DNA from: Magnetococcales bacterium HCHbin5
GTDB taxonomy: Bacteria; Pseudomonadota; Magnetococcia; Magnetococcales; Magnetaquicoccaceae
NCBI GenBank assembly: GCA_002753505.1
Contig: PEAG01000022.1
Location: forward strand, 1 to 46,325
DNA: 46,325 bases
Direction of reading: 5' to 3'
Positions 1-46,325 of the stretch are shown in pieces. Positions within the stretch are counted from its first letter, which is position 1, and every line of letters starts with the position of its first letter. Under the pieces are notes generated by a model. It was given only the letters and a program-made list of their open reading frames with translations, was not told where the DNA came from and did not search any database. The position numbers were made by a program, and so were the translations under genes.

Positions 1-54
1 GGACACCCTGCGAGGCACACCGAGCTAACCATTGGAAACATTGTTGTTTTTAGA

Positions 55-81
55 CACAAAAAAGCCGCCCATGAAGGCGGC
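55..81 (-). terminator. Rho-independent terminator, minus strand
   Basis: A 6-bp GC stem (GCCGCC at 64-69, GGCGGC at 76-81) closes a 6-nt loop. Read on the minus strand it is followed directly by a run of T. It would stop transcripts coming from the right, the nearest being the Rpn-family gene. The 325 bp between the two hold no convincing gene. Confidence 0.7.
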
Positions 82-185
82 GAATTTGCAGAGAATAATT
101 TTAAAACTTAAATTGGTGGAGCGTTCGATACCGCTTTCGAACTATTCTCTGATTTTTTAGTGTGGTTAATTAGAGAAAAGGTTCG

Positions 186-212
186 GGTCTCGGACGGTTG
201 ACGAACGAGACC
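186..212. repeat. Perfect 7-bp inverted repeat
   Basis: GGTCTCG at 186-192 pairs with CGAGACC at 206-212 around a 13-nt loop. On the minus strand the stem is followed a few bases later by four T, so it may be a second weak terminator for the Rpn-family gene. Otherwise I see nothing recognisable in 82-407. Confidence 0.4.
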
Positions 213-407
213 TAAAAACGCACAACATACTGTATAACATGGTCTTTTGATCTCATTCCCCAGTGCTGCTCAGTGTGGTCTGTACCCAGTCTGGCACGGG
301 ACCGAATCGACACCGGTGGAGGAGGGGGCGCACACCCCATCACGTTCGCCAACATGAAGACACAAACACCTGATCGAGTGGCAAAAAGACCGCACCGAAA
401 ATTCCCA

Positions 408-1385
408 TCACGAGGGGTCCGAAAACACACTCTCAATCGAGGTGGCATCCAGTATCCGGAGACCCCATTCTTCCAACACCGTCGGTTCAGCTTTGGCGAT
501 TTTCTCACTGGCCCACGCGGGCAGGTCGCCAAATCGGCGTTGCAACTGACGGGTCAACATCGTGGCCTCTCCCTCTTGTCGGCCCTTTTGCTCACCTGCG
601 TACAACCATTCAGGTTTCCCTTTGGCGATAATATCCTGCGCAAATTGTGACATCATTTCGGCTTCCTCCTGCGGGTTGACGCGGCGCACGACCTGCCGCA
701 CATGTTCTTCATCCAGGTTCGGGAATGTCGTCAACAGATACAGCAGTACTGTCAGTAAAATTTCTGGGGCATCCACCAGAGCGGCAGCGATCTCCTCCAA
801 AGCATCCATCTGCGTCTGCGGGTCGCGAGTCCCGTATTTCAACGCCATCAGGCCGGCCCGCAAACGAGCATGCCGTGAGAGTTGTTCATTTGGGGTCAGT
901 CCCAAATCCACTACCGGGAATCGGAAATTCAACAGCCACGGGCGCAGGGCTTCATCCGCATCTACCAGGAACATAAATTCGTTGGGAATCCGCCATTCCT
1001 GCTGCCCATGGTAAAGGAGCAGTGGCAACACGGCTGGCAGCTTTCGCCATTGCGCATCCTCACGAGTTACCTGCTCCATGCAGGCGTACATGCCCCGGTG
1101 GAACTGCCAACCCACCCGTTCGTCTTCATAGCTCTTGTGTTCCAGTAAAGCGTAAAGCAACAGGGGTTTGCCGCTGATCGTCGCGGTCTGGAACAAGCGA
1201 TCCGAGTAATAGGGCCGCAACCGTTCCTCGACAAAAGAGCCTTCAACCAGTTGAGGCGGCTCGGGAACAAGAAGTCGCGACACCTCCGGCGGCAGACTCT
1301 CCCGCAGAAAGGCACCCGCCGTCTCCGGGTGAGACATCAGTGCCTTGAACAAGCGGTCATGGGGTTGGGCGATCTCGTCGTTCAT
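408..1385 (-). CDS. Rpn/YhgA-family recombination-promoting nuclease, putative transposase
   Basis: The 325-residue protein starts with the family's typical HDRLFKALMSHPE segment. It then has the PD-(D/E)XK-like pair of motifs YSDRLF and LLEHKS (about residues 78-110), expected to carry the catalytic acidic and lysine residues. The C-terminus (about 265-325) has the repeated family signature of an RRFG helix followed by LEEWGLRILDATSIESVF. Family members are DNA endonucleases that promote RecA-independent recombination and often occur in many copies per genome. The length is normal for the family and no frameshift is seen. The gene stands alone, with relic genes upstream and terminator-like hairpins downstream. 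The family is fairly certain; the cellular role is not. Confidence 0.85.
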   Translation of the reverse strand: MNDEIAQPHDRLFKALMSHPETAGAFLRESLPPEVSRLLVPEPPQLVEGSFVEERLRPYYSDRLFQTATISGKPLLLYALLEHKSYEDERVGWQFHRGMYACMEQVTREDAQWRKLPAVLPLLLYHGQQEWRIPNEFMFLVDADEALRPWLLNFRFPVVDLGLTPNEQLSRHARLRAGLMALKYGTRDPQTQMDALEEIAAALVDAPEILLTVLLYLLTTFPNLDEEHVRQVVRRVNPQEEAEMMSQFAQDIIAKGKPEWLYAGEQKGRQEGEATMLTRQLQRRFGDLPAWASEKIAKAEPTVLEEWGLRILDATSIESVFSDPS

Positions 1386-1428
1386 GCGGCAAGCATATCA
1401 GGTTCGCTTGCACAAGTCATCACTCTGA

Positions 1429-1761
1429 TCACAAAGTAACCCGTACCACCACCTCTCCCAGCAGGCGGACATGCTCTCGCAGGGAGTGCTCAACTGCCCT
1501 TGCAATGGAATCTGCCACATGAACCGGCAGGTTGGGATCAACGGCAATGGCGACATCGCTGTAGACTTTGTGACCAACCCACCGTGCCCGCACCGTGCGT
1601 ACCGCCCGCACCCCGGCAACATGACTGGGGGCGTGGGCAATCTCGTCCAAGATTTCCGGTTCAATACCGTCGATCAGGCGATGCCAGACCGCCTTGGCGG
1701 CATCCTTGACGATAAACAGAATGGCTATGGTGATACCAATGCCGACGATAGGGTCCACCAA
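1429..1761 (-). pseudogene. Cation diffusion facilitator (CDF) transporter, C-terminal relic
   Basis: The 110 residues match only the last transmembrane segment (VDPIVGIGITIAILFIV) and the cytoplasmic C-terminal domain of CDF metal/proton antiporters, with the usual VRTVRARWVGHKVYSDVAI-like strand. A complete CDF protein is about 300 residues, so roughly the first two thirds are missing. Homology seems to begin near 1790, just upstream of the first usable start codon, in a frame interrupted by a stop. There the sequence switches to the DsbB-like gene in another frame, which indicates a deletion junction. It has no metal-site-bearing membrane domain and cannot be a transporter by itself. Confidence 0.75.
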
Positions 1762-2017
1762 GGGATAACCATCCCATCCCCGTCAAAACACCGGTATATC
1801 GTACCACTTTTGGATCATAAGGAAACAGACCGACCGCCAATATGAACGTCAGTGGATACAGGGCGATGCGTTGATACCAGCACAGGATGCAGACCGGAAC
1901 CCCCATGACTTCACTAAAAAAGAGGCTGCCGAGGGTAGCACTGGCAACCACAATCCAGGCAACGAAGATCAGCATCCACCCTGGAGGAGTGTCCTTGGAA
2001 GAGGTTGGATCGTTCAT
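1661..2017 (-). pseudogene. DsbB/BdbC-like disulfide bond formation protein, truncated
   Basis: The first 75-80 residues look like a small BdbC-type DsbB: a membrane segment at about 14-34, then the quinone-side CxxC motif CILCWYQR (Cys43, Cys46) and a second membrane segment. After about residue 80 the frame runs out of phase over the CDF relic, and the residues are Arg/His-rich nonsense. Membrane helices 3-4 and the second cysteine pair, needed to oxidise a partner thioredoxin-like protein, are therefore lost. The start ATG is preceded by AAAGGGTGATGT and lies just after the stop of the ATPase relic, so the three relics read as one former operon. Confidence 0.7.
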
Positions 2018-2020
2018 ACA

Positions 2021-2164
2021 TCACCCTTTGAATCTCAGCAAACGTCGCCCGTTGAAGATCACCAGCAGGCTGGCACCCATGTCGGCCAGACCGGCCTGAA
2101 TAGTGACCGGTGCCACGGCTTTGTCCTGGGGGCTGGGGCACTCCTGTGGTAAGTGGTTTACCAA
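2021..2164 (-). pseudogene. P1B-type metal ATPase, C-terminal relic
   Basis: This 47-codon frame is open from a TTG at 2164 to the stop at 2021. Its last 27 residues (ADMGASLLVIFNGRRLLRF and flanks) match the final transmembrane helix of Cd/Zn/Pb/Cu-exporting P-type ATPases, which typically end ADMGTSLLVTLNGLRLLR. All phosphorylation, actuator and metal-site domains are absent. The fragment lies directly downstream of a promoter of the type that normally drives cadA/pbrA. I infer a large internal deletion of the ATPase gene that left the promoter and the 3' end. Confidence 0.65.
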
Positions 2165-2184
2165 TCCGGGCGATGGTATGTACT

Positions 2185-2215
2185 ATCAAACACCCTGTAG
2201 CAACTACGGAGTCAA
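2185..2215 (-). promoter_or_regulatory. CadR/PbrR-type MerR operator-promoter
   Basis: On the minus strand TTGACT (2215-2210) and TTTGAT (2190-2185) are separated by 19 bp. This over-long spacer is characteristic of MerR-activated promoters. The spacer holds the imperfect dyad ACTCCGTAG-TTG-CTACAGGGT, close to the known pbr/cad operator consensus. It faces away from merR into the ATPase relic and probably also represses or autoregulates merR. Confidence 0.8.
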
Positions 2216-2236
2216 GATTTTTTTCAGGAGGGAATC

Positions 2237-2671
2237 ATGCGCATTGGCGAATTGGCCAAACGAGTGGGTTGTGACGTGGAAACCGCACGTTACTATGAGC
2301 GAGAGGGGTTGCTTGCGGAACCGGAGCGGGACAGTTCCGGTTACCGGAGTTATGGGGCATCCCACCTGGAGACCTTGCAGTTTATCCGACACGGTCGCTC
2401 CCTGGGGATGAAACTGGTCGAGATCCGGCAGTTGTTGGACTTTCGCCATCACCCGGACGGAGATTGTTCGGGAGTGAACGCTCTGCTTGATGTGCAGATC
2501 GTCCGGGTGGAGGAGCAGATTGCAGCCATGGGTACGCTCAAGGAGCAACTGATTGCCCTGCGCGGAGAGTGCGAACAACGACAGACCAACCGGGGATGTG
2601 GCATCATGCGTTCCCTCAGCCAGGCGACCCAGGGCGGGAAATGTTCCTGTCACAGGATGGAATCACGGTGA
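2237..2671 (+). CDS. MerR-family heavy-metal regulator (CadR/PbrR type)
   Basis: This 144-residue transcription factor has an N-terminal winged helix-turn-helix (IGELAKRVGCDVETARYYER) and a long dimerisation helix at about 75-115. Cysteines at 77, 112 and 121 match the positions used by Cd(II)/Pb(II) sensors, and a CSCH tail (136-139) adds further ligands. The start follows a strong AGGAGG. A 19-bp-spaced promoter of the matching class lies immediately upstream on the opposite strand. Its former target, a P-type ATPase gene, is now only a relic, so the regulator may act on other loci or be redundant. It converges tightly with the kinase gene, whose stop is 4 bp away. The metal cannot be settled from sequence; Cd/Pb/Zn are most likely. 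Confidence 0.88.
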   Translation: MRIGELAKRVGCDVETARYYEREGLLAEPERDSSGYRSYGASHLETLQFIRHGRSLGMKLVEIRQLLDFRHHPDGDCSGVNALLDVQIVRVEEQIAAMGTLKEQLIALRGECEQRQTNRGCGIMRSLSQATQGGKCSCHRMESR

Positions 2672-2675
2672 TGGG

Positions 2676-4067
2676 TCACGCCACCCACGGCAACGTAACA
2701 CGGACGATAAACCCGCCTTCTTCCGGTCGATGGAACACGACTTGCCCACCATGGTCGCGGATAACGGCGCGTGCCACGCTCAACCCCAGACCCGCACCCG
2801 GTCGACTTCTGGCCGCATCCAGACGATAGAACGGCTTGAACACGTTTTCCCATTCGCTTTCCGGGATGCCCTCTCCTGGATCATATACATCAATCACCAC
2901 GCACCCGTCACCCATATTCAGATCGACCCGTGCCATTTCCCCATGTCGCACCGCATTGATAATGAGGTTGGTCAGAGCGCGCTTCATGGCCAGAGGACGG
3001 CAGTTATAGGGCAGGCGGTCCCATTCGTTTCGGGTGATATCCATCCCCTGGTCTTGCAGATCGTCGCAGATAGTGGCCAACAGTCCGGCCAGGTTGACCC
3101 GTCGGCGTGCTTCGACGTCGTCAGCGGCATTCTTGGAAAAATCGAGGGTGGCGGATAACATGGCGTCCATTTCATCCACGCTGGCTGCCATCTTTTCCCG
3201 ATCCTCTTCGGGGTGGATAAATTCCAACCGCAACCGCAACTGTGTCAGTGGGGTGCGCAGATCATGGGAAATAGCGGCGATCATACGGGTGCGCTCTTCG
3301 ACAAATTCCCGGATGCTACAGTTCATGGCGTTGAACGCCCGCGCCACTTTCCGGGTCTCCATGGCCCCCTCTTCAGGCAGGGGAGTGGCGTAAATATCCC
3401 GGCCAAAGGTCTCTGCCGCCCGAACGATCTGCTCCAGGGGGGAGGTCATGCGGCGTACCGCCAGCCACGAAAAAAGCAACACCGCGCCACCCATGAGGGA
3501 AACCGAAAGTGTGGCATGACGAAACAGAGGGACGTGATTGACGGTCGGTTGGGTGGTAAACACCACCCGATGTCCGTCGGGCATGACGACGACCATGCGC
3601 ATCTCCTGATCCATCGCCGTGCCGTGCATCCAGCGGATGATCCCGGTTTCGATCATAAACCACAACCGGTGCCACTCCCCGCCGTCATGGTCCCAATGGG
3701 GTGCCGTGCTGTTCACTGCCAGCACCCGAACCTGCGAACGGTTGATCAAGGCTTCCAAATGGCGACGTGCCTTTTCGTCCCCGCTTACGGTGGGGGCCAA
3801 GCTGTTTTCTTCTCCGTGATGAAAATGGACATCGGGCATGGCGTCGTTCAAGGCAGCGATCATCACCTCATGATATTCTCTGGGTGTGTCTACCAGCATA
3901 CGGGAGATGGAGGCCACCTTTTCCAGGAGACGGCTTTCGTCGGTCAACACGACCGTTTCCAGTTTTTCACTGGTGAAGACCAGGATACTCAAGACGTGAA
4001 ACAGCATCAACCCAGCCAGAAGGATGGCCATGGTTTGTCCAGCGAGACTTTTGAAAAGGTGTGTCAT
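2676..4067 (-). CDS. Sensor histidine kinase of the metal-efflux two-component system
   Basis: This inner-membrane kinase of 463 residues has a membrane helix at about 12-31 and a periplasmic sensor region at about 35-183. It then has a second helix at about 186-204, a HAMP linker, the HisKA box with His268 (SHDLRTPLTQ), an N box with Asn371, a DPGEGIP G1 box, FYRLDA and GAGLGLSVA. The sensor region is rich in histidine and acidic residues (VHFHHGEE, HWDHDGGEWH), suggesting metal binding. The start chosen overlaps the regulator stop as ATGA; an upstream in-frame start would intrude into the regulator gene. The general architecture is EnvZ-like. The gene order, divergent from an RND pump, supports a CusS/CzcS-like role, which is inference. 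Confidence 0.88.
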   Translation of the reverse strand: MTHLFKSLAGQTMAILLAGLMLFHVLSILVFTSEKLETVVLTDESRLLEKVASISRMLVDTPREYHEVMIAALNDAMPDVHFHHGEENSLAPTVSGDEKARRHLEALINRSQVRVLAVNSTAPHWDHDGGEWHRLWFMIETGIIRWMHGTAMDQEMRMVVVMPDGHRVVFTTQPTVNHVPLFRHATLSVSLMGGAVLLFSWLAVRRMTSPLEQIVRAAETFGRDIYATPLPEEGAMETRKVARAFNAMNCSIREFVEERTRMIAAISHDLRTPLTQLRLRLEFIHPEEDREKMAASVDEMDAMLSATLDFSKNAADDVEARRRVNLAGLLATICDDLQDQGMDITRNEWDRLPYNCRPLAMKRALTNLIINAVRHGEMARVDLNMGDGCVVIDVYDPGEGIPESEWENVFKPFYRLDAARSRPGAGLGLSVARAVIRDHGGQVVFHRPEEGGFIVRVTLPWVA

Positions 4068-4774
4068 CGTGCCCTCGTCACGTTGGGCGTGAACAGGTAA
4101 CCGCTGCCCCAAACCGTCTTGATCAGTTCTGGGGCACGGGGATCGATCTCAATCTTGCGACGCAGGCGCATTACCTGGGTATCGATGCTGCGGTCGAAGA
4201 TTTGGGTCGTCGCTCCCCAGGCCAGATCCAGCAACCGTTCCCGATCCAGTGTTCGTTGCGGATTCTGGACAAAGGCCATGAGCAGATCGAACTCTCCCGC
4301 ACTCAAGGGCTCGATGGTCCCCTTGGTATCCACCAGTTCCCGACGGTCGACGTAAAGTTTCCAACCAGCAAAGGAGAAAACTGTCTCCTTGCCGGTCACA
4401 CTCCCCTGGGTTCGGCGCAGGACCGCCCGGATGCGTGCCAGGAGTTCGCCAGGATCGAAAGGTTTGGTCAGATAATCGTCAGCCCCTGCGTCCAGTCCGG
4501 TGATCCGGTCACCATGTTCTCCCAGAGCAGTGAGCATGATCACCGGCAGCGACAATGTCTGACGCAATCGGCGGCACAGCGTAATACCGCCTTCGCCAGG
4601 CAGCATCAGATCCAACACGAGCAGGTCAATCTCTTTCTCTGCCAGAACAATGAACAGTTGACGGCCATCGCCCAGGGTAGTGACCGTCATTCCTTGCTCG
4701 CGCAGATATCGCGCCAGCAGTTCACGAATTTCCCGATTATCGTCCACCACCAGAATGTGCAGAGGTTTGTTCAT
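4064..4774 (-). CDS. OmpR/PhoB-family response regulator
   Basis: The 236-residue protein has a receiver domain with acidic pocket Asp11/Asp12, phosphoacceptor Asp55 (LLVLDLMLPG), the conserved LTAL threonine and Lys104 (YLTKPF). A C-terminal winged helix follows, with the typical RTLDRERLLDLAWG and RSIDTQVMRLRRK segments. A strong AAGGAGG precedes the ATG. It is cotranscribed with the kinase through an ATGA overlap and divergent from the adaptor gene. It probably binds the direct-repeat element at about 4831-4853 and its copy near 9615, controlling both efflux units. Confidence 0.92.
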   Translation of the reverse strand: MNKPLHILVVDDNREIRELLARYLREQGMTVTTLGDGRQLFIVLAEKEIDLLVLDLMLPGEGGITLCRRLRQTLSLPVIMLTALGEHGDRITGLDAGADDYLTKPFDPGELLARIRAVLRRTQGSVTGKETVFSFAGWKLYVDRRELVDTKGTIEPLSAGEFDLLMAFVQNPQRTLDRERLLDLAWGATTQIFDRSIDTQVMRLRRKIEIDPRAPELIKTVWGSGYLFTPNVTRAR

Positions 4775-4830
4775 GACGATCAGCCTCCTTGGAGGAAAGA
4801 TCCCCCGATTAAATTTTTAAGATCTATTTC

Positions 4831-4853
4831 TTTGCCATACTTTTGTGACAATT
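4831..4853. promoter_or_regulatory. Putative response-regulator box, copy 1
   Basis: The 18 bases CATACTTTTGTGACAATT at 4836-4853 recur exactly at 9615-9632 upstream of the second efflux unit. With the preceding TTTGC the site reads as two half-sites (TGCCATA, TGTGACA) about 11 bp apart, the usual spacing for OmpR-family dimers. It sits in the 132-bp divergent region between the regulator and the adaptor genes. I could not place a convincing -10/-35 pair. Confidence 0.6.
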
Positions 4854-4906
4854 CCATGGTACACAGGAGGATCGGTACAGCCTCCAGCTAAAGGAATGTC
4901 CAACCC

Positions 4907-6439
4907 ATGCGCTTTGCATCGACACTCATAGTATGGTTTTTGTTGGTCCTGGCAAGTCCCGGCGTTGCCCATGCCCATGGTGGAGAGGATCATGGTGATG
5001 CTGCGGTGCCACGCGATCACACCTTGCCGGTTGCTCCTGGACACGGCGCAGCGGGCGATCTGTTTGAAGCCGTCGTCACTCCCTTGCCGGACAGGAAAGG
5101 GGTGTCGATCCACCTGTCCGACCTGGAAAACAATGCACCGGTGAAAAATGCAACCATCGAGGCGGAAATGGCTGGATCATCGCCGTGGCGGGGTACGGCA
5201 TCGCCCACCCGCGCAACAGGGATTTATGAACTGCCACTTCCCCGACCGGATGGAGCCTTTGACCTGACCCTCACCGTGACCACCGGGGAGAAAAACGACC
5301 TGATTCTGATCTCCGTGCCTGCACCCGCCACTATGGCGACGGCGGTGGAAAAACCGTCCATCAGACTCCCTGTCCAGATAGAACACGTCCTCTTTGTGGC
5401 GGGCATCGTCCTCTCTGGCGTTCTTGGCTACCTCCTGGGACACACCGGGGGCAGGAAAAGCCTGCTGCCCGTGTTGCTGATCGGAGTCATGCTCTCCCTG
5501 GGGGTCGAGCAGGCGTTCGCCCATGGTGGCGAGGATCATGGCGGCGCGCAACCAACCGAGGGGCAACGCTCTGCCAGTGGCGAGACCTCTTTGCCCAAGG
5601 CTACCCAGTTTCTTCTGGGTATTCGTACCCTGCCGGTTGGACCACAGGTGGCGGCTACCACGGTGCGATTGGTGGGCAAGGTGATCCCTGATCCGTCTGC
5701 CTATGCCCGGGTGCAGCCCTCCATGACTGCCCGCATCAGCCACGACCCCAATTTTCCTGTGCCGGTTAGCGGACAGCAGGTCAAACGGGGACAGCCCCTG
5801 GCTGCCCTGGACCCCAATCTTTCTGCCAACGAAAAGTTGGGACGGCAAACCGCCTTGCTACGCGCCCAGAATAGCGACTCAACCTTGGGTAGGGAGCTGC
5901 TCCTCGCCCCCATTGACGGTGTGGTCACTGACGTGCATATCGTGCCAGGGGAAGTGGTGACCGAGCAGACCATGTTGGCAGAGATTATCCAGCCGGAACG
6001 TCTGTGGGTGGAAGCCGTACTTTTCGATCTCCCTCTCGCCGAGCGGATCACTGGAGCCATGGCCGAAACCCGTCTGCTACCAGGAAAACGCTTTCGTCTG
6101 AAGCTGATGGGGACAAGTCCCAAACTGAGTGCGGAGGATCATGGGCTGCACCTCCTGTTCGCGGTGGAGAAAACCCTGGGCGCGTTGCGCCTGGGAATTC
6201 CCCTGGATGTGTACGCCGAACTGGAAACCGTGTCCATGCCTCTCGCCATTCCCCGCGAGGCCCTGCTGGAAAAAGGGGGACAGCCCGTCGTTTGGATCAA
6301 AACCGCACCGGAACAGTTTACGACCAGGGCGGTGATGACCGGACGCCAGGCGGGCACCTGGACAGAAATTCTCTCCGGCCTACAGGCGGGCGACAAGGTG
6401 GTGGTTCAGGGTCAACGTCAACTGGCCTCCATTCGGTGA
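4907..6439 (+). CDS. RND efflux periplasmic adaptor with extra N-terminal domain
   Basis: The 510-residue protein has a signal peptide (1-23) and a His/Asp segment HGGEDHGD. A predicted beta-sandwich-like domain follows at about 50-140, then one or two membrane helices at about 158-204, and a second HGGEDHGG segment at 207-213. The adaptor proper starts at about 230: barrel and lipoyl halves around residues 260-300 and 330-370 (APIDGVVTDVHIVPGEVV), then the beta-barrel and membrane-proximal domains to 510. The segment between the lipoyl halves is only about 25-30 residues, so the long alpha-hairpin that meets TolC in other adaptors is nearly absent. It is followed after 6 bp by the pump gene and must form the CzcB/CusB-like partner of that pump. 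Family assignment is good; the metal is not shown by the sequence. Confidence 0.85.
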   Translation: MRFASTLIVWFLLVLASPGVAHAHGGEDHGDAAVPRDHTLPVAPGHGAAGDLFEAVVTPLPDRKGVSIHLSDLENNAPVKNATIEAEMAGSSPWRGTASPTRATGIYELPLPRPDGAFDLTLTVTTGEKNDLILISVPAPATMATAVEKPSIRLPVQIEHVLFVAGIVLSGVLGYLLGHTGGRKSLLPVLLIGVMLSLGVEQAFAHGGEDHGGAQPTEGQRSASGETSLPKATQFLLGIRTLPVGPQVAATTVRLVGKVIPDPSAYARVQPSMTARISHDPNFPVPVSGQQVKRGQPLAALDPNLSANEKLGRQTALLRAQNSDSTLGRELLLAPIDGVVTDVHIVPGEVVTEQTMLAEIIQPERLWVEAVLFDLPLAERITGAMAETRLLPGKRFRLKLMGTSPKLSAEDHGLHLLFAVEKTLGALRLGIPLDVYAELETVSMPLAIPREALLEKGGQPVVWIKTAPEQFTTRAVMTGRQAGTWTEILSGLQAGDKVVVQGQRQLASIR

Positions 6440-6445
6440 CCGGCC

Positions 6446-9400
6446 ATGTTTGATCGCATTATCTGGTTTTCCTTGAAACAGCGGCTGTTTGTCGTCATTG
6501 TCTCCCTGCTTCTGCTGATTTATGGGGGGTGGCTGGTAAGTCGATTGCCGGTGGATGTCTTTCCCGACCTCAATCGTCCCACGGTCACCCTCATGACCGA
6601 AGCTCCCGGCTTGGCTCCCGAAGAGGTGGAATCCCTGGTGACCGTGCGCCTGGAGAGTGCCATGAACGGCATTCCTGGGGTAAACCGGGTGCGCAGCAGC
6701 TCCGGCGTGGGGCTGTCCGTCGTCTATGTAGAGTTTGAATGGGGAGGCGACATTTACCGCAACCGCCAGATGGTGGCGGAAAAACTGGTGACCGTCGCCG
6801 AGAGCATGCCCCGCAACATTGTGCCATCCATGGGACCGGTAAGTTCCATCATGGGGGAAATCATGCTGGTCGGCCTGTCACGCCAGGATGCCACGGTTTC
6901 TCCCATGGCTTTGCGCACCCTGGCGGATTGGACGTTGCGTCCGCAATTGATGGGCATTCCCGGTGTCGCCCAGGTCATTCCCATTGGTGGTGAGGTCAAG
7001 CAATATCAGGTGCTGATTTCGCCTACCCAATTGCAGGCGGCAGGCGTTGGCTTTGAGGAGATCGAAAAGGCCCTGGAGGGGTTTGCCAAGAACACCACCG
7101 GCGGTTTTCTCGATCAACGTGGTCAGGAATTTTTAATCCGCAACATGGGGCAGACTACCAATCTGGACGATCTGAAACGGACCGTGGTAGCCAACCGCAA
7201 GGAGGCTGTTGTCACCCTGGAGCAGGTGGCCGAGGTGCGGGTTGGTGCGGGCGTCAAGCGAGGCGATGCCAGCATTGATGGACAAGCCGCCGTGATCCTG
7301 GCCGTACAGAAACAACCGGGAGCCAATACCGTCTCTTTGACCCGCCGGATCGAACAGGTACTGGCCGAACTGCAACGCACCCTACCCGCCGGAGTAAAGG
7401 CCGACCGCATCCTCTTCAAACAGGCCGATTTTATTGAACGGGCCATCGCCAATGTGGAAGAGGCCTTGCGAGACGGCTCCCTCCTGGTCACGGTGCTGCT
7501 CTTCCTGTTCCTGATGAACCTCTCCACCACCTTTATCAGCCTTACCGCCATTCCTCTCTCTCTGGTAGTCACTGCCCTGGTTTTCCAATGGTTTGGGCTT
7601 TCCATCAACACCATGACCCTGGGAGGGTTGGCGGTGGCCATCGGTGAACTGGTGGACGATGCTGTGGTCGATGTGGAAAACATTTTACGCCGCCTGCGGG
7701 AAAACGCCGCACTGCCCCAACCGCGTTCTGTGCTCCAGGTGGTACGCGCTGCCTCCAACGAGGTGCGCAACTCCATCGTCTATGCCACCCTGGTGGTGGT
7801 ACTGGTGTTTATTCCCCTGTTTGCCCTAAGCGGTATCGAAGGACGCCTGTTCACGCCCCTGGGGGTGGCCTATATTGTTTCCATCCTGGCCTCTTTGCTG
7901 GTCTCTCTGACCTTGACCCCGGTACTTTGCTGCTATCTGTTGCCTCGCACCAAGGTTATGGCACACGGGGATTCCTGGTTGGTGCGTTCTCTCAAGGCGG
8001 GAGACCGCCGCCTCTTGTATTGGTCCTTCGATCATCCCCGTCCAGTGATCGGCATGGCTCTGCTGCTGGTGGTACTGGCCGGGGCTTCCATCCCCTGGTT
8101 GGGGCGCACCTTTCTGCCCGCCTTCAACGAAGGGACGGTGACCATCAGCCTGATCCTGCCGCCGGGCACCTCTTTGTCCGAATCCAACCGCATCGGCACA
8201 TTGGCGGAACAACAGATCAGGAGCGTGCCAGAGGTGATCTCCACAGGCCGCCGTACCGGACGCGCCGAGTTGGACGAACACGCGGAAGGGGTCCATTTTT
8301 CCGAAATTGACGTCGATCTCCAACCCTCGGAACGGAGACGAGAAGCGATTTTGGGAGATCTGCGCCGTCTGCTCACCGTCATTCCTGGCGCAGCGATCAA
8401 TGTGGGCCAGCCTATCTCCCACCGTTTGGATCATCTGTTGTCCGGCGTGCGGGCGGAGATTGCCATCAAGATTTTCGGAGAGGATCTGGATACCTTGCGC
8501 GCCAAGGCCGAGGAGGTCCGCTCACGCATTACCTCCGTGCCCGGTCTGGCCGATCTCCAGATCGAGAAGCAGGTACTCATTCCTCAGGTGCGCATCCGCC
8601 TGGATCGGGGGGAGGCCCTCAAGTATGGACTCTCCCTCAATCAATTGTCCGAGACCTTGCAAGCCGCCCTTCAGGGCAAGGTGGTCTCCCAGATCCTGGA
8701 CGGACAGCGCACCTTTGATGTGGTGGTGCGCCTGGCCGAAGAGTGGCGTACCGAGAGCGGCGATTTCGGGGAGATCCTCATCGACACCCCCAGGGGCAAG
8801 ATCCCATTGAAACTGGTCGCCCAGGTCGAAGAGACCAGCGGTCCTAACCTGATCAACCGAGACAATATGCGGCGGCGCATCGTGGTGCTGGCCAACACCC
8901 AGGGCCGCGATGTGGGCGCAGTCGTGACCGATCTCCAGCAACGACTCTCTGCCATGGTACTGCCAGTCGGATACCACCTCTCTTACGAAGGGCAATTTCG
9001 CAGCCAACAGGAGGCCACCCGGTTGATCTCTCTGCTGGCGATCTTCTCGCTGGCCGGCATCTTTCTGGTACTCTACAGCCATTTTCGCTCTGTCGTGCTG
9101 GCCCTGGTGATCATGGCCAACATTCCCATGGCCCTGGTGGGCAGTGTGGCCGCCTTGTGGCTGGCCGGACAATCCCTGTCTGTGGCCAGTCTGGTGGGAT
9201 TTATCACCTTGACCGGCATCGCAGCCCGCAATGGCATTCTCAAAATCTCCCACTACCTCCATCTCGTCGCCCAGGAAGGGGAACCGTTCGGGCGGGAGAT
9301 GATTGTGCGCGGCTCTCTGGAACGGCTTACTCCGGTGCTGATGACTGCCCTGGTGGCAGCCCTGGCTCTCATCCCGCTGATGTTGGATGCGGATGCGGCA

Positions 9401-9556
9401 GGCAAGGAGATCCTGCACCCAGTGGCGGTGGTCATTTTTGGTGGACTGATCTCTTCCACCCTGCTGGATACCCTGGTTACCCCCGTAGTGGTCCTGCTGG
9501 TTGGACAACAAGCCATGACAAAGAGCCTCCATGCCCATGGGGAGGAGGATGCTTAA
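6446..9556 (+). CDS. Heavy-metal-type RND efflux permease (CzcA/CusA-related, lacks Met triad)
   Basis: This 1,036-residue inner-membrane proton-driven pump has the standard RND plan of 12 helices and two large periplasmic loops (about 35-335 and 560-860). The TM4 signature GELVDDAVVDVENILRR carries the proton-relay acidic residues: Asp404 aligns with CusA Asp405, and Glu401, Asp405, Asp409 and Glu411 lie nearby. At the three positions where CusA has copper-binding methionines, this protein has no methionine (context VTISLILPPG, VHFSEID, RLDHLLSG). It is therefore unlikely to use the Cu/Ag relay, and divalent or other substrates are possible. It lies directly downstream of its adaptor and is not followed immediately by its own outer-membrane gene; it may share the TolC-family channel at 10,089. 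Confidence 0.88.
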   Translation: MFDRIIWFSLKQRLFVVIVSLLLLIYGGWLVSRLPVDVFPDLNRPTVTLMTEAPGLAPEEVESLVTVRLESAMNGIPGVNRVRSSSGVGLSVVYVEFEWGGDIYRNRQMVAEKLVTVAESMPRNIVPSMGPVSSIMGEIMLVGLSRQDATVSPMALRTLADWTLRPQLMGIPGVAQVIPIGGEVKQYQVLISPTQLQAAGVGFEEIEKALEGFAKNTTGGFLDQRGQEFLIRNMGQTTNLDDLKRTVVANRKEAVVTLEQVAEVRVGAGVKRGDASIDGQAAVILAVQKQPGANTVSLTRRIEQVLAELQRTLPAGVKADRILFKQADFIERAIANVEEALRDGSLLVTVLLFLFLMNLSTTFISLTAIPLSLVVTALVFQWFGLSINTMTLGGLAVAIGELVDDAVVDVENILRRLRENAALPQPRSVLQVVRAASNEVRNSIVYATLVVVLVFIPLFALSGIEGRLFTPLGVAYIVSILASLLVSLTLTPVLCCYLLPRTKVMAHGDSWLVRSLKAGDRRLLYWSFDHPRPVIGMALLLVVLAGASIPWLGRTFLPAFNEGTVTISLILPPGTSLSESNRIGTLAEQQIRSVPEVISTGRRTGRAELDEHAEGVHFSEIDVDLQPSERRREAILGDLRRLLTVIPGAAINVGQPISHRLDHLLSGVRAEIAIKIFGEDLDTLRAKAEEVRSRITSVPGLADLQIEKQVLIPQVRIRLDRGEALKYGLSLNQLSETLQAALQGKVVSQILDGQRTFDVVVRLAEEWRTESGDFGEILIDTPRGKIPLKLVAQVEETSGPNLINRDNMRRRIVVLANTQGRDVGAVVTDLQQRLSAMVLPVGYHLSYEGQFRSQQEATRLISLLAIFSLAGIFLVLYSHFRSVVLALVIMANIPMALVGSVAALWLAGQSLSVASLVGFITLTGIAARNGILKISHYLHLVAQEGEPFGREMIVRGSLERLTPVLMTALVAALALIPLMLDADAAGKEILHPVAVVIFGGLISSTLLDTLVTPVVVLLVGQQAMTKSLHAHGEEDA

Positions 9557-9609
9557 GGTATGAGCACGACATTTTTACTCTGCACAATAAAAATCACGAT
9601 GGGGCAGTT

Positions 9610-9633
9610 TTTGTCATACTTTTGTGACAATTT
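9610..9633. promoter_or_regulatory. Putative response-regulator box, copy 2
   Basis: CATACTTTTGTGACAATT at 9615-9632 is identical over 18 bases to the element before the first adaptor gene. The neighbouring TTTTTGTCATA and TTTTGTGACAA form an 11-bp-spaced direct repeat. It lies in the 125-bp gap between the first RND gene and the small periplasmic protein gene, so it marks a second transcription start rather than simple read-through. Confidence 0.6.
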
Positions 9634-9681
9634 GCCCTCATACTGCCCCGAGGACAACCCTCGACAAAAAGGTACTGGACA

Positions 9682-10068
9682 ATGCGCGTCGCACGATGGA
9701 ATATCTGCACCGGTTTGATGGTTTTTGTTATCGGCCTGGGAAATGGCTGGACACATGGCGAGCCTACCCCCGCTCACGGCGGGAAAATGGCAGAGAGCCA
9801 CGGGCAAGTTCTGGAATTGGCCATCCGGAAGAAAACGGTGGATCTCTATCTCACCGATCACGAGGGCCACCCGGCGTCTGCAGATGGAGCAACGGGTAAG
9901 GTGGTCTTTCTGATGCACGGGAAAAAGCTGGAAACCGCGTTGAAACCTGCTGGTGATAATCGCCTGAGCGGGGAGGCTCTGGCAGAGGTTTCCGGTTTCG
10001 AGAGCGCAGTGATCACCGTGGAAAGGGGCGGCAACTCCCTGTCTGCCCGGATATCGGCACACCATTGA
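9682..10068 (+). CDS. Small periplasmic protein of the efflux locus
   Basis: The 128-residue product has a signal peptide (about 1-24) followed by a His-containing linker (HGEPTPAHGGKMAESHGQ). A compact beta-rich domain follows with the pattern LELAIRKKTVDLYLTDHEGHPASADGATGKVVFL. Similar small domains occur beside Cu/Zn RND operons and fused to adaptors; I recall no proven function. The segment resembles the extra N-terminal domain of the adaptor at 4,907 in general character (short strands, acidic/His linker). Its stop overlaps the region before the TolC-family gene, and the putative regulator box lies 50 bp upstream, so it is the first gene of the second unit. A periplasmic metal-binding or adaptor-accessory role is inference. 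Confidence 0.7.
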   Translation: MRVARWNICTGLMVFVIGLGNGWTHGEPTPAHGGKMAESHGQVLELAIRKKTVDLYLTDHEGHPASADGATGKVVFLMHGKKLETALKPAGDNRLSGEALAEVSGFESAVITVERGGNSLSARISAHH

Positions 10069-10088
10069 TCGTGAGAAGGGGTAGGTCT

Positions 10089-11390
10089 GTGAACAAGTCA
10101 TCCCATGGAAAGACGGGCAGGAGGGCGATTGGCGGCCTGCTGTTGGCACTGGCTATTCTGGGCCAGGTTCATGCCGGAGAGTCACATCATGCGACCCACT
10201 CGGAAGAAGGGGCCATTGGAGCCTCGGTGGAAGAGTTGCTGGCGGTGGTGCGGACCATGAACCCCGAGTTGGCGGCTATGGCCCTGGAGGCCGAGGCCGC
10301 CGCCGCCCGTGTGGAAGGATCCGATGCACTGCCTGATCCCAAACTCCAGGTCACTTTTGAAGATATCGCCAAAAATTCCAGTGGATTGCCGAGTCGAGTA
10401 TCCACGGCCAAGTTTGTCGTGCAACAGGAGTTTCCCTTATGGGGAAAACGGGGGCTGAAGCGTCAGGTGGCCGAGGCGGATCATCACAAGGCCCAGGGAG
10501 AACTGGCGGCATTGACAGCGGAATTGCTTGGCAAGGTCAAGACGGTCTATGCCGAGTACCATCAGGTCCATCTTGCCATGGAGCAGAATGAGGAGTTGAT
10601 CGGCATTCTGCGCACCCTGGTGCGGGTGGCCCAGGCCCGTTATGCCCAGGGGGCAGCATGGCAAAACGAGGTCACCGCTGCCGAGCTGGAACGGGGCGGT
10701 TTGACGGCGGAACGGGTACGGTTGGGTAATGAACGCAAAAAGCTCAAGGCTCGGCTCAACGCCCTGCTGAACCGTGCGCCAGACGCTCCCATCGTGGAAC
10801 AGCCCCGTCTGCGAACCATTCCCGCTGCCTCCACCCTCGATTTCGGACAACTCATGGCCCGCCTGGTGGATGCCAATCCCCAATTGGCCAAGGGCCGGGC
10901 CAGTCTGACCGCCGCTCAGGGCAATCGGGAATTGGCATCGCGGGAGTGGTTTCCCGACGTGGGTGTGGGTGTTGGGGTGGTCAAACGCCAGGATGAAGCG
11001 GACAGCTTTGAGGCCATGGTGGAAATGAGCATTCCGCTCCAGTGGGAGGCGCGTCGTGCCCGTGAAAACGAAACGGTCGCCATGGAACGGGCATCGCAGT
11101 CCCGCCTGGAAGCAGAACGAACGCGCCTCACTGCCGAGTTGCAAGAGGCGTTGTTGGCCCTGGAATCGGCACGGGGCGTGGAGCAGATAACCAAAGACAG
11201 CCTGTTGCCCCAGGCGCGCATGGCCTTGCAATCGGCACTCAGGAACTACGAAAACGGTGGTGGCGAGTCCCTTCAGGTGCTGGACGCGGTGCAACGGTTG
11301 AAAAAGTACCGCGTCGAACAGATCAAAGCTCAGTATGAGCAGCAGATGCGGTTGGCAGACATCGAACGGCTGATTGGAGGTGAATTGTGA
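10089..11390 (+). CDS. TolC-family outer-membrane efflux channel (CusC/CzcC-like)
   Basis: About 433 residues. A signal peptide (LLLALAILGQVHA) is followed by two repeats of long amphipathic helices characteristic of outer-membrane efflux proteins. The entry region LPDPKLQVTFEDIAKNS and QQEFPLWGKRGLKRQVAEAD are typical of the heavy-metal CzcC/CusC group. I chose the GTG at 10,089 because it has a GAGAAGGGGTAGG stretch before it and begins just ahead of the signal peptide. A TTG at 10,065 in the same frame would overlap the previous gene. The stop overlaps the GTG of the CusB-like gene, so translation is probably coupled. It is the only outer-membrane channel in the window. Confidence 0.87.
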   Translation: MNKSSHGKTGRRAIGGLLLALAILGQVHAGESHHATHSEEGAIGASVEELLAVVRTMNPELAAMALEAEAAAARVEGSDALPDPKLQVTFEDIAKNSSGLPSRVSTAKFVVQQEFPLWGKRGLKRQVAEADHHKAQGELAALTAELLGKVKTVYAEYHQVHLAMEQNEELIGILRTLVRVAQARYAQGAAWQNEVTAAELERGGLTAERVRLGNERKKLKARLNALLNRAPDAPIVEQPRLRTIPAASTLDFGQLMARLVDANPQLAKGRASLTAAQGNRELASREWFPDVGVGVGVVKRQDEADSFEAMVEMSIPLQWEARRARENETVAMERASQSRLEAERTRLTAELQEALLALESARGVEQITKDSLLPQARMALQSALRNYENGGGESLQVLDAVQRLKKYRVEQIKAQYEQQMRLADIERLIGGEL

Positions 11391-12721
11391 AGGGAGTTGC
11401 CATGGGAAGAAAAAGGTTGACGGCGGCATTATTGCTCATTGGGCTGGCGGCTGTGCTTGCCCAACCGGGGTGTGCGCTGGCTGAAACAGCGGCCAAGTCG
11501 GGGGATCATGCCGGGCATGGCGCACCTGCTCCAGAGAAGGTGGGGGAACAGGTTGGACAAGGGGGGTCAACCTCTCCCACTGCCGGGAAAAGCGAACGCA
11601 AGATTGCGTACTACCGCAATCCCATGGGTCTGGCGGATACCTCACCCACGCCCAAGAAGGATGGCATGGGCATGGACTACATTCCGGTGTACGCGGACGA
11701 ACTGGGCGATGGCACCACGGTGCGCATCAGTCTGGACAAGGTGCAAAAACTGGGGGTGCGCACCGAAGCCGTCACAACCCGTTCTCTGGCACGTTCCATT
11801 CGGGCCGTGGGCACGGTGCAGGTGGACGAACGACTGTTGCAGATCATCTCCATGAAGTACGAAGGATGGATCGAACGCCTCCATGCAGACAGCACGGGAC
11901 AAAAGATACGACGCGGGCAACCCTTGATGGAGGTGTACAGCCCTGGTCTGGTGCTGGCACAGCAGGAATATCTGGCTGCCGCGAGTGCCACTTCCTCCCT
12001 GAAGGAGGCGGATCCAGAAAGCCTGGGCACGGCACGGCAGTTGGCCGAGGGTGCCCTGTTGCGCTTGCGCAACTGGGACATCTCTGCCGATCAGGTTGCC
12101 CAATTGCGCAAGAAAGGGGAGATCCGGCGCACCTTGACCGTGCAATCGCCCGTGGATGGTGTGGTATTGGAGAAGAGTGCCATCAAGGGCATGCGTTTCA
12201 TGCCCGGCGAGGTGTTGTATCGCCTGGCGGATCTGTCCACCGTCTGGCTGATGGCCGATGTCTTCGAACAGGATGTGGGCATGGTCCGGGAGGGGCAGGA
12301 GGCGAGTGTGACCCTTAACGCCATTCCCGGCAAGAGTTTTAAGGGCAAAGTCTCTTTTATCTATCCGACTCTGGCGACAGAAACCCGCACCGTCAAGGTG
12401 CGCATCGAACTGCCCAACCCCAGCGGCGAACTGCGTCCCGCCCTCTATGCCACAGTGGAGTTGGCCACGCCCACCGGGGAAGCCCAGATTCTGACCGTTC
12501 CGGACTCGGCGGTGTTGAACAGTGGGAGCAGACAGGTGGTGTTGGTGGAACGCGGCGAAGGGCAGTATGAACCGCGTCCGGTCCAGATCGGTGCCCAGGG
12601 GGGAGGATATGTGCAAATCCGTGAGGGTCTTCGGGAAGGGGAAAAGGTGGTGGTGCGTGCCAATTTTCTCATCGATGCTGAGGCCAACCTGAAGGGTGCC
12701 TTGGGCCATTTTGCCCATTGA
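11387..12721 (+). CDS. cusB: CusB-like RND periplasmic adaptor with Met-rich metal-binding N-terminus
   Basis: This 444-residue adaptor has a signal peptide, a flexible His-containing linker, and the CusB-type N-terminal metal motif YYRNPMGLADTSPTPKKDG with GMGMDYIPVY. It carries Met80, Met94 and Met96, matching the arrangement of the three copper-binding methionines in E. coli CusB. The hairpin region (YSPGLVLAQQEYLAA and following helices), lipoyl (VQSPVDGVVLEKSAIKGMRFMPGEVLY), barrel and membrane-proximal domains follow in CusB order. The GTG start overlaps the TolC stop and has GGAGGT upstream; an ATG at 11,402 with GGGAG is an alternative. Its pump is the CusA protein encoded after three small secreted-protein genes. 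Confidence 0.88.
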   Translation: MKGVAMGRKRLTAALLLIGLAAVLAQPGCALAETAAKSGDHAGHGAPAPEKVGEQVGQGGSTSPTAGKSERKIAYYRNPMGLADTSPTPKKDGMGMDYIPVYADELGDGTTVRISLDKVQKLGVRTEAVTTRSLARSIRAVGTVQVDERLLQIISMKYEGWIERLHADSTGQKIRRGQPLMEVYSPGLVLAQQEYLAAASATSSLKEADPESLGTARQLAEGALLRLRNWDISADQVAQLRKKGEIRRTLTVQSPVDGVVLEKSAIKGMRFMPGEVLYRLADLSTVWLMADVFEQDVGMVREGQEASVTLNAIPGKSFKGKVSFIYPTLATETRTVKVRIELPNPSGELRPALYATVELATPTGEAQILTVPDSAVLNSGSRQVVLVERGEGQYEPRPVQIGAQGGGYVQIREGLREGEKVVVRANFLIDAEANLKGALGHFAH

Positions 12722-12747
12722 TTTGCGTGTAACCAGGGAGAGAAGCG

Positions 12748-12972
12748 ATGTCTATAGCAACAATCAATCTGTGGAGGTGGCGCGAACGGGTATCTCGCAT
12801 GATCGTGTTCGGTGCGCTTGGATTGATCACCTCCGGTTGTCCCATGATGATGGTGCCCATGATGGGCGGAATGAGTGGCAGTCAACATCAGGAACAGAAA
12901 AAAGAGTCACCAGCCAATACGGTTGACGGTGCCACCGCACCACAATCCCACAATACGGGTGCGGGACATTGA
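12748..12972 (+). CDS. Small Met-rich lipoprotein
   Basis: The 74-residue product has a membrane segment ending in the lipobox-like LITSGC, followed by MMMVPMMGGMSG and a polar His/Gln tail. Processing at the cysteine would leave a roughly 45-residue lipid-anchored peptide with clustered methionines, suited to soft-metal (Cu+/Ag+) binding. The gene begins 26 bp after the CusB-like stop and precedes another Met-rich gene, so it belongs to the same unit. The start follows GGGAGAGAAGCG. I do not recognise a named family. Confidence 0.65.
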   Translation: MSIATINLWRWRERVSRMIVFGALGLITSGCPMMMVPMMGGMSGSQHQEQKKESPANTVDGATAPQSHNTGAGH

Positions 12973-13056
12973 GATCTGCCGCACTGTTTGTGTCCGCACC
13001 GGGAACACCCTGTCTTGTGCCCGGATATTCAATCCTGCAAATTTTGGAGATACGAC

Positions 13057-13677
13057 GTGAAAAAAACCTTAACGATTGGCGCAGTTGCTCTTTTACTTGC
13101 CCTTTCCATCTCGCCCTTGATGGCTGGGGAGGTCAATGAGCATCAGGGTCATCAACCCGCCAAGACGGAACATGATCATGGACAAGTGACTCCTGCAAAG
13201 GCCGAGGCTGGGAATCATGGCGATCAAATGGAAAAAAAGATGGCCAAGATGTCCATCAAAATGGAAAAGATGAAGCGGGAATTGGCAGATGCGGAAGAAC
13301 GGATGATCGCTCTGAAGGGGATGTTGGAAAAGGCGCAAAAGACACCACCCGGTGCGGAACGCAACAAACTTCTGGCCGAACATGGTGCCGGACTGCGCAC
13401 CCTCCTGGCTGGATTTCGCGCCAGAACGGAGGAAATGATGGGCCAGATGGAGCAGATGATGGGCAAGGAGAAGAAGGATGGCATGATGGGTGGCATGGGG
13501 GGAATGGGTCATGCTGGCGACAAAAAAGAGCTTGGCAGTGGGTCGGGCATGATGGACCAAGAGATGATGGATGACATGGCCGGACATCATGAGGTGATGA
13601 AAAAACGGTTGGCACTGCTGACCGACTTGATGGGACAGATGGAGGCACATCTGGCCGCAATGTCCGCACCGCGGTGA
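13057..13677 (+). CDS. Met/His-rich periplasmic coiled-coil protein
   Basis: The 206-residue product starts at a GTG preceded by TTGGAGA and has a clear signal peptide (KKTLTIGAVALLLALSISP, then LMAGE). The mature N-terminus is His-rich (HQGHQPAKTEHDHG). A long charged helix with many methionines follows (KKMAKMSIKMEKMKREL and a heptad-like stretch), then MMGQMEQMMGKEKK, a Met/Gly loop, and a final Met/His helix (MMDDMAGHHEVMKKR). The composition resembles periplasmic Cu/Ag-binding proteins such as SilE/PcoE in type, though not clearly in sequence. A longer in-frame start at 12,988 gives an unnatural N-terminus, so I rejected it. Role as a periplasmic Cu/Ag buffer is inferred from composition and context. 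Confidence 0.72.
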   Translation: MKKTLTIGAVALLLALSISPLMAGEVNEHQGHQPAKTEHDHGQVTPAKAEAGNHGDQMEKKMAKMSIKMEKMKRELADAEERMIALKGMLEKAQKTPPGAERNKLLAEHGAGLRTLLAGFRARTEEMMGQMEQMMGKEKKDGMMGGMGGMGHAGDKKELGSGSGMMDQEMMDDMAGHHEVMKKRLALLTDLMGQMEAHLAAMSAPR

Positions 13678-13737
13678 CATTGGGTGCGGTTTGGACGAAA
13701 CAATTGACCTGTATTCTCAAACAAAAGGATCTGTGAT

Positions 13738-14169
13738 ATGAACACCAACTTGTTGAAATATGGCGTATTGCTGTTTGCCGTGACACTTCTGTCAACAGCC
13801 TGCGCTCCCCTGCATCCGAGCGGTGATCTGGTGGAAAAGGGGACCATCCGGGTCGAGGGTTCTGGAACGAAAGAGCTCAACGTGACGAACGTCCAGATCT
13901 ATTCCGATACGGATGGGACTCATATCCATGGAAAATTCCGCAATCCTGGGCGGATCGATGGACATATTGAAATCACCTTGCAGGACAAGGGTGGCACGGT
14001 TCTCTACCAGGGCACCATGGTCTCCAGCCACCGACACACCACGGGTGCCGGAAAAAATGTCAGCTTTATTCACGAGGAGTCGTTCCACTTGATCGTCCAG
14101 GTGCCTGTGCCTGAACAGGGAACCTTGCGAGTGATCTTCCATCCCGGTCCTCCACACGACATGAAGTAG
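13738..14169 (+). CDS. Predicted lipoprotein of the Cu/Ag efflux locus
   Basis: The 143-residue product has a signal peptide with the lipobox LLSTAC (Cys21) and a single beta-sandwich-like domain. The mature part has a histidine cluster (DGTHIHGKF, SSHRHTTGAG, FHPGPPHDMK) that could bind metal. I do not recognise the family with certainty; lipoproteins of this length with similar strands occur in cus-like operons. The AAAAGGATCTGTGAT stretch supplies the ribosome binding site. It is the last gene before a GC-rich hairpin. Confidence 0.65.
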   Translation: MNTNLLKYGVLLFAVTLLSTACAPLHPSGDLVEKGTIRVEGSGTKELNVTNVQIYSDTDGTHIHGKFRNPGRIDGHIEITLQDKGGTVLYQGTMVSSHRHTTGAGKNVSFIHEESFHLIVQVPVPEQGTLRVIFHPGPPHDMK

Positions 14170-14225
14170 CTTGGATGATCGGACAATCCAGGCTGGATCA
14201 AGGGGTGGAGCTCCCTCAGGTTAAT

Positions 14226-14244
14226 CCCCCGGCACTGCCGGGGG
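14226..14244 (+). terminator. GC-rich hairpin between lipoprotein and cusA genes
   Basis: CCCCCGGC (14226-14233) pairs with GCCGGGGG (14237-14244) around a 3-nt loop. The downstream sequence is GGCTCTTATCG, without a real T tract, so termination may be partial and would lower cusA expression relative to the upstream genes. Confidence 0.45.
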
Positions 14245-14282
14245 GCTCTTATCGTTTGGCTGCTTGACAAGGAAATCGTGCG

Positions 14283-17200
14283 ATGATTGCTTGGCTCATC
14301 CGCTGGTCGTGCCGCAACCTGTTATTGGTGATGCTTGGCACATTTTTTATTGTGGGCAGCGGAATCTATGCGGTGCTTCGCATCCCCCTGGACGCCATTC
14401 CCGATCTTTCGGATGTCCAGGTCATTCTCTATACCGAGTTTCCCGGTCAGGCACCCCAGGTGGTGGAGGATCAGGTGACCTATCCCCTGACCACCGCCAT
14501 GCTCTCCGTGCCCCGTTCCAAGCTGGTGCGGGGGTTTTCGTTCTTCGGGGCCTCCTTCGTCTACGTTATCTTCGAGGATGGTACTGATATTTACTGGGCA
14601 CGCAGTCGGGTATTGGAATATCTCAATTTTGCCGCCAAACGGTTGCCCCCCGGTGTTACCCCCACGTTGGGGCCAGATGCCACTGGGGTCGGTTGGGTCT
14701 ATCAGTATGCGGTTTTAGCCAAGGATAAAACCCTGGCCGAACTGCGCACCCTGCAGGATTGGTACCTGCGCTATCACCTGGCCAAGGCAGAGGGAGTGGC
14801 AGAGGTGGCCAGCGTCGGCGGTTACGTACAACAGTATCAAGTCGTGGTCGATCCCCAACAGTTGCAGGCCTACAATATTCCTCTCTCCCGGGTCAGCCAA
14901 GCCATTACCATGAGTAACCGCGACGTCGGTGGGCGGGTGGTGGAAATGGCTGAAACCGAGTATGTGGTGCGGGGAAAAGGCTATCTGCGCGGGGTGGCGG
15001 ATATCGAAAACATTGTCCTCAAAGAGGAAAAAGGTATTCCTGTTCGCTTGCGGGACGTAGCGCGGGTGGAACTTGGCCCGGACGAACGGCGGGGATTGGC
15101 CGAATTGAACGGCGAAGGAGAGGTGGTCAGTGGCATCGTCATCCAACGCTTCGGCCAAAATGCCCTGGCCGTGATCCAGAATGCCAAGGCAAAACTGGCT
15201 GAAATTACCAGTAGTCTGGGTGAGGGTATCCAGATTGTGGCGGTTTACGACCGATCGGAACTGATCCTGCGGGCAGTGGAAACCCTGAAATACACCCTCG
15301 TCGAAGAGAGCCTGATCGTCGCAGTGGTCTGCATCGTCTTTCTGCTGCATGTACGCAGTGCCCTGGTGGCCATACTCATGCTGCCGGTGGGGGTGCTGAT
15401 CGCCGTGCTGCTGATGCAGTCTCTGGGCATGACCTCCAACATCATGAGCCTGGGTGGTATCGCCATTGCTGTGGGTGCCATGGTGGATGCCGCCATTGTC
15501 ATGATCGAAAATGCCCACAAGCACCTGGAACGTGCCCCTCCGGACAAACCACGCCATCAGGTGTTGATGGAGGCGGCGGTGGAGGTGGGGCCAGCCCTCT
15601 TTTTCAGCCTGCTGATTATTACCGTCTCTTTCCTGCCGGTCTTTACCCTGGAAGCCCAGGAGGGACGACTGTTCAAGCCTCTGGCCTTCACAAAAACCTT
15701 CTCGATGGCCGGGGCTGCCCTGCTCTCCATCACCCTGGTGCCGGTGCTGATGTTGTTGTTTGTGCGGGGCCGGATCCTGCCGGAACACAAAAACCCCATC
15801 AACCGGTTTCTGATCTGGATCTACCGCCCAGTCATCCGACTGGTACTGCGTTTCAAGATCTCTTTTATTCTGTTGGCTCTGGCGGTGCTGGCGGGCAGCG
15901 TCTTTCCGGCCTTGCGTCTCGGCAGCGAGTTCATGCCCAATCTCAACGAAGGCACGCTGCTCTACATGCCTACCACGTTACCCGGTCTTTCCATGACCAA
16001 GGCAGAGGAACTGCTCCAGACTCAGGACAAGCTGATCAAGAGTTTCCCGGAAGTGGCCTCCGTGTTTGGCAAGGCGGGACGCGCCGTGACCGCGACAGAT
16101 CCCGCTCCGACGGAAATGTTCGAGACGGTCATCAACCTGAAACCAGAAGCCGAATGGCGTCCTGGTCTGACCCTGGATGGGCTGGTGGCTGAAATGGACG
16201 CTGCCCTCCAGATGCCAGGGGTGAGCAATGCCTGGACCATGCCTCTCAAGGCACGTATTGACATGCTTTCCACCGGCATCCGCACCCCCATCGGGATCAA
16301 GGTGTTCGGCAAAAATCTGGAAGAGTTGGAACCTCTGGCCCAGAAAATCGAAACCGTGGTCAAGGGCGTACCCGGCACCACCAGTGCCTATGCCGAGCGG
16401 GTGGGAGGTGGTTACTACCTGACCATCGATCCGGACCGGGATGCCATTGCCCGCTACGGGTTGACCATCGGTGACCTGCAGGAGGTGATTCTCACCGCTC
16501 TGGGTGGTGAAAGCGTTACCACCACCGTGGAGGGACGGGAGCGGTTCACGGTCAATGTGCGGTATCCCCGTGATTTCCGTTCTGACCCCGAGGCCATTGC
16601 CAAAAAGGTGTTGGTGCGGGTCGGCAATGGGGCACAAATCCCCCTGGGACAACTGGCCGCATTGCGTCTGGAAAAAGGTCCGGCGGCCATCCGTACCGAA
16701 AACGCCCTGCTGTCGGTTTATATCTTTGTGGACATACGCGACCGGGATATTGGCGGTTATGTGGCCGATGCCCGGAAAGCGGTGCAGGAACAGGTGATGA
16801 TGCCGACCGGGACTTTTCTCCTGTGGAGCGGCCAGTTTGAATACATGGAACGAGCCAAGGAAAAGCTCAAGATTGTCATTCCGTTGACTCTTATGATCAT
16901 CTTCTTGCTTTTATATCTGAATTTTGGCCGTCTTACCGAGACGTTGATTGTCATGCTCTCCCTGCCGTTCGCTTTGGTAGGCGGGGTTTGGCTGATGGAC
17001 TGGTTGCATTTCAATTTGAGTGTAGCGGTGGCCGTGGGGTTTATCGCCCTGGCCGGAGTGGCAGCGGAGACGGGGGTGGTGATGCTGATCTACCTGGATC
17101 ACGCCTTGAAAGAACGAGCTGCCCGGCGCGAGGTGGAAAGAGCCCCACTGACTCGTGACGATCTCTATGAGGCGATCATGGAGGGGGCCGTGGAACGGGT

Positions 17201-17447
17201 GCGGCCCAAAATGATGACTGTGGTGGCCATCATGGCGGGTTTGTTGCCCATCATGTGGAGTACTGGCACCGGTTCAGAAGTCATGCGCCGTATCGCTGCC
17301 CCCATGGTCGGCGGGATGATCTCTTCCACCCTGTTGACTTTGGTCATCATTCCGGCAATCTACTTCCAGATCAAAGAATTTTCTATTCGCAAGGATAATC
17401 TTGCAAAGACTGTTTCCATGCGGGAGGAACGCAAAGGAGTGAAATAA
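14283..17447 (+). CDS. cusA: CusA-type Cu(I)/Ag(I) RND efflux pump
   Basis: The 1,054-residue inner-membrane pump has the CusA TM4 signature AVGAMVDAAIVMIENAHKHLE with Asp402. Met562 (LLYMPTTLPG), Met612 (PTEMFET) and Met661 (RIDMLSTG) are spaced 50 and 49 residues apart. This reproduces exactly the spacing of the copper-binding Met573/623/672 triad of E. coli CusA, offset by 11. It works with the CusB-like adaptor and the TolC-family channel to expel Cu+/Ag+ from the periplasm and cytoplasm. Unusually, it is separated from them by three small secreted-protein genes and a hairpin. Length and motifs are normal for the family. Confidence 0.95.
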   Translation: MIAWLIRWSCRNLLLVMLGTFFIVGSGIYAVLRIPLDAIPDLSDVQVILYTEFPGQAPQVVEDQVTYPLTTAMLSVPRSKLVRGFSFFGASFVYVIFEDGTDIYWARSRVLEYLNFAAKRLPPGVTPTLGPDATGVGWVYQYAVLAKDKTLAELRTLQDWYLRYHLAKAEGVAEVASVGGYVQQYQVVVDPQQLQAYNIPLSRVSQAITMSNRDVGGRVVEMAETEYVVRGKGYLRGVADIENIVLKEEKGIPVRLRDVARVELGPDERRGLAELNGEGEVVSGIVIQRFGQNALAVIQNAKAKLAEITSSLGEGIQIVAVYDRSELILRAVETLKYTLVEESLIVAVVCIVFLLHVRSALVAILMLPVGVLIAVLLMQSLGMTSNIMSLGGIAIAVGAMVDAAIVMIENAHKHLERAPPDKPRHQVLMEAAVEVGPALFFSLLIITVSFLPVFTLEAQEGRLFKPLAFTKTFSMAGAALLSITLVPVLMLLFVRGRILPEHKNPINRFLIWIYRPVIRLVLRFKISFILLALAVLAGSVFPALRLGSEFMPNLNEGTLLYMPTTLPGLSMTKAEELLQTQDKLIKSFPEVASVFGKAGRAVTATDPAPTEMFETVINLKPEAEWRPGLTLDGLVAEMDAALQMPGVSNAWTMPLKARIDMLSTGIRTPIGIKVFGKNLEELEPLAQKIETVVKGVPGTTSAYAERVGGGYYLTIDPDRDAIARYGLTIGDLQEVILTALGGESVTTTVEGRERFTVNVRYPRDFRSDPEAIAKKVLVRVGNGAQIPLGQLAALRLEKGPAAIRTENALLSVYIFVDIRDRDIGGYVADARKAVQEQVMMPTGTFLLWSGQFEYMERAKEKLKIVIPLTLMIIFLLLYLNFGRLTETLIVMLSLPFALVGGVWLMDWLHFNLSVAVAVGFIALAGVAAETGVVMLIYLDHALKERAARREVERAPLTRDDLYEAIMEGAVERVRPKMMTVVAIMAGLLPIMWSTGTGSEVMRRIAAPMVGGMISSTLLTLVIIPAIYFQIKEFSIRKDNLAKTVSMREERKGVK

Positions 17448-17552
17448 ACAGATAGACCAATGACGAAGAATGATTGACATTCACAACAGCGTCGAGCTTT
17501 GCCGGAACACGCGCAACCCGGCGCACCATTATGAGAAGGATTGGGATACGAT

Positions 17553-17876
17553 ATGAATAGAACTCGAATGGCAGTTGGTGTGTTGGTATTGGCCTTGAGT
17601 GTCATAACATTGGGAACCTCATCGCCAGTATACAGTATGGGAAGTGCTGGTATGGGTGGTAGTGGCATGAGAAGTGGTGCTATGAGCGGCGGTATGAGTG
17701 GAAACGGCATGCGCACCAATAGCATGGGAATGGGCACCAATAATATGGGTGGAAACGGCATGAATACCGGTGGCATGAGTGGTGGTGCCATGAACGGCAG
17801 GAACACAGGTGGTACCATGAACGGTAATGCTATGAATGGAGGAAGAGGGACAAACACAGGTGGTGTTGGCAGGTAG
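17553..17876 (+). CDS. Secreted Met/Gly/Asn-rich low-complexity protein
   Basis: The 107-residue product has a signal peptide (about 1-29, MNRTRMAVGVLVLALSVITL then GTSSP). The mature chain is built almost entirely of Gly, Met, Asn and Ser, with degenerate repeats such as GGSGMRSGAMSGGMSGNGMR and MGTNNMGGNGMNTGG, and it contains no cysteine. Dense methionines spaced by glycine suggest a disordered Cu+/Ag+ sponge in the periplasm or outside the cell. The ATG at 17,553 is preceded by GAAGGATTGGGATACGAT. It is the last gene of the efflux island on this strand. Function is inferred from composition and position only. Confidence 0.6.
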   Translation: MNRTRMAVGVLVLALSVITLGTSSPVYSMGSAGMGGSGMRSGAMSGGMSGNGMRTNSMGMGTNNMGGNGMNTGGMSGGAMNGRNTGGTMNGNAMNGGRGTNTGGVGR

Positions 17877-17915
17877 TAGGGCACAGGCATGGTCGGAGAA
17901 CTGTGATAACAGCGG

Positions 17916-17963
17916 GTATCCTCCCTATCGTGGTGCCTAGCGGTTCACGATAGAGTGGGATAC
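17916..17963. repeat. Long imperfect inverted repeat
   Basis: GTATCCTCCCTATCGTG pairs with CACGATAGAGTGGGATAC with one bulge and one mismatch, forming a stem of about 16 bp around a 13-nt loop. There is no T tract. It sits in the 290-bp gap before flgB and could be a transcription boundary or the remnant of a small mobile repeat. The rest of 17,877-18,165 holds nothing recognisable. Confidence 0.5.
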
Positions 17964-18165
17964 TGGTTGTCCCCGTAAAATCCAAATTTCTGCTGTAACC
18001 CCGGCAAAATTGGGGAATCGCCCTGTGGATTTGAAAGACTCAATATGGGTTTCGGGAGGAAGAATGTAATGTATGACAAGCAAGAGTGCGTAGGGTGCAG
18101 CATATTCTCGAGGTTAAGTTATGTGCTGTCAACTGGATTTAATAACATGGTGTTGGGGGAATGAG

Positions 18166-18579
18166 ATGGATGAATTGAGCTTGCTGGGGCATGGCGCGGC
18201 ATTCAAGGCCAATCTTCTGGACTTACGGCAGAAACGCCAGGAGGTTATCACTTCCAACGTGGCCAATGCAGATACGCCGGGTTACAAGGCGCGTCGTTTT
18301 GAGTTTGAGGACGCATTGAAGGAGTCCATGCCACCTCGAGATGAGTTGGCTATGGCGCGTACTGCTCCTCAGCACCTGCCCATGGGCTATGCTGGACAGG
18401 TGACTGGAGAGGTTCAGGAGGTGGAGACATCGATTCCCAAGGGGGATGGCAATAGTGTCGATTTAGAGCAAGAAATGGCCCAACAAACGGCCAACCAGCT
18501 ATTGTACAACTATGCGGCACAATCGTTGAGCGGGCACATTGGGATGATGCGCATGCTCATCAGTGGCAATGCGCAGTGA
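18166..18579 (+). CDS. flgB: FlgB flagellar basal-body rod protein (orphan)
   Basis: The 137-residue protein carries the rod-protein signature NVANADTPGYKARRFEFED (about residues 37-55). Its C-terminal helix (DLEQEMAQQTANQLLYNYAA) also matches, and the length is right for FlgB, which forms the proximal rod above the MS ring. I chose the ATG at 18,166 because it gives the usual FlgB N-terminus, with GGGGGAATGAG before it; an upstream ATG at 18,121 adds a Cys/Trp-rich stretch of no family resemblance. No flgC, fliE or other flagellar gene is nearby, whereas flgB normally heads flgBC-fliE. It may be a second copy or displaced from its operon. Confidence 0.85.
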   Translation: MDELSLLGHGAAFKANLLDLRQKRQEVITSNVANADTPGYKARRFEFEDALKESMPPRDELAMARTAPQHLPMGYAGQVTGEVQEVETSIPKGDGNSVDLEQEMAQQTANQLLYNYAAQSLSGHIGMMRMLISGNAQ

Positions 18580-18777
18580 TGACACTTTGGGACGCATCAA
18601 GGGAGTCGTGGTGGATCTTTTGTCGTTATCCCGTGTAACGGGCTGTATGTTAATAGCGCAATGTTTACGGATAGATACTTCCTTGTTCTTCCCGACTATC
18701 TGCATCGGTGGTCCTTCTCTGGATATGTCGGCAGGATTTGCCAAGCATGTTTGGCTCACTAAGTAATGGAGAAGGTG

Positions 18778-19584
18778 ATGCATAACGGGAAGAACCTCGG
18801 GCAGGTTGCGATCAATGATAAGCAGAATCTCCATCAGGATGTGCTCAAGTCATCTTTGGAAACTATGCCATTCCCTTCGACTCCACGGGAGGGTTTGGGA
18901 TTGAACTCCCTGCGTATAACCATTCTTGTGGGGGTGTTTGTCCTGCTAATGCTGGGAGTCTCCTGCTTTTTCCTCTGGGAATATGGCGTATTTAGAGAGC
19001 TTTTTCATGCTTCTGGACTGAACGAAGCATCCATAGAACTGGGACATATCGGTCCTATTTCCATCGTCATTTTGATGATGATCGCCGCGACAACTGGCCT
19101 ATTCCCTGGAGCAGTGGTGGCTTTGACTGCTGGTGCGGTTTATGGACACACGTGGGGGACAGTTTTTGTCATTATCGGTGTCGAACTGGGTGCAGTTTTG
19201 GCTTTTACCATCTCTCGGTTGGCAGGTTACTCACTGGTTCAACAATGGCTTGGCAATACGGCCTCCCAATTTCGCTCTGGAACCGAGTTCACGTTGTTGG
19301 GTATGGTCGTACTCAGCCGTCCCCTGGCCTTCTTGTTTCCAGATGGAATCTCTTTCGCGGCTGGATTATCCAAACTGAGTACCGGACGTTTTGCTCTGGC
19401 TGCTTTGGTGGGCAATGTCCCAGTGGCTTTTTTGATAGGTCATTTTGGAGCAGAGTGGGGCATTGTACAGGATTTTGGCAAAGTTGTGATGGTTATCATA
19501 TTGTTTGCGACTGGGATGCTGATTATAGATGTCCCGAAATTGCTAAAGACGCTGCGAGGAAAAAAAACAGCTGCCCCTGATTGA
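18778..19584 (+). CDS. VTT/TVP38-TMEM64 (DedA-like) membrane protein
   Basis: About 268 residues with a polar N-terminus, a membrane helix at about 46-68, and the conserved VTT-domain core. The core motif FPGAVVALTAGAVYG lies in the re-entrant loop, followed by GTVFVIIGVELGAVLAFTIS and RPLAFLFPDGISFAAGL. Proteins of this family are inner-membrane transporters or lipid scramblases related to DedA; the substrate of this one is unknown. I preferred the ATG at 18,778 (GGAGAAGG in front) over the ATG at 18,766. Nothing convincing is encoded in 18,580-18,765. No regulatory feature was found. Confidence 0.8.
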   Translation: MHNGKNLGQVAINDKQNLHQDVLKSSLETMPFPSTPREGLGLNSLRITILVGVFVLLMLGVSCFFLWEYGVFRELFHASGLNEASIELGHIGPISIVILMMIAATTGLFPGAVVALTAGAVYGHTWGTVFVIIGVELGAVLAFTISRLAGYSLVQQWLGNTASQFRSGTEFTLLGMVVLSRPLAFLFPDGISFAAGLSKLSTGRFALAALVGNVPVAFLIGHFGAEWGIVQDFGKVVMVIILFATGMLIIDVPKLLKTLRGKKTAAPD

Positions 19585-19818
19585 GAGGGTCTATACCGGA
19601 AATTTGGCCATCCAACCGATATCATTATTAACATGTTTTCCCTGTAATTTTCTTCGGTCTGTTGGGTTTTGATAATAGGATGTCTGCATTGTAATTTGAG
19701 TGTGGTGGGGTTTGTTGCCCTGGTACGAGGCGATCATAAAATGGGTGAATGGGTGCGGTCTGTGCAGGATAAAGATACGAAAGAAACGGTGGGAACCAGA
19801 TAATGCAGGAGAGGTAGT

Positions 19819-20292
19819 ATGAACTGGCGTAGCAAAGTAGGAATTTTCTGGATGGTAGGGCTGGGGTTGGTCCTGGTGTCGGTGGGGCTATTGTTTGCAC
19901 CAAGTCTCCCGACTGTGACTACGAATCTGGTGGTTTATAAGGCAACATCCTGCGGGTGCTGCAGTGCGTGGGTAACGCATATGGAGAAGAATGGCTTTAC
20001 CGTGAAGGTAGAGGAGGTGGCAGATGTGACGGCGATAAAACGCCAGCTTGGGGTTCCACCAAGCATGGATTCCTGCCATACCGGGGTGATTGGAAACTAT
20101 TTAGTGGAGGGGCATGTCCCGGCTGAGGATGTACTCCGTTTGTTAGCAGAAAAACCGTCCGTAAAGGGTATTGCCGTACCGGGAATGCCAACAGGTTCTC
20201 CAGGTATGGAAGTTCCTGGACAAAAACCCGACACCTATCATGTGATCACATTCACTACAGAAGGGCAATCGTGGTTGTTTGCCAAACATTGA
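19819..20292 (+). CDS. DUF411-family periplasmic metal-binding protein
   Basis: The 157-residue product is anchored by an N-terminal membrane helix (about 6-29). The DUF411 core (about 37-135) has the metal-binding-like CGCC motif (ATSCGCCSAWVTHMEKNGF). The family's DSCHTGVIGNYLVEGHVPAEDVLRLL segment and the IAVPGMPTGSPGMEVP loop with spaced methionines follow. DUF411 proteins are found in copper resistance loci and are thought to bind or move copper. AGAGGTAGT precedes the ATG. The gene starts a unit with two short downstream genes. In the 234 bp upstream I see no clear promoter. Confidence 0.88.
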   Translation: MNWRSKVGIFWMVGLGLVLVSVGLLFAPSLPTVTTNLVVYKATSCGCCSAWVTHMEKNGFTVKVEEVADVTAIKRQLGVPPSMDSCHTGVIGNYLVEGHVPAEDVLRLLAEKPSVKGIAVPGMPTGSPGMEVPGQKPDTYHVITFTTEGQSWLFAKH

Positions 20293-20310
20293 TAAAATTA
20301 AGGAGAAACC

Positions 20311-20649
20311 GTGGTGAGCAGGAAAAAATGGAGCATGGCTAGTAGTATACTGTTGGTGGGATTGCTGTTGATGGTGACCACATCGGGAATCGCGGTTGAG
20401 CAGGACCAGATGGGACAACCCTCTTCCCATACAGACCGGAGTGGACACGGGAGCCAAACTGGCTCCGGTCAGGGTGCTGGTGACCAAAAGCAGCAGCAAC
20501 ATGATGTTGGAAGGAGCATGGGAAACAAGAGTAAGGACGGTATGACAAATGGAAAGGGGATGGGCAGTGGCATGGGTAGTGATCATATGATGGGTGGCAG
20601 CATGGGCAATGACCACATGATGGGTGGTGGCATGGGTAGTGGGCACTGA
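20311..20649 (+). CDS. Secreted Met/His/Gly-rich repeat protein
   Basis: The 112-residue product begins at a GTG (20,311 or 20,314) after AAGGAGAAACC and has a signal peptide (ILLVGLLLMVTTSGIA). The mature chain is low-complexity. The end carries near-tandem repeats (SDHMMGGSMG, NDHMMGGGMG, SGH) that alternate His-Met-Met with glycine. It follows the DUF411 gene by 18 bp, so a copper/silver-binding role is likely by context. No family is recognised. Confidence 0.65.
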   Translation: MVSRKKWSMASSILLVGLLLMVTTSGIAVEQDQMGQPSSHTDRSGHGSQTGSGQGAGDQKQQQHDVGRSMGNKSKDGMTNGKGMGSGMGSDHMMGGSMGNDHMMGGGMGSGH

Positions 20650-20666
20650 AAACAACGGAGAATGAG

Positions 20667-20864
20667 ATGAAAAGCAAGAAGAGACTCAAAAAGGGTTCGA
20701 CACGCAACAAGCGTAGTACCAAAATAAAAACCGTGAAGAACGCGAATGGCAAACAGAGCGTTTTGAAACGTCTCGCGACTTTGGAACAGGAGTTCGTTGC
20801 ATTCAAGACGGCAATTGGCTCACAGTTGGAGAATGTCATCAACAAGACCACAACAACAAGCTGA
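20667..20864 (+). CDS. Small basic protein of unknown function
   Basis: This 65-residue protein has a strongly Lys/Arg-rich N-terminal half (KSKKRLKKGSTRNKRSTKIK). A short amphipathic helix (LKRLATLEQEFVAFKTAIGSQLENVI) follows. The start has GGAGAATGAG immediately upstream and lies 17 bp after the previous stop. No signal peptide or known domain is visible. It may bind nucleic acid or be spurious, but position and ribosome binding site favour translation. Confidence 0.5.
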   Translation: MKSKKRLKKGSTRNKRSTKIKTVKNANGKQSVLKRLATLEQEFVAFKTAIGSQLENVINKTTTTS

Positions 20865-20977
20865 TCCAGATATTCAAGCAGCCACGCGCCCCATGGGTGG
20901 AAAACCGGTTGACGGCCAAGCCAGCGACGGTTCGACACCCGTCGTTTGATTGTGGTTACCATCCAACGAACAACCTT

Positions 20978-21007
20978 CTCCCTCCCAATCGGGGAGGGAG
21001 ATTCTTT
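20978..21007 (+). terminator. Rho-independent terminator
   Basis: CTCCCTCCC (20978-20986) pairs with GGGAGGGAG (20992-21000) around a 5-nt loop and is followed by ATTCTTTCT. It closes the unit from the DUF411 gene to the small basic protein gene, before the HD-GYP gene. Confidence 0.7.
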
Positions 21008-21082
21008 CTACCTGCGGGATCAAGGATTGGTAGTGGAGGCAAAAGCTGTACCCGACATTGACGAGTAACGAGGAGAGTCTTC

Positions 21083-22357
21083 ATGACCGGTCTCGACAAA
21101 CACTGGGCTGTAACCCGCAAAAAGGTAATGACAGCACTGTTATTTTCGGCACTGTTTCTTTCCCTGTCGTGCAGCGGGTTGGCGTTCCTGTTCGAAGTGT
21201 GGCGAACCGAGCGACAGTTCGAATCCTTGGCCATGAAAGCCGCCTCTGCCTTGACTGACCGCATGGACCGTGCCTGCCATGCCGATGGCTCTGGAGTTGA
21301 CAACGCCATGTTGTCCAACTTCCTTGCAGAACGGTACGAGGCTCCTGGAGGACATTTTATGTCGGTACGGATTCTGGACCGGGATGGTCATGTCGTAGCC
21401 CAGGCGGAAGAACATCGCTTTCCCCATGTTCTGGATCACCGCCAACTGGAAACAGCAAGTCTCGTCTTGCCGTATCGTGAATTGGTGCGGGAATCGGGAA
21501 CCTGGTTCGTGATAGTGGTCCAGGAATTGGCGATCGAGAATAGTGGATTTCGCGGATTGTTTCAGGGAGTGTACCATCTAGAACCAGAGACTACAAACCG
21601 CTTTATGGATGCGGTATTGGAAGTGGTGGGTTTCACCGTTCTGGCAGTTGTGCTGACCGCTGTTGGGCTTTATCCGGTCATTCTTCGTTTGCAACGGGAT
21701 GTTGTACGACATGCCGATGACGTGATTCGCTCCCACGCTGAGATGCTGAAGTCCTTGGGTAACGCTATTGCCAAGCGAGATAGCGATACTTACACACATA
21801 ATCATCGGGTCACGTACTATGCCGTCAGTCTGGCGGAAAGAGTGGGAGTGCCGCGTTCCGGCATCACGGCCCTGATTAAAGGAGCCTTTCTCCACGACCT
21901 GGGAAAAATTGCCATCAGTGATACGATTCTGCTGAAGCCGAGCAAGCTGACGGATGAGGAAATGATGATCATGCAAACCCATGTCCAACATGGTCTGGAT
22001 ATCGTTGCCCAGATACCTTGGCTGATTGACGCGGCAGAGACCATCGGTGGGCACCATGAACGATGGGATGGAACAGGATACCCTTCCGGTTTGGCATCGG
22101 AAAATATTCCACTGAATGCACGCATTTTTTCCCTCGCAGATGTTTTTGATGCCCTGACATCGCGTCGTCCCTACAAGGACCCCTTTCCCCTGGAGAAGGC
22201 CTTGTCCATCCTGCGCCAGGAAAGCGGCACCCACTTTGACCCACGTCTGACGGAAATATTTGTGCAACTGGCCCCGATACTCTTGGAACACGTACTGGAT
22301 GATGAACAGGTCCGTCTGCGAACGGATACAATTACAAGGAGCTATTTTGAAAGTTGA
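21083..22357 (+). CDS. Membrane-bound HD-GYP cyclic-di-GMP phosphodiesterase
   Basis: The 424-residue protein has membrane helices at about 17-38 and 177-202 enclosing a periplasmic sensor region of about 140 residues. A cytoplasmic HD-GYP domain (about 215-400) follows. It carries His271-Asp272 with Lys275 (FLHDLGK), His324-His325 (GGHHERWDGTGYPSG) and the GYP at 332-334, so the catalytic and specificity signatures are intact and it should hydrolyse c-di-GMP. No GGDEF domain is present. GAGGAGAGTCTTC precedes the start. The periplasmic ligand is unknown. It is bounded by terminator and molybdoenzyme operon, so it seems monocistronic. Confidence 0.9.
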   Translation: MTGLDKHWAVTRKKVMTALLFSALFLSLSCSGLAFLFEVWRTERQFESLAMKAASALTDRMDRACHADGSGVDNAMLSNFLAERYEAPGGHFMSVRILDRDGHVVAQAEEHRFPHVLDHRQLETASLVLPYRELVRESGTWFVIVVQELAIENSGFRGLFQGVYHLEPETTNRFMDAVLEVVGFTVLAVVLTAVGLYPVILRLQRDVVRHADDVIRSHAEMLKSLGNAIAKRDSDTYTHNHRVTYYAVSLAERVGVPRSGITALIKGAFLHDLGKIAISDTILLKPSKLTDEEMMIMQTHVQHGLDIVAQIPWLIDAAETIGGHHERWDGTGYPSGLASENIPLNARIFSLADVFDALTSRRPYKDPFPLEKALSILRQESGTHFDPRLTEIFVQLAPILLEHVLDDEQVRLRTDTITRSYFES

Positions 22358-22542
22358 CGACTTATCTGCACCGAATCAGTAAAAATCGAAAGCTTTTCCA
22401 GACTCCAGACTGTCAAAAAAGGAACCGACACTGCGTCATCAGGAAAACGGCAGCGCGTTTGAACCATTTTCGCAAGTGGAAAGAGAGTCATCCGACGTCA
22501 TGACGTTTTTGGTATCAACAGCCTACACGAGGAATACCGCCA

Positions 22543-23295
22543 ATGAGTGAACATGGGGAAGGAATTTCACGCCGGGGATTGCTGAACCGCATCAGTCTGG
22601 GGGCTGCCACGGTGACAGTGGCCGCCGCAACTTCTGGCAATGCCCTGGCGGCGGTTGCCAAGGATTCCCAGGTTCACTATGCCATGGTACTCGACACCCG
22701 ACGCTGCATTGGTTGCCATGCCTGTTCGGTAGCCTGCAAAACCGAATTCGCCGTACCGTTGGGTGCCACCCGGTCATGGGTAGAATATGTGGAAAAAGGG
22801 ACATATCCCAATGTCAGCCGACATTTTCTGCCCAGACTGTGCAATCACTGCCGAAATCCGCAATGCGTCAATGTATGCCCGACAGGAGCCACCTTCAAGC
22901 GGTCCGAGGATGGCATCGTGGTGGTTGACAAGGAAATTTGCATCGGTTGCAAATACTGCATTCAGGCGTGCCCCTATGACGTGCGTTTCATCCATCCCGA
23001 CACGGGAGCTGCGGACAAATGCGATTTCTGCCTGCATCGGGTCAGTCGGGGCGTGGCTCCCTCCTGTGTGAATACCTGCCAGGGCAAAGCGCGGATTTTC
23101 GGAGACATGAACGATCCCACCAGCGAAGTGGCACAAATGATCGCCACCAACCCGGTGACCGTGCTGCGTCAAGGCATGGGGACACGGCCCAGCGTCTTTT
23201 ACATTGCCGCCGACCATAGCGACCCACGGGAAACCCGCATCCCCAACCAATATGTTCGGGTGGACACCCACCGCCGCATCCAAGAGAGGAGATAA
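22543..23295 (+). CDS. Tat-exported 4Fe-4S ferredoxin subunit of a molybdoenzyme (PsrB/TtrB type)
   Basis: The 250-residue protein has a twin-arginine signal (SRRGLLNRI, Arg10-Arg11) and four 4Fe-4S binding sets: Cys55/58/61/65, 100/103/108/112, 133/136/139/143 and 160/163/175/179. This is the DmsB/PsrB/TtrB electron-transfer subunit pattern. The Tat signal puts it on the periplasmic side with its catalytic partner, as in TtrB and PsrB-like subunits. It is first in the operon, 4 bp from the NrfD gene. The 185 bp upstream, with an ACGAGGAATACC ribosome site, contain no clear promoter. Confidence 0.9.
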   Translation: MSEHGEGISRRGLLNRISLGAATVTVAAATSGNALAAVAKDSQVHYAMVLDTRRCIGCHACSVACKTEFAVPLGATRSWVEYVEKGTYPNVSRHFLPRLCNHCRNPQCVNVCPTGATFKRSEDGIVVVDKEICIGCKYCIQACPYDVRFIHPDTGAADKCDFCLHRVSRGVAPSCVNTCQGKARIFGDMNDPTSEVAQMIATNPVTVLRQGMGTRPSVFYIAADHSDPRETRIPNQYVRVDTHRRIQERR

Positions 23296-23299
23296 ACCG

Positions 23300-24268
23300 A
23301 TGGAACTGCATTGGGGGCTTCCTGTCATCATCTATTTGTTTCTGGCCGGGCTTGGTGCCGGTGCCCTGACGGTCAGCGGTTCGGTCCTCTTGCGTGGAGG
23401 CGGCGGTTGGTTCGCAGGGCAACACTTCCGCATTGCCCGCTATGGCGCATTGCTCGCTCCTCTGCCCCTCATCGTCGGGACAGGCATGATCGTTTTTGAA
23501 CTGGGGACGTTCCGGGCTGGTATCGAACAGTTCGATATTGCCAAACTGTTTCGTTGGATCAATCTGTTCAAAACCATCAATCTTTCTCCCATGAATATCG
23601 GTTCCTGGGTGCTGGGACTCTGCATTTTGTTCAGTCTGGCCTACGCCTGGACCTTCCTCACGCCGACGGCGTGTGCCAAGGACGACCAGTGTAAAGTGCG
23701 TCGCGTCATGGCCTGGATTGCTGTCCCTCTGGGGATCGCCGTGGCGATTTATACCGGCATCATGTTGGGTGCCATGCCATCCCGACCCTTTTGGAATTCC
23801 CAAATTCTGGCCATGCTCTTTTTATTCTCAGCCCTTTCCACCGGCGTGGCAGGCATCTTGTGCATGCATGCGATTTGCCACTGTGAGGAAAACCAGGAAT
23901 TGCGTGCACAGGCGGGATACATCCTCTCAGTATCTGACGCTCTGCTGATCGGTCTGGAATTGCTGATTATTTTTCTGTTCATCATGTTCGCCCACCTGAC
24001 CATCGGCGATCCGGCGCATGCCATCGCGGTCATTCTTCCCGGGGGTGTGCTGGTTTGGTGGTTTTGGATCGGGGTGGTCTTGTTTGGCATGCTTGTCCCA
24101 GGCTTGGTGGAATTGCGTTACACCCTGCCAAAACTCCTGCATCACAACCCCTACAGGGTGTTGCGGTCGGTGGAGATCGCCATTGGTGTACTGGTACTGG
24201 CGGGGGGATTCCTGCTGCGCTACGTGATCGTGGTGGCAGGACAAATTACCGGTCCCGTGGGCATGTAG
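23300..24268 (+). CDS. NrfD/PsrC-family quinol-interacting membrane anchor
   Basis: The 322-residue integral membrane protein has eight or nine hydrophobic segments, with the NrfD-type opening HWGLPVIIYLFLAGLGAGALTVSG. It passes electrons between quinol/quinone and the ferredoxin subunit. I chose the ATG at 23,300 (GAGGAGATAAACC before it). It begins 4 bp after the ferredoxin gene, whereas the longer in-frame start at 23,204 lies inside it. A Cys/Asp loop (TACAKDDQCKV, about residues 125-135) sits between helices. Gene order B-C-A places the anchor before the catalytic subunit. Confidence 0.9.
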   Translation: MELHWGLPVIIYLFLAGLGAGALTVSGSVLLRGGGGWFAGQHFRIARYGALLAPLPLIVGTGMIVFELGTFRAGIEQFDIAKLFRWINLFKTINLSPMNIGSWVLGLCILFSLAYAWTFLTPTACAKDDQCKVRRVMAWIAVPLGIAVAIYTGIMLGAMPSRPFWNSQILAMLFLFSALSTGVAGILCMHAICHCEENQELRAQAGYILSVSDALLIGLELLIIFLFIMFAHLTIGDPAHAIAVILPGGVLVWWFWIGVVLFGMLVPGLVELRYTLPKLLHHNPYRVLRSVEIAIGVLVLAGGFLLRYVIVVAGQITGPVGM

Positions 24269-24288
24269 GCACGAAAGGAGAAAACATC

Positions 24289-26805
24289 ATGGATCGTCGT
24301 TCATTTCTCAAGCTTGGTGCCGCATCTTCCGCCTTTGCGGTCTCCGGCGGAATTCTGTTGAACCGAGCCAATGCCTTGCCCCTGCATGGGGGCAGGGATT
24401 TTTCCCCAAAAACAGGGTCGGAACGTAAAGCCGTTCCCAGTGCCTGCTGGCAGTGTGTCACCCGCTGCCCCAATATCAGTTATGTGGAAGATGGCAGGTT
24501 GGTCAAGATCGAAGGACAGCCCGACTCGATTCGCACTCACGGCGTTCTGTGTGCCAAGGGCCAGGGCGGCGTCAATCAATCTGGCGACCCGGACCGGATC
24601 CTCTATCCCATGAAGCGCGTGGGCAAGCGCGGAGAAGGGCGATGGAAACGTATTTCCTGGGACGAAGCCCTGGAAGAATTGTCCTCCCGCATGGAGAAAT
24701 TGCGCGCTGCCGGGGAACCGGAAAAGGTGATGTTCCATTACGGACGTATGAAGGCCAGTTCCAGCAAACTGATCAGCACCTTTTTTGAAACCTATGGCAC
24801 CAAGACCATCGGCAACCATACATCTATTTGCGAAGCGGCCAAGTTTACCGGACAGGAATTGACCTGGGGCGTCTCCTACGATAATTGGGATTTCGATCAT
24901 GCCCGCTATGTGTTGAATTTCGGCAGCAACGTCATGGAAGCCCATACCAACCATGTGCCGACCGCCCACCGACTCATCGACCGACTGGCCAAGGGACAAC
25001 TCCGTCTCGTGACCTTCGACGTCCGGCTTTCCAACACGGCGGCCAAATCCCATGAATGGCTGCCCATCCGGCCCGGAACGGACCGGGCAGCGGTGTTGGC
25101 TATGTGCCATGTCATCATGACGGAAGAACTGTTCCGGGGCGATGGCGAAACATTTCTCAAGTATTGCAAGGCCACCGAAGGCCATCAAGCCACCGTGGCG
25201 GATAAAGTGACCGCGCTCACGAACCATCTTGCCTCCTACACCCCCGAATGGGCAGAGAAAATCACCGGTGTACCCGCCGAGACCCTGCGCCGTTTGGCAC
25301 GGGAAGTGGCCACGGTGAAACCTGCCTGCATCATTTCCTACCGAGGTGCTGTCGCTCACCACCATGGGGCCGATACCGAACGGGCCATCCAGATGCTGGC
25401 GGCCATCACTGGCAATGTAGACGCTCCCGGCACTCGCTGTGTCTCCGTCGGTGCCAAGTGGCAATATCCCAAGGGCCCGGCGGATAAACCCAAGGGCAAA
25501 GGACTCAAACTCGACGACGGCGTCAAGGGAGCGGCCGCAATGGCCACCCATCATGTGAGCCACCAGATTTTCAAGGTGATCAGAGAGGGAAGCGCAGGAC
25601 GCCCCGCTGTCTATATCTGGTTTTGCCATCAACCGGTCTATGCCAATGGCGGCGTCCAGGAAAACATTGATGTACTCAAGGATGAGAGCCTGTTGCCTTT
25701 TACTGTCTGCGTGACCCCGTTTTATGACGAATCGGCAGCCCTGGCGGACATCATTCTGCCCGATACGCCCTATACGGAACGTTGGGGATGGGAGGATATG
25801 GTCTCGCCCAATCAGGTGCCTGAATTCTACATTCGTCAACCCGTCGTGCCGCCCATGGGCGAATGTCGGGATTTTGCCGATGTCTGTTGCGACTTGGCCG
25901 AACGGCTGAAGATGCCGTTGGGATTCAAGAGCAGGGAGGAATTTGTGCGTCTCTCCTGTGAAATGACCCCGGAGATCAAAGCCCAAGGTGGATTCGACTT
26001 CATGCGGTCCAAGGGGGTCTGGCATGATCCGCATGCCAAGCCGCGTTTTTACTCGTATCGCAAAACACTGGATCCCAAGGATTATCAACGCGACGGTGTC
26101 GTGAAAGATCCATTGACGGGGGTCTGGTGGGATTGGAAAAAGGCCCATGTGGAGAGCGAGGCCGAGGCACTCAAAATGGGGTATCGACGTACTCCAAAGG
26201 CCTATGCCAGTTATGTGGGCCAGGAGATCGATGGCGAGGTTTATGTCGGCTTCAGGCCGGATAAACTCAATAAATCCGGTTTGTTTGAACTGTACTCCGA
26301 CTTGATGGTGGAAAAGGGATTCCCAGCGTTTCCTTCCTGGACCCCCATCCCGGAACATGCGGCCATGGGCAAAGAGCAACTCATTCTGACCACTTTCAAA
26401 GTGGCGGTGCATTCCCAGTCCCGCACCGGGAACTGCAAATATCAAGCAGAGATTTACCATGCCAATCCGGCCTGGCTCAATCCGACCACAGCCATGGAAA
26501 AAGGGCTTGTCGATGGCGACCGCATCGAGGTGAAATCCAAGCTCGGATATATGGAGACCAGGGTTCGGGTAACACCTGCCGTAGTTCCCGGCGTCATCGC
26601 GATCTCTCACCACTGCGGACACTGGGAGTATGGGCGTTACGCATCCTCCAAACAAGCACCTGATGGTGTGAAAGATTCAGAACATGGGCACAAGTGGTGG
26701 GAGGATAACGGTGCCCACCCCAATTGGATCATCAGCAACGAGGCGGATCCTATCTCAGGACAGATGCGCTGGATGGACACGGTCGTCGATGTACGAAAAA
26801 TCTGA
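24289..26805 (+). CDS. Tat-exported molybdopterin oxidoreductase catalytic subunit (PsrA/PhsA class)
   Basis: The 838-residue enzyme has a Tat signal (DRRSFLKLGAA), an N-terminal 4Fe-4S motif (Cys53-x2-Cys56-x3-Cys60 and Cys88) and the molybdopterin-binding domains. A cysteine at 181 in NHTSICEAAKFTGQ is the likely molybdenum ligand, as in polysulfide/thiosulfate-type enzymes. It has about the length of PsrA/PhsA/ArrA/ArxA-like proteins but does not match one clearly enough to assign a substrate. Polysulfide, thiosulfate, tetrathionate, sulfite and arsenic oxyanions remain possible. The ATG follows AAAGGAGAAAACATC. The next gene overlaps its last 17 bases. Confidence 0.88.
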   Translation: MDRRSFLKLGAASSAFAVSGGILLNRANALPLHGGRDFSPKTGSERKAVPSACWQCVTRCPNISYVEDGRLVKIEGQPDSIRTHGVLCAKGQGGVNQSGDPDRILYPMKRVGKRGEGRWKRISWDEALEELSSRMEKLRAAGEPEKVMFHYGRMKASSSKLISTFFETYGTKTIGNHTSICEAAKFTGQELTWGVSYDNWDFDHARYVLNFGSNVMEAHTNHVPTAHRLIDRLAKGQLRLVTFDVRLSNTAAKSHEWLPIRPGTDRAAVLAMCHVIMTEELFRGDGETFLKYCKATEGHQATVADKVTALTNHLASYTPEWAEKITGVPAETLRRLAREVATVKPACIISYRGAVAHHHGADTERAIQMLAAITGNVDAPGTRCVSVGAKWQYPKGPADKPKGKGLKLDDGVKGAAAMATHHVSHQIFKVIREGSAGRPAVYIWFCHQPVYANGGVQENIDVLKDESLLPFTVCVTPFYDESAALADIILPDTPYTERWGWEDMVSPNQVPEFYIRQPVVPPMGECRDFADVCCDLAERLKMPLGFKSREEFVRLSCEMTPEIKAQGGFDFMRSKGVWHDPHAKPRFYSYRKTLDPKDYQRDGVVKDPLTGVWWDWKKAHVESEAEALKMGYRRTPKAYASYVGQEIDGEVYVGFRPDKLNKSGLFELYSDLMVEKGFPAFPSWTPIPEHAAMGKEQLILTTFKVAVHSQSRTGNCKYQAEIYHANPAWLNPTTAMEKGLVDGDRIEVKSKLGYMETRVRVTPAVVPGVIAISHHCGHWEYGRYASSKQAPDGVKDSEHGHKWWEDNGAHPNWIISNEADPISGQMRWMDTVVDVRKI

Positions 26806-27424
26806 GGAGCGGATCAACCTGCCCGTTCTTGCCGAAGAGACCTGGGCGAGAAGCCACGTTTACGCTCTGCTCGCCCAGGTCTTCCGGGCTGAACCTGACG
26901 AGGGACTGATTCGTCATCTGCAATCCCCTGAAGTCAGGGCGGCGTTGGACACCCATGGAAAACAACTGGCCAGTTTCCTGGAACAGGACGGCATGGAGCA
27001 GACGCTTGCCACCCTTGCAGAGGAGTATGCCCGACTTTTTTTAGGCCCCGGCCCGCACATCAGCCTGCACGAATCGGTCCTGGTCCCTGGGGGTGGCTTG
27101 TTGCGGGGAAAAGAGATGACGGCGGTCAAGGCCTTCATGGCAGATGCGGGATTTGTATTGCCGGAAAACACGAAAATGTTGCCGGATCATTTGTCGGTTG
27201 AACTGGAGTTCATGGCCCACTTGTGTGCGGAGGAGGCACAAGCATGGCTGTCTGGCGATGATGTCAGAGCGCGCAATGCAAGGGCTTGGCAGGTGGATTT
27301 TTTGGCTACTCACCTGGGACAATGGGCTGATATCGTCAAAGACAGGTTGGACGCATCACATCCATCGCCTTTTTATGCCGTATTCGCGGCACTGCTGTGT
27401 TGGGCATATTCCAAAATCAAATAA
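26789..27424 (+). CDS. TorD/DmsD-family chaperone for the molybdoenzyme
   Basis: The 211-residue all-helical protein has the family segments LAEEYARLFLGPGPHISLHESV and LPDHLSVELEFMAHL. Such chaperones bind the Tat signal and help insert the molybdenum cofactor before export. The ATG at 26,789 lies inside the end of the catalytic gene, so translation is probably coupled and the two are made together. It completes the B-C-A-D operon. Specificity for this enzyme is inferred from position. Confidence 0.88.
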   Translation: MYEKSEERINLPVLAEETWARSHVYALLAQVFRAEPDEGLIRHLQSPEVRAALDTHGKQLASFLEQDGMEQTLATLAEEYARLFLGPGPHISLHESVLVPGGGLLRGKEMTAVKAFMADAGFVLPENTKMLPDHLSVELEFMAHLCAEEAQAWLSGDDVRARNARAWQVDFLATHLGQWADIVKDRLDASHPSPFYAVFAALLCWAYSKIK

Positions 27425-27472
27425 GATGGCTCTCCTGTTATTAACATAAGTCATACAAAGGAAATCGGTCCC

Positions 27473-29230
27473 ATGACGAATCTCCAGAAGCTGCTGCAAA
27501 TCGCCGTACAATCCTACCAGGCCGGGCGATTGCGAGATGCGGAACGGGTGGTGAACAAGCTGCTGCTACAAGAGCCCCACCATGCCGAGGCACTGCATCT
27601 CCTGGGGGTCATCACTCATCAGTCCGGCCACAGCGATCAGGCCCTGCCGTGGATACAACAGGCGATTGTCCACCAACCCAACGCCCCCCTGTTTTTCAAC
27701 AGCCTGGGGATGGTTTTGATGGCCATGGATCGCCTTCAGGAGGCAGAACAAGCCTATCGGCAGGCGTTGCAATGGAAACCGGATTTTGTGATCGTATACA
27801 ACAATCTGGGTATTTTGTTCAGCAACCGGGGGGATCTGGCCGCTGCCAGTCATTGCTTTCAGCAGGCACTAAGCCTCCAGCCAAACTTTCCAGAGGCCCA
27901 CAGCAACTTATCCGACATCCTGAGAGAACAGGGGGATCTGCCGGGTGCCATCCAGCATTGCCGGGAGGCGTTGCGGTTGCGGCCAGAGTTTGCCGAGGCC
28001 CGGTTCAATCTGGGCAATATTTTGAGCGCGTCGGGAGATCTGGAGGGAGCCATTCAGCAATTTCAGCGGGTATTGCAGACCCATCCCGACCAGTTGTTGG
28101 CGCGCCTCAATCTGGGCAACCTGCTGAAAGCGCAAAACAGGGCAGAGGCGGCCATCGACCAATATCGGCAAATACTCGCCCGTCAACCTGATCATCTCCC
28201 GGCCTTGTACAATCTCGGCAATGCCTTACAGGAGACGGGACAGACAGAGGCAGCTGTCTCGCGATACCGGCAGGTATTGGCTCTCCAACCGGACCATACC
28301 CAAGCACTCAACAATCTCCGCACCGCCTATACCAAATTGATCCCTGGCTGGCATTTTGCCATGATGCACGACGAGGCGCGGAATCGTGCCTATGAGGCGG
28401 CACTGGCCAGGGTGGTGACACCGGACTCTCTGGTCCTGGATATCGGCTCCGGTTCCGGATTGTTGGCCCTCATGGCGGCCCGGTTGGGGGCTAAACGGGT
28501 TATCAGCACCGAAATGGTACCCCTGCTGGCCCGAAAAGCCAGGGAGATTGTTCAACACAACGGCTTTGCCGAAACCATCACCGTACTGGACAAAAAATCC
28601 ACCACCCTTCAGGTGGGCACCGATCTGCCAGAGCGGGCGGATATTCTGGTGACAGAAATTTTTGATGCCGGTTTACTGGGAGAGCAGGCGGTTGCCGCCA
28701 TTCAGCATGCCCGCTCCAACCTGTTGAAACCGGATGCCCGCATCATTCCCCACCACGCGGTGGTGTGTGCCGCCCTGGTGGAGAGTCCCCGTTTGTGGCA
28801 AGAGGGATTTGTGGGAGAGATTTCCGGGTTTGACCTGAGCCCGTTCAACGAGTTTCAGCGTATTCATCTACAGAAAAGAATTCAAGAATTTCCACATCGG
28901 GTGCTAACCAGCAACCAGGATGTTTTTGCCTTCGATTTTTTCGGCCAACCCATCCGGGAGGCCCAAACCACCCTGCCGGTGACCATTACGGCGGAGGGGG
29001 TTTGTCATGGCATTGTCTACTGGTTCCGTCTCTTTTTAGATGGGGAGACGGTCATCGACACAGACCCGAAAGGGGTCTATTCCCATTGGATGCAGTCCGT
29101 GCAACTGCTGGAGAGCCCCGTTCCGGTCCGTTTCGGGGAGCTGTTTGCCCTGGTTGCGCGCCACAACCGGCAGGCAGTTGCCTTTGAACTCACCCGCCCG
29201 TCCCCTCCCATCGGCAGGGCGGGCAAGTGA
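27473..29230 (+). CDS. TPR protein fused to a PRMT-like protein methyltransferase
   Basis: The 585-residue protein has about eight TPR units in residues 1-290, then a SAM-dependent methyltransferase. Motif I is LVLDIGSGSGLLALMAARLGA (Asp323 to Gly329). The double-E loop TEIFDAGLLGE (Glu395, Glu404) is in the position where protein arginine methyltransferases bind arginine. A THW-like loop SHWMQ (537-541) and a C-terminal beta-barrel segment follow. These features are the PRMT hallmark, and the double-E loop resembles PRMT7/9. Activity, substrate and whether it methylates protein arginine are unknown. AAGGAAATC precedes the start. It follows the molybdoenzyme operon by about 50 bp, with no strong sign of a common transcript. 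Confidence 0.85.
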   Translation: MTNLQKLLQIAVQSYQAGRLRDAERVVNKLLLQEPHHAEALHLLGVITHQSGHSDQALPWIQQAIVHQPNAPLFFNSLGMVLMAMDRLQEAEQAYRQALQWKPDFVIVYNNLGILFSNRGDLAAASHCFQQALSLQPNFPEAHSNLSDILREQGDLPGAIQHCREALRLRPEFAEARFNLGNILSASGDLEGAIQQFQRVLQTHPDQLLARLNLGNLLKAQNRAEAAIDQYRQILARQPDHLPALYNLGNALQETGQTEAAVSRYRQVLALQPDHTQALNNLRTAYTKLIPGWHFAMMHDEARNRAYEAALARVVTPDSLVLDIGSGSGLLALMAARLGAKRVISTEMVPLLARKAREIVQHNGFAETITVLDKKSTTLQVGTDLPERADILVTEIFDAGLLGEQAVAAIQHARSNLLKPDARIIPHHAVVCAALVESPRLWQEGFVGEISGFDLSPFNEFQRIHLQKRIQEFPHRVLTSNQDVFAFDFFGQPIREAQTTLPVTITAEGVCHGIVYWFRLFLDGETVIDTDPKGVYSHWMQSVQLLESPVPVRFGELFALVARHNRQAVAFELTRPSPPIGRAGK

Positions 29231-29242
29231 ACCCTTTGCCCG
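29220..29242 (+). terminator. Hairpin at the end of the PRMT-like gene
   Basis: CGGGCAA (29220-29226) and TTGCCCG (29236-29242) pair around a 9-nt loop that includes the stop codon. There is no T tract, so it may be only a weak terminator or an RNA stability element. Confidence 0.35.
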
Positions 29243-29293
29243 ATCCTGGTTGCCGAACCCCACAATCCCAGATCCATCTCTTCGGTGGCAGGA

Positions 29294-29491
29294 CCTCAGG
29301 TTGTGGTTGATCCCATAGTCGGCTCGCTTGATCCGCACCGACCCGGAATAGCCGCGACGGAATCCACTCCGGGGGTTGGGACCGGTGCCGATCAATTTGC
29401 CCTCAAAGGTGACGGGGTTGGTCACCCCGTGCAGGAGGGTGAGTTCCCTTTCCAGCGTGGCTTTGCCGGTTTGTTCCGCAATCCGTTGCAA
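29294..29491 (-). pseudogene. YceI-family relic
   Basis: Read on the minus strand, about 66 residues (TGKATLERELTLLHGVTNP to RIKRADYGINHN) match the second half of the YceI lipid-binding periplasmic domain, with its LHGVT-P turn and IKR-D-GI strand. A full YceI protein has about 190 residues; the start, signal peptide and first strands are not found in any frame nearby, so this is a fragment. Confidence 0.55.
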
Positions 29492-29547
29492 GAAGGCAAA
29501 CCCTTCCCATCTGCGCCAAAATGGTGTAAGCGGAAGATGAGTGGATC

Positions 29548-29689
29548 TTGCGTCACTCCCATGTGGTCGAGTCGGGCAATCGTTTGAGGCATCCCCTTCG
29601 GGGTGAGCCCTGCAATGGTTGCGTTACTCCCAATCTGGTAGAGTCTCGCAACATTTGCAGCATTCCCTCAGGGGAGTCCTGCGAGGCGT
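29548..29689. repeat. Two degenerate 71-bp tandem repeats
   Basis: Both copies begin TTGCGTYACTCCCA at 29,548 and 29,619 and stay about 70% alike, each containing a small CCCC/GGGG hairpin near its middle. On the minus strand both spell a similar peptide (consensus S/T-P-x-G-M-x-Q) in different frames, so coding is doubtful. The remaining sequence from 29,690 to 29,817 shows nothing definite. Confidence 0.55.
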
Positions 29690-29817
29690 ACCAGGACGCG
29701 CCGCTCCCCCAGGGACTCCAGGAGAGGCCATCGTGAGAGATGGAGCAATCGGAGCGGCAGGAACGGTGGCGGTCCCACTCAAGCCTGTCATTGGGGACGC
29801 CGCCACCCCACCCATGC

Positions 29818-32016
29818 CTATGCCGCGCTACCAACCATCCTGAACGAGTATTCAGCAGCATCCGCCAGCGACTGCCCCCCGCTGCCAAACTGATTAAACG
29901 CCGGGAATTTCATGAAGATCGTCTTCCCGACCAGTGCCGGATCGTAGGCGTACCGGAAGATCGCCCCATCACAGCGGACGAACGGGCTTTGACTGGGGTG
30001 CGCCTTGATTGGGGTGCCGTAGAGTCCACGCCGCAGATAACCGCCCAGGGTGTACCGATGACTGCCCGTCAGGGTTGCAGCGGAATAGGCAATGAACTCC
30101 CCATCCACCCATGCCAGAGTGGCCCGGTTGTCCGCATCGGCGATGGTGCCGGAAGTCAATGCTCCGGAGGACTCCGACAGATCCACCTTGCAAATGCTGG
30201 TGGTGTCTGGATCGGTGCTGGACGCCATTGGCTCAGACAAAAATCCATGGCGGGCCGGGAAGACGATTTCGCCGATCTTTTTGTAGTTCGTGCCGTCCGA
30301 CGACAACCAAGCCTGACAGCCGCCATAGTTCTCTCCCCCCGACGTGGCCACCCAGATCTCATGCCCAGTTGCGGTTAGTGCCTTGGGGGCTTCGAACAGC
30401 ACGGGGGTATTGACTGCGCCGGAGGGTTGGTTGTAGGCCGGGACATAGCCGCCAACCGGCTGGTGCGGATAGGTGGCAGAATTGAACACACCCTGGGGAG
30501 CATCTTCGGCTTCGATGGACAGGACACCCTCTTCATCCTCCTCGATGCTCAAGATCCGAACCGGCCTTTTATCCAGCCCTGCGGCCAGATCGGTGAGGGT
30601 AACGAGGTCGGTTGGTTCCAGCAAGCAGTGTTTCCAGCCCAGTTTGAAGACGTAGCTGTTGCGCACGTATTGCATCCTCTGGAGGATGTTTTGCGCCACG
30701 GATCTCGCCACCACAGGGGATTTTATTTCATGGGCTTTGATGGAGTCCATCGTCCGCAGACCGAACAAATCGATGGAGACCAGATCCTTGGCCTCGGCCA
30801 CCTCCGTATTGAACTGGTTGCTGGCATTGAGAAATTCGACTTTGACATGGTTGTATGCGTCAACCGATGGCCGTCGGGTGATGGTCACTGGATCCTCACT
30901 GCCTGAGATGATGAAGTCATCCTCCGTTAACTCGTAGACGGGTGTGGTGTTTGGCATGTAGGTGGTCTGGTGGCCGGTGACGATGGCATCGCCGAAGGGG
31001 GTGATTTTCAGGGTGCCTTCGGAGAAATAGACACCGGAATTCGTCAGCCTCATCAGGCGCGTGAGGATGGCACTGGCTTCCTCCTGCGCCGAAAAAACTG
31101 GCGACAGGAACAGACTGTTGGCCGTGCAGTACCGGTAGTATTGGGTCCAATCGCCGATGTTTGCCATGGGAAAGCCCAACCCGTAATGGGGGTTTGTCAG
31201 GAGATCAAGCAGGATATCCTTGGGGTGCGCATCGAAAAAGCCGTTGGCCGCGTCAAACGAAAGCTGACCAATGACATCAAAGTTCAGGTTCGGCAGTGCC
31301 GTGCCGGAGCCCAACTGCCAATCCAGAGCCGCCGCGTAGGCAGTGCCGCGATAGTGCAGGGCCTGCTCGGGGTGTTTGCTGGTCAGGTACGTCCAAGGGT
31401 TTTGCAGATAGTCGCCGTTGAAGACTGTCATGACGGAAGAACTGCTATTGATCGCATTGTAATTGTAACTGATTTGCACCTGGACGTTGGCGTACTGGGT
31501 GGCAAAATAGTAGGTGCCCGCAACGACAGTAAAATCGGTGCCGTTCGTCAAGGGCGTTGATACCTCTCCATCAATGACCACGCAGGAGATGTGGCTGGTC
31601 CACTGCGTGCCATGAGCAACCGTCACCTGATGCGAGCCGGAAACCAGATGCGCTTCGTTCCAGGCCGCCGAGGGGGTGATTACCTCCGACAGGTTGGCCG
31701 GATCGGGCTTGTAGTCGCGGTTGCTCCAGATGCCGTCAATGCCGGTGATGGGCCCCTCGCAGAGGCCGAAAACAAAGGACGCGGTATAGGTGTAGGTCGT
31801 GGAGACGACGGTAGTGCCGCCACCGCCTTTGCCGCCCACATCCTGCGACGTGGTGTGCGCGATGGCTTTGAAATCACCGTACCATAGCAGGTTCCCCGAC
31901 ACTCTGGCCCGGCCATAGACAATGGGTATCGCCGACCCGTAGATGCTGCCCTGGAAAGTGACGCCGTTGGCGCGAGGCTCACTATTGTTGATGACTTTTC
32001 CGTCCTTGCCGCTCAT
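29818..32016 (-). CDS. Phage tail tip / host-specificity protein (J-like, PF13550 type)
   Basis: The 732-residue protein starts with the baseplate-type segment GSIYGSAIPIVYGRARVSGNL. It has a central GFPMANIGDW...-type region and the DDFIISGSEDPVTITRRPSVDAYNHVKVEF segment found in phage tail proteins of the J/GTA gp15 class. It probably forms the central tip and contacts the host. Its start overlaps the NlpC/P60 gene stop (ATGA). It is the last tail gene before the non-phage flank. Shorter than the gp15 proteins of gene transfer agents (about 1,300 residues), it lacks an obvious glycosidase domain. Confidence 0.8.
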   Translation of the reverse strand: MSGKDGKVINNSEPRANGVTFQGSIYGSAIPIVYGRARVSGNLLWYGDFKAIAHTTSQDVGGKGGGGTTVVSTTYTYTASFVFGLCEGPITGIDGIWSNRDYKPDPANLSEVITPSAAWNEAHLVSGSHQVTVAHGTQWTSHISCVVIDGEVSTPLTNGTDFTVVAGTYYFATQYANVQVQISYNYNAINSSSSVMTVFNGDYLQNPWTYLTSKHPEQALHYRGTAYAAALDWQLGSGTALPNLNFDVIGQLSFDAANGFFDAHPKDILLDLLTNPHYGLGFPMANIGDWTQYYRYCTANSLFLSPVFSAQEEASAILTRLMRLTNSGVYFSEGTLKITPFGDAIVTGHQTTYMPNTTPVYELTEDDFIISGSEDPVTITRRPSVDAYNHVKVEFLNASNQFNTEVAEAKDLVSIDLFGLRTMDSIKAHEIKSPVVARSVAQNILQRMQYVRNSYVFKLGWKHCLLEPTDLVTLTDLAAGLDKRPVRILSIEEDEEGVLSIEAEDAPQGVFNSATYPHQPVGGYVPAYNQPSGAVNTPVLFEAPKALTATGHEIWVATSGGENYGGCQAWLSSDGTNYKKIGEIVFPARHGFLSEPMASSTDPDTTSICKVDLSESSGALTSGTIADADNRATLAWVDGEFIAYSAATLTGSHRYTLGGYLRRGLYGTPIKAHPSQSPFVRCDGAIFRYAYDPALVGKTIFMKFPAFNQFGSGGQSLADAAEYSFRMVGSAA

Positions 32017-32432
32017 GGTACCACCTTCCAGAAAGAGTGAAGCCTGCCGCCAAGTTCTTGGCCATCCAGGGAAGAGAGAATGACACCTACACCAGCAAAG
32101 GCATGGATGACGGTGCGCGGTTCGGGTAGCACAATGCCCGCATGAGAGACGCAGCGACCAAATCGAAACAGCGCGATATCCCCCGGTTCCGGGGTGGTTG
32201 TCTGCCTGGCATATTGCTGAATACCTGCCAGATATTTCTCTTCACTGCGGTGCAGGTGCCAGTCCTGGGAATAGCCGTCTGCCACCGCATAGGCAAGCTG
32301 GCACTCCTCGAAGACGGCGATGAGAAATTGGACGCAGTCCACGCCAACCCCTTTGATGCGCGCATGGTGGTGATAGGGCGTGAGCAGCCATGCCATGGCC
32401 GTCTGAACAATCTGCTCTCTGATGGCGTTCAT
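32013..32432 (-). CDS. NlpC/P60-family phage tail peptidase
   Basis: The 139-residue protein is a small papain-like peptidoglycan hydrolase. Cys33 lies in GVDCVQFL, His97 in CVSHAGIVL and His110 in VIHAFAG, giving the expected Cys-His-His triad. In tailed phages and GTAs such proteins open the cell wall at the tail tip (RcGTA gp14). The start at 32,432 overlaps the previous stop by ATGA, and the frame extends upstream only as a long shadow. No signal peptide is needed because it is packaged in the particle. Confidence 0.85.
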   Translation of the reverse strand: MNAIREQIVQTAMAWLLTPYHHHARIKGVGVDCVQFLIAVFEECQLAYAVADGYSQDWHLHRSEEKYLAGIQQYARQTTTPEPGDIALFRFGRCVSHAGIVLPEPRTVIHAFAGVGVILSSLDGQELGGRLHSFWKVVP

Positions 32433-33292
32433 ATTGCCGTCTCCGCAACCGGAATATAGGGAAAGCCACGAAAATTTCTCACGTTGTGAAACTTGTTGGT
32501 GCAGGTAGCCTGGGCTTTGTCGCAACCGGGATAGGCTTTGAAGGCATCCCCCACTGCAGGGATGGACGGCAAAGGCAGCAGCAACTGGAAGATGCCGTCT
32601 CCAGAGCAGGATTTGATGGTGCGCCGCACACCGGCCAGCGCACCACTGAGAAAATGGACATACCCCTGCTCAAACCAGCGGGCCTCCACCAACGTCAACC
32701 CACTGGCCAGGGCCGTGGTGGTGCTGCCAGCGTAAACCGTCGTTTCGGTGGCAATGGCAGGATCGTCCCGCTCGATGCCGCAATCGGCGTCGTAGAGGGT
32801 ATGGATACAACCCGGTTGCCAGACGTTACGCGGCAGTTTGACATTCAGGAGTTGAATCGCACTGTTCACGGTGAGCTTGGCCATGGTGCGGGTGATCTGG
32901 ATGTCGGCCACCTGTCCGACAAACAAGGTGATGCCACCCACCACCGACAGATCGGGCTGCAAGAAAACCCGGTAGAGTGCCAGGGTGGCCCCGTCCAGGG
33001 CACCAACTCCTGCAGCCTGGAGCCACGAAGCACCCAACAGCAGATCGTTCGGGCCGGGTACCACTTCCAGGTTGAGGGTGTCCACCTCGACCCCGATGAC
33101 GCAGCGCGTGCGCGACCGGCGGATAATGGGCCCGGTGGAGGAGTACAGGCGGTCGTCGCACAAAAAATCTGCATCAAACGTGCTGTACCGGAGTGCCGTG
33201 CCGTCCACCAACTGGAACTCGTACAAGTCGGCCATCAGAAATGACTGTTCCGATTGCAGATATTGGATCAACTCGTCGCTGGCGTGTTTCAT
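32429..33292 (-). CDS. DUF2163 / phage BR0599-family tail protein
   Basis: The 287-residue protein has the DUF2163 layout: an N-terminal region with FQLVDGTALRYSTFDADFLCDDRLY, a beta-rich middle with an Asn/Gly-rich loop, and the C-terminal YPGCDKAQATCTNKFHNVRNFRGFPYIPV. In this C-terminal part the cysteine pattern C-D-x(5)-C-x(2)-K-F-x-N is characteristic. It corresponds to RcGTA gp13, an iron-sulfur-bearing baseplate protein. The start overlaps the DUF2460 stop (ATGA), so these genes are translationally coupled. A longer upstream frame is shadow. Confidence 0.87.
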   Translation of the reverse strand: MKHASDELIQYLQSEQSFLMADLYEFQLVDGTALRYSTFDADFLCDDRLYSSTGPIIRRSRTRCVIGVEVDTLNLEVVPGPNDLLLGASWLQAAGVGALDGATLALYRVFLQPDLSVVGGITLFVGQVADIQITRTMAKLTVNSAIQLLNVKLPRNVWQPGCIHTLYDADCGIERDDPAIATETTVYAGSTTTALASGLTLVEARWFEQGYVHFLSGALAGVRRTIKSCSGDGIFQLLLPLPSIPAVGDAFKAYPGCDKAQATCTNKFHNVRNFRGFPYIPVAETAI

Positions 33293-34557
33293 ATCTTGTT
33301 CCCCGTCGCACCGATAAAGGTCAGTTCCCGCAACTCCCAGAGGTTGGGCAGCGTGCGGGCAAAATCCGCCGTGTCCTCGCCGAACCGGCAGCGAAAGTAA
33401 AACGTCCCGCTCCAGGTGAGCACCGCACCAACGGCGGGGGGAACGGTGAAGGTCACCAGCCCCGTGGAGGAGATGGCATAGTCGTTGGGTGCAGAGAGGG
33501 TGGTGCCGTTCATCCGGATGGCAGTCAGGGTCTTGATGTTCTCGACTGGCTCCACGAACGAAAAAGAGCCGTGAAAGCCAAAGGCACGGGTCAGTTGGAA
33601 GGCAGTCTGCTCGCCATCTCCGACGCCGAATGGCATGTCGGTACAGACCGAGTCGGTCGGATCGAGAAACAAGAACGACTCGAAACTGCCCCGCCTGCCC
33701 AGAATGAAGCCCTGCAAGGTCTCGTATTCGTAGCGGGGGTTGCCCGCCCGCAACCAGTCGAACAACAGACTGAACCGCCAGACGGGATAGGCCCGGAAGG
33801 CACCCCGTTGCTCCCGTCCGGACGAAGCGGTCTGGATGGAGGTGCGGAATTCCGGGGTTTTCTTCAATTCCCAGGAAAGGCCAGGCAGCGACGGGAAGAC
33901 GGCAAACTGGCTCTTTGGCTCGTAGGGGCTGTAGCTGATGGGACACTCCCACGCCTGTTCCACCCACCGTCGCCAGGGCAATTCCCACTGCCTGTCTACC
34001 GTCTGGCTGTATTCCAGGCTCCACTGCCGGTCGGCCTGGGATTTCTGGACGACATCCCAGCCTTCGTCCCACTGCTGGCTGACAGGGAGTGTGAGCGCAT
34101 ACGGGCAGTCCCACTGGGTGGTGATGGATGCAGGGGCAGCGATGGCAAACAGCTTTTGCGCCCCGCCGATCCAGTCGGTGACATTCGACCACGAGGAGAG
34201 CGTGGTAAAGCTGCTGCCATCGTCGGACCATTGCAGGCTGAACGCCTTGGGGGTCTGGCTGGAGTTGCCGGGGGTAAAGCCCCATTCCGCCACATCGACG
34301 GCGTTGCCTGCGCCAAAATCATACTGAAACCAGCAGGGGGCTGACGGCCCGCCGCTGAGCCAATAGTCGCTTGCGCCATTGTTGTTGAAGAGTTTGTAGG
34401 CGGTGGAGTTGTTGTGGGAAGCCGAAGCGGTGCCGCCGCTGCATTGATCGGCCCCGCCGACGCTCCCCCGGAACTCAGCTTCATAGCCCCGGATAAAGTT
34501 GTCGGATCCAGAGTTGGACTCGGTGATATAAACGCGCCAATACCGATGGGGAGCCAT
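33289..34557 (-). CDS. DUF2460 tail protein with N-terminal discoidin-like domain
   Basis: The 422-residue protein is a fusion. Residues 1-130 are a galactose-binding-like F5/8 type C domain (HRYWRVYITESNS, LSGGPSAPCWFQYDFGAG, LQWSDDGSSFTTL). Residues about 205-422 are the DUF2460 (TIGR02217-like) part with FPSLPGLSWELKKTPEFRT, YETLQGFILGRRGSFESFLF and LTFTVPP-like strands. DUF2460 corresponds to RcGTA gp12, the distal tail ring. The added domain could bind surface sugars. The same discoidin domain occurs at 41,698. The ATG follows a good GGAGG. Confidence 0.85.
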   Translation of the reverse strand: MAPHRYWRVYITESNSGSDNFIRGYEAEFRGSVGGADQCSGGTASASHNNSTAYKLFNNNGASDYWLSGGPSAPCWFQYDFGAGNAVDVAEWGFTPGNSSQTPKAFSLQWSDDGSSFTTLSSWSNVTDWIGGAQKLFAIAAPASITTQWDCPYALTLPVSQQWDEGWDVVQKSQADRQWSLEYSQTVDRQWELPWRRWVEQAWECPISYSPYEPKSQFAVFPSLPGLSWELKKTPEFRTSIQTASSGREQRGAFRAYPVWRFSLLFDWLRAGNPRYEYETLQGFILGRRGSFESFLFLDPTDSVCTDMPFGVGDGEQTAFQLTRAFGFHGSFSFVEPVENIKTLTAIRMNGTTLSAPNDYAISSTGLVTFTVPPAVGAVLTWSGTFYFRCRFGEDTADFARTLPNLWELRELTFIGATGNKI

Positions 34558-34565
34558 GCTACCTC

Positions 34566-35294
34566 CTATGCCGACTCACCGCTGATGGCCATAATCACCT
34601 TGTCCCCAGAAAGGGAAGCGGCTCCGGCGGGCACCGTGCGCCGTTGCCAGACGGCCTGGGCATCGGCAATGCTCGCCACCTCCAGCACGGAGGCCACCCG
34701 GGTGCTTGACGCGGTATAGGCGTTGGCCAAGGTTACTCCGGAGGCCATGGCCAAGGTCGCCTTGTTGCCAGTCCAGGAGACGGCATTGCTGCTGGCCAAG
34801 CGCACAAACTCGGTGTTACCAGACGAGGCATCCACTGAGGTTTTGTCGGAGACGCGGATCAGATCGCCATCCCGGAAAATATTGGCTCCTGTGGAGGCAT
34901 TGCCGTTCTCCACATTCACCGCCAAGGTGGATGCCCCGGCACTGGTGTTGGCGTCCAGAGTGCCCGCCCCATAAAAACGGGTGTAGTCGTCCGCCTCGGC
35001 CTGGGTGTCGGTCGGGGTGCCGGACATCAGGACGACGGTGTCATCCCCCGGTGTGGGGGTCTCGATAAAGATGCGGGCGTTGGTCAGAGCCAAACTGGCC
35101 GCATTGACCACCTTGATAAACACCTTGCGGTATTTGACGGAACCGGCGGTGCGCTCGGCCTGAGAGACATCCGGCCAGATGTTGTTCTTGATGCCGCTCA
35201 CGATTTCCGTGCCAGAGATGGCACCCCCGTTGGCAGTGGTATCGTTGGCGATGGTAGCGGCATACAGTTTGAGTTCGGATGCGACGATGGACAT
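34566..35294 (-). CDS. Phage tail structural protein, unknown family
   Basis: This 242-residue, mostly beta protein has Ala/Thr/Ser-rich strands and no recognised motif. Segments such as NNIWPDVSQAERTAGSVKYRK and FIETPTPGDDTVVLMSGTPT resemble phage structural proteins of tail-associated loci. It lies between the tape measure and the DUF2460 gene, so a minor tail role is likely. The ATG has GGAGAAGC upstream. Its first 97 bases overlap the preceding small frame. The end overlaps the next ribosome binding site. Confidence 0.7.
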   Translation of the reverse strand: MSIVASELKLYAATIANDTTANGGAISGTEIVSGIKNNIWPDVSQAERTAGSVKYRKVFIKVVNAASLALTNARIFIETPTPGDDTVVLMSGTPTDTQAEADDYTRFYGAGTLDANTSAGASTLAVNVENGNASTGANIFRDGDLIRVSDKTSVDASSGNTEFVRLASSNAVSWTGNKATLAMASGVTLANAYTASSTRVASVLEVASIADAQAVWQRRTVPAGAASLSGDKVIMAISGESA

Positions 35295-35545
35295 GGTTGC
35301 TTCTCCAGAAACGACGTGGTGGTCAGTGCCTTAAATGCCTTGTTGATCAGTTTACGTAGGCGTGGATCCAGTGGTTGATTGGTGTCGAATTTTCCCGTAT
35401 CGATGGTGACAGTAGTGCCAGGACTGTCTGGTGCCAGCGCACGGATTTTCTCGGCATCTTCCGGGGGAAGGATGCATCCCGTAGAATGAAAGCCACAAAT
35501 TGGTGGAGTACCGGGAGGGATCTTCCACCAACTGGCCGCGTTCAC
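35198..35545 (-). CDS. Small tail-associated protein, uncertain 3' part
   Basis: The frame opens at a GTG overlapping the tape-measure stop (GTGA) and gives 115 residues. The first 85 look protein-like (PPEDAEKIRALAPDSPGTTVTIDTGKF, RLRKLINKAFKAL). The rest overlaps the next gene by 97 bases and is Pro/Ser-rich, so it may be a readthrough of a decayed stop or a true overlap. I cannot name a family. Confidence 0.45.
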   Translation of the reverse strand: MNAASWWKIPPGTPPICGFHSTGCILPPEDAEKIRALAPDSPGTTVTIDTGKFDTNQPLDPRLRKLINKAFKALTTTSFLEKQPCPSSHPNSNCMPLPSPTIPLPTGVPSLARKS

Positions 35546-38500
35546 CGCACCACCGGAACTGCGTTCCTGGCCAGTTTGCGCAGGGCCGGAGCCAGAGTAT
35601 GGGCATTGCTGTGCAACCAGGATTCAAAGCCTTTGGTATCAAGGGCACTGACATGGATGGTAATATTGCCGCCGCCGGTGCCATTCGTGGCCATTGCCCG
35701 CACGGCATCGGCCTGCGCTCTGGGCAGTACCATTTCCCGCTCGTGTAACTGAGTGACCGGGTTGATACCGGCGGGGATATCAAAGCCCCCCTCGGCGGAA
35801 AACAGGTTTTTCACCAGCGCGATGATGGAGGCAAATACTCCCGCCGCGATGGCGGGTGCCAGGAACGGCCCAACCATCGGGATGGCCGCAATGGAGGCAT
35901 AGGCGTTGGCCATACCGGTCCAGGCGGCCATGCCGATGGATTCGGAATCTGCCGCTGCCTGGGCACCCAGGCCGGTGGCGGCGGCTCCGGCCTTGACCTC
36001 CTCGGTGGCGGTGGCCACGGTGCCCTCGGTGGCCTTGGCCATGTTGACGGCGTTGGAGACCGTCGTCTGGTTTGCAATCCGCACCAGTCCGAAGGCCTTG
36101 CCCAGTTCGGTTTCGGCCAACTGGTTTTCTGCCCACAGGCTGAACCGTTTGGCCAGAAAGCCGGTGAACTGGTCCAACTCTGCTTTGAGCAGGGTGTTCA
36201 TGGCCTGCTGGACGGTGGTCTGATGGGTCACCAGGCCGGACAGGGAACTGCTGATGGCGGTCTGGACGGGAGCCATCATGGCCTGGAAGTCGTGATGTGC
36301 CTGAATGGCCAGATCGTTGTTGCTCTTCTGGATGGCCAGATTGTGGTTCAGGACAGCCAGTTTGATATCGTTCTGTAGCTTGATCTGTTCGGTGCTGCCC
36401 TGCCGTTTCAACGCCAGTTCGGCCTCCATGGCACGCATCGTGTTTTGGAAGCTTTGCTCCTCCAGTGCCTGTTTGGCCTGCATCACCTCCCGAACCGACT
36501 GGATCTCCATTTCCTGGTTGAAACGGAGGGACTCCTGCTGCCAGGCAATCCGATTGTCGGCGATGGATTTTTCCAAGCCGATCTGCAGGCTGGCAAACTC
36601 GTTCATCTTGGCGCGGTGGGCCCGTTCCTCGGATTCGATGACACGACGGGAGCGGATGAACTCCTTGGACTCATAGCCGTAGGCGTCGCCGACTTCCTTG
36701 GCGGCCTTTTTGGCGATGTCGATGCGCTGCTGACTCCCCTCCAGGGTTTTGTCCATCTCCTCGCGGAGAGTTTCCAGACGCGCATTCAGGCTATCATGGG
36801 CCTGCTGCTTGTGGATCTGGTAGATCTCATGATCGATATGCGCCAGATCCTTTTCGCTCAGGCCGACGAGGGATCGCTTCGCCTGCCAGAACTGCTCCTC
36901 CATCTGCAGGGTCTCGCGGAAATAGTTGCCGGAGGCCTCCTTCTGGCGGTCCAGTTCGGCTTTGAACTCCTGGAAGCGGTCTTCTGGCTCTGGTACATGG
37001 GGCTTCCCCGGCGGATTGGCGGGACTTTGGAGCGCGGCCACCTCAGCATCGGCCTTTTTCTTGCGTTCCGAGGCGCGTTGGGTGGATTGCTCCTGTTCGC
37101 CAATGGCCCCGGCCAGTTCGGGAGAAGTGGCCTTCAGTACGTTTTTCTGTCGCTCGAATTCGGTTTTTCGGCGGGCTTTGTCCGCTTCCTGCTGTTTGGC
37201 GCGTTCGTTTTGCTGTTTCAGCGCATCATCCTGACGCTTCACCGCATCGGTAAGATGGTCCATCTTGCCAGCGGTCTCGGTGGCTTCCTCGCCCCAGAGG
37301 TGAATATACTTGCCAGCCTCATAAACGCCCCAAACCGCCAGACCAATGAGGCTGGTCTTGACCGCCCGGTTCAGAAGCACCACGGAAGCGGTGGCTCCCT
37401 CGCCAGCCACGGCCAATCCCCACAGTGCGCTGGTCAGGGGGATGACGCCCAGCACCATGGCCGCAAAGGCGGCAATGAGCAGACCGGCACCCTCGATGTT
37501 TTTGCGGGTTTCATCATCCAGGGCGAGAAATGCCTGGACCAGACCATGGATGATGGTGCTGGTCCGTTCGGCATTGGGCGCGAGATCCTCTCCCGCCTTC
37601 TGGCTGAGCACCCCCAGAATGGCGGAAAGCCGCTCCATGGCACCGCCCAAGCCGCCTTCAATATGCTCGGCGGCTTTTCTGGAAGAGTCACCGGAGGCGA
37701 GCAGTTCCTTTCTGAACGCCTGGATGACGGGAACCCCCTTGTTCAGCACCACATTCATGGCATCGCTGTGGTGCATGCCGAACAGGATCGACATGTCGGT
37801 GGCGTTGGCACCGGCCTTTTCCAACTGCTTGAAAATGTCGACCAGGGGGATCAGCTTGCCCGGACTCGATTGGAAGACCAGCCCCAGCCGATCCATCACC
37901 TCCTGCATCTGCCGGGTGGGGTTCAGCATTCTCTGTAAAGAAGCGGCCAACGCTGTCCCGGCCCGCTCGCCACGATAACCGCCATCGGCCATTACCCCGA
38001 TGACGGCGGCCAGATCCAGAAAATCGATGCCTGCCGATTTGGCGGTGGCAGCGGATCTCTTGAGAGACTCGCCGACGGCATTGACGGTGGTCATCGACGA
38101 CTGAGCCGTCTGGACGATCACGTCGCTGATGGCGGTCAGATGGTTGGTCTTGAACCCGGAGCTGTTCATGATGGTCAGCAGGGTGTCTGCCGACTGCTTG
38201 ATGTCCGGGATACCATTGCCCAATTCACCGGCGGCCACCGTCGCCATGTGCATCACGGTGGGCAGGGCCTGCATGGCATCGTCTGCTTTCATGCCTGCGG
38301 TGGCCAATACCAATAACCCATCCGCTGCACTCTTGGCCGAGAAGGTGGTGGTTTTTCCCATCTCCTCGGCATAGCTGCGCAGGGCTTGGGTCTGTTCGCT
38401 GGAGGTCTCCATGGCAACCTCTACCCGGCGCATCACCGTGTCGAATTCAGCGAACCTGGTCAGGGTGCTGGTGGATACCTGCTGCAGGGAGTACATGGCC

Positions 38501-39513
38501 GCAAGCAGCGTCCCGGCCGCCGTGGCCACGCTGTGCATGGAGGTACCGGTGCCGGACATTTCCCTCTGCAACTCGGAGGTCTTCACCTTGAGTTGCTCGT
38601 GGGCCCGCGCCAGATCCCGGCTGGAAGCCTGCCCGGAAGCAGCAAGCTGCTGGTAGGCGTTTTTCAGCTTCTGGATCTCCTCCTGCACCTCACGGACGGG
38701 GCGCACCCCGAGTTGGGCAAACAAGCCCATGATGCGGGCATGCTCCTGCAACCGTTCGTTGGCCTGTTGCAGATTGGTGCGCAGGCGTTCCTCTTCGGAC
38801 GAGAGGGTGCGCACACTGATACCGGCGGCAGAGAGTCCTACCGCCGCCTGCTGCACTGCCAACCGGGCCGCCTGCTGGGCTTCCCCCAGACGGGTGACCT
38901 CGGCCTGGGCGGCCTGGAAGCCCTTGGTCATTTTCTCTGTGGCACCGGGGGTCTTTTCAATCTCGGCGGTCAGGCGATTGATGTCCGCCATCGTCCGTTT
39001 GACCACCGTACCAAGGCCGGTGGATTCATCCTGCATGCGCTTCAATTCGGCACGGGCGGTGGCCAACTCTCGCGCCATCTCGACGGTTGGGTTGCTCGCC
39101 TGCCGGAATTGTGCAGACAGCTCCTGCACTTTTGCCCGGAATTGTGCGGTGGCCGCCGCCGATGCCTTTTCCTCCTCGATAAATTTGGCAAAGGACTCCT
39201 TGGCCCCGGCCAAGTCCGCTTTCAGCTTTTCCAGGGGGGCATTGGCCTCGGCGATCTGCCGGGCATAGTCCGCCATGGCCAGTTGAGCAGAGCGGAGCGA
39301 TTGATGGGTATCCGCCAGTTGCTGGCGCACCTGCTTCAGGCGGTCGATGTCTGCCAAGCCGGACATGGCAGAAGAGAGTTTGGCCCCTTCGGCGGCGGCC
39401 GCACCGGTCAGGCCGGAAAGGATCTTGTTGAACTCCTGCTGCACCTGGGCCGTGGCCCGGACGAACTGCTCCACGTTCATCCGCAGGAAAAATTCCAGGG
39501 TGTTGTTGGACAT
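35542..39513 (-). CDS. Phage tail tape measure protein (TP901 type)
   Basis: This 1,323-residue protein has a long coiled coil in its first 300 residues. A TP901-type core follows at about 355-560 (RFAEFDTVMRRVEVAMETSS, GKTTTFSAKSAADGLLVLAT, AGVGIDF-like LDLAAVIGVMADGG). A hydrophobic stretch (FAAMVLGVIPLTSALWGLAV, about 700-720) follows, then a second coiled coil and a terminal hydrophobic segment (VGPFLAPAIAAGVFASIIAL). At about 0.15 nm per residue its length would give a tail near 200 nm (family rule, inference). It follows the chaperone pair, the normal siphovirus order. Confidence 0.9.
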   Translation of the reverse strand: MSNNTLEFFLRMNVEQFVRATAQVQQEFNKILSGLTGAAAAEGAKLSSAMSGLADIDRLKQVRQQLADTHQSLRSAQLAMADYARQIAEANAPLEKLKADLAGAKESFAKFIEEEKASAAATAQFRAKVQELSAQFRQASNPTVEMARELATARAELKRMQDESTGLGTVVKRTMADINRLTAEIEKTPGATEKMTKGFQAAQAEVTRLGEAQQAARLAVQQAAVGLSAAGISVRTLSSEEERLRTNLQQANERLQEHARIMGLFAQLGVRPVREVQEEIQKLKNAYQQLAASGQASSRDLARAHEQLKVKTSELQREMSGTGTSMHSVATAAGTLLAAMYSLQQVSTSTLTRFAEFDTVMRRVEVAMETSSEQTQALRSYAEEMGKTTTFSAKSAADGLLVLATAGMKADDAMQALPTVMHMATVAAGELGNGIPDIKQSADTLLTIMNSSGFKTNHLTAISDVIVQTAQSSMTTVNAVGESLKRSAATAKSAGIDFLDLAAVIGVMADGGYRGERAGTALAASLQRMLNPTRQMQEVMDRLGLVFQSSPGKLIPLVDIFKQLEKAGANATDMSILFGMHHSDAMNVVLNKGVPVIQAFRKELLASGDSSRKAAEHIEGGLGGAMERLSAILGVLSQKAGEDLAPNAERTSTIIHGLVQAFLALDDETRKNIEGAGLLIAAFAAMVLGVIPLTSALWGLAVAGEGATASVVLLNRAVKTSLIGLAVWGVYEAGKYIHLWGEEATETAGKMDHLTDAVKRQDDALKQQNERAKQQEADKARRKTEFERQKNVLKATSPELAGAIGEQEQSTQRASERKKKADAEVAALQSPANPPGKPHVPEPEDRFQEFKAELDRQKEASGNYFRETLQMEEQFWQAKRSLVGLSEKDLAHIDHEIYQIHKQQAHDSLNARLETLREEMDKTLEGSQQRIDIAKKAAKEVGDAYGYESKEFIRSRRVIESEERAHRAKMNEFASLQIGLEKSIADNRIAWQQESLRFNQEMEIQSVREVMQAKQALEEQSFQNTMRAMEAELALKRQGSTEQIKLQNDIKLAVLNHNLAIQKSNNDLAIQAHHDFQAMMAPVQTAISSSLSGLVTHQTTVQQAMNTLLKAELDQFTGFLAKRFSLWAENQLAETELGKAFGLVRIANQTTVSNAVNMAKATEGTVATATEEVKAGAAATGLGAQAAADSESIGMAAWTGMANAYASIAAIPMVGPFLAPAIAAGVFASIIALVKNLFSAEGGFDIPAGINPVTQLHEREMVLPRAQADAVRAMATNGTGGGNITIHVSALDTKGFESWLHSNAHTLAPALRKLARNAVPVVR

Positions 39514-39516
39514 GGT

Positions 39517-39852
39517 CTATTTTCCTGTCTGAAAGCTGGCCACGAGAGCTGTTTTGACCATCTCTCCGGCCACCAGGAACAGCGTGGGGTGCATCTCCCG
39601 GAACACTACCCATACCTGCTCGCATTCGGACAGCGAGAGATCCTCCAGGTTTTCCCCTGCAGGCGGGACAATGTTCTCCCACTCCAGCAGGATGAGCAGT
39701 TGCGGCAGACGCTCGGTCAGCAGGGTGAGCATCTCCGTATTTTTCAGATCCTGGGAGATGCTGCGCAGGAATTTCAGAACATCTTTCGGGCGCAGCTCGT
39801 GCAGAATCACCGTCCGGCCCGCTCCCAGGTCGACTGTTTTTGTGACGCGCAT
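39517..39852 (-). CDS. Tail assembly-associated protein
   Basis: The 111-residue acidic/hydrophobic protein begins MRVTKTVDLGAGRTVILHELRPKDVL, the pattern of small tail-assembly proteins encoded just before the tape measure. Leucine-rich helices (LTERLPQLLILLEWENI, REMHPTLFLVAGEMVKT) suggest a helical adaptor. Its stop is 4 bp before the tape-measure start. Family unnamed. Confidence 0.65.
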   Translation of the reverse strand: MRVTKTVDLGAGRTVILHELRPKDVLKFLRSISQDLKNTEMLTLLTERLPQLLILLEWENIVPPAGENLEDLSLSECEQVWVVFREMHPTLFLVAGEMVKTALVASFQTGK

Positions 39853-39879
39853 TGTTTTGGTCCATTCGCTGTGGGTTGA

Positions 39880-40068
39880 TCAGAGTCCGAGGTACCGGGC
39901 AGCCAGCCAGTGGACGGGCGGATTTTTTGCCCAGTACTGATTGAGGGCTATCAGGCGGGGCAGAGTGAGACAGTCGTCGATATACTCCCAGGTCCAGCCG
40001 GTTGAGGCGATGACGTGGGCGTAAATTTCGTCCCAGTGCAGTTCCTCTACCCCGCCATCGCTTCCCCC
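39880..40068 (-). CDS. Tail chaperone extension (GT-like T part, predicted -1 frameshift)
   Basis: This 62-codon frame has no ATG, GTG or TTG start in the relevant region and overlaps the end of the tail chaperone gene. It encodes LHWDEIYAHVIASTGWTWEYIDD and LPRLIALNQYWAKNPPVHW, which looks like a real small tail protein. A run of five G (40064-40068) allows the GGG codon of the upstream gene to slip back one base and pair again. Its position before the tape measure fits the G/GT pair of lambda-like phages. It was inferred from codons and is not yet proven. Confidence 0.6.
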   Translation of the reverse strand, partial: GGSDGGVEELHWDEIYAHVIASTGWTWEYIDDCLTLPRLIALNQYWAKNPPVHWLAARYLGL

Positions 40069-40355
40069 GACCGCACCAGCCCGGAAGCCCGCATGATGGC
40101 CTCCATCAGGATGGGCATGCTGGCCAGGTCCACCAGATCCTCCACATCCTCCAACTGGAGGGCGGGATAGTTGCGAGAAAGTGCGGCATGGATCACCTGG
40201 AGGGAGCTGTCAATCTGCTCGATGGAAAATGGGCCGCCCTGCAGGGACTGGAAATGGGGCATCAACCGTTTGAGTTGTCCCAAACTCAGGGCCGGGACCA
40301 CCCAGTCACTGCCGGCAAAATGGACCATGACGCCTTCGTGTGGGGGAATAGTCAT
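40047..40355 (-). CDS. Tail assembly chaperone (gpG-like)
   Basis: The 102-residue protein is mostly helical after an N-terminal strand (HEGVMVHFAGSDWVVPALS, LGQLKRLMPHFQSLQGGPFS). It lies between tail tube and tape measure, where the G-type chaperone is always encoded. The ATG shares its A with the stop of the tail-tube gene (TGATG). Its last codons include the run of five G where the -1 shift is predicted. Confidence 0.72.
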   Translation of the reverse strand: MTIPPHEGVMVHFAGSDWVVPALSLGQLKRLMPHFQSLQGGPFSIEQIDSSLQVIHAALSRNYPALQLEDVEDLVDLASMPILMEAIMRASGLVRSGEAMAG

Positions 40356-41263
40356 CACACACTCTCCAGGTCAATCTGGCAGAAGGCACTGATATCGGTG
40401 CCGGTCTTGGTGTCGTCGGACAACACCTTGGCCGTCAGAGTCAGCTTGGCAAAATCATCGCTGATCAGGCCCAGTTCCTTGGTGGGAGAGAAAGTCACCC
40501 GGTACATCACCACCTTCAGCCCCTTGCCATTGCGGGCAAAGTTTTTCCCGGCAAAGACCACCCGGTACTCCTCCCCGGCACCGACCAGTGCCTGGATGTT
40601 GTAGCCTGCCGAGGTGGTGTAGGAGACCTCGACCGGGGTGCCTGCCTCGTCAATCTTGGCAGAAGTGGCCGGAATGAAGAGGCCCGCCGAGTTGATCTCA
40701 TACTCGCTGACGGTCAGGGCCATGCTGCCCATGTCCGTCCAGGTGACGGTACCGTCGGTGGTGTCGGTACTGTCTGTTTTCCATGTCGGAGCAGAACCTC
40801 CACTGCTGCCAGCCGCCTTGCACTTGTAGAAGTGCGTGCCGGTAGCGGGTTTGACAATCTGTCCGATGGTGTAGGCCGTGGTAGCCGCCCAGGTGGCCGG
40901 TGCCACCGACACCGAGACACTCTTCGGCGAGACACCCTGCAACTCGACCAGCCCGCCGGGATAGGCGGTGTGGGTTTCGCTGGTCACCGGAATCGCGCTG
41001 GTGGATTCCTCGACGGCACGCAAGGCCAGCACGAGGTTGTGGACGTCGGCACTGGCAAAGGTAATGGAGGCCTCCACCTTTTCGATAAAACTGACGCTCT
41101 CGGCCAAACCGCTCCCCTTCACATAATCTTTGAGCTCCTTGGTGGTCTCCGTGATGTCCAGCTTGAACTCCGGCACCTGACCGACGAAGCGCATCTTGCC
41201 ACCGGATCGCTTGCCGATAAAAAGCGGCCCGGAACCGATATAACCGACCTGATTGGTTGCCAT
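40355..41263 (-). CDS. Major tail tube protein with inserted carbohydrate-binding-like module
   Basis: The 302-residue protein begins MATNQVGYIGSGPLFIGKRSG and has the alternating strands of a tail tube, with FVGQVPEFKLDITETTKELK and VKGSGLAESVSFIEKVEASI. Residues about 126-184 form an inserted module (WAATTAYTIGQIVKPATGTHF then YKCKAAGSSGGSAPTW and DGTVTWTDMG). It resembles chitin-binding type 3 / CBM5-12 sequences often found in phage proteins. This domain would project from the tail surface. The start at 41,263 lies after a poly-A-like TTTTTTTT on the complement, so the AAAAAAAATGG context has a weak ribosome site. Confidence 0.78.
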   Translation of the reverse strand: MATNQVGYIGSGPLFIGKRSGGKMRFVGQVPEFKLDITETTKELKDYVKGSGLAESVSFIEKVEASITFASADVHNLVLALRAVEESTSAIPVTSETHTAYPGGLVELQGVSPKSVSVSVAPATWAATTAYTIGQIVKPATGTHFYKCKAAGSSGGSAPTWKTDSTDTTDGTVTWTDMGSMALTVSEYEINSAGLFIPATSAKIDEAGTPVEVSYTTSAGYNIQALVGAGEEYRVVFAGKNFARNGKGLKVVMYRVTFSPTKELGLISDDFAKLTLTAKVLSDDTKTGTDISAFCQIDLESV

Positions 41264-41277
41264 TTTTTTTGATCCTC

Positions 41278-41691
41278 TCAAACGTTGAAGACAAATGAGG
41301 TAGAGAATGCCAGAGGGAAGTAGAACGCCGTGCTGGGCGAATAATCGTGGCTGAAGCCGGATTTGACGCGCCGGAATGGCGAGAAGGTCTCCCCCTCCGG
41401 TTGCCAACCGTTCAGGGCCTGGATCACCTGACTGATCAACGACCCGGCCTCGTTTTCGGCATCCCTGACCACCACAATGCAGGTCCAAACCTGCTCGATT
41501 TTCTGTGCGGTCCCGGACAAGTTGACTTCCCCTGGCCGGTCCTCCTCCAGCAGGATCAGCACCGCTGGTGGGGTGTCAAAATGCTCCTGGAGCTTCGACA
41601 TCCCCCAGGTGGACTGCACAGTGACAGTGCTGAGCAGTTGGTCTTTGAGTCTGGCCACGATGAGTGGCTCTACTGCGAGATAATCTTCCAT
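41278..41691 (-). CDS. Phage tail terminator-like protein
   Basis: The 137-residue protein begins MEDYLAVEPLIVARLKDQL, followed by TPPAVLILLEEDRPG and a C-terminal strand (STAFYFPLAFSTSFVF). Small proteins of this size and pattern immediately before the tail tube gene are tail terminator/completion proteins (Mu gp37, lambda U-like). It is the usual position. Family assignment by context; moderately sure. Confidence 0.65.
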   Translation of the reverse strand: MEDYLAVEPLIVARLKDQLLSTVTVQSTWGMSKLQEHFDTPPAVLILLEEDRPGEVNLSGTAQKIEQVWTCIVVVRDAENEAGSLISQVIQALNGWQPEGETFSPFRRVKSGFSHDYSPSTAFYFPLAFSTSFVFNV

Positions 41692-41697
41692 CGTGCG

Positions 41698-42222
41698 TCA
41701 TCCTCCAGTCATTAGTGGGTTGCCTCTCCACAACACCCTTCCCCCCGAACAGCGGAATTGCCACGGGGGAGTGGTCGGCGGTGGCGTGGGTGGAGGTGGC
41801 GGGTCCGAGACAACGAACAGTTTTTCCAGGCCGCCGATCCAGTCGTTGATCCCAGACCAGGAAGCCGCCGTGGTGAAATGGGTGCCATCGTCGGACCACT
41901 GGAGAACAAAATCCTCCGGTGACTCCTCCCAGCCCCGTGACACCATCTTGATTTCTGCCACAATGACGGCATGTCCTGCCCCAAAGTCGTACTGAAACCA
42001 GGAGTCTTCCGAGGGTCCGCCGTTGATCCAATATTCGCTGGGGTTATTGTCGAACAATCGGTAGGCCCGGTCAGTGCGGTGGGAGGCTGAGGCCACCCCG
42101 CCATCGCATTGGTCAGGACCACCCGGTGTGCCTCTGAACTCCACCTCGTAGAGACAGACCTGCATGGTGGCACCAAAGGTGGACCGGGTGATGTAGATGC
42201 GCCAGTAGCGGTGCGGCAGCAT
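41698..42222 (-). CDS. Discoidin-like (F5/8 type C) phage protein
   Basis: The 174-residue protein is a single galactose-binding-like domain (about 1-130). A proline-rich tail (SDPPPPPTPPPTTPPWQFR) follows it. Segments HRYWRIYITRSTF, GGPDQCDGGVASASH, INGGPSEDSWFQYDFGAG and LQWSDDGTHFTTAASW closely parallel the N-terminal domain of the DUF2460 protein. The proline linker could connect to another tail part. AGGGGGACAAGAC is the ribosome site. It probably decorates the tail and binds a sugar or surface. Confidence 0.7.
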   Translation of the reverse strand: MLPHRYWRIYITRSTFGATMQVCLYEVEFRGTPGGPDQCDGGVASASHRTDRAYRLFDNNPSEYWINGGPSEDSWFQYDFGAGHAVIVAEIKMVSRGWEESPEDFVLQWSDDGTHFTTAASWSGINDWIGGLEKLFVVSDPPPPPTPPPTTPPWQFRCSGGRVLWRGNPLMTGG

Positions 42223-42235
42223 GTCTTGTCCCCCT

Positions 42236-43978
42236 CTACAGAATGATGGTGCCGCGTGTCAGCACCATGTTGCTGCCCAGTGCGACGAACACCCCGTTGG
42301 CGTAGCCCATGCCCGTGATCGAGACGGTTGAGTTGGGCGAACTCTTGGCCGTCCAGGAAACACCATCGATGGAGGTCATGGCCCCGCCGATGCTGCCGTT
42401 GGTCGAAATGGCCATGAACAGTCCCTGTCCGTAGACGACTGCCGAGAAAAACATGCTGGTGTAGGGGGTGGTCTGGAGTGTCCAGGTGATGCCATCCGGG
42501 GAGGTCATCGCCTGCTGGGTGGTGCCATCCTGCGTCACTGCGACCAGAACACCGTTGCCATACACAACACCCATCCAGGCAAAGGCATCGTTGGCACTGG
42601 CCCGCAAGGTCCAGGTGATGGCGTCGGGGGAGGTCATCACCCGATTGCCGGTACCGGACATGGCCACCGCAACGAACAGGCCCAGTGCCGGAACATGGAT
42701 GACACTCTTCCAGCCCCGCACGGCCGCCGCTGTCTGTCCGGTCCAGGTAATGCCATCCGGAGAGGTCATCACCTGATTGGTGCCGCTCAAGGAGACGACC
42801 ACAAACTTTCCGGCCCCGTAACACACCGACTGCCACTGGAAATCGAGACCGCTGGTACTGCGCTGCGTCCAGGTGATGCCATCGGGAGAGGTCATCACCC
42901 GATTGGTGCCGGTCTGAGAGACCGCCACGAAGAGACCATTACCGTAAGTAACACCGACCCACTGAATGTCCGCCGCACTGACGCGGGTGGTCCAGTTGAT
43001 CGCATCGGGAGAGGTCATCACCCGGTTGCCGGAACCGGAATTGGCCACGGCGACAAACATGCCGTTGCCGTAGGCCACCGACTGCCAGACGTTGTTGGCC
43101 GCTGCGGTACGGGACGTCCAGGCCGGTTCCCCGGCACTGCCCGGAGTCGCCCAGACGGGAGGCGATGTGCCGCCCTGGGATTGCAGCACCTGTCCGGCAT
43201 TGCCATTGGCCAGGCGGGTGGGTGTCCCGGAGGCCCCTCCGTACAAGAGATCACCCGCCGTGGTCATCGGATTGGCCATCTTGGCGGTGATCTGCGACTG
43301 GATGGCCGAGGTGACACCGGAGAGGTATCCCAACTCGGTGCTGGTCACGGATGCCACTGCCACTTTGCCGGAGCCATCGCTCACCAAGGCTCTGCTCACG
43401 GTCAGGTTGCTGCCGGTGATGGTGGTGGCCGCTCCGGTGATGGTGGCCTGTTTGCCACCCAGTTGGGTCTGGATGGCCGAGGTGACACCGGAGAGGTATC
43501 CCAACTCGGTCGCCGTCACCGCCGAGGCCGCCACCTTGCCACTACCATCACTGACCAGGGCCATGCTCAAGGAGAGATTGCTGGTGGTAATGCTGGATGC
43601 AGCCCCAGTGATGCTGGCCTGTTTGCCACCCAATTGCGTCTGGATGGCGGATGTCACCCCGCTGAGGGTGCCGATTTCGGCGGTAGACAGACCAGTCAGG
43701 GCGGTGTTGTAGGCCGAGGTGAGGTGATAAAATTGCCCTGCGGTACCCCCCTGCAGATTGCCCAGCAAGGTATGGTCTGGCACCACCCACTGTTTGTCCC
43801 CCCGGATGAACATCACCTGTCCACCAATGGGTGGCGCAGGCACGGCCCCGGCGGTTCCGGCCACGGTGACGGAGGCAGCACCCATCTCCGGGACGTTGGC
43901 CATCGGAATGATATCCGATACGGATAACTCCGTCGGGCGACCATCTGCTCCCATGAAAAGCGGTTTTCTGGTTGCCAT
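42236..43978 (-). CDS. Tail fibre with N-terminal repeats and a beta-propeller-like C-terminus
   Basis: The 580-residue protein has a short N-terminal domain, then two and a half copies of a 54-residue repeat around LSGVTSAIQTQLGGKQA(S/T)ITGAA (about residues 98-230). Six repeats follow of the type YGNG(x)FVAV...MTSPD(G/A)I(T/N)WT (about 290-555), plus a partial closing strand, which fits a six- or seven-bladed propeller. The pattern is typical of receptor-binding fibres. The ATG at 43,978 has TGGAGGGTGCAG before it; a GTG two codons upstream is less likely. The repeats also make a long antisense open frame, which is an artefact. Confidence 0.8.
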   Translation of the reverse strand: MATRKPLFMGADGRPTELSVSDIIPMANVPEMGAASVTVAGTAGAVPAPPIGGQVMFIRGDKQWVVPDHTLLGNLQGGTAGQFYHLTSAYNTALTGLSTAEIGTLSGVTSAIQTQLGGKQASITGAASSITTSNLSLSMALVSDGSGKVAASAVTATELGYLSGVTSAIQTQLGGKQATITGAATTITGSNLTVSRALVSDGSGKVAVASVTSTELGYLSGVTSAIQSQITAKMANPMTTAGDLLYGGASGTPTRLANGNAGQVLQSQGGTSPPVWATPGSAGEPAWTSRTAAANNVWQSVAYGNGMFVAVANSGSGNRVMTSPDAINWTTRVSAADIQWVGVTYGNGLFVAVSQTGTNRVMTSPDGITWTQRSTSGLDFQWQSVCYGAGKFVVVSLSGTNQVMTSPDGITWTGQTAAAVRGWKSVIHVPALGLFVAVAMSGTGNRVMTSPDAITWTLRASANDAFAWMGVVYGNGVLVAVTQDGTTQQAMTSPDGITWTLQTTPYTSMFFSAVVYGQGLFMAISTNGSIGGAMTSIDGVSWTAKSSPNSTVSITGMGYANGVFVALGSNMVLTRGTIIL

Positions 43979-44003
43979 CTGCACCCTCCATCAATAAATG
44001 ACA

Positions 44004-44026
44004 CCCCCGGCCACTGCGACCGGGGG
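44004..44026 (-). terminator. GC-rich hairpin between virion protein and fibre genes
   Basis: CCCCCGG (44004-44010) pairs with CCGGGGG (44020-44026) around 9 nt. There is no T run on the minus strand (TGTCATTTATT follows). It may be an attenuator or stability element separating the virion gene from the fibre gene. Confidence 0.35.
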
Positions 44027-44046
44027 ATCAACCCTGTTCAGTCCGT

Positions 44047-44568
44047 CTACGCCAAGACGGCCCCATCCGACGGGCGGAAGGCGATACCCGTGGCCGAAGT
44101 GGCCACACCCAGGAATTGGCAGAGGTTGCCGCTTGCGCTGGGAATGGTGGCCGTGGCCGCACCGGGGGTGGAGCCACTGAGAAAATAGCGCGTCCCGGCC
44201 GTCTTGCCGGTCACTGCATCGTTCAGCCCATCCAGGTAGACATCCACGTTGGCACCCGAGGTGGCACCGGTCTTCACGAAGCCGTTGGCCGGTTTGGTGG
44301 CGTTGGTGGCATCGGCCTTCCGGGCTTTCGAGACACCGGCCACATCATGAATGTTGACAAAGTCCCCTGCCGACAGGTTTTCGGAGGCCACCACATTGAC
44401 CAGTTCCGGGCCAACCCCGGTGGGCAGAATGTTGAGGGCCACGTGGCCTGTGGCATCCAGTGCCACCCCTTTGCCGGCACTGGCAACACCGGCAGAACTG
44501 TCCACCAGGGCGGTTTCCACGTAGAGTCCCGTGGTTCTGTCCAATTTGAGAAATGCATCAATGGCCAT
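44047..44568 (-). CDS. Phage virion protein, unknown family (possibly decoration)
   Basis: The 173-residue, Ala/Thr/Gly/Val-rich protein contains VALDATGHVALNILPTGVGP and SAGDFVNIHDVAGVSKARKAD, and a Thr/Ala-rich end. This is similar in style to capsid or tail decoration proteins. It has no cysteine-rich or enzymatic motif. It lies between the collagen-like gene and the fibre gene. Confidence 0.55.
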   Translation of the reverse strand: MAIDAFLKLDRTTGLYVETALVDSSAGVASAGKGVALDATGHVALNILPTGVGPELVNVVASENLSAGDFVNIHDVAGVSKARKADATNATKPANGFVKTGATSGANVDVYLDGLNDAVTGKTAGTRYFLSGSTPGAATATIPSASGNLCQFLGVATSATGIAFRPSDGAVLA

Positions 44569-44580
44569 GCTTTGTTTCCT

Positions 44581-45198
44581 TTATGCGAGTGTGATGGAGG
44601 GTTTGGGATGAAGAAACAAGGATTGTGCCGTGATCGGTTGCCCGATCACCTGCATGAAACCTGTGCTGGGTGGCACCTGGGTCAACTGCCCATCAATGCC
44701 GAGAAAAACTGGTCGGGAAAGATCCCATATCCAGTAGGAATCGATCATCTCGCCGACAAGATGCACCGTGACGGACTCATCCACGACAGCCGCATGGGCC
44801 GTGATACCGCACAATCGACCGGCATGGCTGACATTGCTGCTGTCGGCATAGAGCGCGTGCCCTGTGCTGTCCAGCAGAACGGCCCGATGGCTCCCCAGAA
44901 CCTGACCGGCACGAACCACAATCTGGTTGCCGGAACCACCTGGGGAACCCGGATTGCCGGGAGGGCCGGTTGCCCCCGTCGGGCCCCGCATGGTGATGTC
45001 ATCCCAAAAGCCTGTATCGGGCGGGGGATGGTCCGCATGGGTGTCCAGGCAGACAAACAGATTGCCGTTGGCCGAAACGATCTGCCCCTTTTGGTAGGTG
45101 ACACCGGCTGTCCACACGCCTTGGAATGCCTCTCCCAGAGAGAGAATGGTGCCATTCTTGACAATGCTGGCGTTGATGATGGCGTCGATGATGTTCAT
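44581..45198 (-). CDS. Phage virion protein with collagen-like segment
   Basis: The 205-residue protein has an N-terminal helix, then a carbohydrate-binding-like module (WTAGVTYQKGQIVSANGNLF and CLDTHADHPPPDTGFW). A short collagen-like stretch GPTGATGPPGNPGSPGG follows at about residues 72-88, then a beta-rich C-terminal domain ending near LTQVPPSTGFMQVIGQPI. Collagen repeats commonly trimerise phage fibres. The start overlaps the upstream stop (ATGA). It probably forms part of a fibre. Confidence 0.7.
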   Translation of the reverse strand: MNIIDAIINASIVKNGTILSLGEAFQGVWTAGVTYQKGQIVSANGNLFVCLDTHADHPPPDTGFWDDITMRGPTGATGPPGNPGSPGGSGNQIVVRAGQVLGSHRAVLLDSTGHALYADSSNVSHAGRLCGITAHAAVVDESVTVHLVGEMIDSYWIWDLSRPVFLGIDGQLTQVPPSTGFMQVIGQPITAQSLFLHPKPSITLA

Positions 45199-45446
45199 GC
45201 GTAGACGAGACCCTCACGATTGTCCCATGCCTGGGAGAATTCGGCGTTCGACGCAAACCGCACAGCCACGACTTTGCCGTCCACGTACTCCAATCGCTGA
45301 ATCTGCCAGACGCGATCTGAGTTCAACGATCCCGGGGCCGCATAGCCCAGGTAGCGCAACCCGTCAGCATCATAGGCACAGTTGATGATCAGCCCTTCCG
45401 TATTCTGTTGTACGATTGCCGGTGCAACCTGATGTGGATGAGACAT
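45195..45446 (-). CDS. Small phage virion-associated protein
   Basis: The 83-residue protein (MSHPHQVAPAIVQQNTEGL and YLGYAAPGSLNSDRVWQIQRL) has no recognised domain. The ATG is preceded by a good AAGGGGG, and it is translationally linked to the downstream gene by an ATGA overlap. Its frame extends upstream inside the PAPS-reductase-like gene, but that part is shadow. I think it is a small tail or head-completion protein; uncertain. Confidence 0.5.
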   Translation of the reverse strand: MSHPHQVAPAIVQQNTEGLIINCAYDADGLRYLGYAAPGSLNSDRVWQIQRLEYVDGKVVAVRFASNAEFSQAWDNREGLVYA

Positions 45447-45447
45447 T

Positions 45448-46325
45448 TCAACCCCCTTTCTCTCCCTCAGAAATACAAAACCCCGCCGGAGCGGGGTTGA
45501 TGGGTGATAGACTGGGCAAAGTGAGTGGCGGTACCTTTTTCCTGCGATACCGGTCATCCCACAACGTCTGCACGACGCGCAGCACATCGAACAGTCCGAG
45601 TCGGTCACGGCAGAAGGCGTACACCCTTGGGTGCGTCTTGGCCAGCAGTTCGAAGCGGTTGTCGTCGCTGTGATGCGCACCCAGCAGGCACCACATGCAG
45701 CCGCTGCGGTCATAGCCCATGTCGTACAGAGGCGAGTACGGCAGCGACTCGCGCTGGGTGTATTCCCTGACATCCTGGCTGCTCCAGAAGGCAATCGGCG
45801 TGGATCTGGGCGATTGCATGTGGTGGGCGTTGCAGCCATGCTGCTTGTATGAAAGCTCCCGCTGCATGGACTCTTCCGCCCGGGTGCCAACGAACGGTGG
45901 ACCGAAAATTTTCATTGCCCTGGCCAGGGGCTCTTTTTTGAGGACGTCGCAGCATTTGTCCGACACCCGGAAGCCGCAAGTGACGAGCGGCTTCCAGACA
46001 TCCGGAATTTCGCCCAGGCGGCTCTTGGTCCCCCTGGAGGTCATCCCGGTCAGGCGCAGCCGTTTGGTCGCCGTCTCTCCCTGGGCGCGTTGCACCTCGC
46101 CGACATACTGGGAGACCCGCTTGCTGACCACCGGATAGCCGAAGGTCTTGATCACCTGCCGAAACCCTCGTTTTGGTCGGATCTCATGCACATTCGGGAT
46201 GCTTCGAACAAAATGGACGTTTTCGGGAAACTCCAGCCCGGTGTTGGAAAATACTGCTGGCACGTCCGGATAGCCGCATTTGTTCCGCACCAAATCCAAC
46301 AACACCGTCGAATCGAGCCCGCCGG
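45448..46325 (-). CDS. Phage PAPS-reductase-like (PP-loop) protein, 5' end missing
   Basis: The frame runs off the right edge; the visible C-terminal part is about 291 codons. Near the edge the PP-loop motif GGLDSTVLLDLV is present, the ATP-pyrophosphatase/PAPS reductase signature. Later cysteine groups (VSDKCCDVLKKEP and RSGCMWCLLG) could bind an iron-sulfur cluster, as in some PP-loop sulfurtransferase relatives. Phages often carry such genes near DNA or structural genes; the real reaction (sulfation, DNA or tRNA sulfur modification) is unknown. The gene ends with a terminator within its last codons. Confidence 0.8.
   Translation of the reverse strand, partial: GGLDSTVLLDLVRNKCGYPDVPAVFSNTGLEFPENVHFVRSIPNVHEIRPKRGFRQVIKTFGYPVVSKRVSQYVGEVQRAQGETATKRLRLTGMTSRGTKSRLGEIPDVWKPLVTCGFRVSDKCCDVLKKEPLARAMKIFGPPFVGTRAEESMQRELSYKQHGCNAHHMQSPRSTPIAFWSSQDVREYTQRESLPYSPLYDMGYDRSGCMWCLLGAHHSDDNRFELLAKTHPRVYAFCRDRLGLFDVLRVVQTLWDDRYRRKKVPPLTLPSLSPINPAPAGFCISEGEKGG
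45475..45498 (-). terminator. Rho-independent terminator inside the 3' end of the reductase-like gene
   Basis: On the minus strand AACCCCGC and GCGGGGTT pair around a 4-nt loop and are followed by TTTTGTATTT. The stem encodes the NPAPAG residues in the last 14 codons, so the gene carries its own terminator and the tail genes downstream probably need a separate or antiterminated promoter. Confidence 0.65.

Follow-up and report, generated by a model that had tools for sequence, protein, structure and literature searches.

The window analysed here, a stretch of 46,325 nucleotides from the genome of Magnetococcales bacterium HCHbin5 (contig PEAG01000022.1, assembly GCA_002753505.1), carries on its plus strand a gene encoding a 585-aa protein in which a TPR array runs into a PRMT-like catalytic part (TPR-PRMT). 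The reading frame that an earlier note on this DNA had placed at 27473-29230 is present, with an ATG start and the sequence AAAGGA at 27457-27462, 10 nt 5' of it. Upstream on the same strand lies a molybdoenzyme operon comprising an Fe-S subunit (22543), a catalytic subunit (24055) and a NarJ/TorD-like chaperone (26684-27424), whose end is separated from the TPR-PRMT gene by a gap of 48 bp, a spacing that suggests co-transcription. The operon was considered as a conserved linkage indicating a substrate or partner and was rejected, because an OPT transporter takes that place in L085, the uncultured Magnetococcales genome that encodes the nearest orthologue (partial, 84% identity). No biosynthetic genes were found around the TPR-PRMT gene in the window, and no conserved neighbour pointing to a substrate was seen at TPR-PRMT loci. 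Other features of the window are a downstream minus-strand segment (29818-39513) of phage-tail or gene-transfer-agent-like genes (Rcc01698-like, BR0599, PhageMin_Tail), and two RND efflux systems at 4907-9556 and 10065-17447 (an HlyD/AcrB-type pair; a CusA/CzcA-type heavy-metal system). The features of the gene, with conservation counted over 75 of the best 80 homologues obtained in a genome scan, are as follows:

27473..29230, plus strand: TPR-PRMT gene, 585 aa; open reading frame with ATG start, AAAGGA 10 nt upstream, dN/dS 0.165
27482..28297, plus strand: TPR array, eight 34-residue repeats, aa 4-275; Pfam TPR models 1e-45, AF2 helices with pLDDT >90
28337..29200, plus strand: PRMT7/9-type catalytic core, aa 289-576; phmmer to PRMT7/PRMT9, AF2 pLDDT 96.4, Foldseek to 4m38 and 8rbk
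28349..28384, plus strand: WHFAMMHDEARN, N-terminal active-site motif, aa 293-304; W293, H294, M297, D300 and R303 invariant in the 75 homologues
28433..28462, plus strand: motif I VLDIGSGSGL, predicted SAM binding, aa 321-330; G325, G327 and G329 invariant in the 75 homologues
28511..28513, plus strand: Glu347, predicted post-I acidic residue for SAM; Glu in 75/75
28655..28684, plus strand: double-E loop EIFDAGLLGE with Glu395, Glu404 and Ala399; E395 in 75/75, E404 in 69/75
28757..29152, plus strand: PRMT_C beta-barrel and dimerisation subdomain, aa 429-560; PF22528 at 39.4 bits, cut-off 27
29081..29095, plus strand: THW-loop equivalent SHWMQ, aa 537-541; W539 in 74/75, Q541 in 65/75, H538 in 51/75

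The PRMT_C family is represented by a single copy in this genome, and the dN/dS value, which refers to the comparison of the 585-aa protein with its L085 congener, shows purifying selection. Motif I, Glu395 and Glu404, and SHWMQ at 537-541, which had been described as occurring in PRMT order, were located exactly, with LDIGSGSG at 322-329 and the two glutamates of the double-E loop nine residues apart. The designation of the last motif as THW-like holds for its Trp and Gln, which are constant in the family; the His is variable, being retained in 51 of the 75 homologues and replaced by Cys in 11, as in the TCWEQ of PRMT9, and the TPR-bearing members from Rhizobium display GGW instead of HW. Further, a Dongia/Rhodospirillaceae clade of TPR-PRMTs (L027, L049, L064, L070, L088 and L093) carries Pro at the second glutamate of the double-E loop and keeps NHWKQ, a substitution that makes altered or lost activity possible in this clade.

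Sequence comparison of the catalytic part against the PDB with phmmer retrieved PRMT7 (6e-53), followed by PRMT9 (2e-40) and Trypanosoma brucei PRMT7 (TbPRMT7, 3e-34), with type I PRMTs below them at around 1e-22; when the full protein was used, aa 218-543 aligned to residues 61-420 of PRMT9 as a single alignment that spans the TPR junction. Single-sequence fold prediction resolved the TPRs only, with pLDDT <50 for the catalytic part, for which a model based on an alignment of 75 homologues was used instead; this AlphaFold model of aa 240-585 reached a pLDDT of 96.4 and a pTM of 0.91. Its top Foldseek matches were all PRMTs, with no bacterial structure of this family among the matches: TbPRMT7 in complex with a histone H4 peptide (4m38) ranked first, and full-length bovine PRMT9 (8rbk) second, its superposition taking in the complete construct together with the last TPRs (TM 0.86; 364 aligned columns, TMq 0.86, 26% identity). 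Both the seven-strand SAM-binding domain and the PRMT beta-barrel are present, according to the model and the PF22528 match above its cut-off. The sequence, fold and motif evidence therefore indicates that the PRMT match is not due to chance. Structure prediction and comparison with PRMT7 and PRMT9, as the earlier note had proposed, returned these two enzymes as the top fold matches, and the fold of another methyltransferase class, which would have spoken against its PRMT-like assignment, did not emerge. With sequence, predicted fold and the tree described below all pointing the same way, placement of the 585-aa protein in the PRMT7/PRMT9 class of arginine methyltransferases is well supported; its catalytic activity, protein substrate and product type are what we infer from there.

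Within this class, the 585-aa protein shares traits with both enzymes. PRMT7 (mouse 4c4a, T. brucei 4m38) is its best match in sequence as well as in fold; TbPRMT7 also consists of a single module, and the mouse enzyme has DHWMQ at the position of SHWMQ. PRMT7 lacks a TPR array. PRMT9 (human 6pdm, bovine 8rbk) resembles it in architecture, with N-terminal TPRs running straight into the PRMT core, and the superposition on 8rbk places the TPRs in the same fixed relation to that core. The motifs WHF.M.ND..RN and TE..DAGL.GE are common to both proteins. Conversely, PRMT9 has about three TPRs, two methyltransferase modules and CWEQ, whereas the 585-aa protein has eight TPRs, one module and HWMQ. 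A tandem second methyltransferase module is absent, since no more than about 40 residues follow SHWMQ, and the protein is thus PRMT9-like rather than a PRMT9. As regards product control in PRMTs, position 293, which is Trp in the 585-aa protein and in PRMT9 and Phe in TbPRMT7, would favour an enzyme that mono- or symmetrically dimethylates over one that makes ADMA.

The fusion to TPRs is not a lone oddity, as it is found repeatedly in the bacterial family and has its counterpart in eukaryotic PRMT9. In a single scan, a collection of genomes at species level yielded 208 relatives, and the best 80 of these belong to Magnetococcales, Alphaproteobacteria, Cyanobacteria (Pseudanabaena, Nostocaceae and Prochlorococcus), Bdellovibrionota, Myxococcota, Actinomycetota and others. 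In the openly accessible literature covered, a search for bacterial PRMTs found nothing, and no characterised TPR-bearing bacterial member was found. Occurrence within the class of the host is patchy, with high-similarity matches in 4 of 48 genomes, two of them from the genus of the host, so the TPR-PRMT is not a core function of the class. Two distant homologues of the class, apart from these four genomes, are of TubC type (L006:1087-2463 and L007:1117-2472), in which the PRMT-like methyltransferase is joined to an NRPS docking domain, TubC_N, an arrangement that suggests a putative arginine methylation on an assembly line. Distant PRMT-like proteins with 27-34% identity were also observed on three IMG/VR viral contigs (L112, L113 and L114).

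Two kinds of relatives can be recognised in this family. In 27 of the loci of the best 80 relatives (e.g., L050:7165-8604), an SznF homologue adjoins the PRMT-like gene, and the members involved, from Nostocaceae, Myxococcota, Blastocatellia and Actinomycetota, are TPR-less; the Nostoc SznF homologue matches the SznF structures at 2e-155, and these loci are candidate N-nitrosourea-type biosynthetic clusters. SznE/StzE is described as an arginine-guanidino methyltransferase and partner of SznF, the two working on free L-arginine (PMC11705231; PMC10849742). Owing to the synteny with SznF, the SznF-adjacent TPR-less members are regarded as SznE-like enzymes for free L-arginine. Consequently, the term arginine methyltransferase alone does not equate to protein arginine methyltransferase. 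Position 399 is Cys in all 26 SznF-linked members (26/26); in the TPR-bearing group it is mainly Val or Ser and never Cys, and in the 585-aa protein it is Ala, as in PRMT9. Of the tree's 32 rows with TPRs, not one has an SznF neighbour. The separation between TPRs and SznF is complete, yet the tree shows only about three changes of each trait, independent pairs gave no significance, and we therefore rejected a statistical association and count it as one evolutionary contrast. TPRs were scored with a profile derived from the repeats of the 585-aa protein itself, with which degenerate repeats may have been missed in members with long N-termini assigned as TPR-less (L060, L063, L095 and L102).

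In the tree, the bacterial family groups with PRMT7/9 apart from type I PRMTs (branch support 99/97), the eukaryotic PRMT7/9 being represented by PDB sequences only. Topology tests rejected neither a single clade of all bacteria (p 0.345) nor a single clade of PRMT7/9 (p 0.265), so that a transfer in either direction, from bacteria or from eukaryotes, would fit the tree. The presence of TPRs in both bacteria and PRMT9 would fit an ancestral TPR-PRMT, followed by loss of the TPRs in the SznE-like branch. The broader proposal, namely that a widespread bacterial TPR-PRMT family carries out true protein arginine methylation with an ancestral architecture shared with PRMT9, the TPR-less SznE type having arisen later, has in our estimation slightly less than an even chance of being correct.

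With the integration of these findings, we consider it probable that the 585-aa protein is a PRMT7/9-class arginine-guanidino N-methyltransferase, which would mono- or symmetrically dimethylate a protein recruited by its TPRs. SAM would be bound at motif I and Glu347, the guanidinium clamped by Glu395 and Glu404, and the pocket closed by the SHWMQ loop; the TPR groove would most likely recruit a cellular protein and present one of its arginines for catalysis, with a mono- or symmetrically dimethylated residue as the product. The role of the TPR array in binding a protein substrate is proposed on the basis of the TPR junction shared with PRMT9, of the TPR architecture of this enzyme, which makes SDMA on protein and has SF3B2 as substrate (PMC10984984), and of TPR-GT41 (OGT/SPINDLY-type) neighbours. 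The latter likewise fuse a long TPR superhelix to a transferase, which is however a glycosyltransferase with a catalytic part lacking homology to that of TPR-PRMTs, and their genes adjoin TPR-PRMT genes in four loci (L032, L034, L096 and L109). Because L032 and L034, both from Magnetococcales, belong to genomes with >30 GT41 matches each, the adjacency is weak in these two, and it was downgraded as a strong signal after this copy count. Numbers of GT41 matches above 30 were seen in several related genomes, and the genome of the 585-aa protein contains one 3781-aa open frame with several TPR and GT41 (OGT/SPINDLY-type) stretches (G000:C92:27095-36475).

Points against this reading are that such bacterial relatives as have been characterised act on free arginine, that neighbouring genes single out no substrate, that the gene is patchy in its class, and that the Rhizobium and Dongia-type members deviate in the HW loop or at Glu404. 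A serious rival is methylation of a small guanidine compound in its free form, be it L-arginine or another metabolite, as by SznE in streptozotocin biosynthesis, with the TPRs serving for oligomerisation or partner docking; the SznF-linked TPR-less members belong to the same bacterial family, are about 40% identical to the 585-aa protein and share its catalytic motifs, SHWMQ included. We nevertheless judge it unlikely, at somewhat over one chance in five, since the traits of the SznE/StzE type are missing: no SznF match was found in the window or in the genome, no biosynthetic genes surround the gene, and the protein has Ala399 instead of Cys and eight TPRs, large TPR arrays being usual for protein ligands. 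Moreover, among the columns that differ between the two groups, it follows the consensus of the TPR group at 47 and that of the SznF-linked group at 22. A protein substrate is accordingly plausible, with free arginine as the alternative to be taken most seriously.

Less probable still, at about one chance in ten, is a degenerate PRMT, an adaptor bearing TPRs in which the fold is retained and arginine methylation has been lost. Degenerate second modules are known from PRMT7 and PRMT9, and Glu404 has been lost in some bacterial relatives; the 585-aa protein, on the other hand, keeps every canonical catalytic residue, and in the comparison with L085 its catalytic part shows higher conservation than the repeats (84% vs 64% identity). 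Finally, membership in another methyltransferase class, either PrmA-type (ribosomal protein L11) or a generic Rossmann enzyme, is highly improbable, and PrmA identity was excluded, given that the PF06325 match (40.8 bits, aa 310-397) covers the SAM-binding part only (profile positions 154-235), that a separate PrmA of full length (221 bits) is encoded in the genome, and that the protein, whose top fold matches are PRMTs, possesses PRMT_C, the double-E and the HW loop, even though homologues on Tistrella and Tropicibacter plasmids are named L11 methyltransferases. One of them, from Tistrella mobilis (L122:4947-6035, WP_014753283.1), bears the name 50S ribosomal protein L11 methyltransferase in its annotation, likely a misannotation of a member of the PRMT-like family.

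The reading we favour, a PRMT7/9-class enzyme probably acting on a TPR-recruited protein, bears on a modification, protein arginine methylation by PRMTs, that the literature searched treats as eukaryotic. In addition to revealing that some homologues carry the wrong name, as in the case of the L11 methyltransferases, the comparison provides a simple sequence marker, namely TPRs versus an SznF neighbour together with residue 399, which distinguishes likely protein-directed from free-arginine enzymes. The bacterial family, with its complete PRMT7/9 active site and the PRMT9 TPR junction, has culturable hosts, including Pseudanabaena, Rhizobium and Magnetovibrio, which makes two questions testable: whether bacteria methylate arginines of their own proteins by PRMT-type enzymes, and where PRMT7 and PRMT9 came from.

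Follow-up and report, generated by a model that had tools for sequence, protein, structure and literature searches.

A prophage tail module in Magnetococcales bacterium HCHbin5 very probably (roughly 90%) carries a programmed -1 ribosomal frameshift of the lambda G/GT type, through which a tail assembly chaperone and a 158-aa fusion would be made from one start. The module lies in a stretch of 46,325 nucleotides (contig PEAG01000022.1), the whole of which is called the window here. What the data show directly are the two reading frames, a slip site that relatives have kept, an extension under purifying selection and a zero-frame product with a predicted fold like that of a chaperone. The relevant features are the following.

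40355..41263, minus strand: gene of the major tail tube protein (302 aa), neighbor on the upstream side of the chaperone gene (NF052337 tail_tube_6XGR and phrog_807)
40047..40355, minus strand: zero-frame product of 102 aa, a probable G-like tail assembly chaperone (phrog_7947, AlphaFold2 model, 2ob9, BFVD)
40062..40068, minus strand: predicted slip site G GGG GAA (sequence and conservation in relatives)
40050..40053, minus strand: further run of Gs (GCG GGG TAG in the zero frame), more likely to encode linker glycines in the -1 frame than to act as a minor second slip site
39880..40068, minus strand: extension read in the -1 frame (62 codons and a stop), which would form the T-like part of the predicted 158-aa fusion (phrog_8018, purifying selection pattern, four-helix model)
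39517..39852, minus strand: ORF of 111 aa that separates the extension from the tape measure gene (ORF list)
35542..39513, minus strand: gene of the tail tape measure protein (1323 aa), neighbor on the downstream side (PF10145, TIGR01760, phrog_1533)

Gene order and identity of the zero-frame protein

The overlapping pair of frames lies between the tail tube and tape measure genes (41263-40355, 40355-39880 and 39513-35542, respectively). This lambda G/GT-like placement had been proposed in the initial annotation and was borne out, with the 111-aa ORF in front of the tape measure gene as an added detail. The tail tube protein matched NCBIfam NF052337 tail_tube_6XGR (E 4e-38) and the major tail protein family phrog_807 (E 6.5e-48), while the tape measure protein matched PF10145 (E 1.3e-36), TIGR01760 (E 1.6e-47) and phrog_1533 (E 4.5e-63). 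For the 111-aa ORF, no Pfam or NCBIfam match above cut-off was found and the best phrog match had an E of 0.029; it is possibly a further chaperone. Passages of PMC3483164 describe a gene at this place in KL1, HK97, SPP1 and others too. The tail tube protein harbors an inserted domain at about residues 113 to 177, which matches the head decoration family phrog_20658 (E 2.3e-7) and cuts the tail tube model match into two stretches.

The zero-frame protein matched phrog_7947, a family of unknown function (E 4.5e-18). It matched no Pfam family, and 2 of 48 relatives weakly matched PF12363 (Phage_TAC_12; best E 9e-4). The chaperone profile found no solved chain better than E 0.15. An AlphaFold2 model based on 48 sequences reached a pLDDT of 88, with residues 97-102 predicted to be disordered. 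When Foldseek was run with this model on the PDB by itself, nothing scored below E 0.001. The best solved match, which came only from a second look with VIA, was the HK97 tail assembly chaperone 2ob9 (Z 6.2, rmsd 4.3, 13% identity, next Z 3.9), which the predicted fold resembles over 86 residues; this Z is lower than 8, the value from which the tool treats a lone match as reliable, and by itself is not proof of common descent. In BFVD, the best match was annotated "Tail assembly chaperone" (E 1.1e-4). Judged from the fold of the model, the protein is thus probably a tail assembly chaperone, in agreement with the identity initially assigned to it, and we retain this identity because fold, place and frameshift agree rather than because of the score alone.

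The junction between the two frames

The chaperone gene runs on the minus strand from an ATG at 40355 to a TAG at 40049-40047, and a run of five Gs occupies positions 40068-40064 of the same strand. The zero frame reads ... GTG CGG TCG GGG GAA GCG ATG GCG GGG TAG, with TCG ending at 40068, GGG at 40067-40065 and GAA at 40064-40062. One base back, the sequence is GGG GGA AGC GAT GGC GGG GTA GAG ..., with GGG at 40068-40066 and GGA at 40065-40063, followed by 60 more codons up to a TGA at 39882-39880. The chaperone gene and the extension overlap by 22 bases. The -1 frame is open over 109 codons, as far as 40209, and in the window contains no ATG, GTG or TTG within 150 nt upstream of a conserved tryptophan; a CTG is present between the slip site and this residue. 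The initial description of a 62-codon frame that lacks a standard start codon and overlaps the chaperone gene was therefore correct, also in its coordinates.

The occurrence of the shift, the rate at which it takes place, the tRNAs that would move and the roles of both products are inferred. The majority of ribosomes would translate the 102-aa chaperone up to the TAG at 40047. For the minority, reading would slip one base back to GGG GGA as tRNA-Glu comes in at GAA beside a tRNA-Gly on GGG. A further 61 residues would then be added to give the 158-aa fusion, with ...LVRSG followed by GSDGGVEELHWDE... at the junction. By analogy with lambda, for which we relied on the roles of G and GT given in passages of PMC5009743, the shared part may bind the tape measure protein and the extension may recruit the tail tube protein.

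The extension as a translated frame

Variable sites were compared among five Magnetococcales copies (loci L003-L006 and L090). In the extension beyond the overlap, they were distributed 6/1/19 over codon positions 1/2/3, and the 21 bases from the slip site to the stop held no variable sites. A sixth copy (L091) differs between slip site and stop (GTG AAG for GCG ATG) and has CCG in place of the TCG before the run, and it keeps GGGGGAA. From this codon-position pattern, the extension is a translated frame under purifying selection, and its earlier description as protein-coding was justified.

The extension of the window matched phrog_8018 (E 2.4e-11) from extension residue 21 and profile position 2. 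Such a late start of the profile is expected if annotators begin the extension at internal codons, as in Acinetobacter phage 5W. In this phage (L007, 2537-2770, QKN84139.1) the annotated start lies inside the conserved domain, 36 bases past the start of the slip site, and the extension protein was deposited without its N-terminal part; the frameshift reading would account for this false internal start. All 45 extensions of our alignment A5 matched phrog_8018, and residues G24-I30, R38, P50 and P51 were invariant among them, although part of this invariance arises because the loci were found via peptide patterns, including TGWTWEYI. The extension was modeled as four helices (pLDDT 86.5). This fold found nothing useful in BFVD (best E 1.8), and the sequence search found no Pfam family and no solved sequence better than E 0.14. 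Both phrog_7947 and phrog_8018 are catalogued as being of unknown function, and the scan placed every one of the 48 chaperones and 45 extensions in them. We propose that the two families are likely the two parts of a tail assembly chaperone that are joined by frameshifting.

Conservation of the slip site in relatives

In a first scan, viral contigs were searched with the extension and the best 80 of 100 relatives were taken. With three phage loci and four loci of the source genome, this gave 87 loci, which contained 56 distinct junctions; two more that had not been placed by our script brought the set to 58. Two loci missed by the automatic analysis (L045 and L081) and four that were misassigned (L046, L050, L051 and L057) were read by eye, and all six are within the 58. 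The loci were located via peptide patterns, including TGWTWEYI, which favors close relatives.

The extension lies in the -1 register in 57 of the 58 distinct junctions, as it does in the window, and an ATG, GTG or TTG occurs within 150 nt upstream of the conserved tryptophan in only 4 of the 58 extensions. The second frame of the family is thus typically without a start of its own and in the -1 register, as in a G/GT-type pair (-1 or -2). The exception, L036, is the sole relative of the 58 with its extension in the +1/-2 register, and it has a GTG nine bases before the tryptophan. An error in sequencing might explain this, as might a -2 shift or the adoption of an independent start. Two further loci, L001 and L002, were left out of the 58 junctions. 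They match the chaperone, and their zero frame continues unbroken into a different C-terminal part, with no such extension in the translated stretches; they possibly represent an in-frame fusion of the chaperone to a T-like part, or some different organization.

We also considered slipping of RNA polymerase on the run of Gs, an assembly error or a pseudogene as the cause of the frame switch. Homopolymer runs are indeed error-prone, and L036 is out of register. However, a single register was found in four copies of one genome, in further Magnetococcales and in 57 of 58 junctions of many sources, and relatives carry the heptamers GGGAAAG and AAACCCT at the same place without a long run. Five Gs are also short for transcriptional slippage. 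We consider such an origin extremely unlikely and retain the ribosomal frameshift.

The zero frame reads nnG GGG GAR in 45 of the 58 distinct junctions, with GAG as well as GAA. Among the 13 junctions lacking GGGGGAR, nine harbor an XXXYYYZ heptamer at the same place: GGGAAAG in L082, GGGAAAC in L081, AAAAAAA in L023, L030 and L034, GGGGGGA in L020, GGGGGGG in L025, AAACCCT in L049 and AAACCCC in L041. Neither motif was present in L028, L054 and L064 of this first set. A few GGGGGAR junctions, for example that of L060, also hold CCCGGGG.

Sequences were then clustered at 70% identity, with L036 omitted, and compared to a null obtained by synonymous codon shuffling. G GGG GAR was found in 33 of the 43 clusters (2.2 expected), an XXXYYY heptamer in 12 (4.5 expected) and one or the other in 41 (6.4 expected), although these counts do not represent independent events because the clusters are still related. 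The slip site has therefore been kept at the junction, and the proposal of the initial annotation that slippage takes place at 40064-40068 gained clear support.

A second scan, with alignment A5, took the best 80 of 138 loci, 16 of which were on contigs that were new by name as judged by eye. The 15 distinct junctions of this later set were all in the -1 register; 12 harbored GGGGGAR, 2 a heptamer (AAAAAAG in L213 and GGGAAAC in L219) and 1 neither (L158, GCG GGG CAG). The eight loci that came from bacterial genomes (L090-L097), near-duplicates among them, likewise each carry GGGGGAR.

These data also bear on whether the extension could be a separate gene, translated from a non-standard start codon or through reinitiation coupled to termination where the chaperone ends. 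The chaperone stop is just 22 bases inside the extension, 13 of 45 junctions contain CTG, ATT, ATC or ATA between the slip site and the conserved tryptophan (CTG in the window), and L036 combines an extension out of the -1 register with a GTG 9 nt upstream of the tryptophan. However, none of the four codons occurs in the other 32 of 45 junctions, and 44 of 45 have no ATG, GTG or TTG. Moreover, the zero frame extends past the conserved tryptophan in L047, L053 and L086, so coupling at the stop could not give the extension there. Independent initiation would also leave unaccounted for the GGGGGAR motif in 33 of 43 clusters, against 2.2 expected, and its replacement by heptamers. A separate gene thus appears very improbable compared to a programmed frameshift.

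Another possibility is that the ribosome pauses at the stop and shifts to -1 on the second G run, GCG GGG TAG (40053-40050), or that both runs are used. A GGG preceded by a G just before the TAG would permit a single-tRNA slip, and a G run is found near the same place in many relatives, including the Magnetococcales copies that were read. In the window, however, this run is followed by a stop and not by GAR. In addition, the zero frame is over before any such run in L007 (phage 5W), L009 (MD-2021a), L094 (Geobacteraceae), L159 and L210; its stop codon comes right behind GGG GAR in these five, for which the first run has to be enough. Finally, the -1 codon five after the slip is GGG in 21, GGC in 11 and GGT in 3 of 45 junctions; since its third base varies, it is the glycine residue that is kept and not the bases. 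The second run is more likely part of a glycine-rich linker (GGSDGG in the window) between two domains, and we give little credence to a shift at this point. The two sites predict different junction peptides, starting with SGGSDGGVEELHW for a slip at the first run and with SGEAMAGVEELHW for a slip at the second, and we retain the first run as the slip site.

tRNA re-pairing at the slip site

The initial annotation had pointed out that the slip site differs from the usual heptamer. Indeed, the move from TCG GGG GAA to GGG GGA does not allow the Watson-Crick re-pairing at positions 1 and 2 of both codons that defines a canonical X_XXY_YYZ heptamer. It does correspond to the "fivetwo" class of PRFect, GGGGGAA at a tail chaperone -1 junction, over positions 40068-40062. 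The genome encodes tRNA-Gly with anticodons CCC and UCC and tRNA-Glu with UUC and CUC. In the P site, re-pairing of tRNA-Gly from GGG to GGG would be perfect. In a slip of two tRNAs, tRNA-Glu on GGA would need a G-U pair at the middle position; alternatively, the P-site tRNA alone would slip.

The codon following the re-pairable GGG was classed by eye in 61 junctions (48 of the first set and 13 later ones). It was GAR in 57 and never GAY; the others were GGA (L020), GGG (L025), TCG (L028) and CAG (L158). The occurrence of GAR but never of GAY in a part that is predicted to be disordered favors two-tRNA over P-site slippage. We take this preference as a hint only, with constraint on the protein as a possible alternative cause. 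GGGGGAR also exchanges at the junction with the canonical heptamers GGGAAAG, GGGAAAC, AAAAAAG, AAAAAAA and AAACCCT. It is conceivable, though we hold it with less than even confidence, that both tRNAs truly slip at G GGG GAR, with tRNA-Glu re-pairing on GGA through the middle G-U pair, and that this site exchanges freely with canonical heptamers at one homologous junction. If so, the family would amount to a set of naturally occurring mutants from which to learn how -1 slippage is governed.

Candidate stimulators

Folds downstream of the slip site in the window had z scores of -0.1 to -1.6. At 40 junctions, the mean z was -0.67, -0.33 and -1.43 for 40, 60 and 80 nt, respectively, as computed without control windows. 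RNAalifold on 39 sequences gave 0 conserved pairs downstream, and Rfam returned nothing up to an E of 1. Upstream, the family has a Shine-Dalgarno-like stretch at -4.46 kcal/mol compared to -3.20 kcal/mol for the synonymous null (n = 35), pairing with CCUCC being stronger than this null in 28 of the 35 representatives. In the window, this stretch is weak (-1.9). We propose no stimulatory structure, and its absence and the weak stretch speak against the frameshift reading. A comparison with other windows of the same genes was set aside since it does not control for the encoded residues.

Relation to known systems

The slip site of lambda gpG/gpGT is G GGA AAG. The junction described here shares with the lambda system the order of tail tube gene, chaperone, start-less -1 extension and tape measure gene, and by analogy the fusion is expected to be the minority product; in one relative (L082), the very lambda sequence G GGA AAG stands at this junction. 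It differs from lambda in its slip site (G GGG GAA), in an extension of 62 codons that falls in no Pfam family and in the extra ORF before the tape measure gene.

The GGGGGAA motif and its mechanism are already in print for other phages. Passages of the PRFect paper (PMC10885494) catalogue it as "fivetwo" for about 1000 annotated tail chaperone frameshifts of SEA-PHAGES actinophages, which its authors stress are annotated and not tested, and suggest re-pairing of tRNA-Glu on GGA. From the tRNA described there, we read their zero frame as G GGG GAA. For corynephage phi16, a GGGGGAA frameshift has been predicted, with an internal Shine-Dalgarno sequence and a pseudoknot proposed (passages of PMC5506516). 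These systems have the identical slip motif, gene role and -1 direction. Their hosts, however, are actinobacteria, and the window has neither a strong Shine-Dalgarno stretch nor conserved structure. New here are the spread of the family to Magnetococcales and other bacteria, the exchange with canonical heptamers and the near-constant GAR after the run. The range of the GGGGGAA slip site thereby comes to include, besides actinophages, phages and prophages of Magnetococcales, Pseudomonadota and Geobacteraceae, and the family supplies natural variants with which to probe a non-canonical slip site.

Distribution and genomic context

Named sources of the family were Magnetococcales, Paludibacterium, Limnobacter, Geobacteraceae, Acinetobacter and Pseudomonas. 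The closest of five named genome matches were a Magnetococcales bin (95% identity) and Candidatus Magnetaquicoccus inordinatus (94%). The source genome itself has four copies of the chaperone-extension junction, on contigs C141, C150, C151 and C42, whose extensions are 94 to 100% identical to that of the window, and the extension is present in 3 of 40 related genomes searched. A tblastn search of the phage collection gave no actinophage among the records listed (3 and 5), and in the fold search actinophage chaperones matched weakly (for example Gordonia phage Sixama, E 8e-3). In the papers covered, mostly judged by title, we found none on the phrog_7947/phrog_8018 family or on frameshifting in Magnetococcales prophages.

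Elsewhere in the window, the proteins encoded at 33289-34557 and 41698-42222 (both minus strand), which flank the tape measure gene on either side, share the N-terminal start M.PHRYWR.YIT.... The latter matches the tail protein family phrog_11660 and is located beside a tail terminator gene, with structural and tail-fibre-like ORFs up to 45198. A gene resembling phosphoadenosine phosphosulfate reductase (45448-46323, minus strand; phrog_424, E 6.2e-40) runs off the end of the window. The same contig as the prophage genes also carries, at 2676-17447, what appear from their sequences to be two metal efflux pumps of the RND type along with a two-component regulator.
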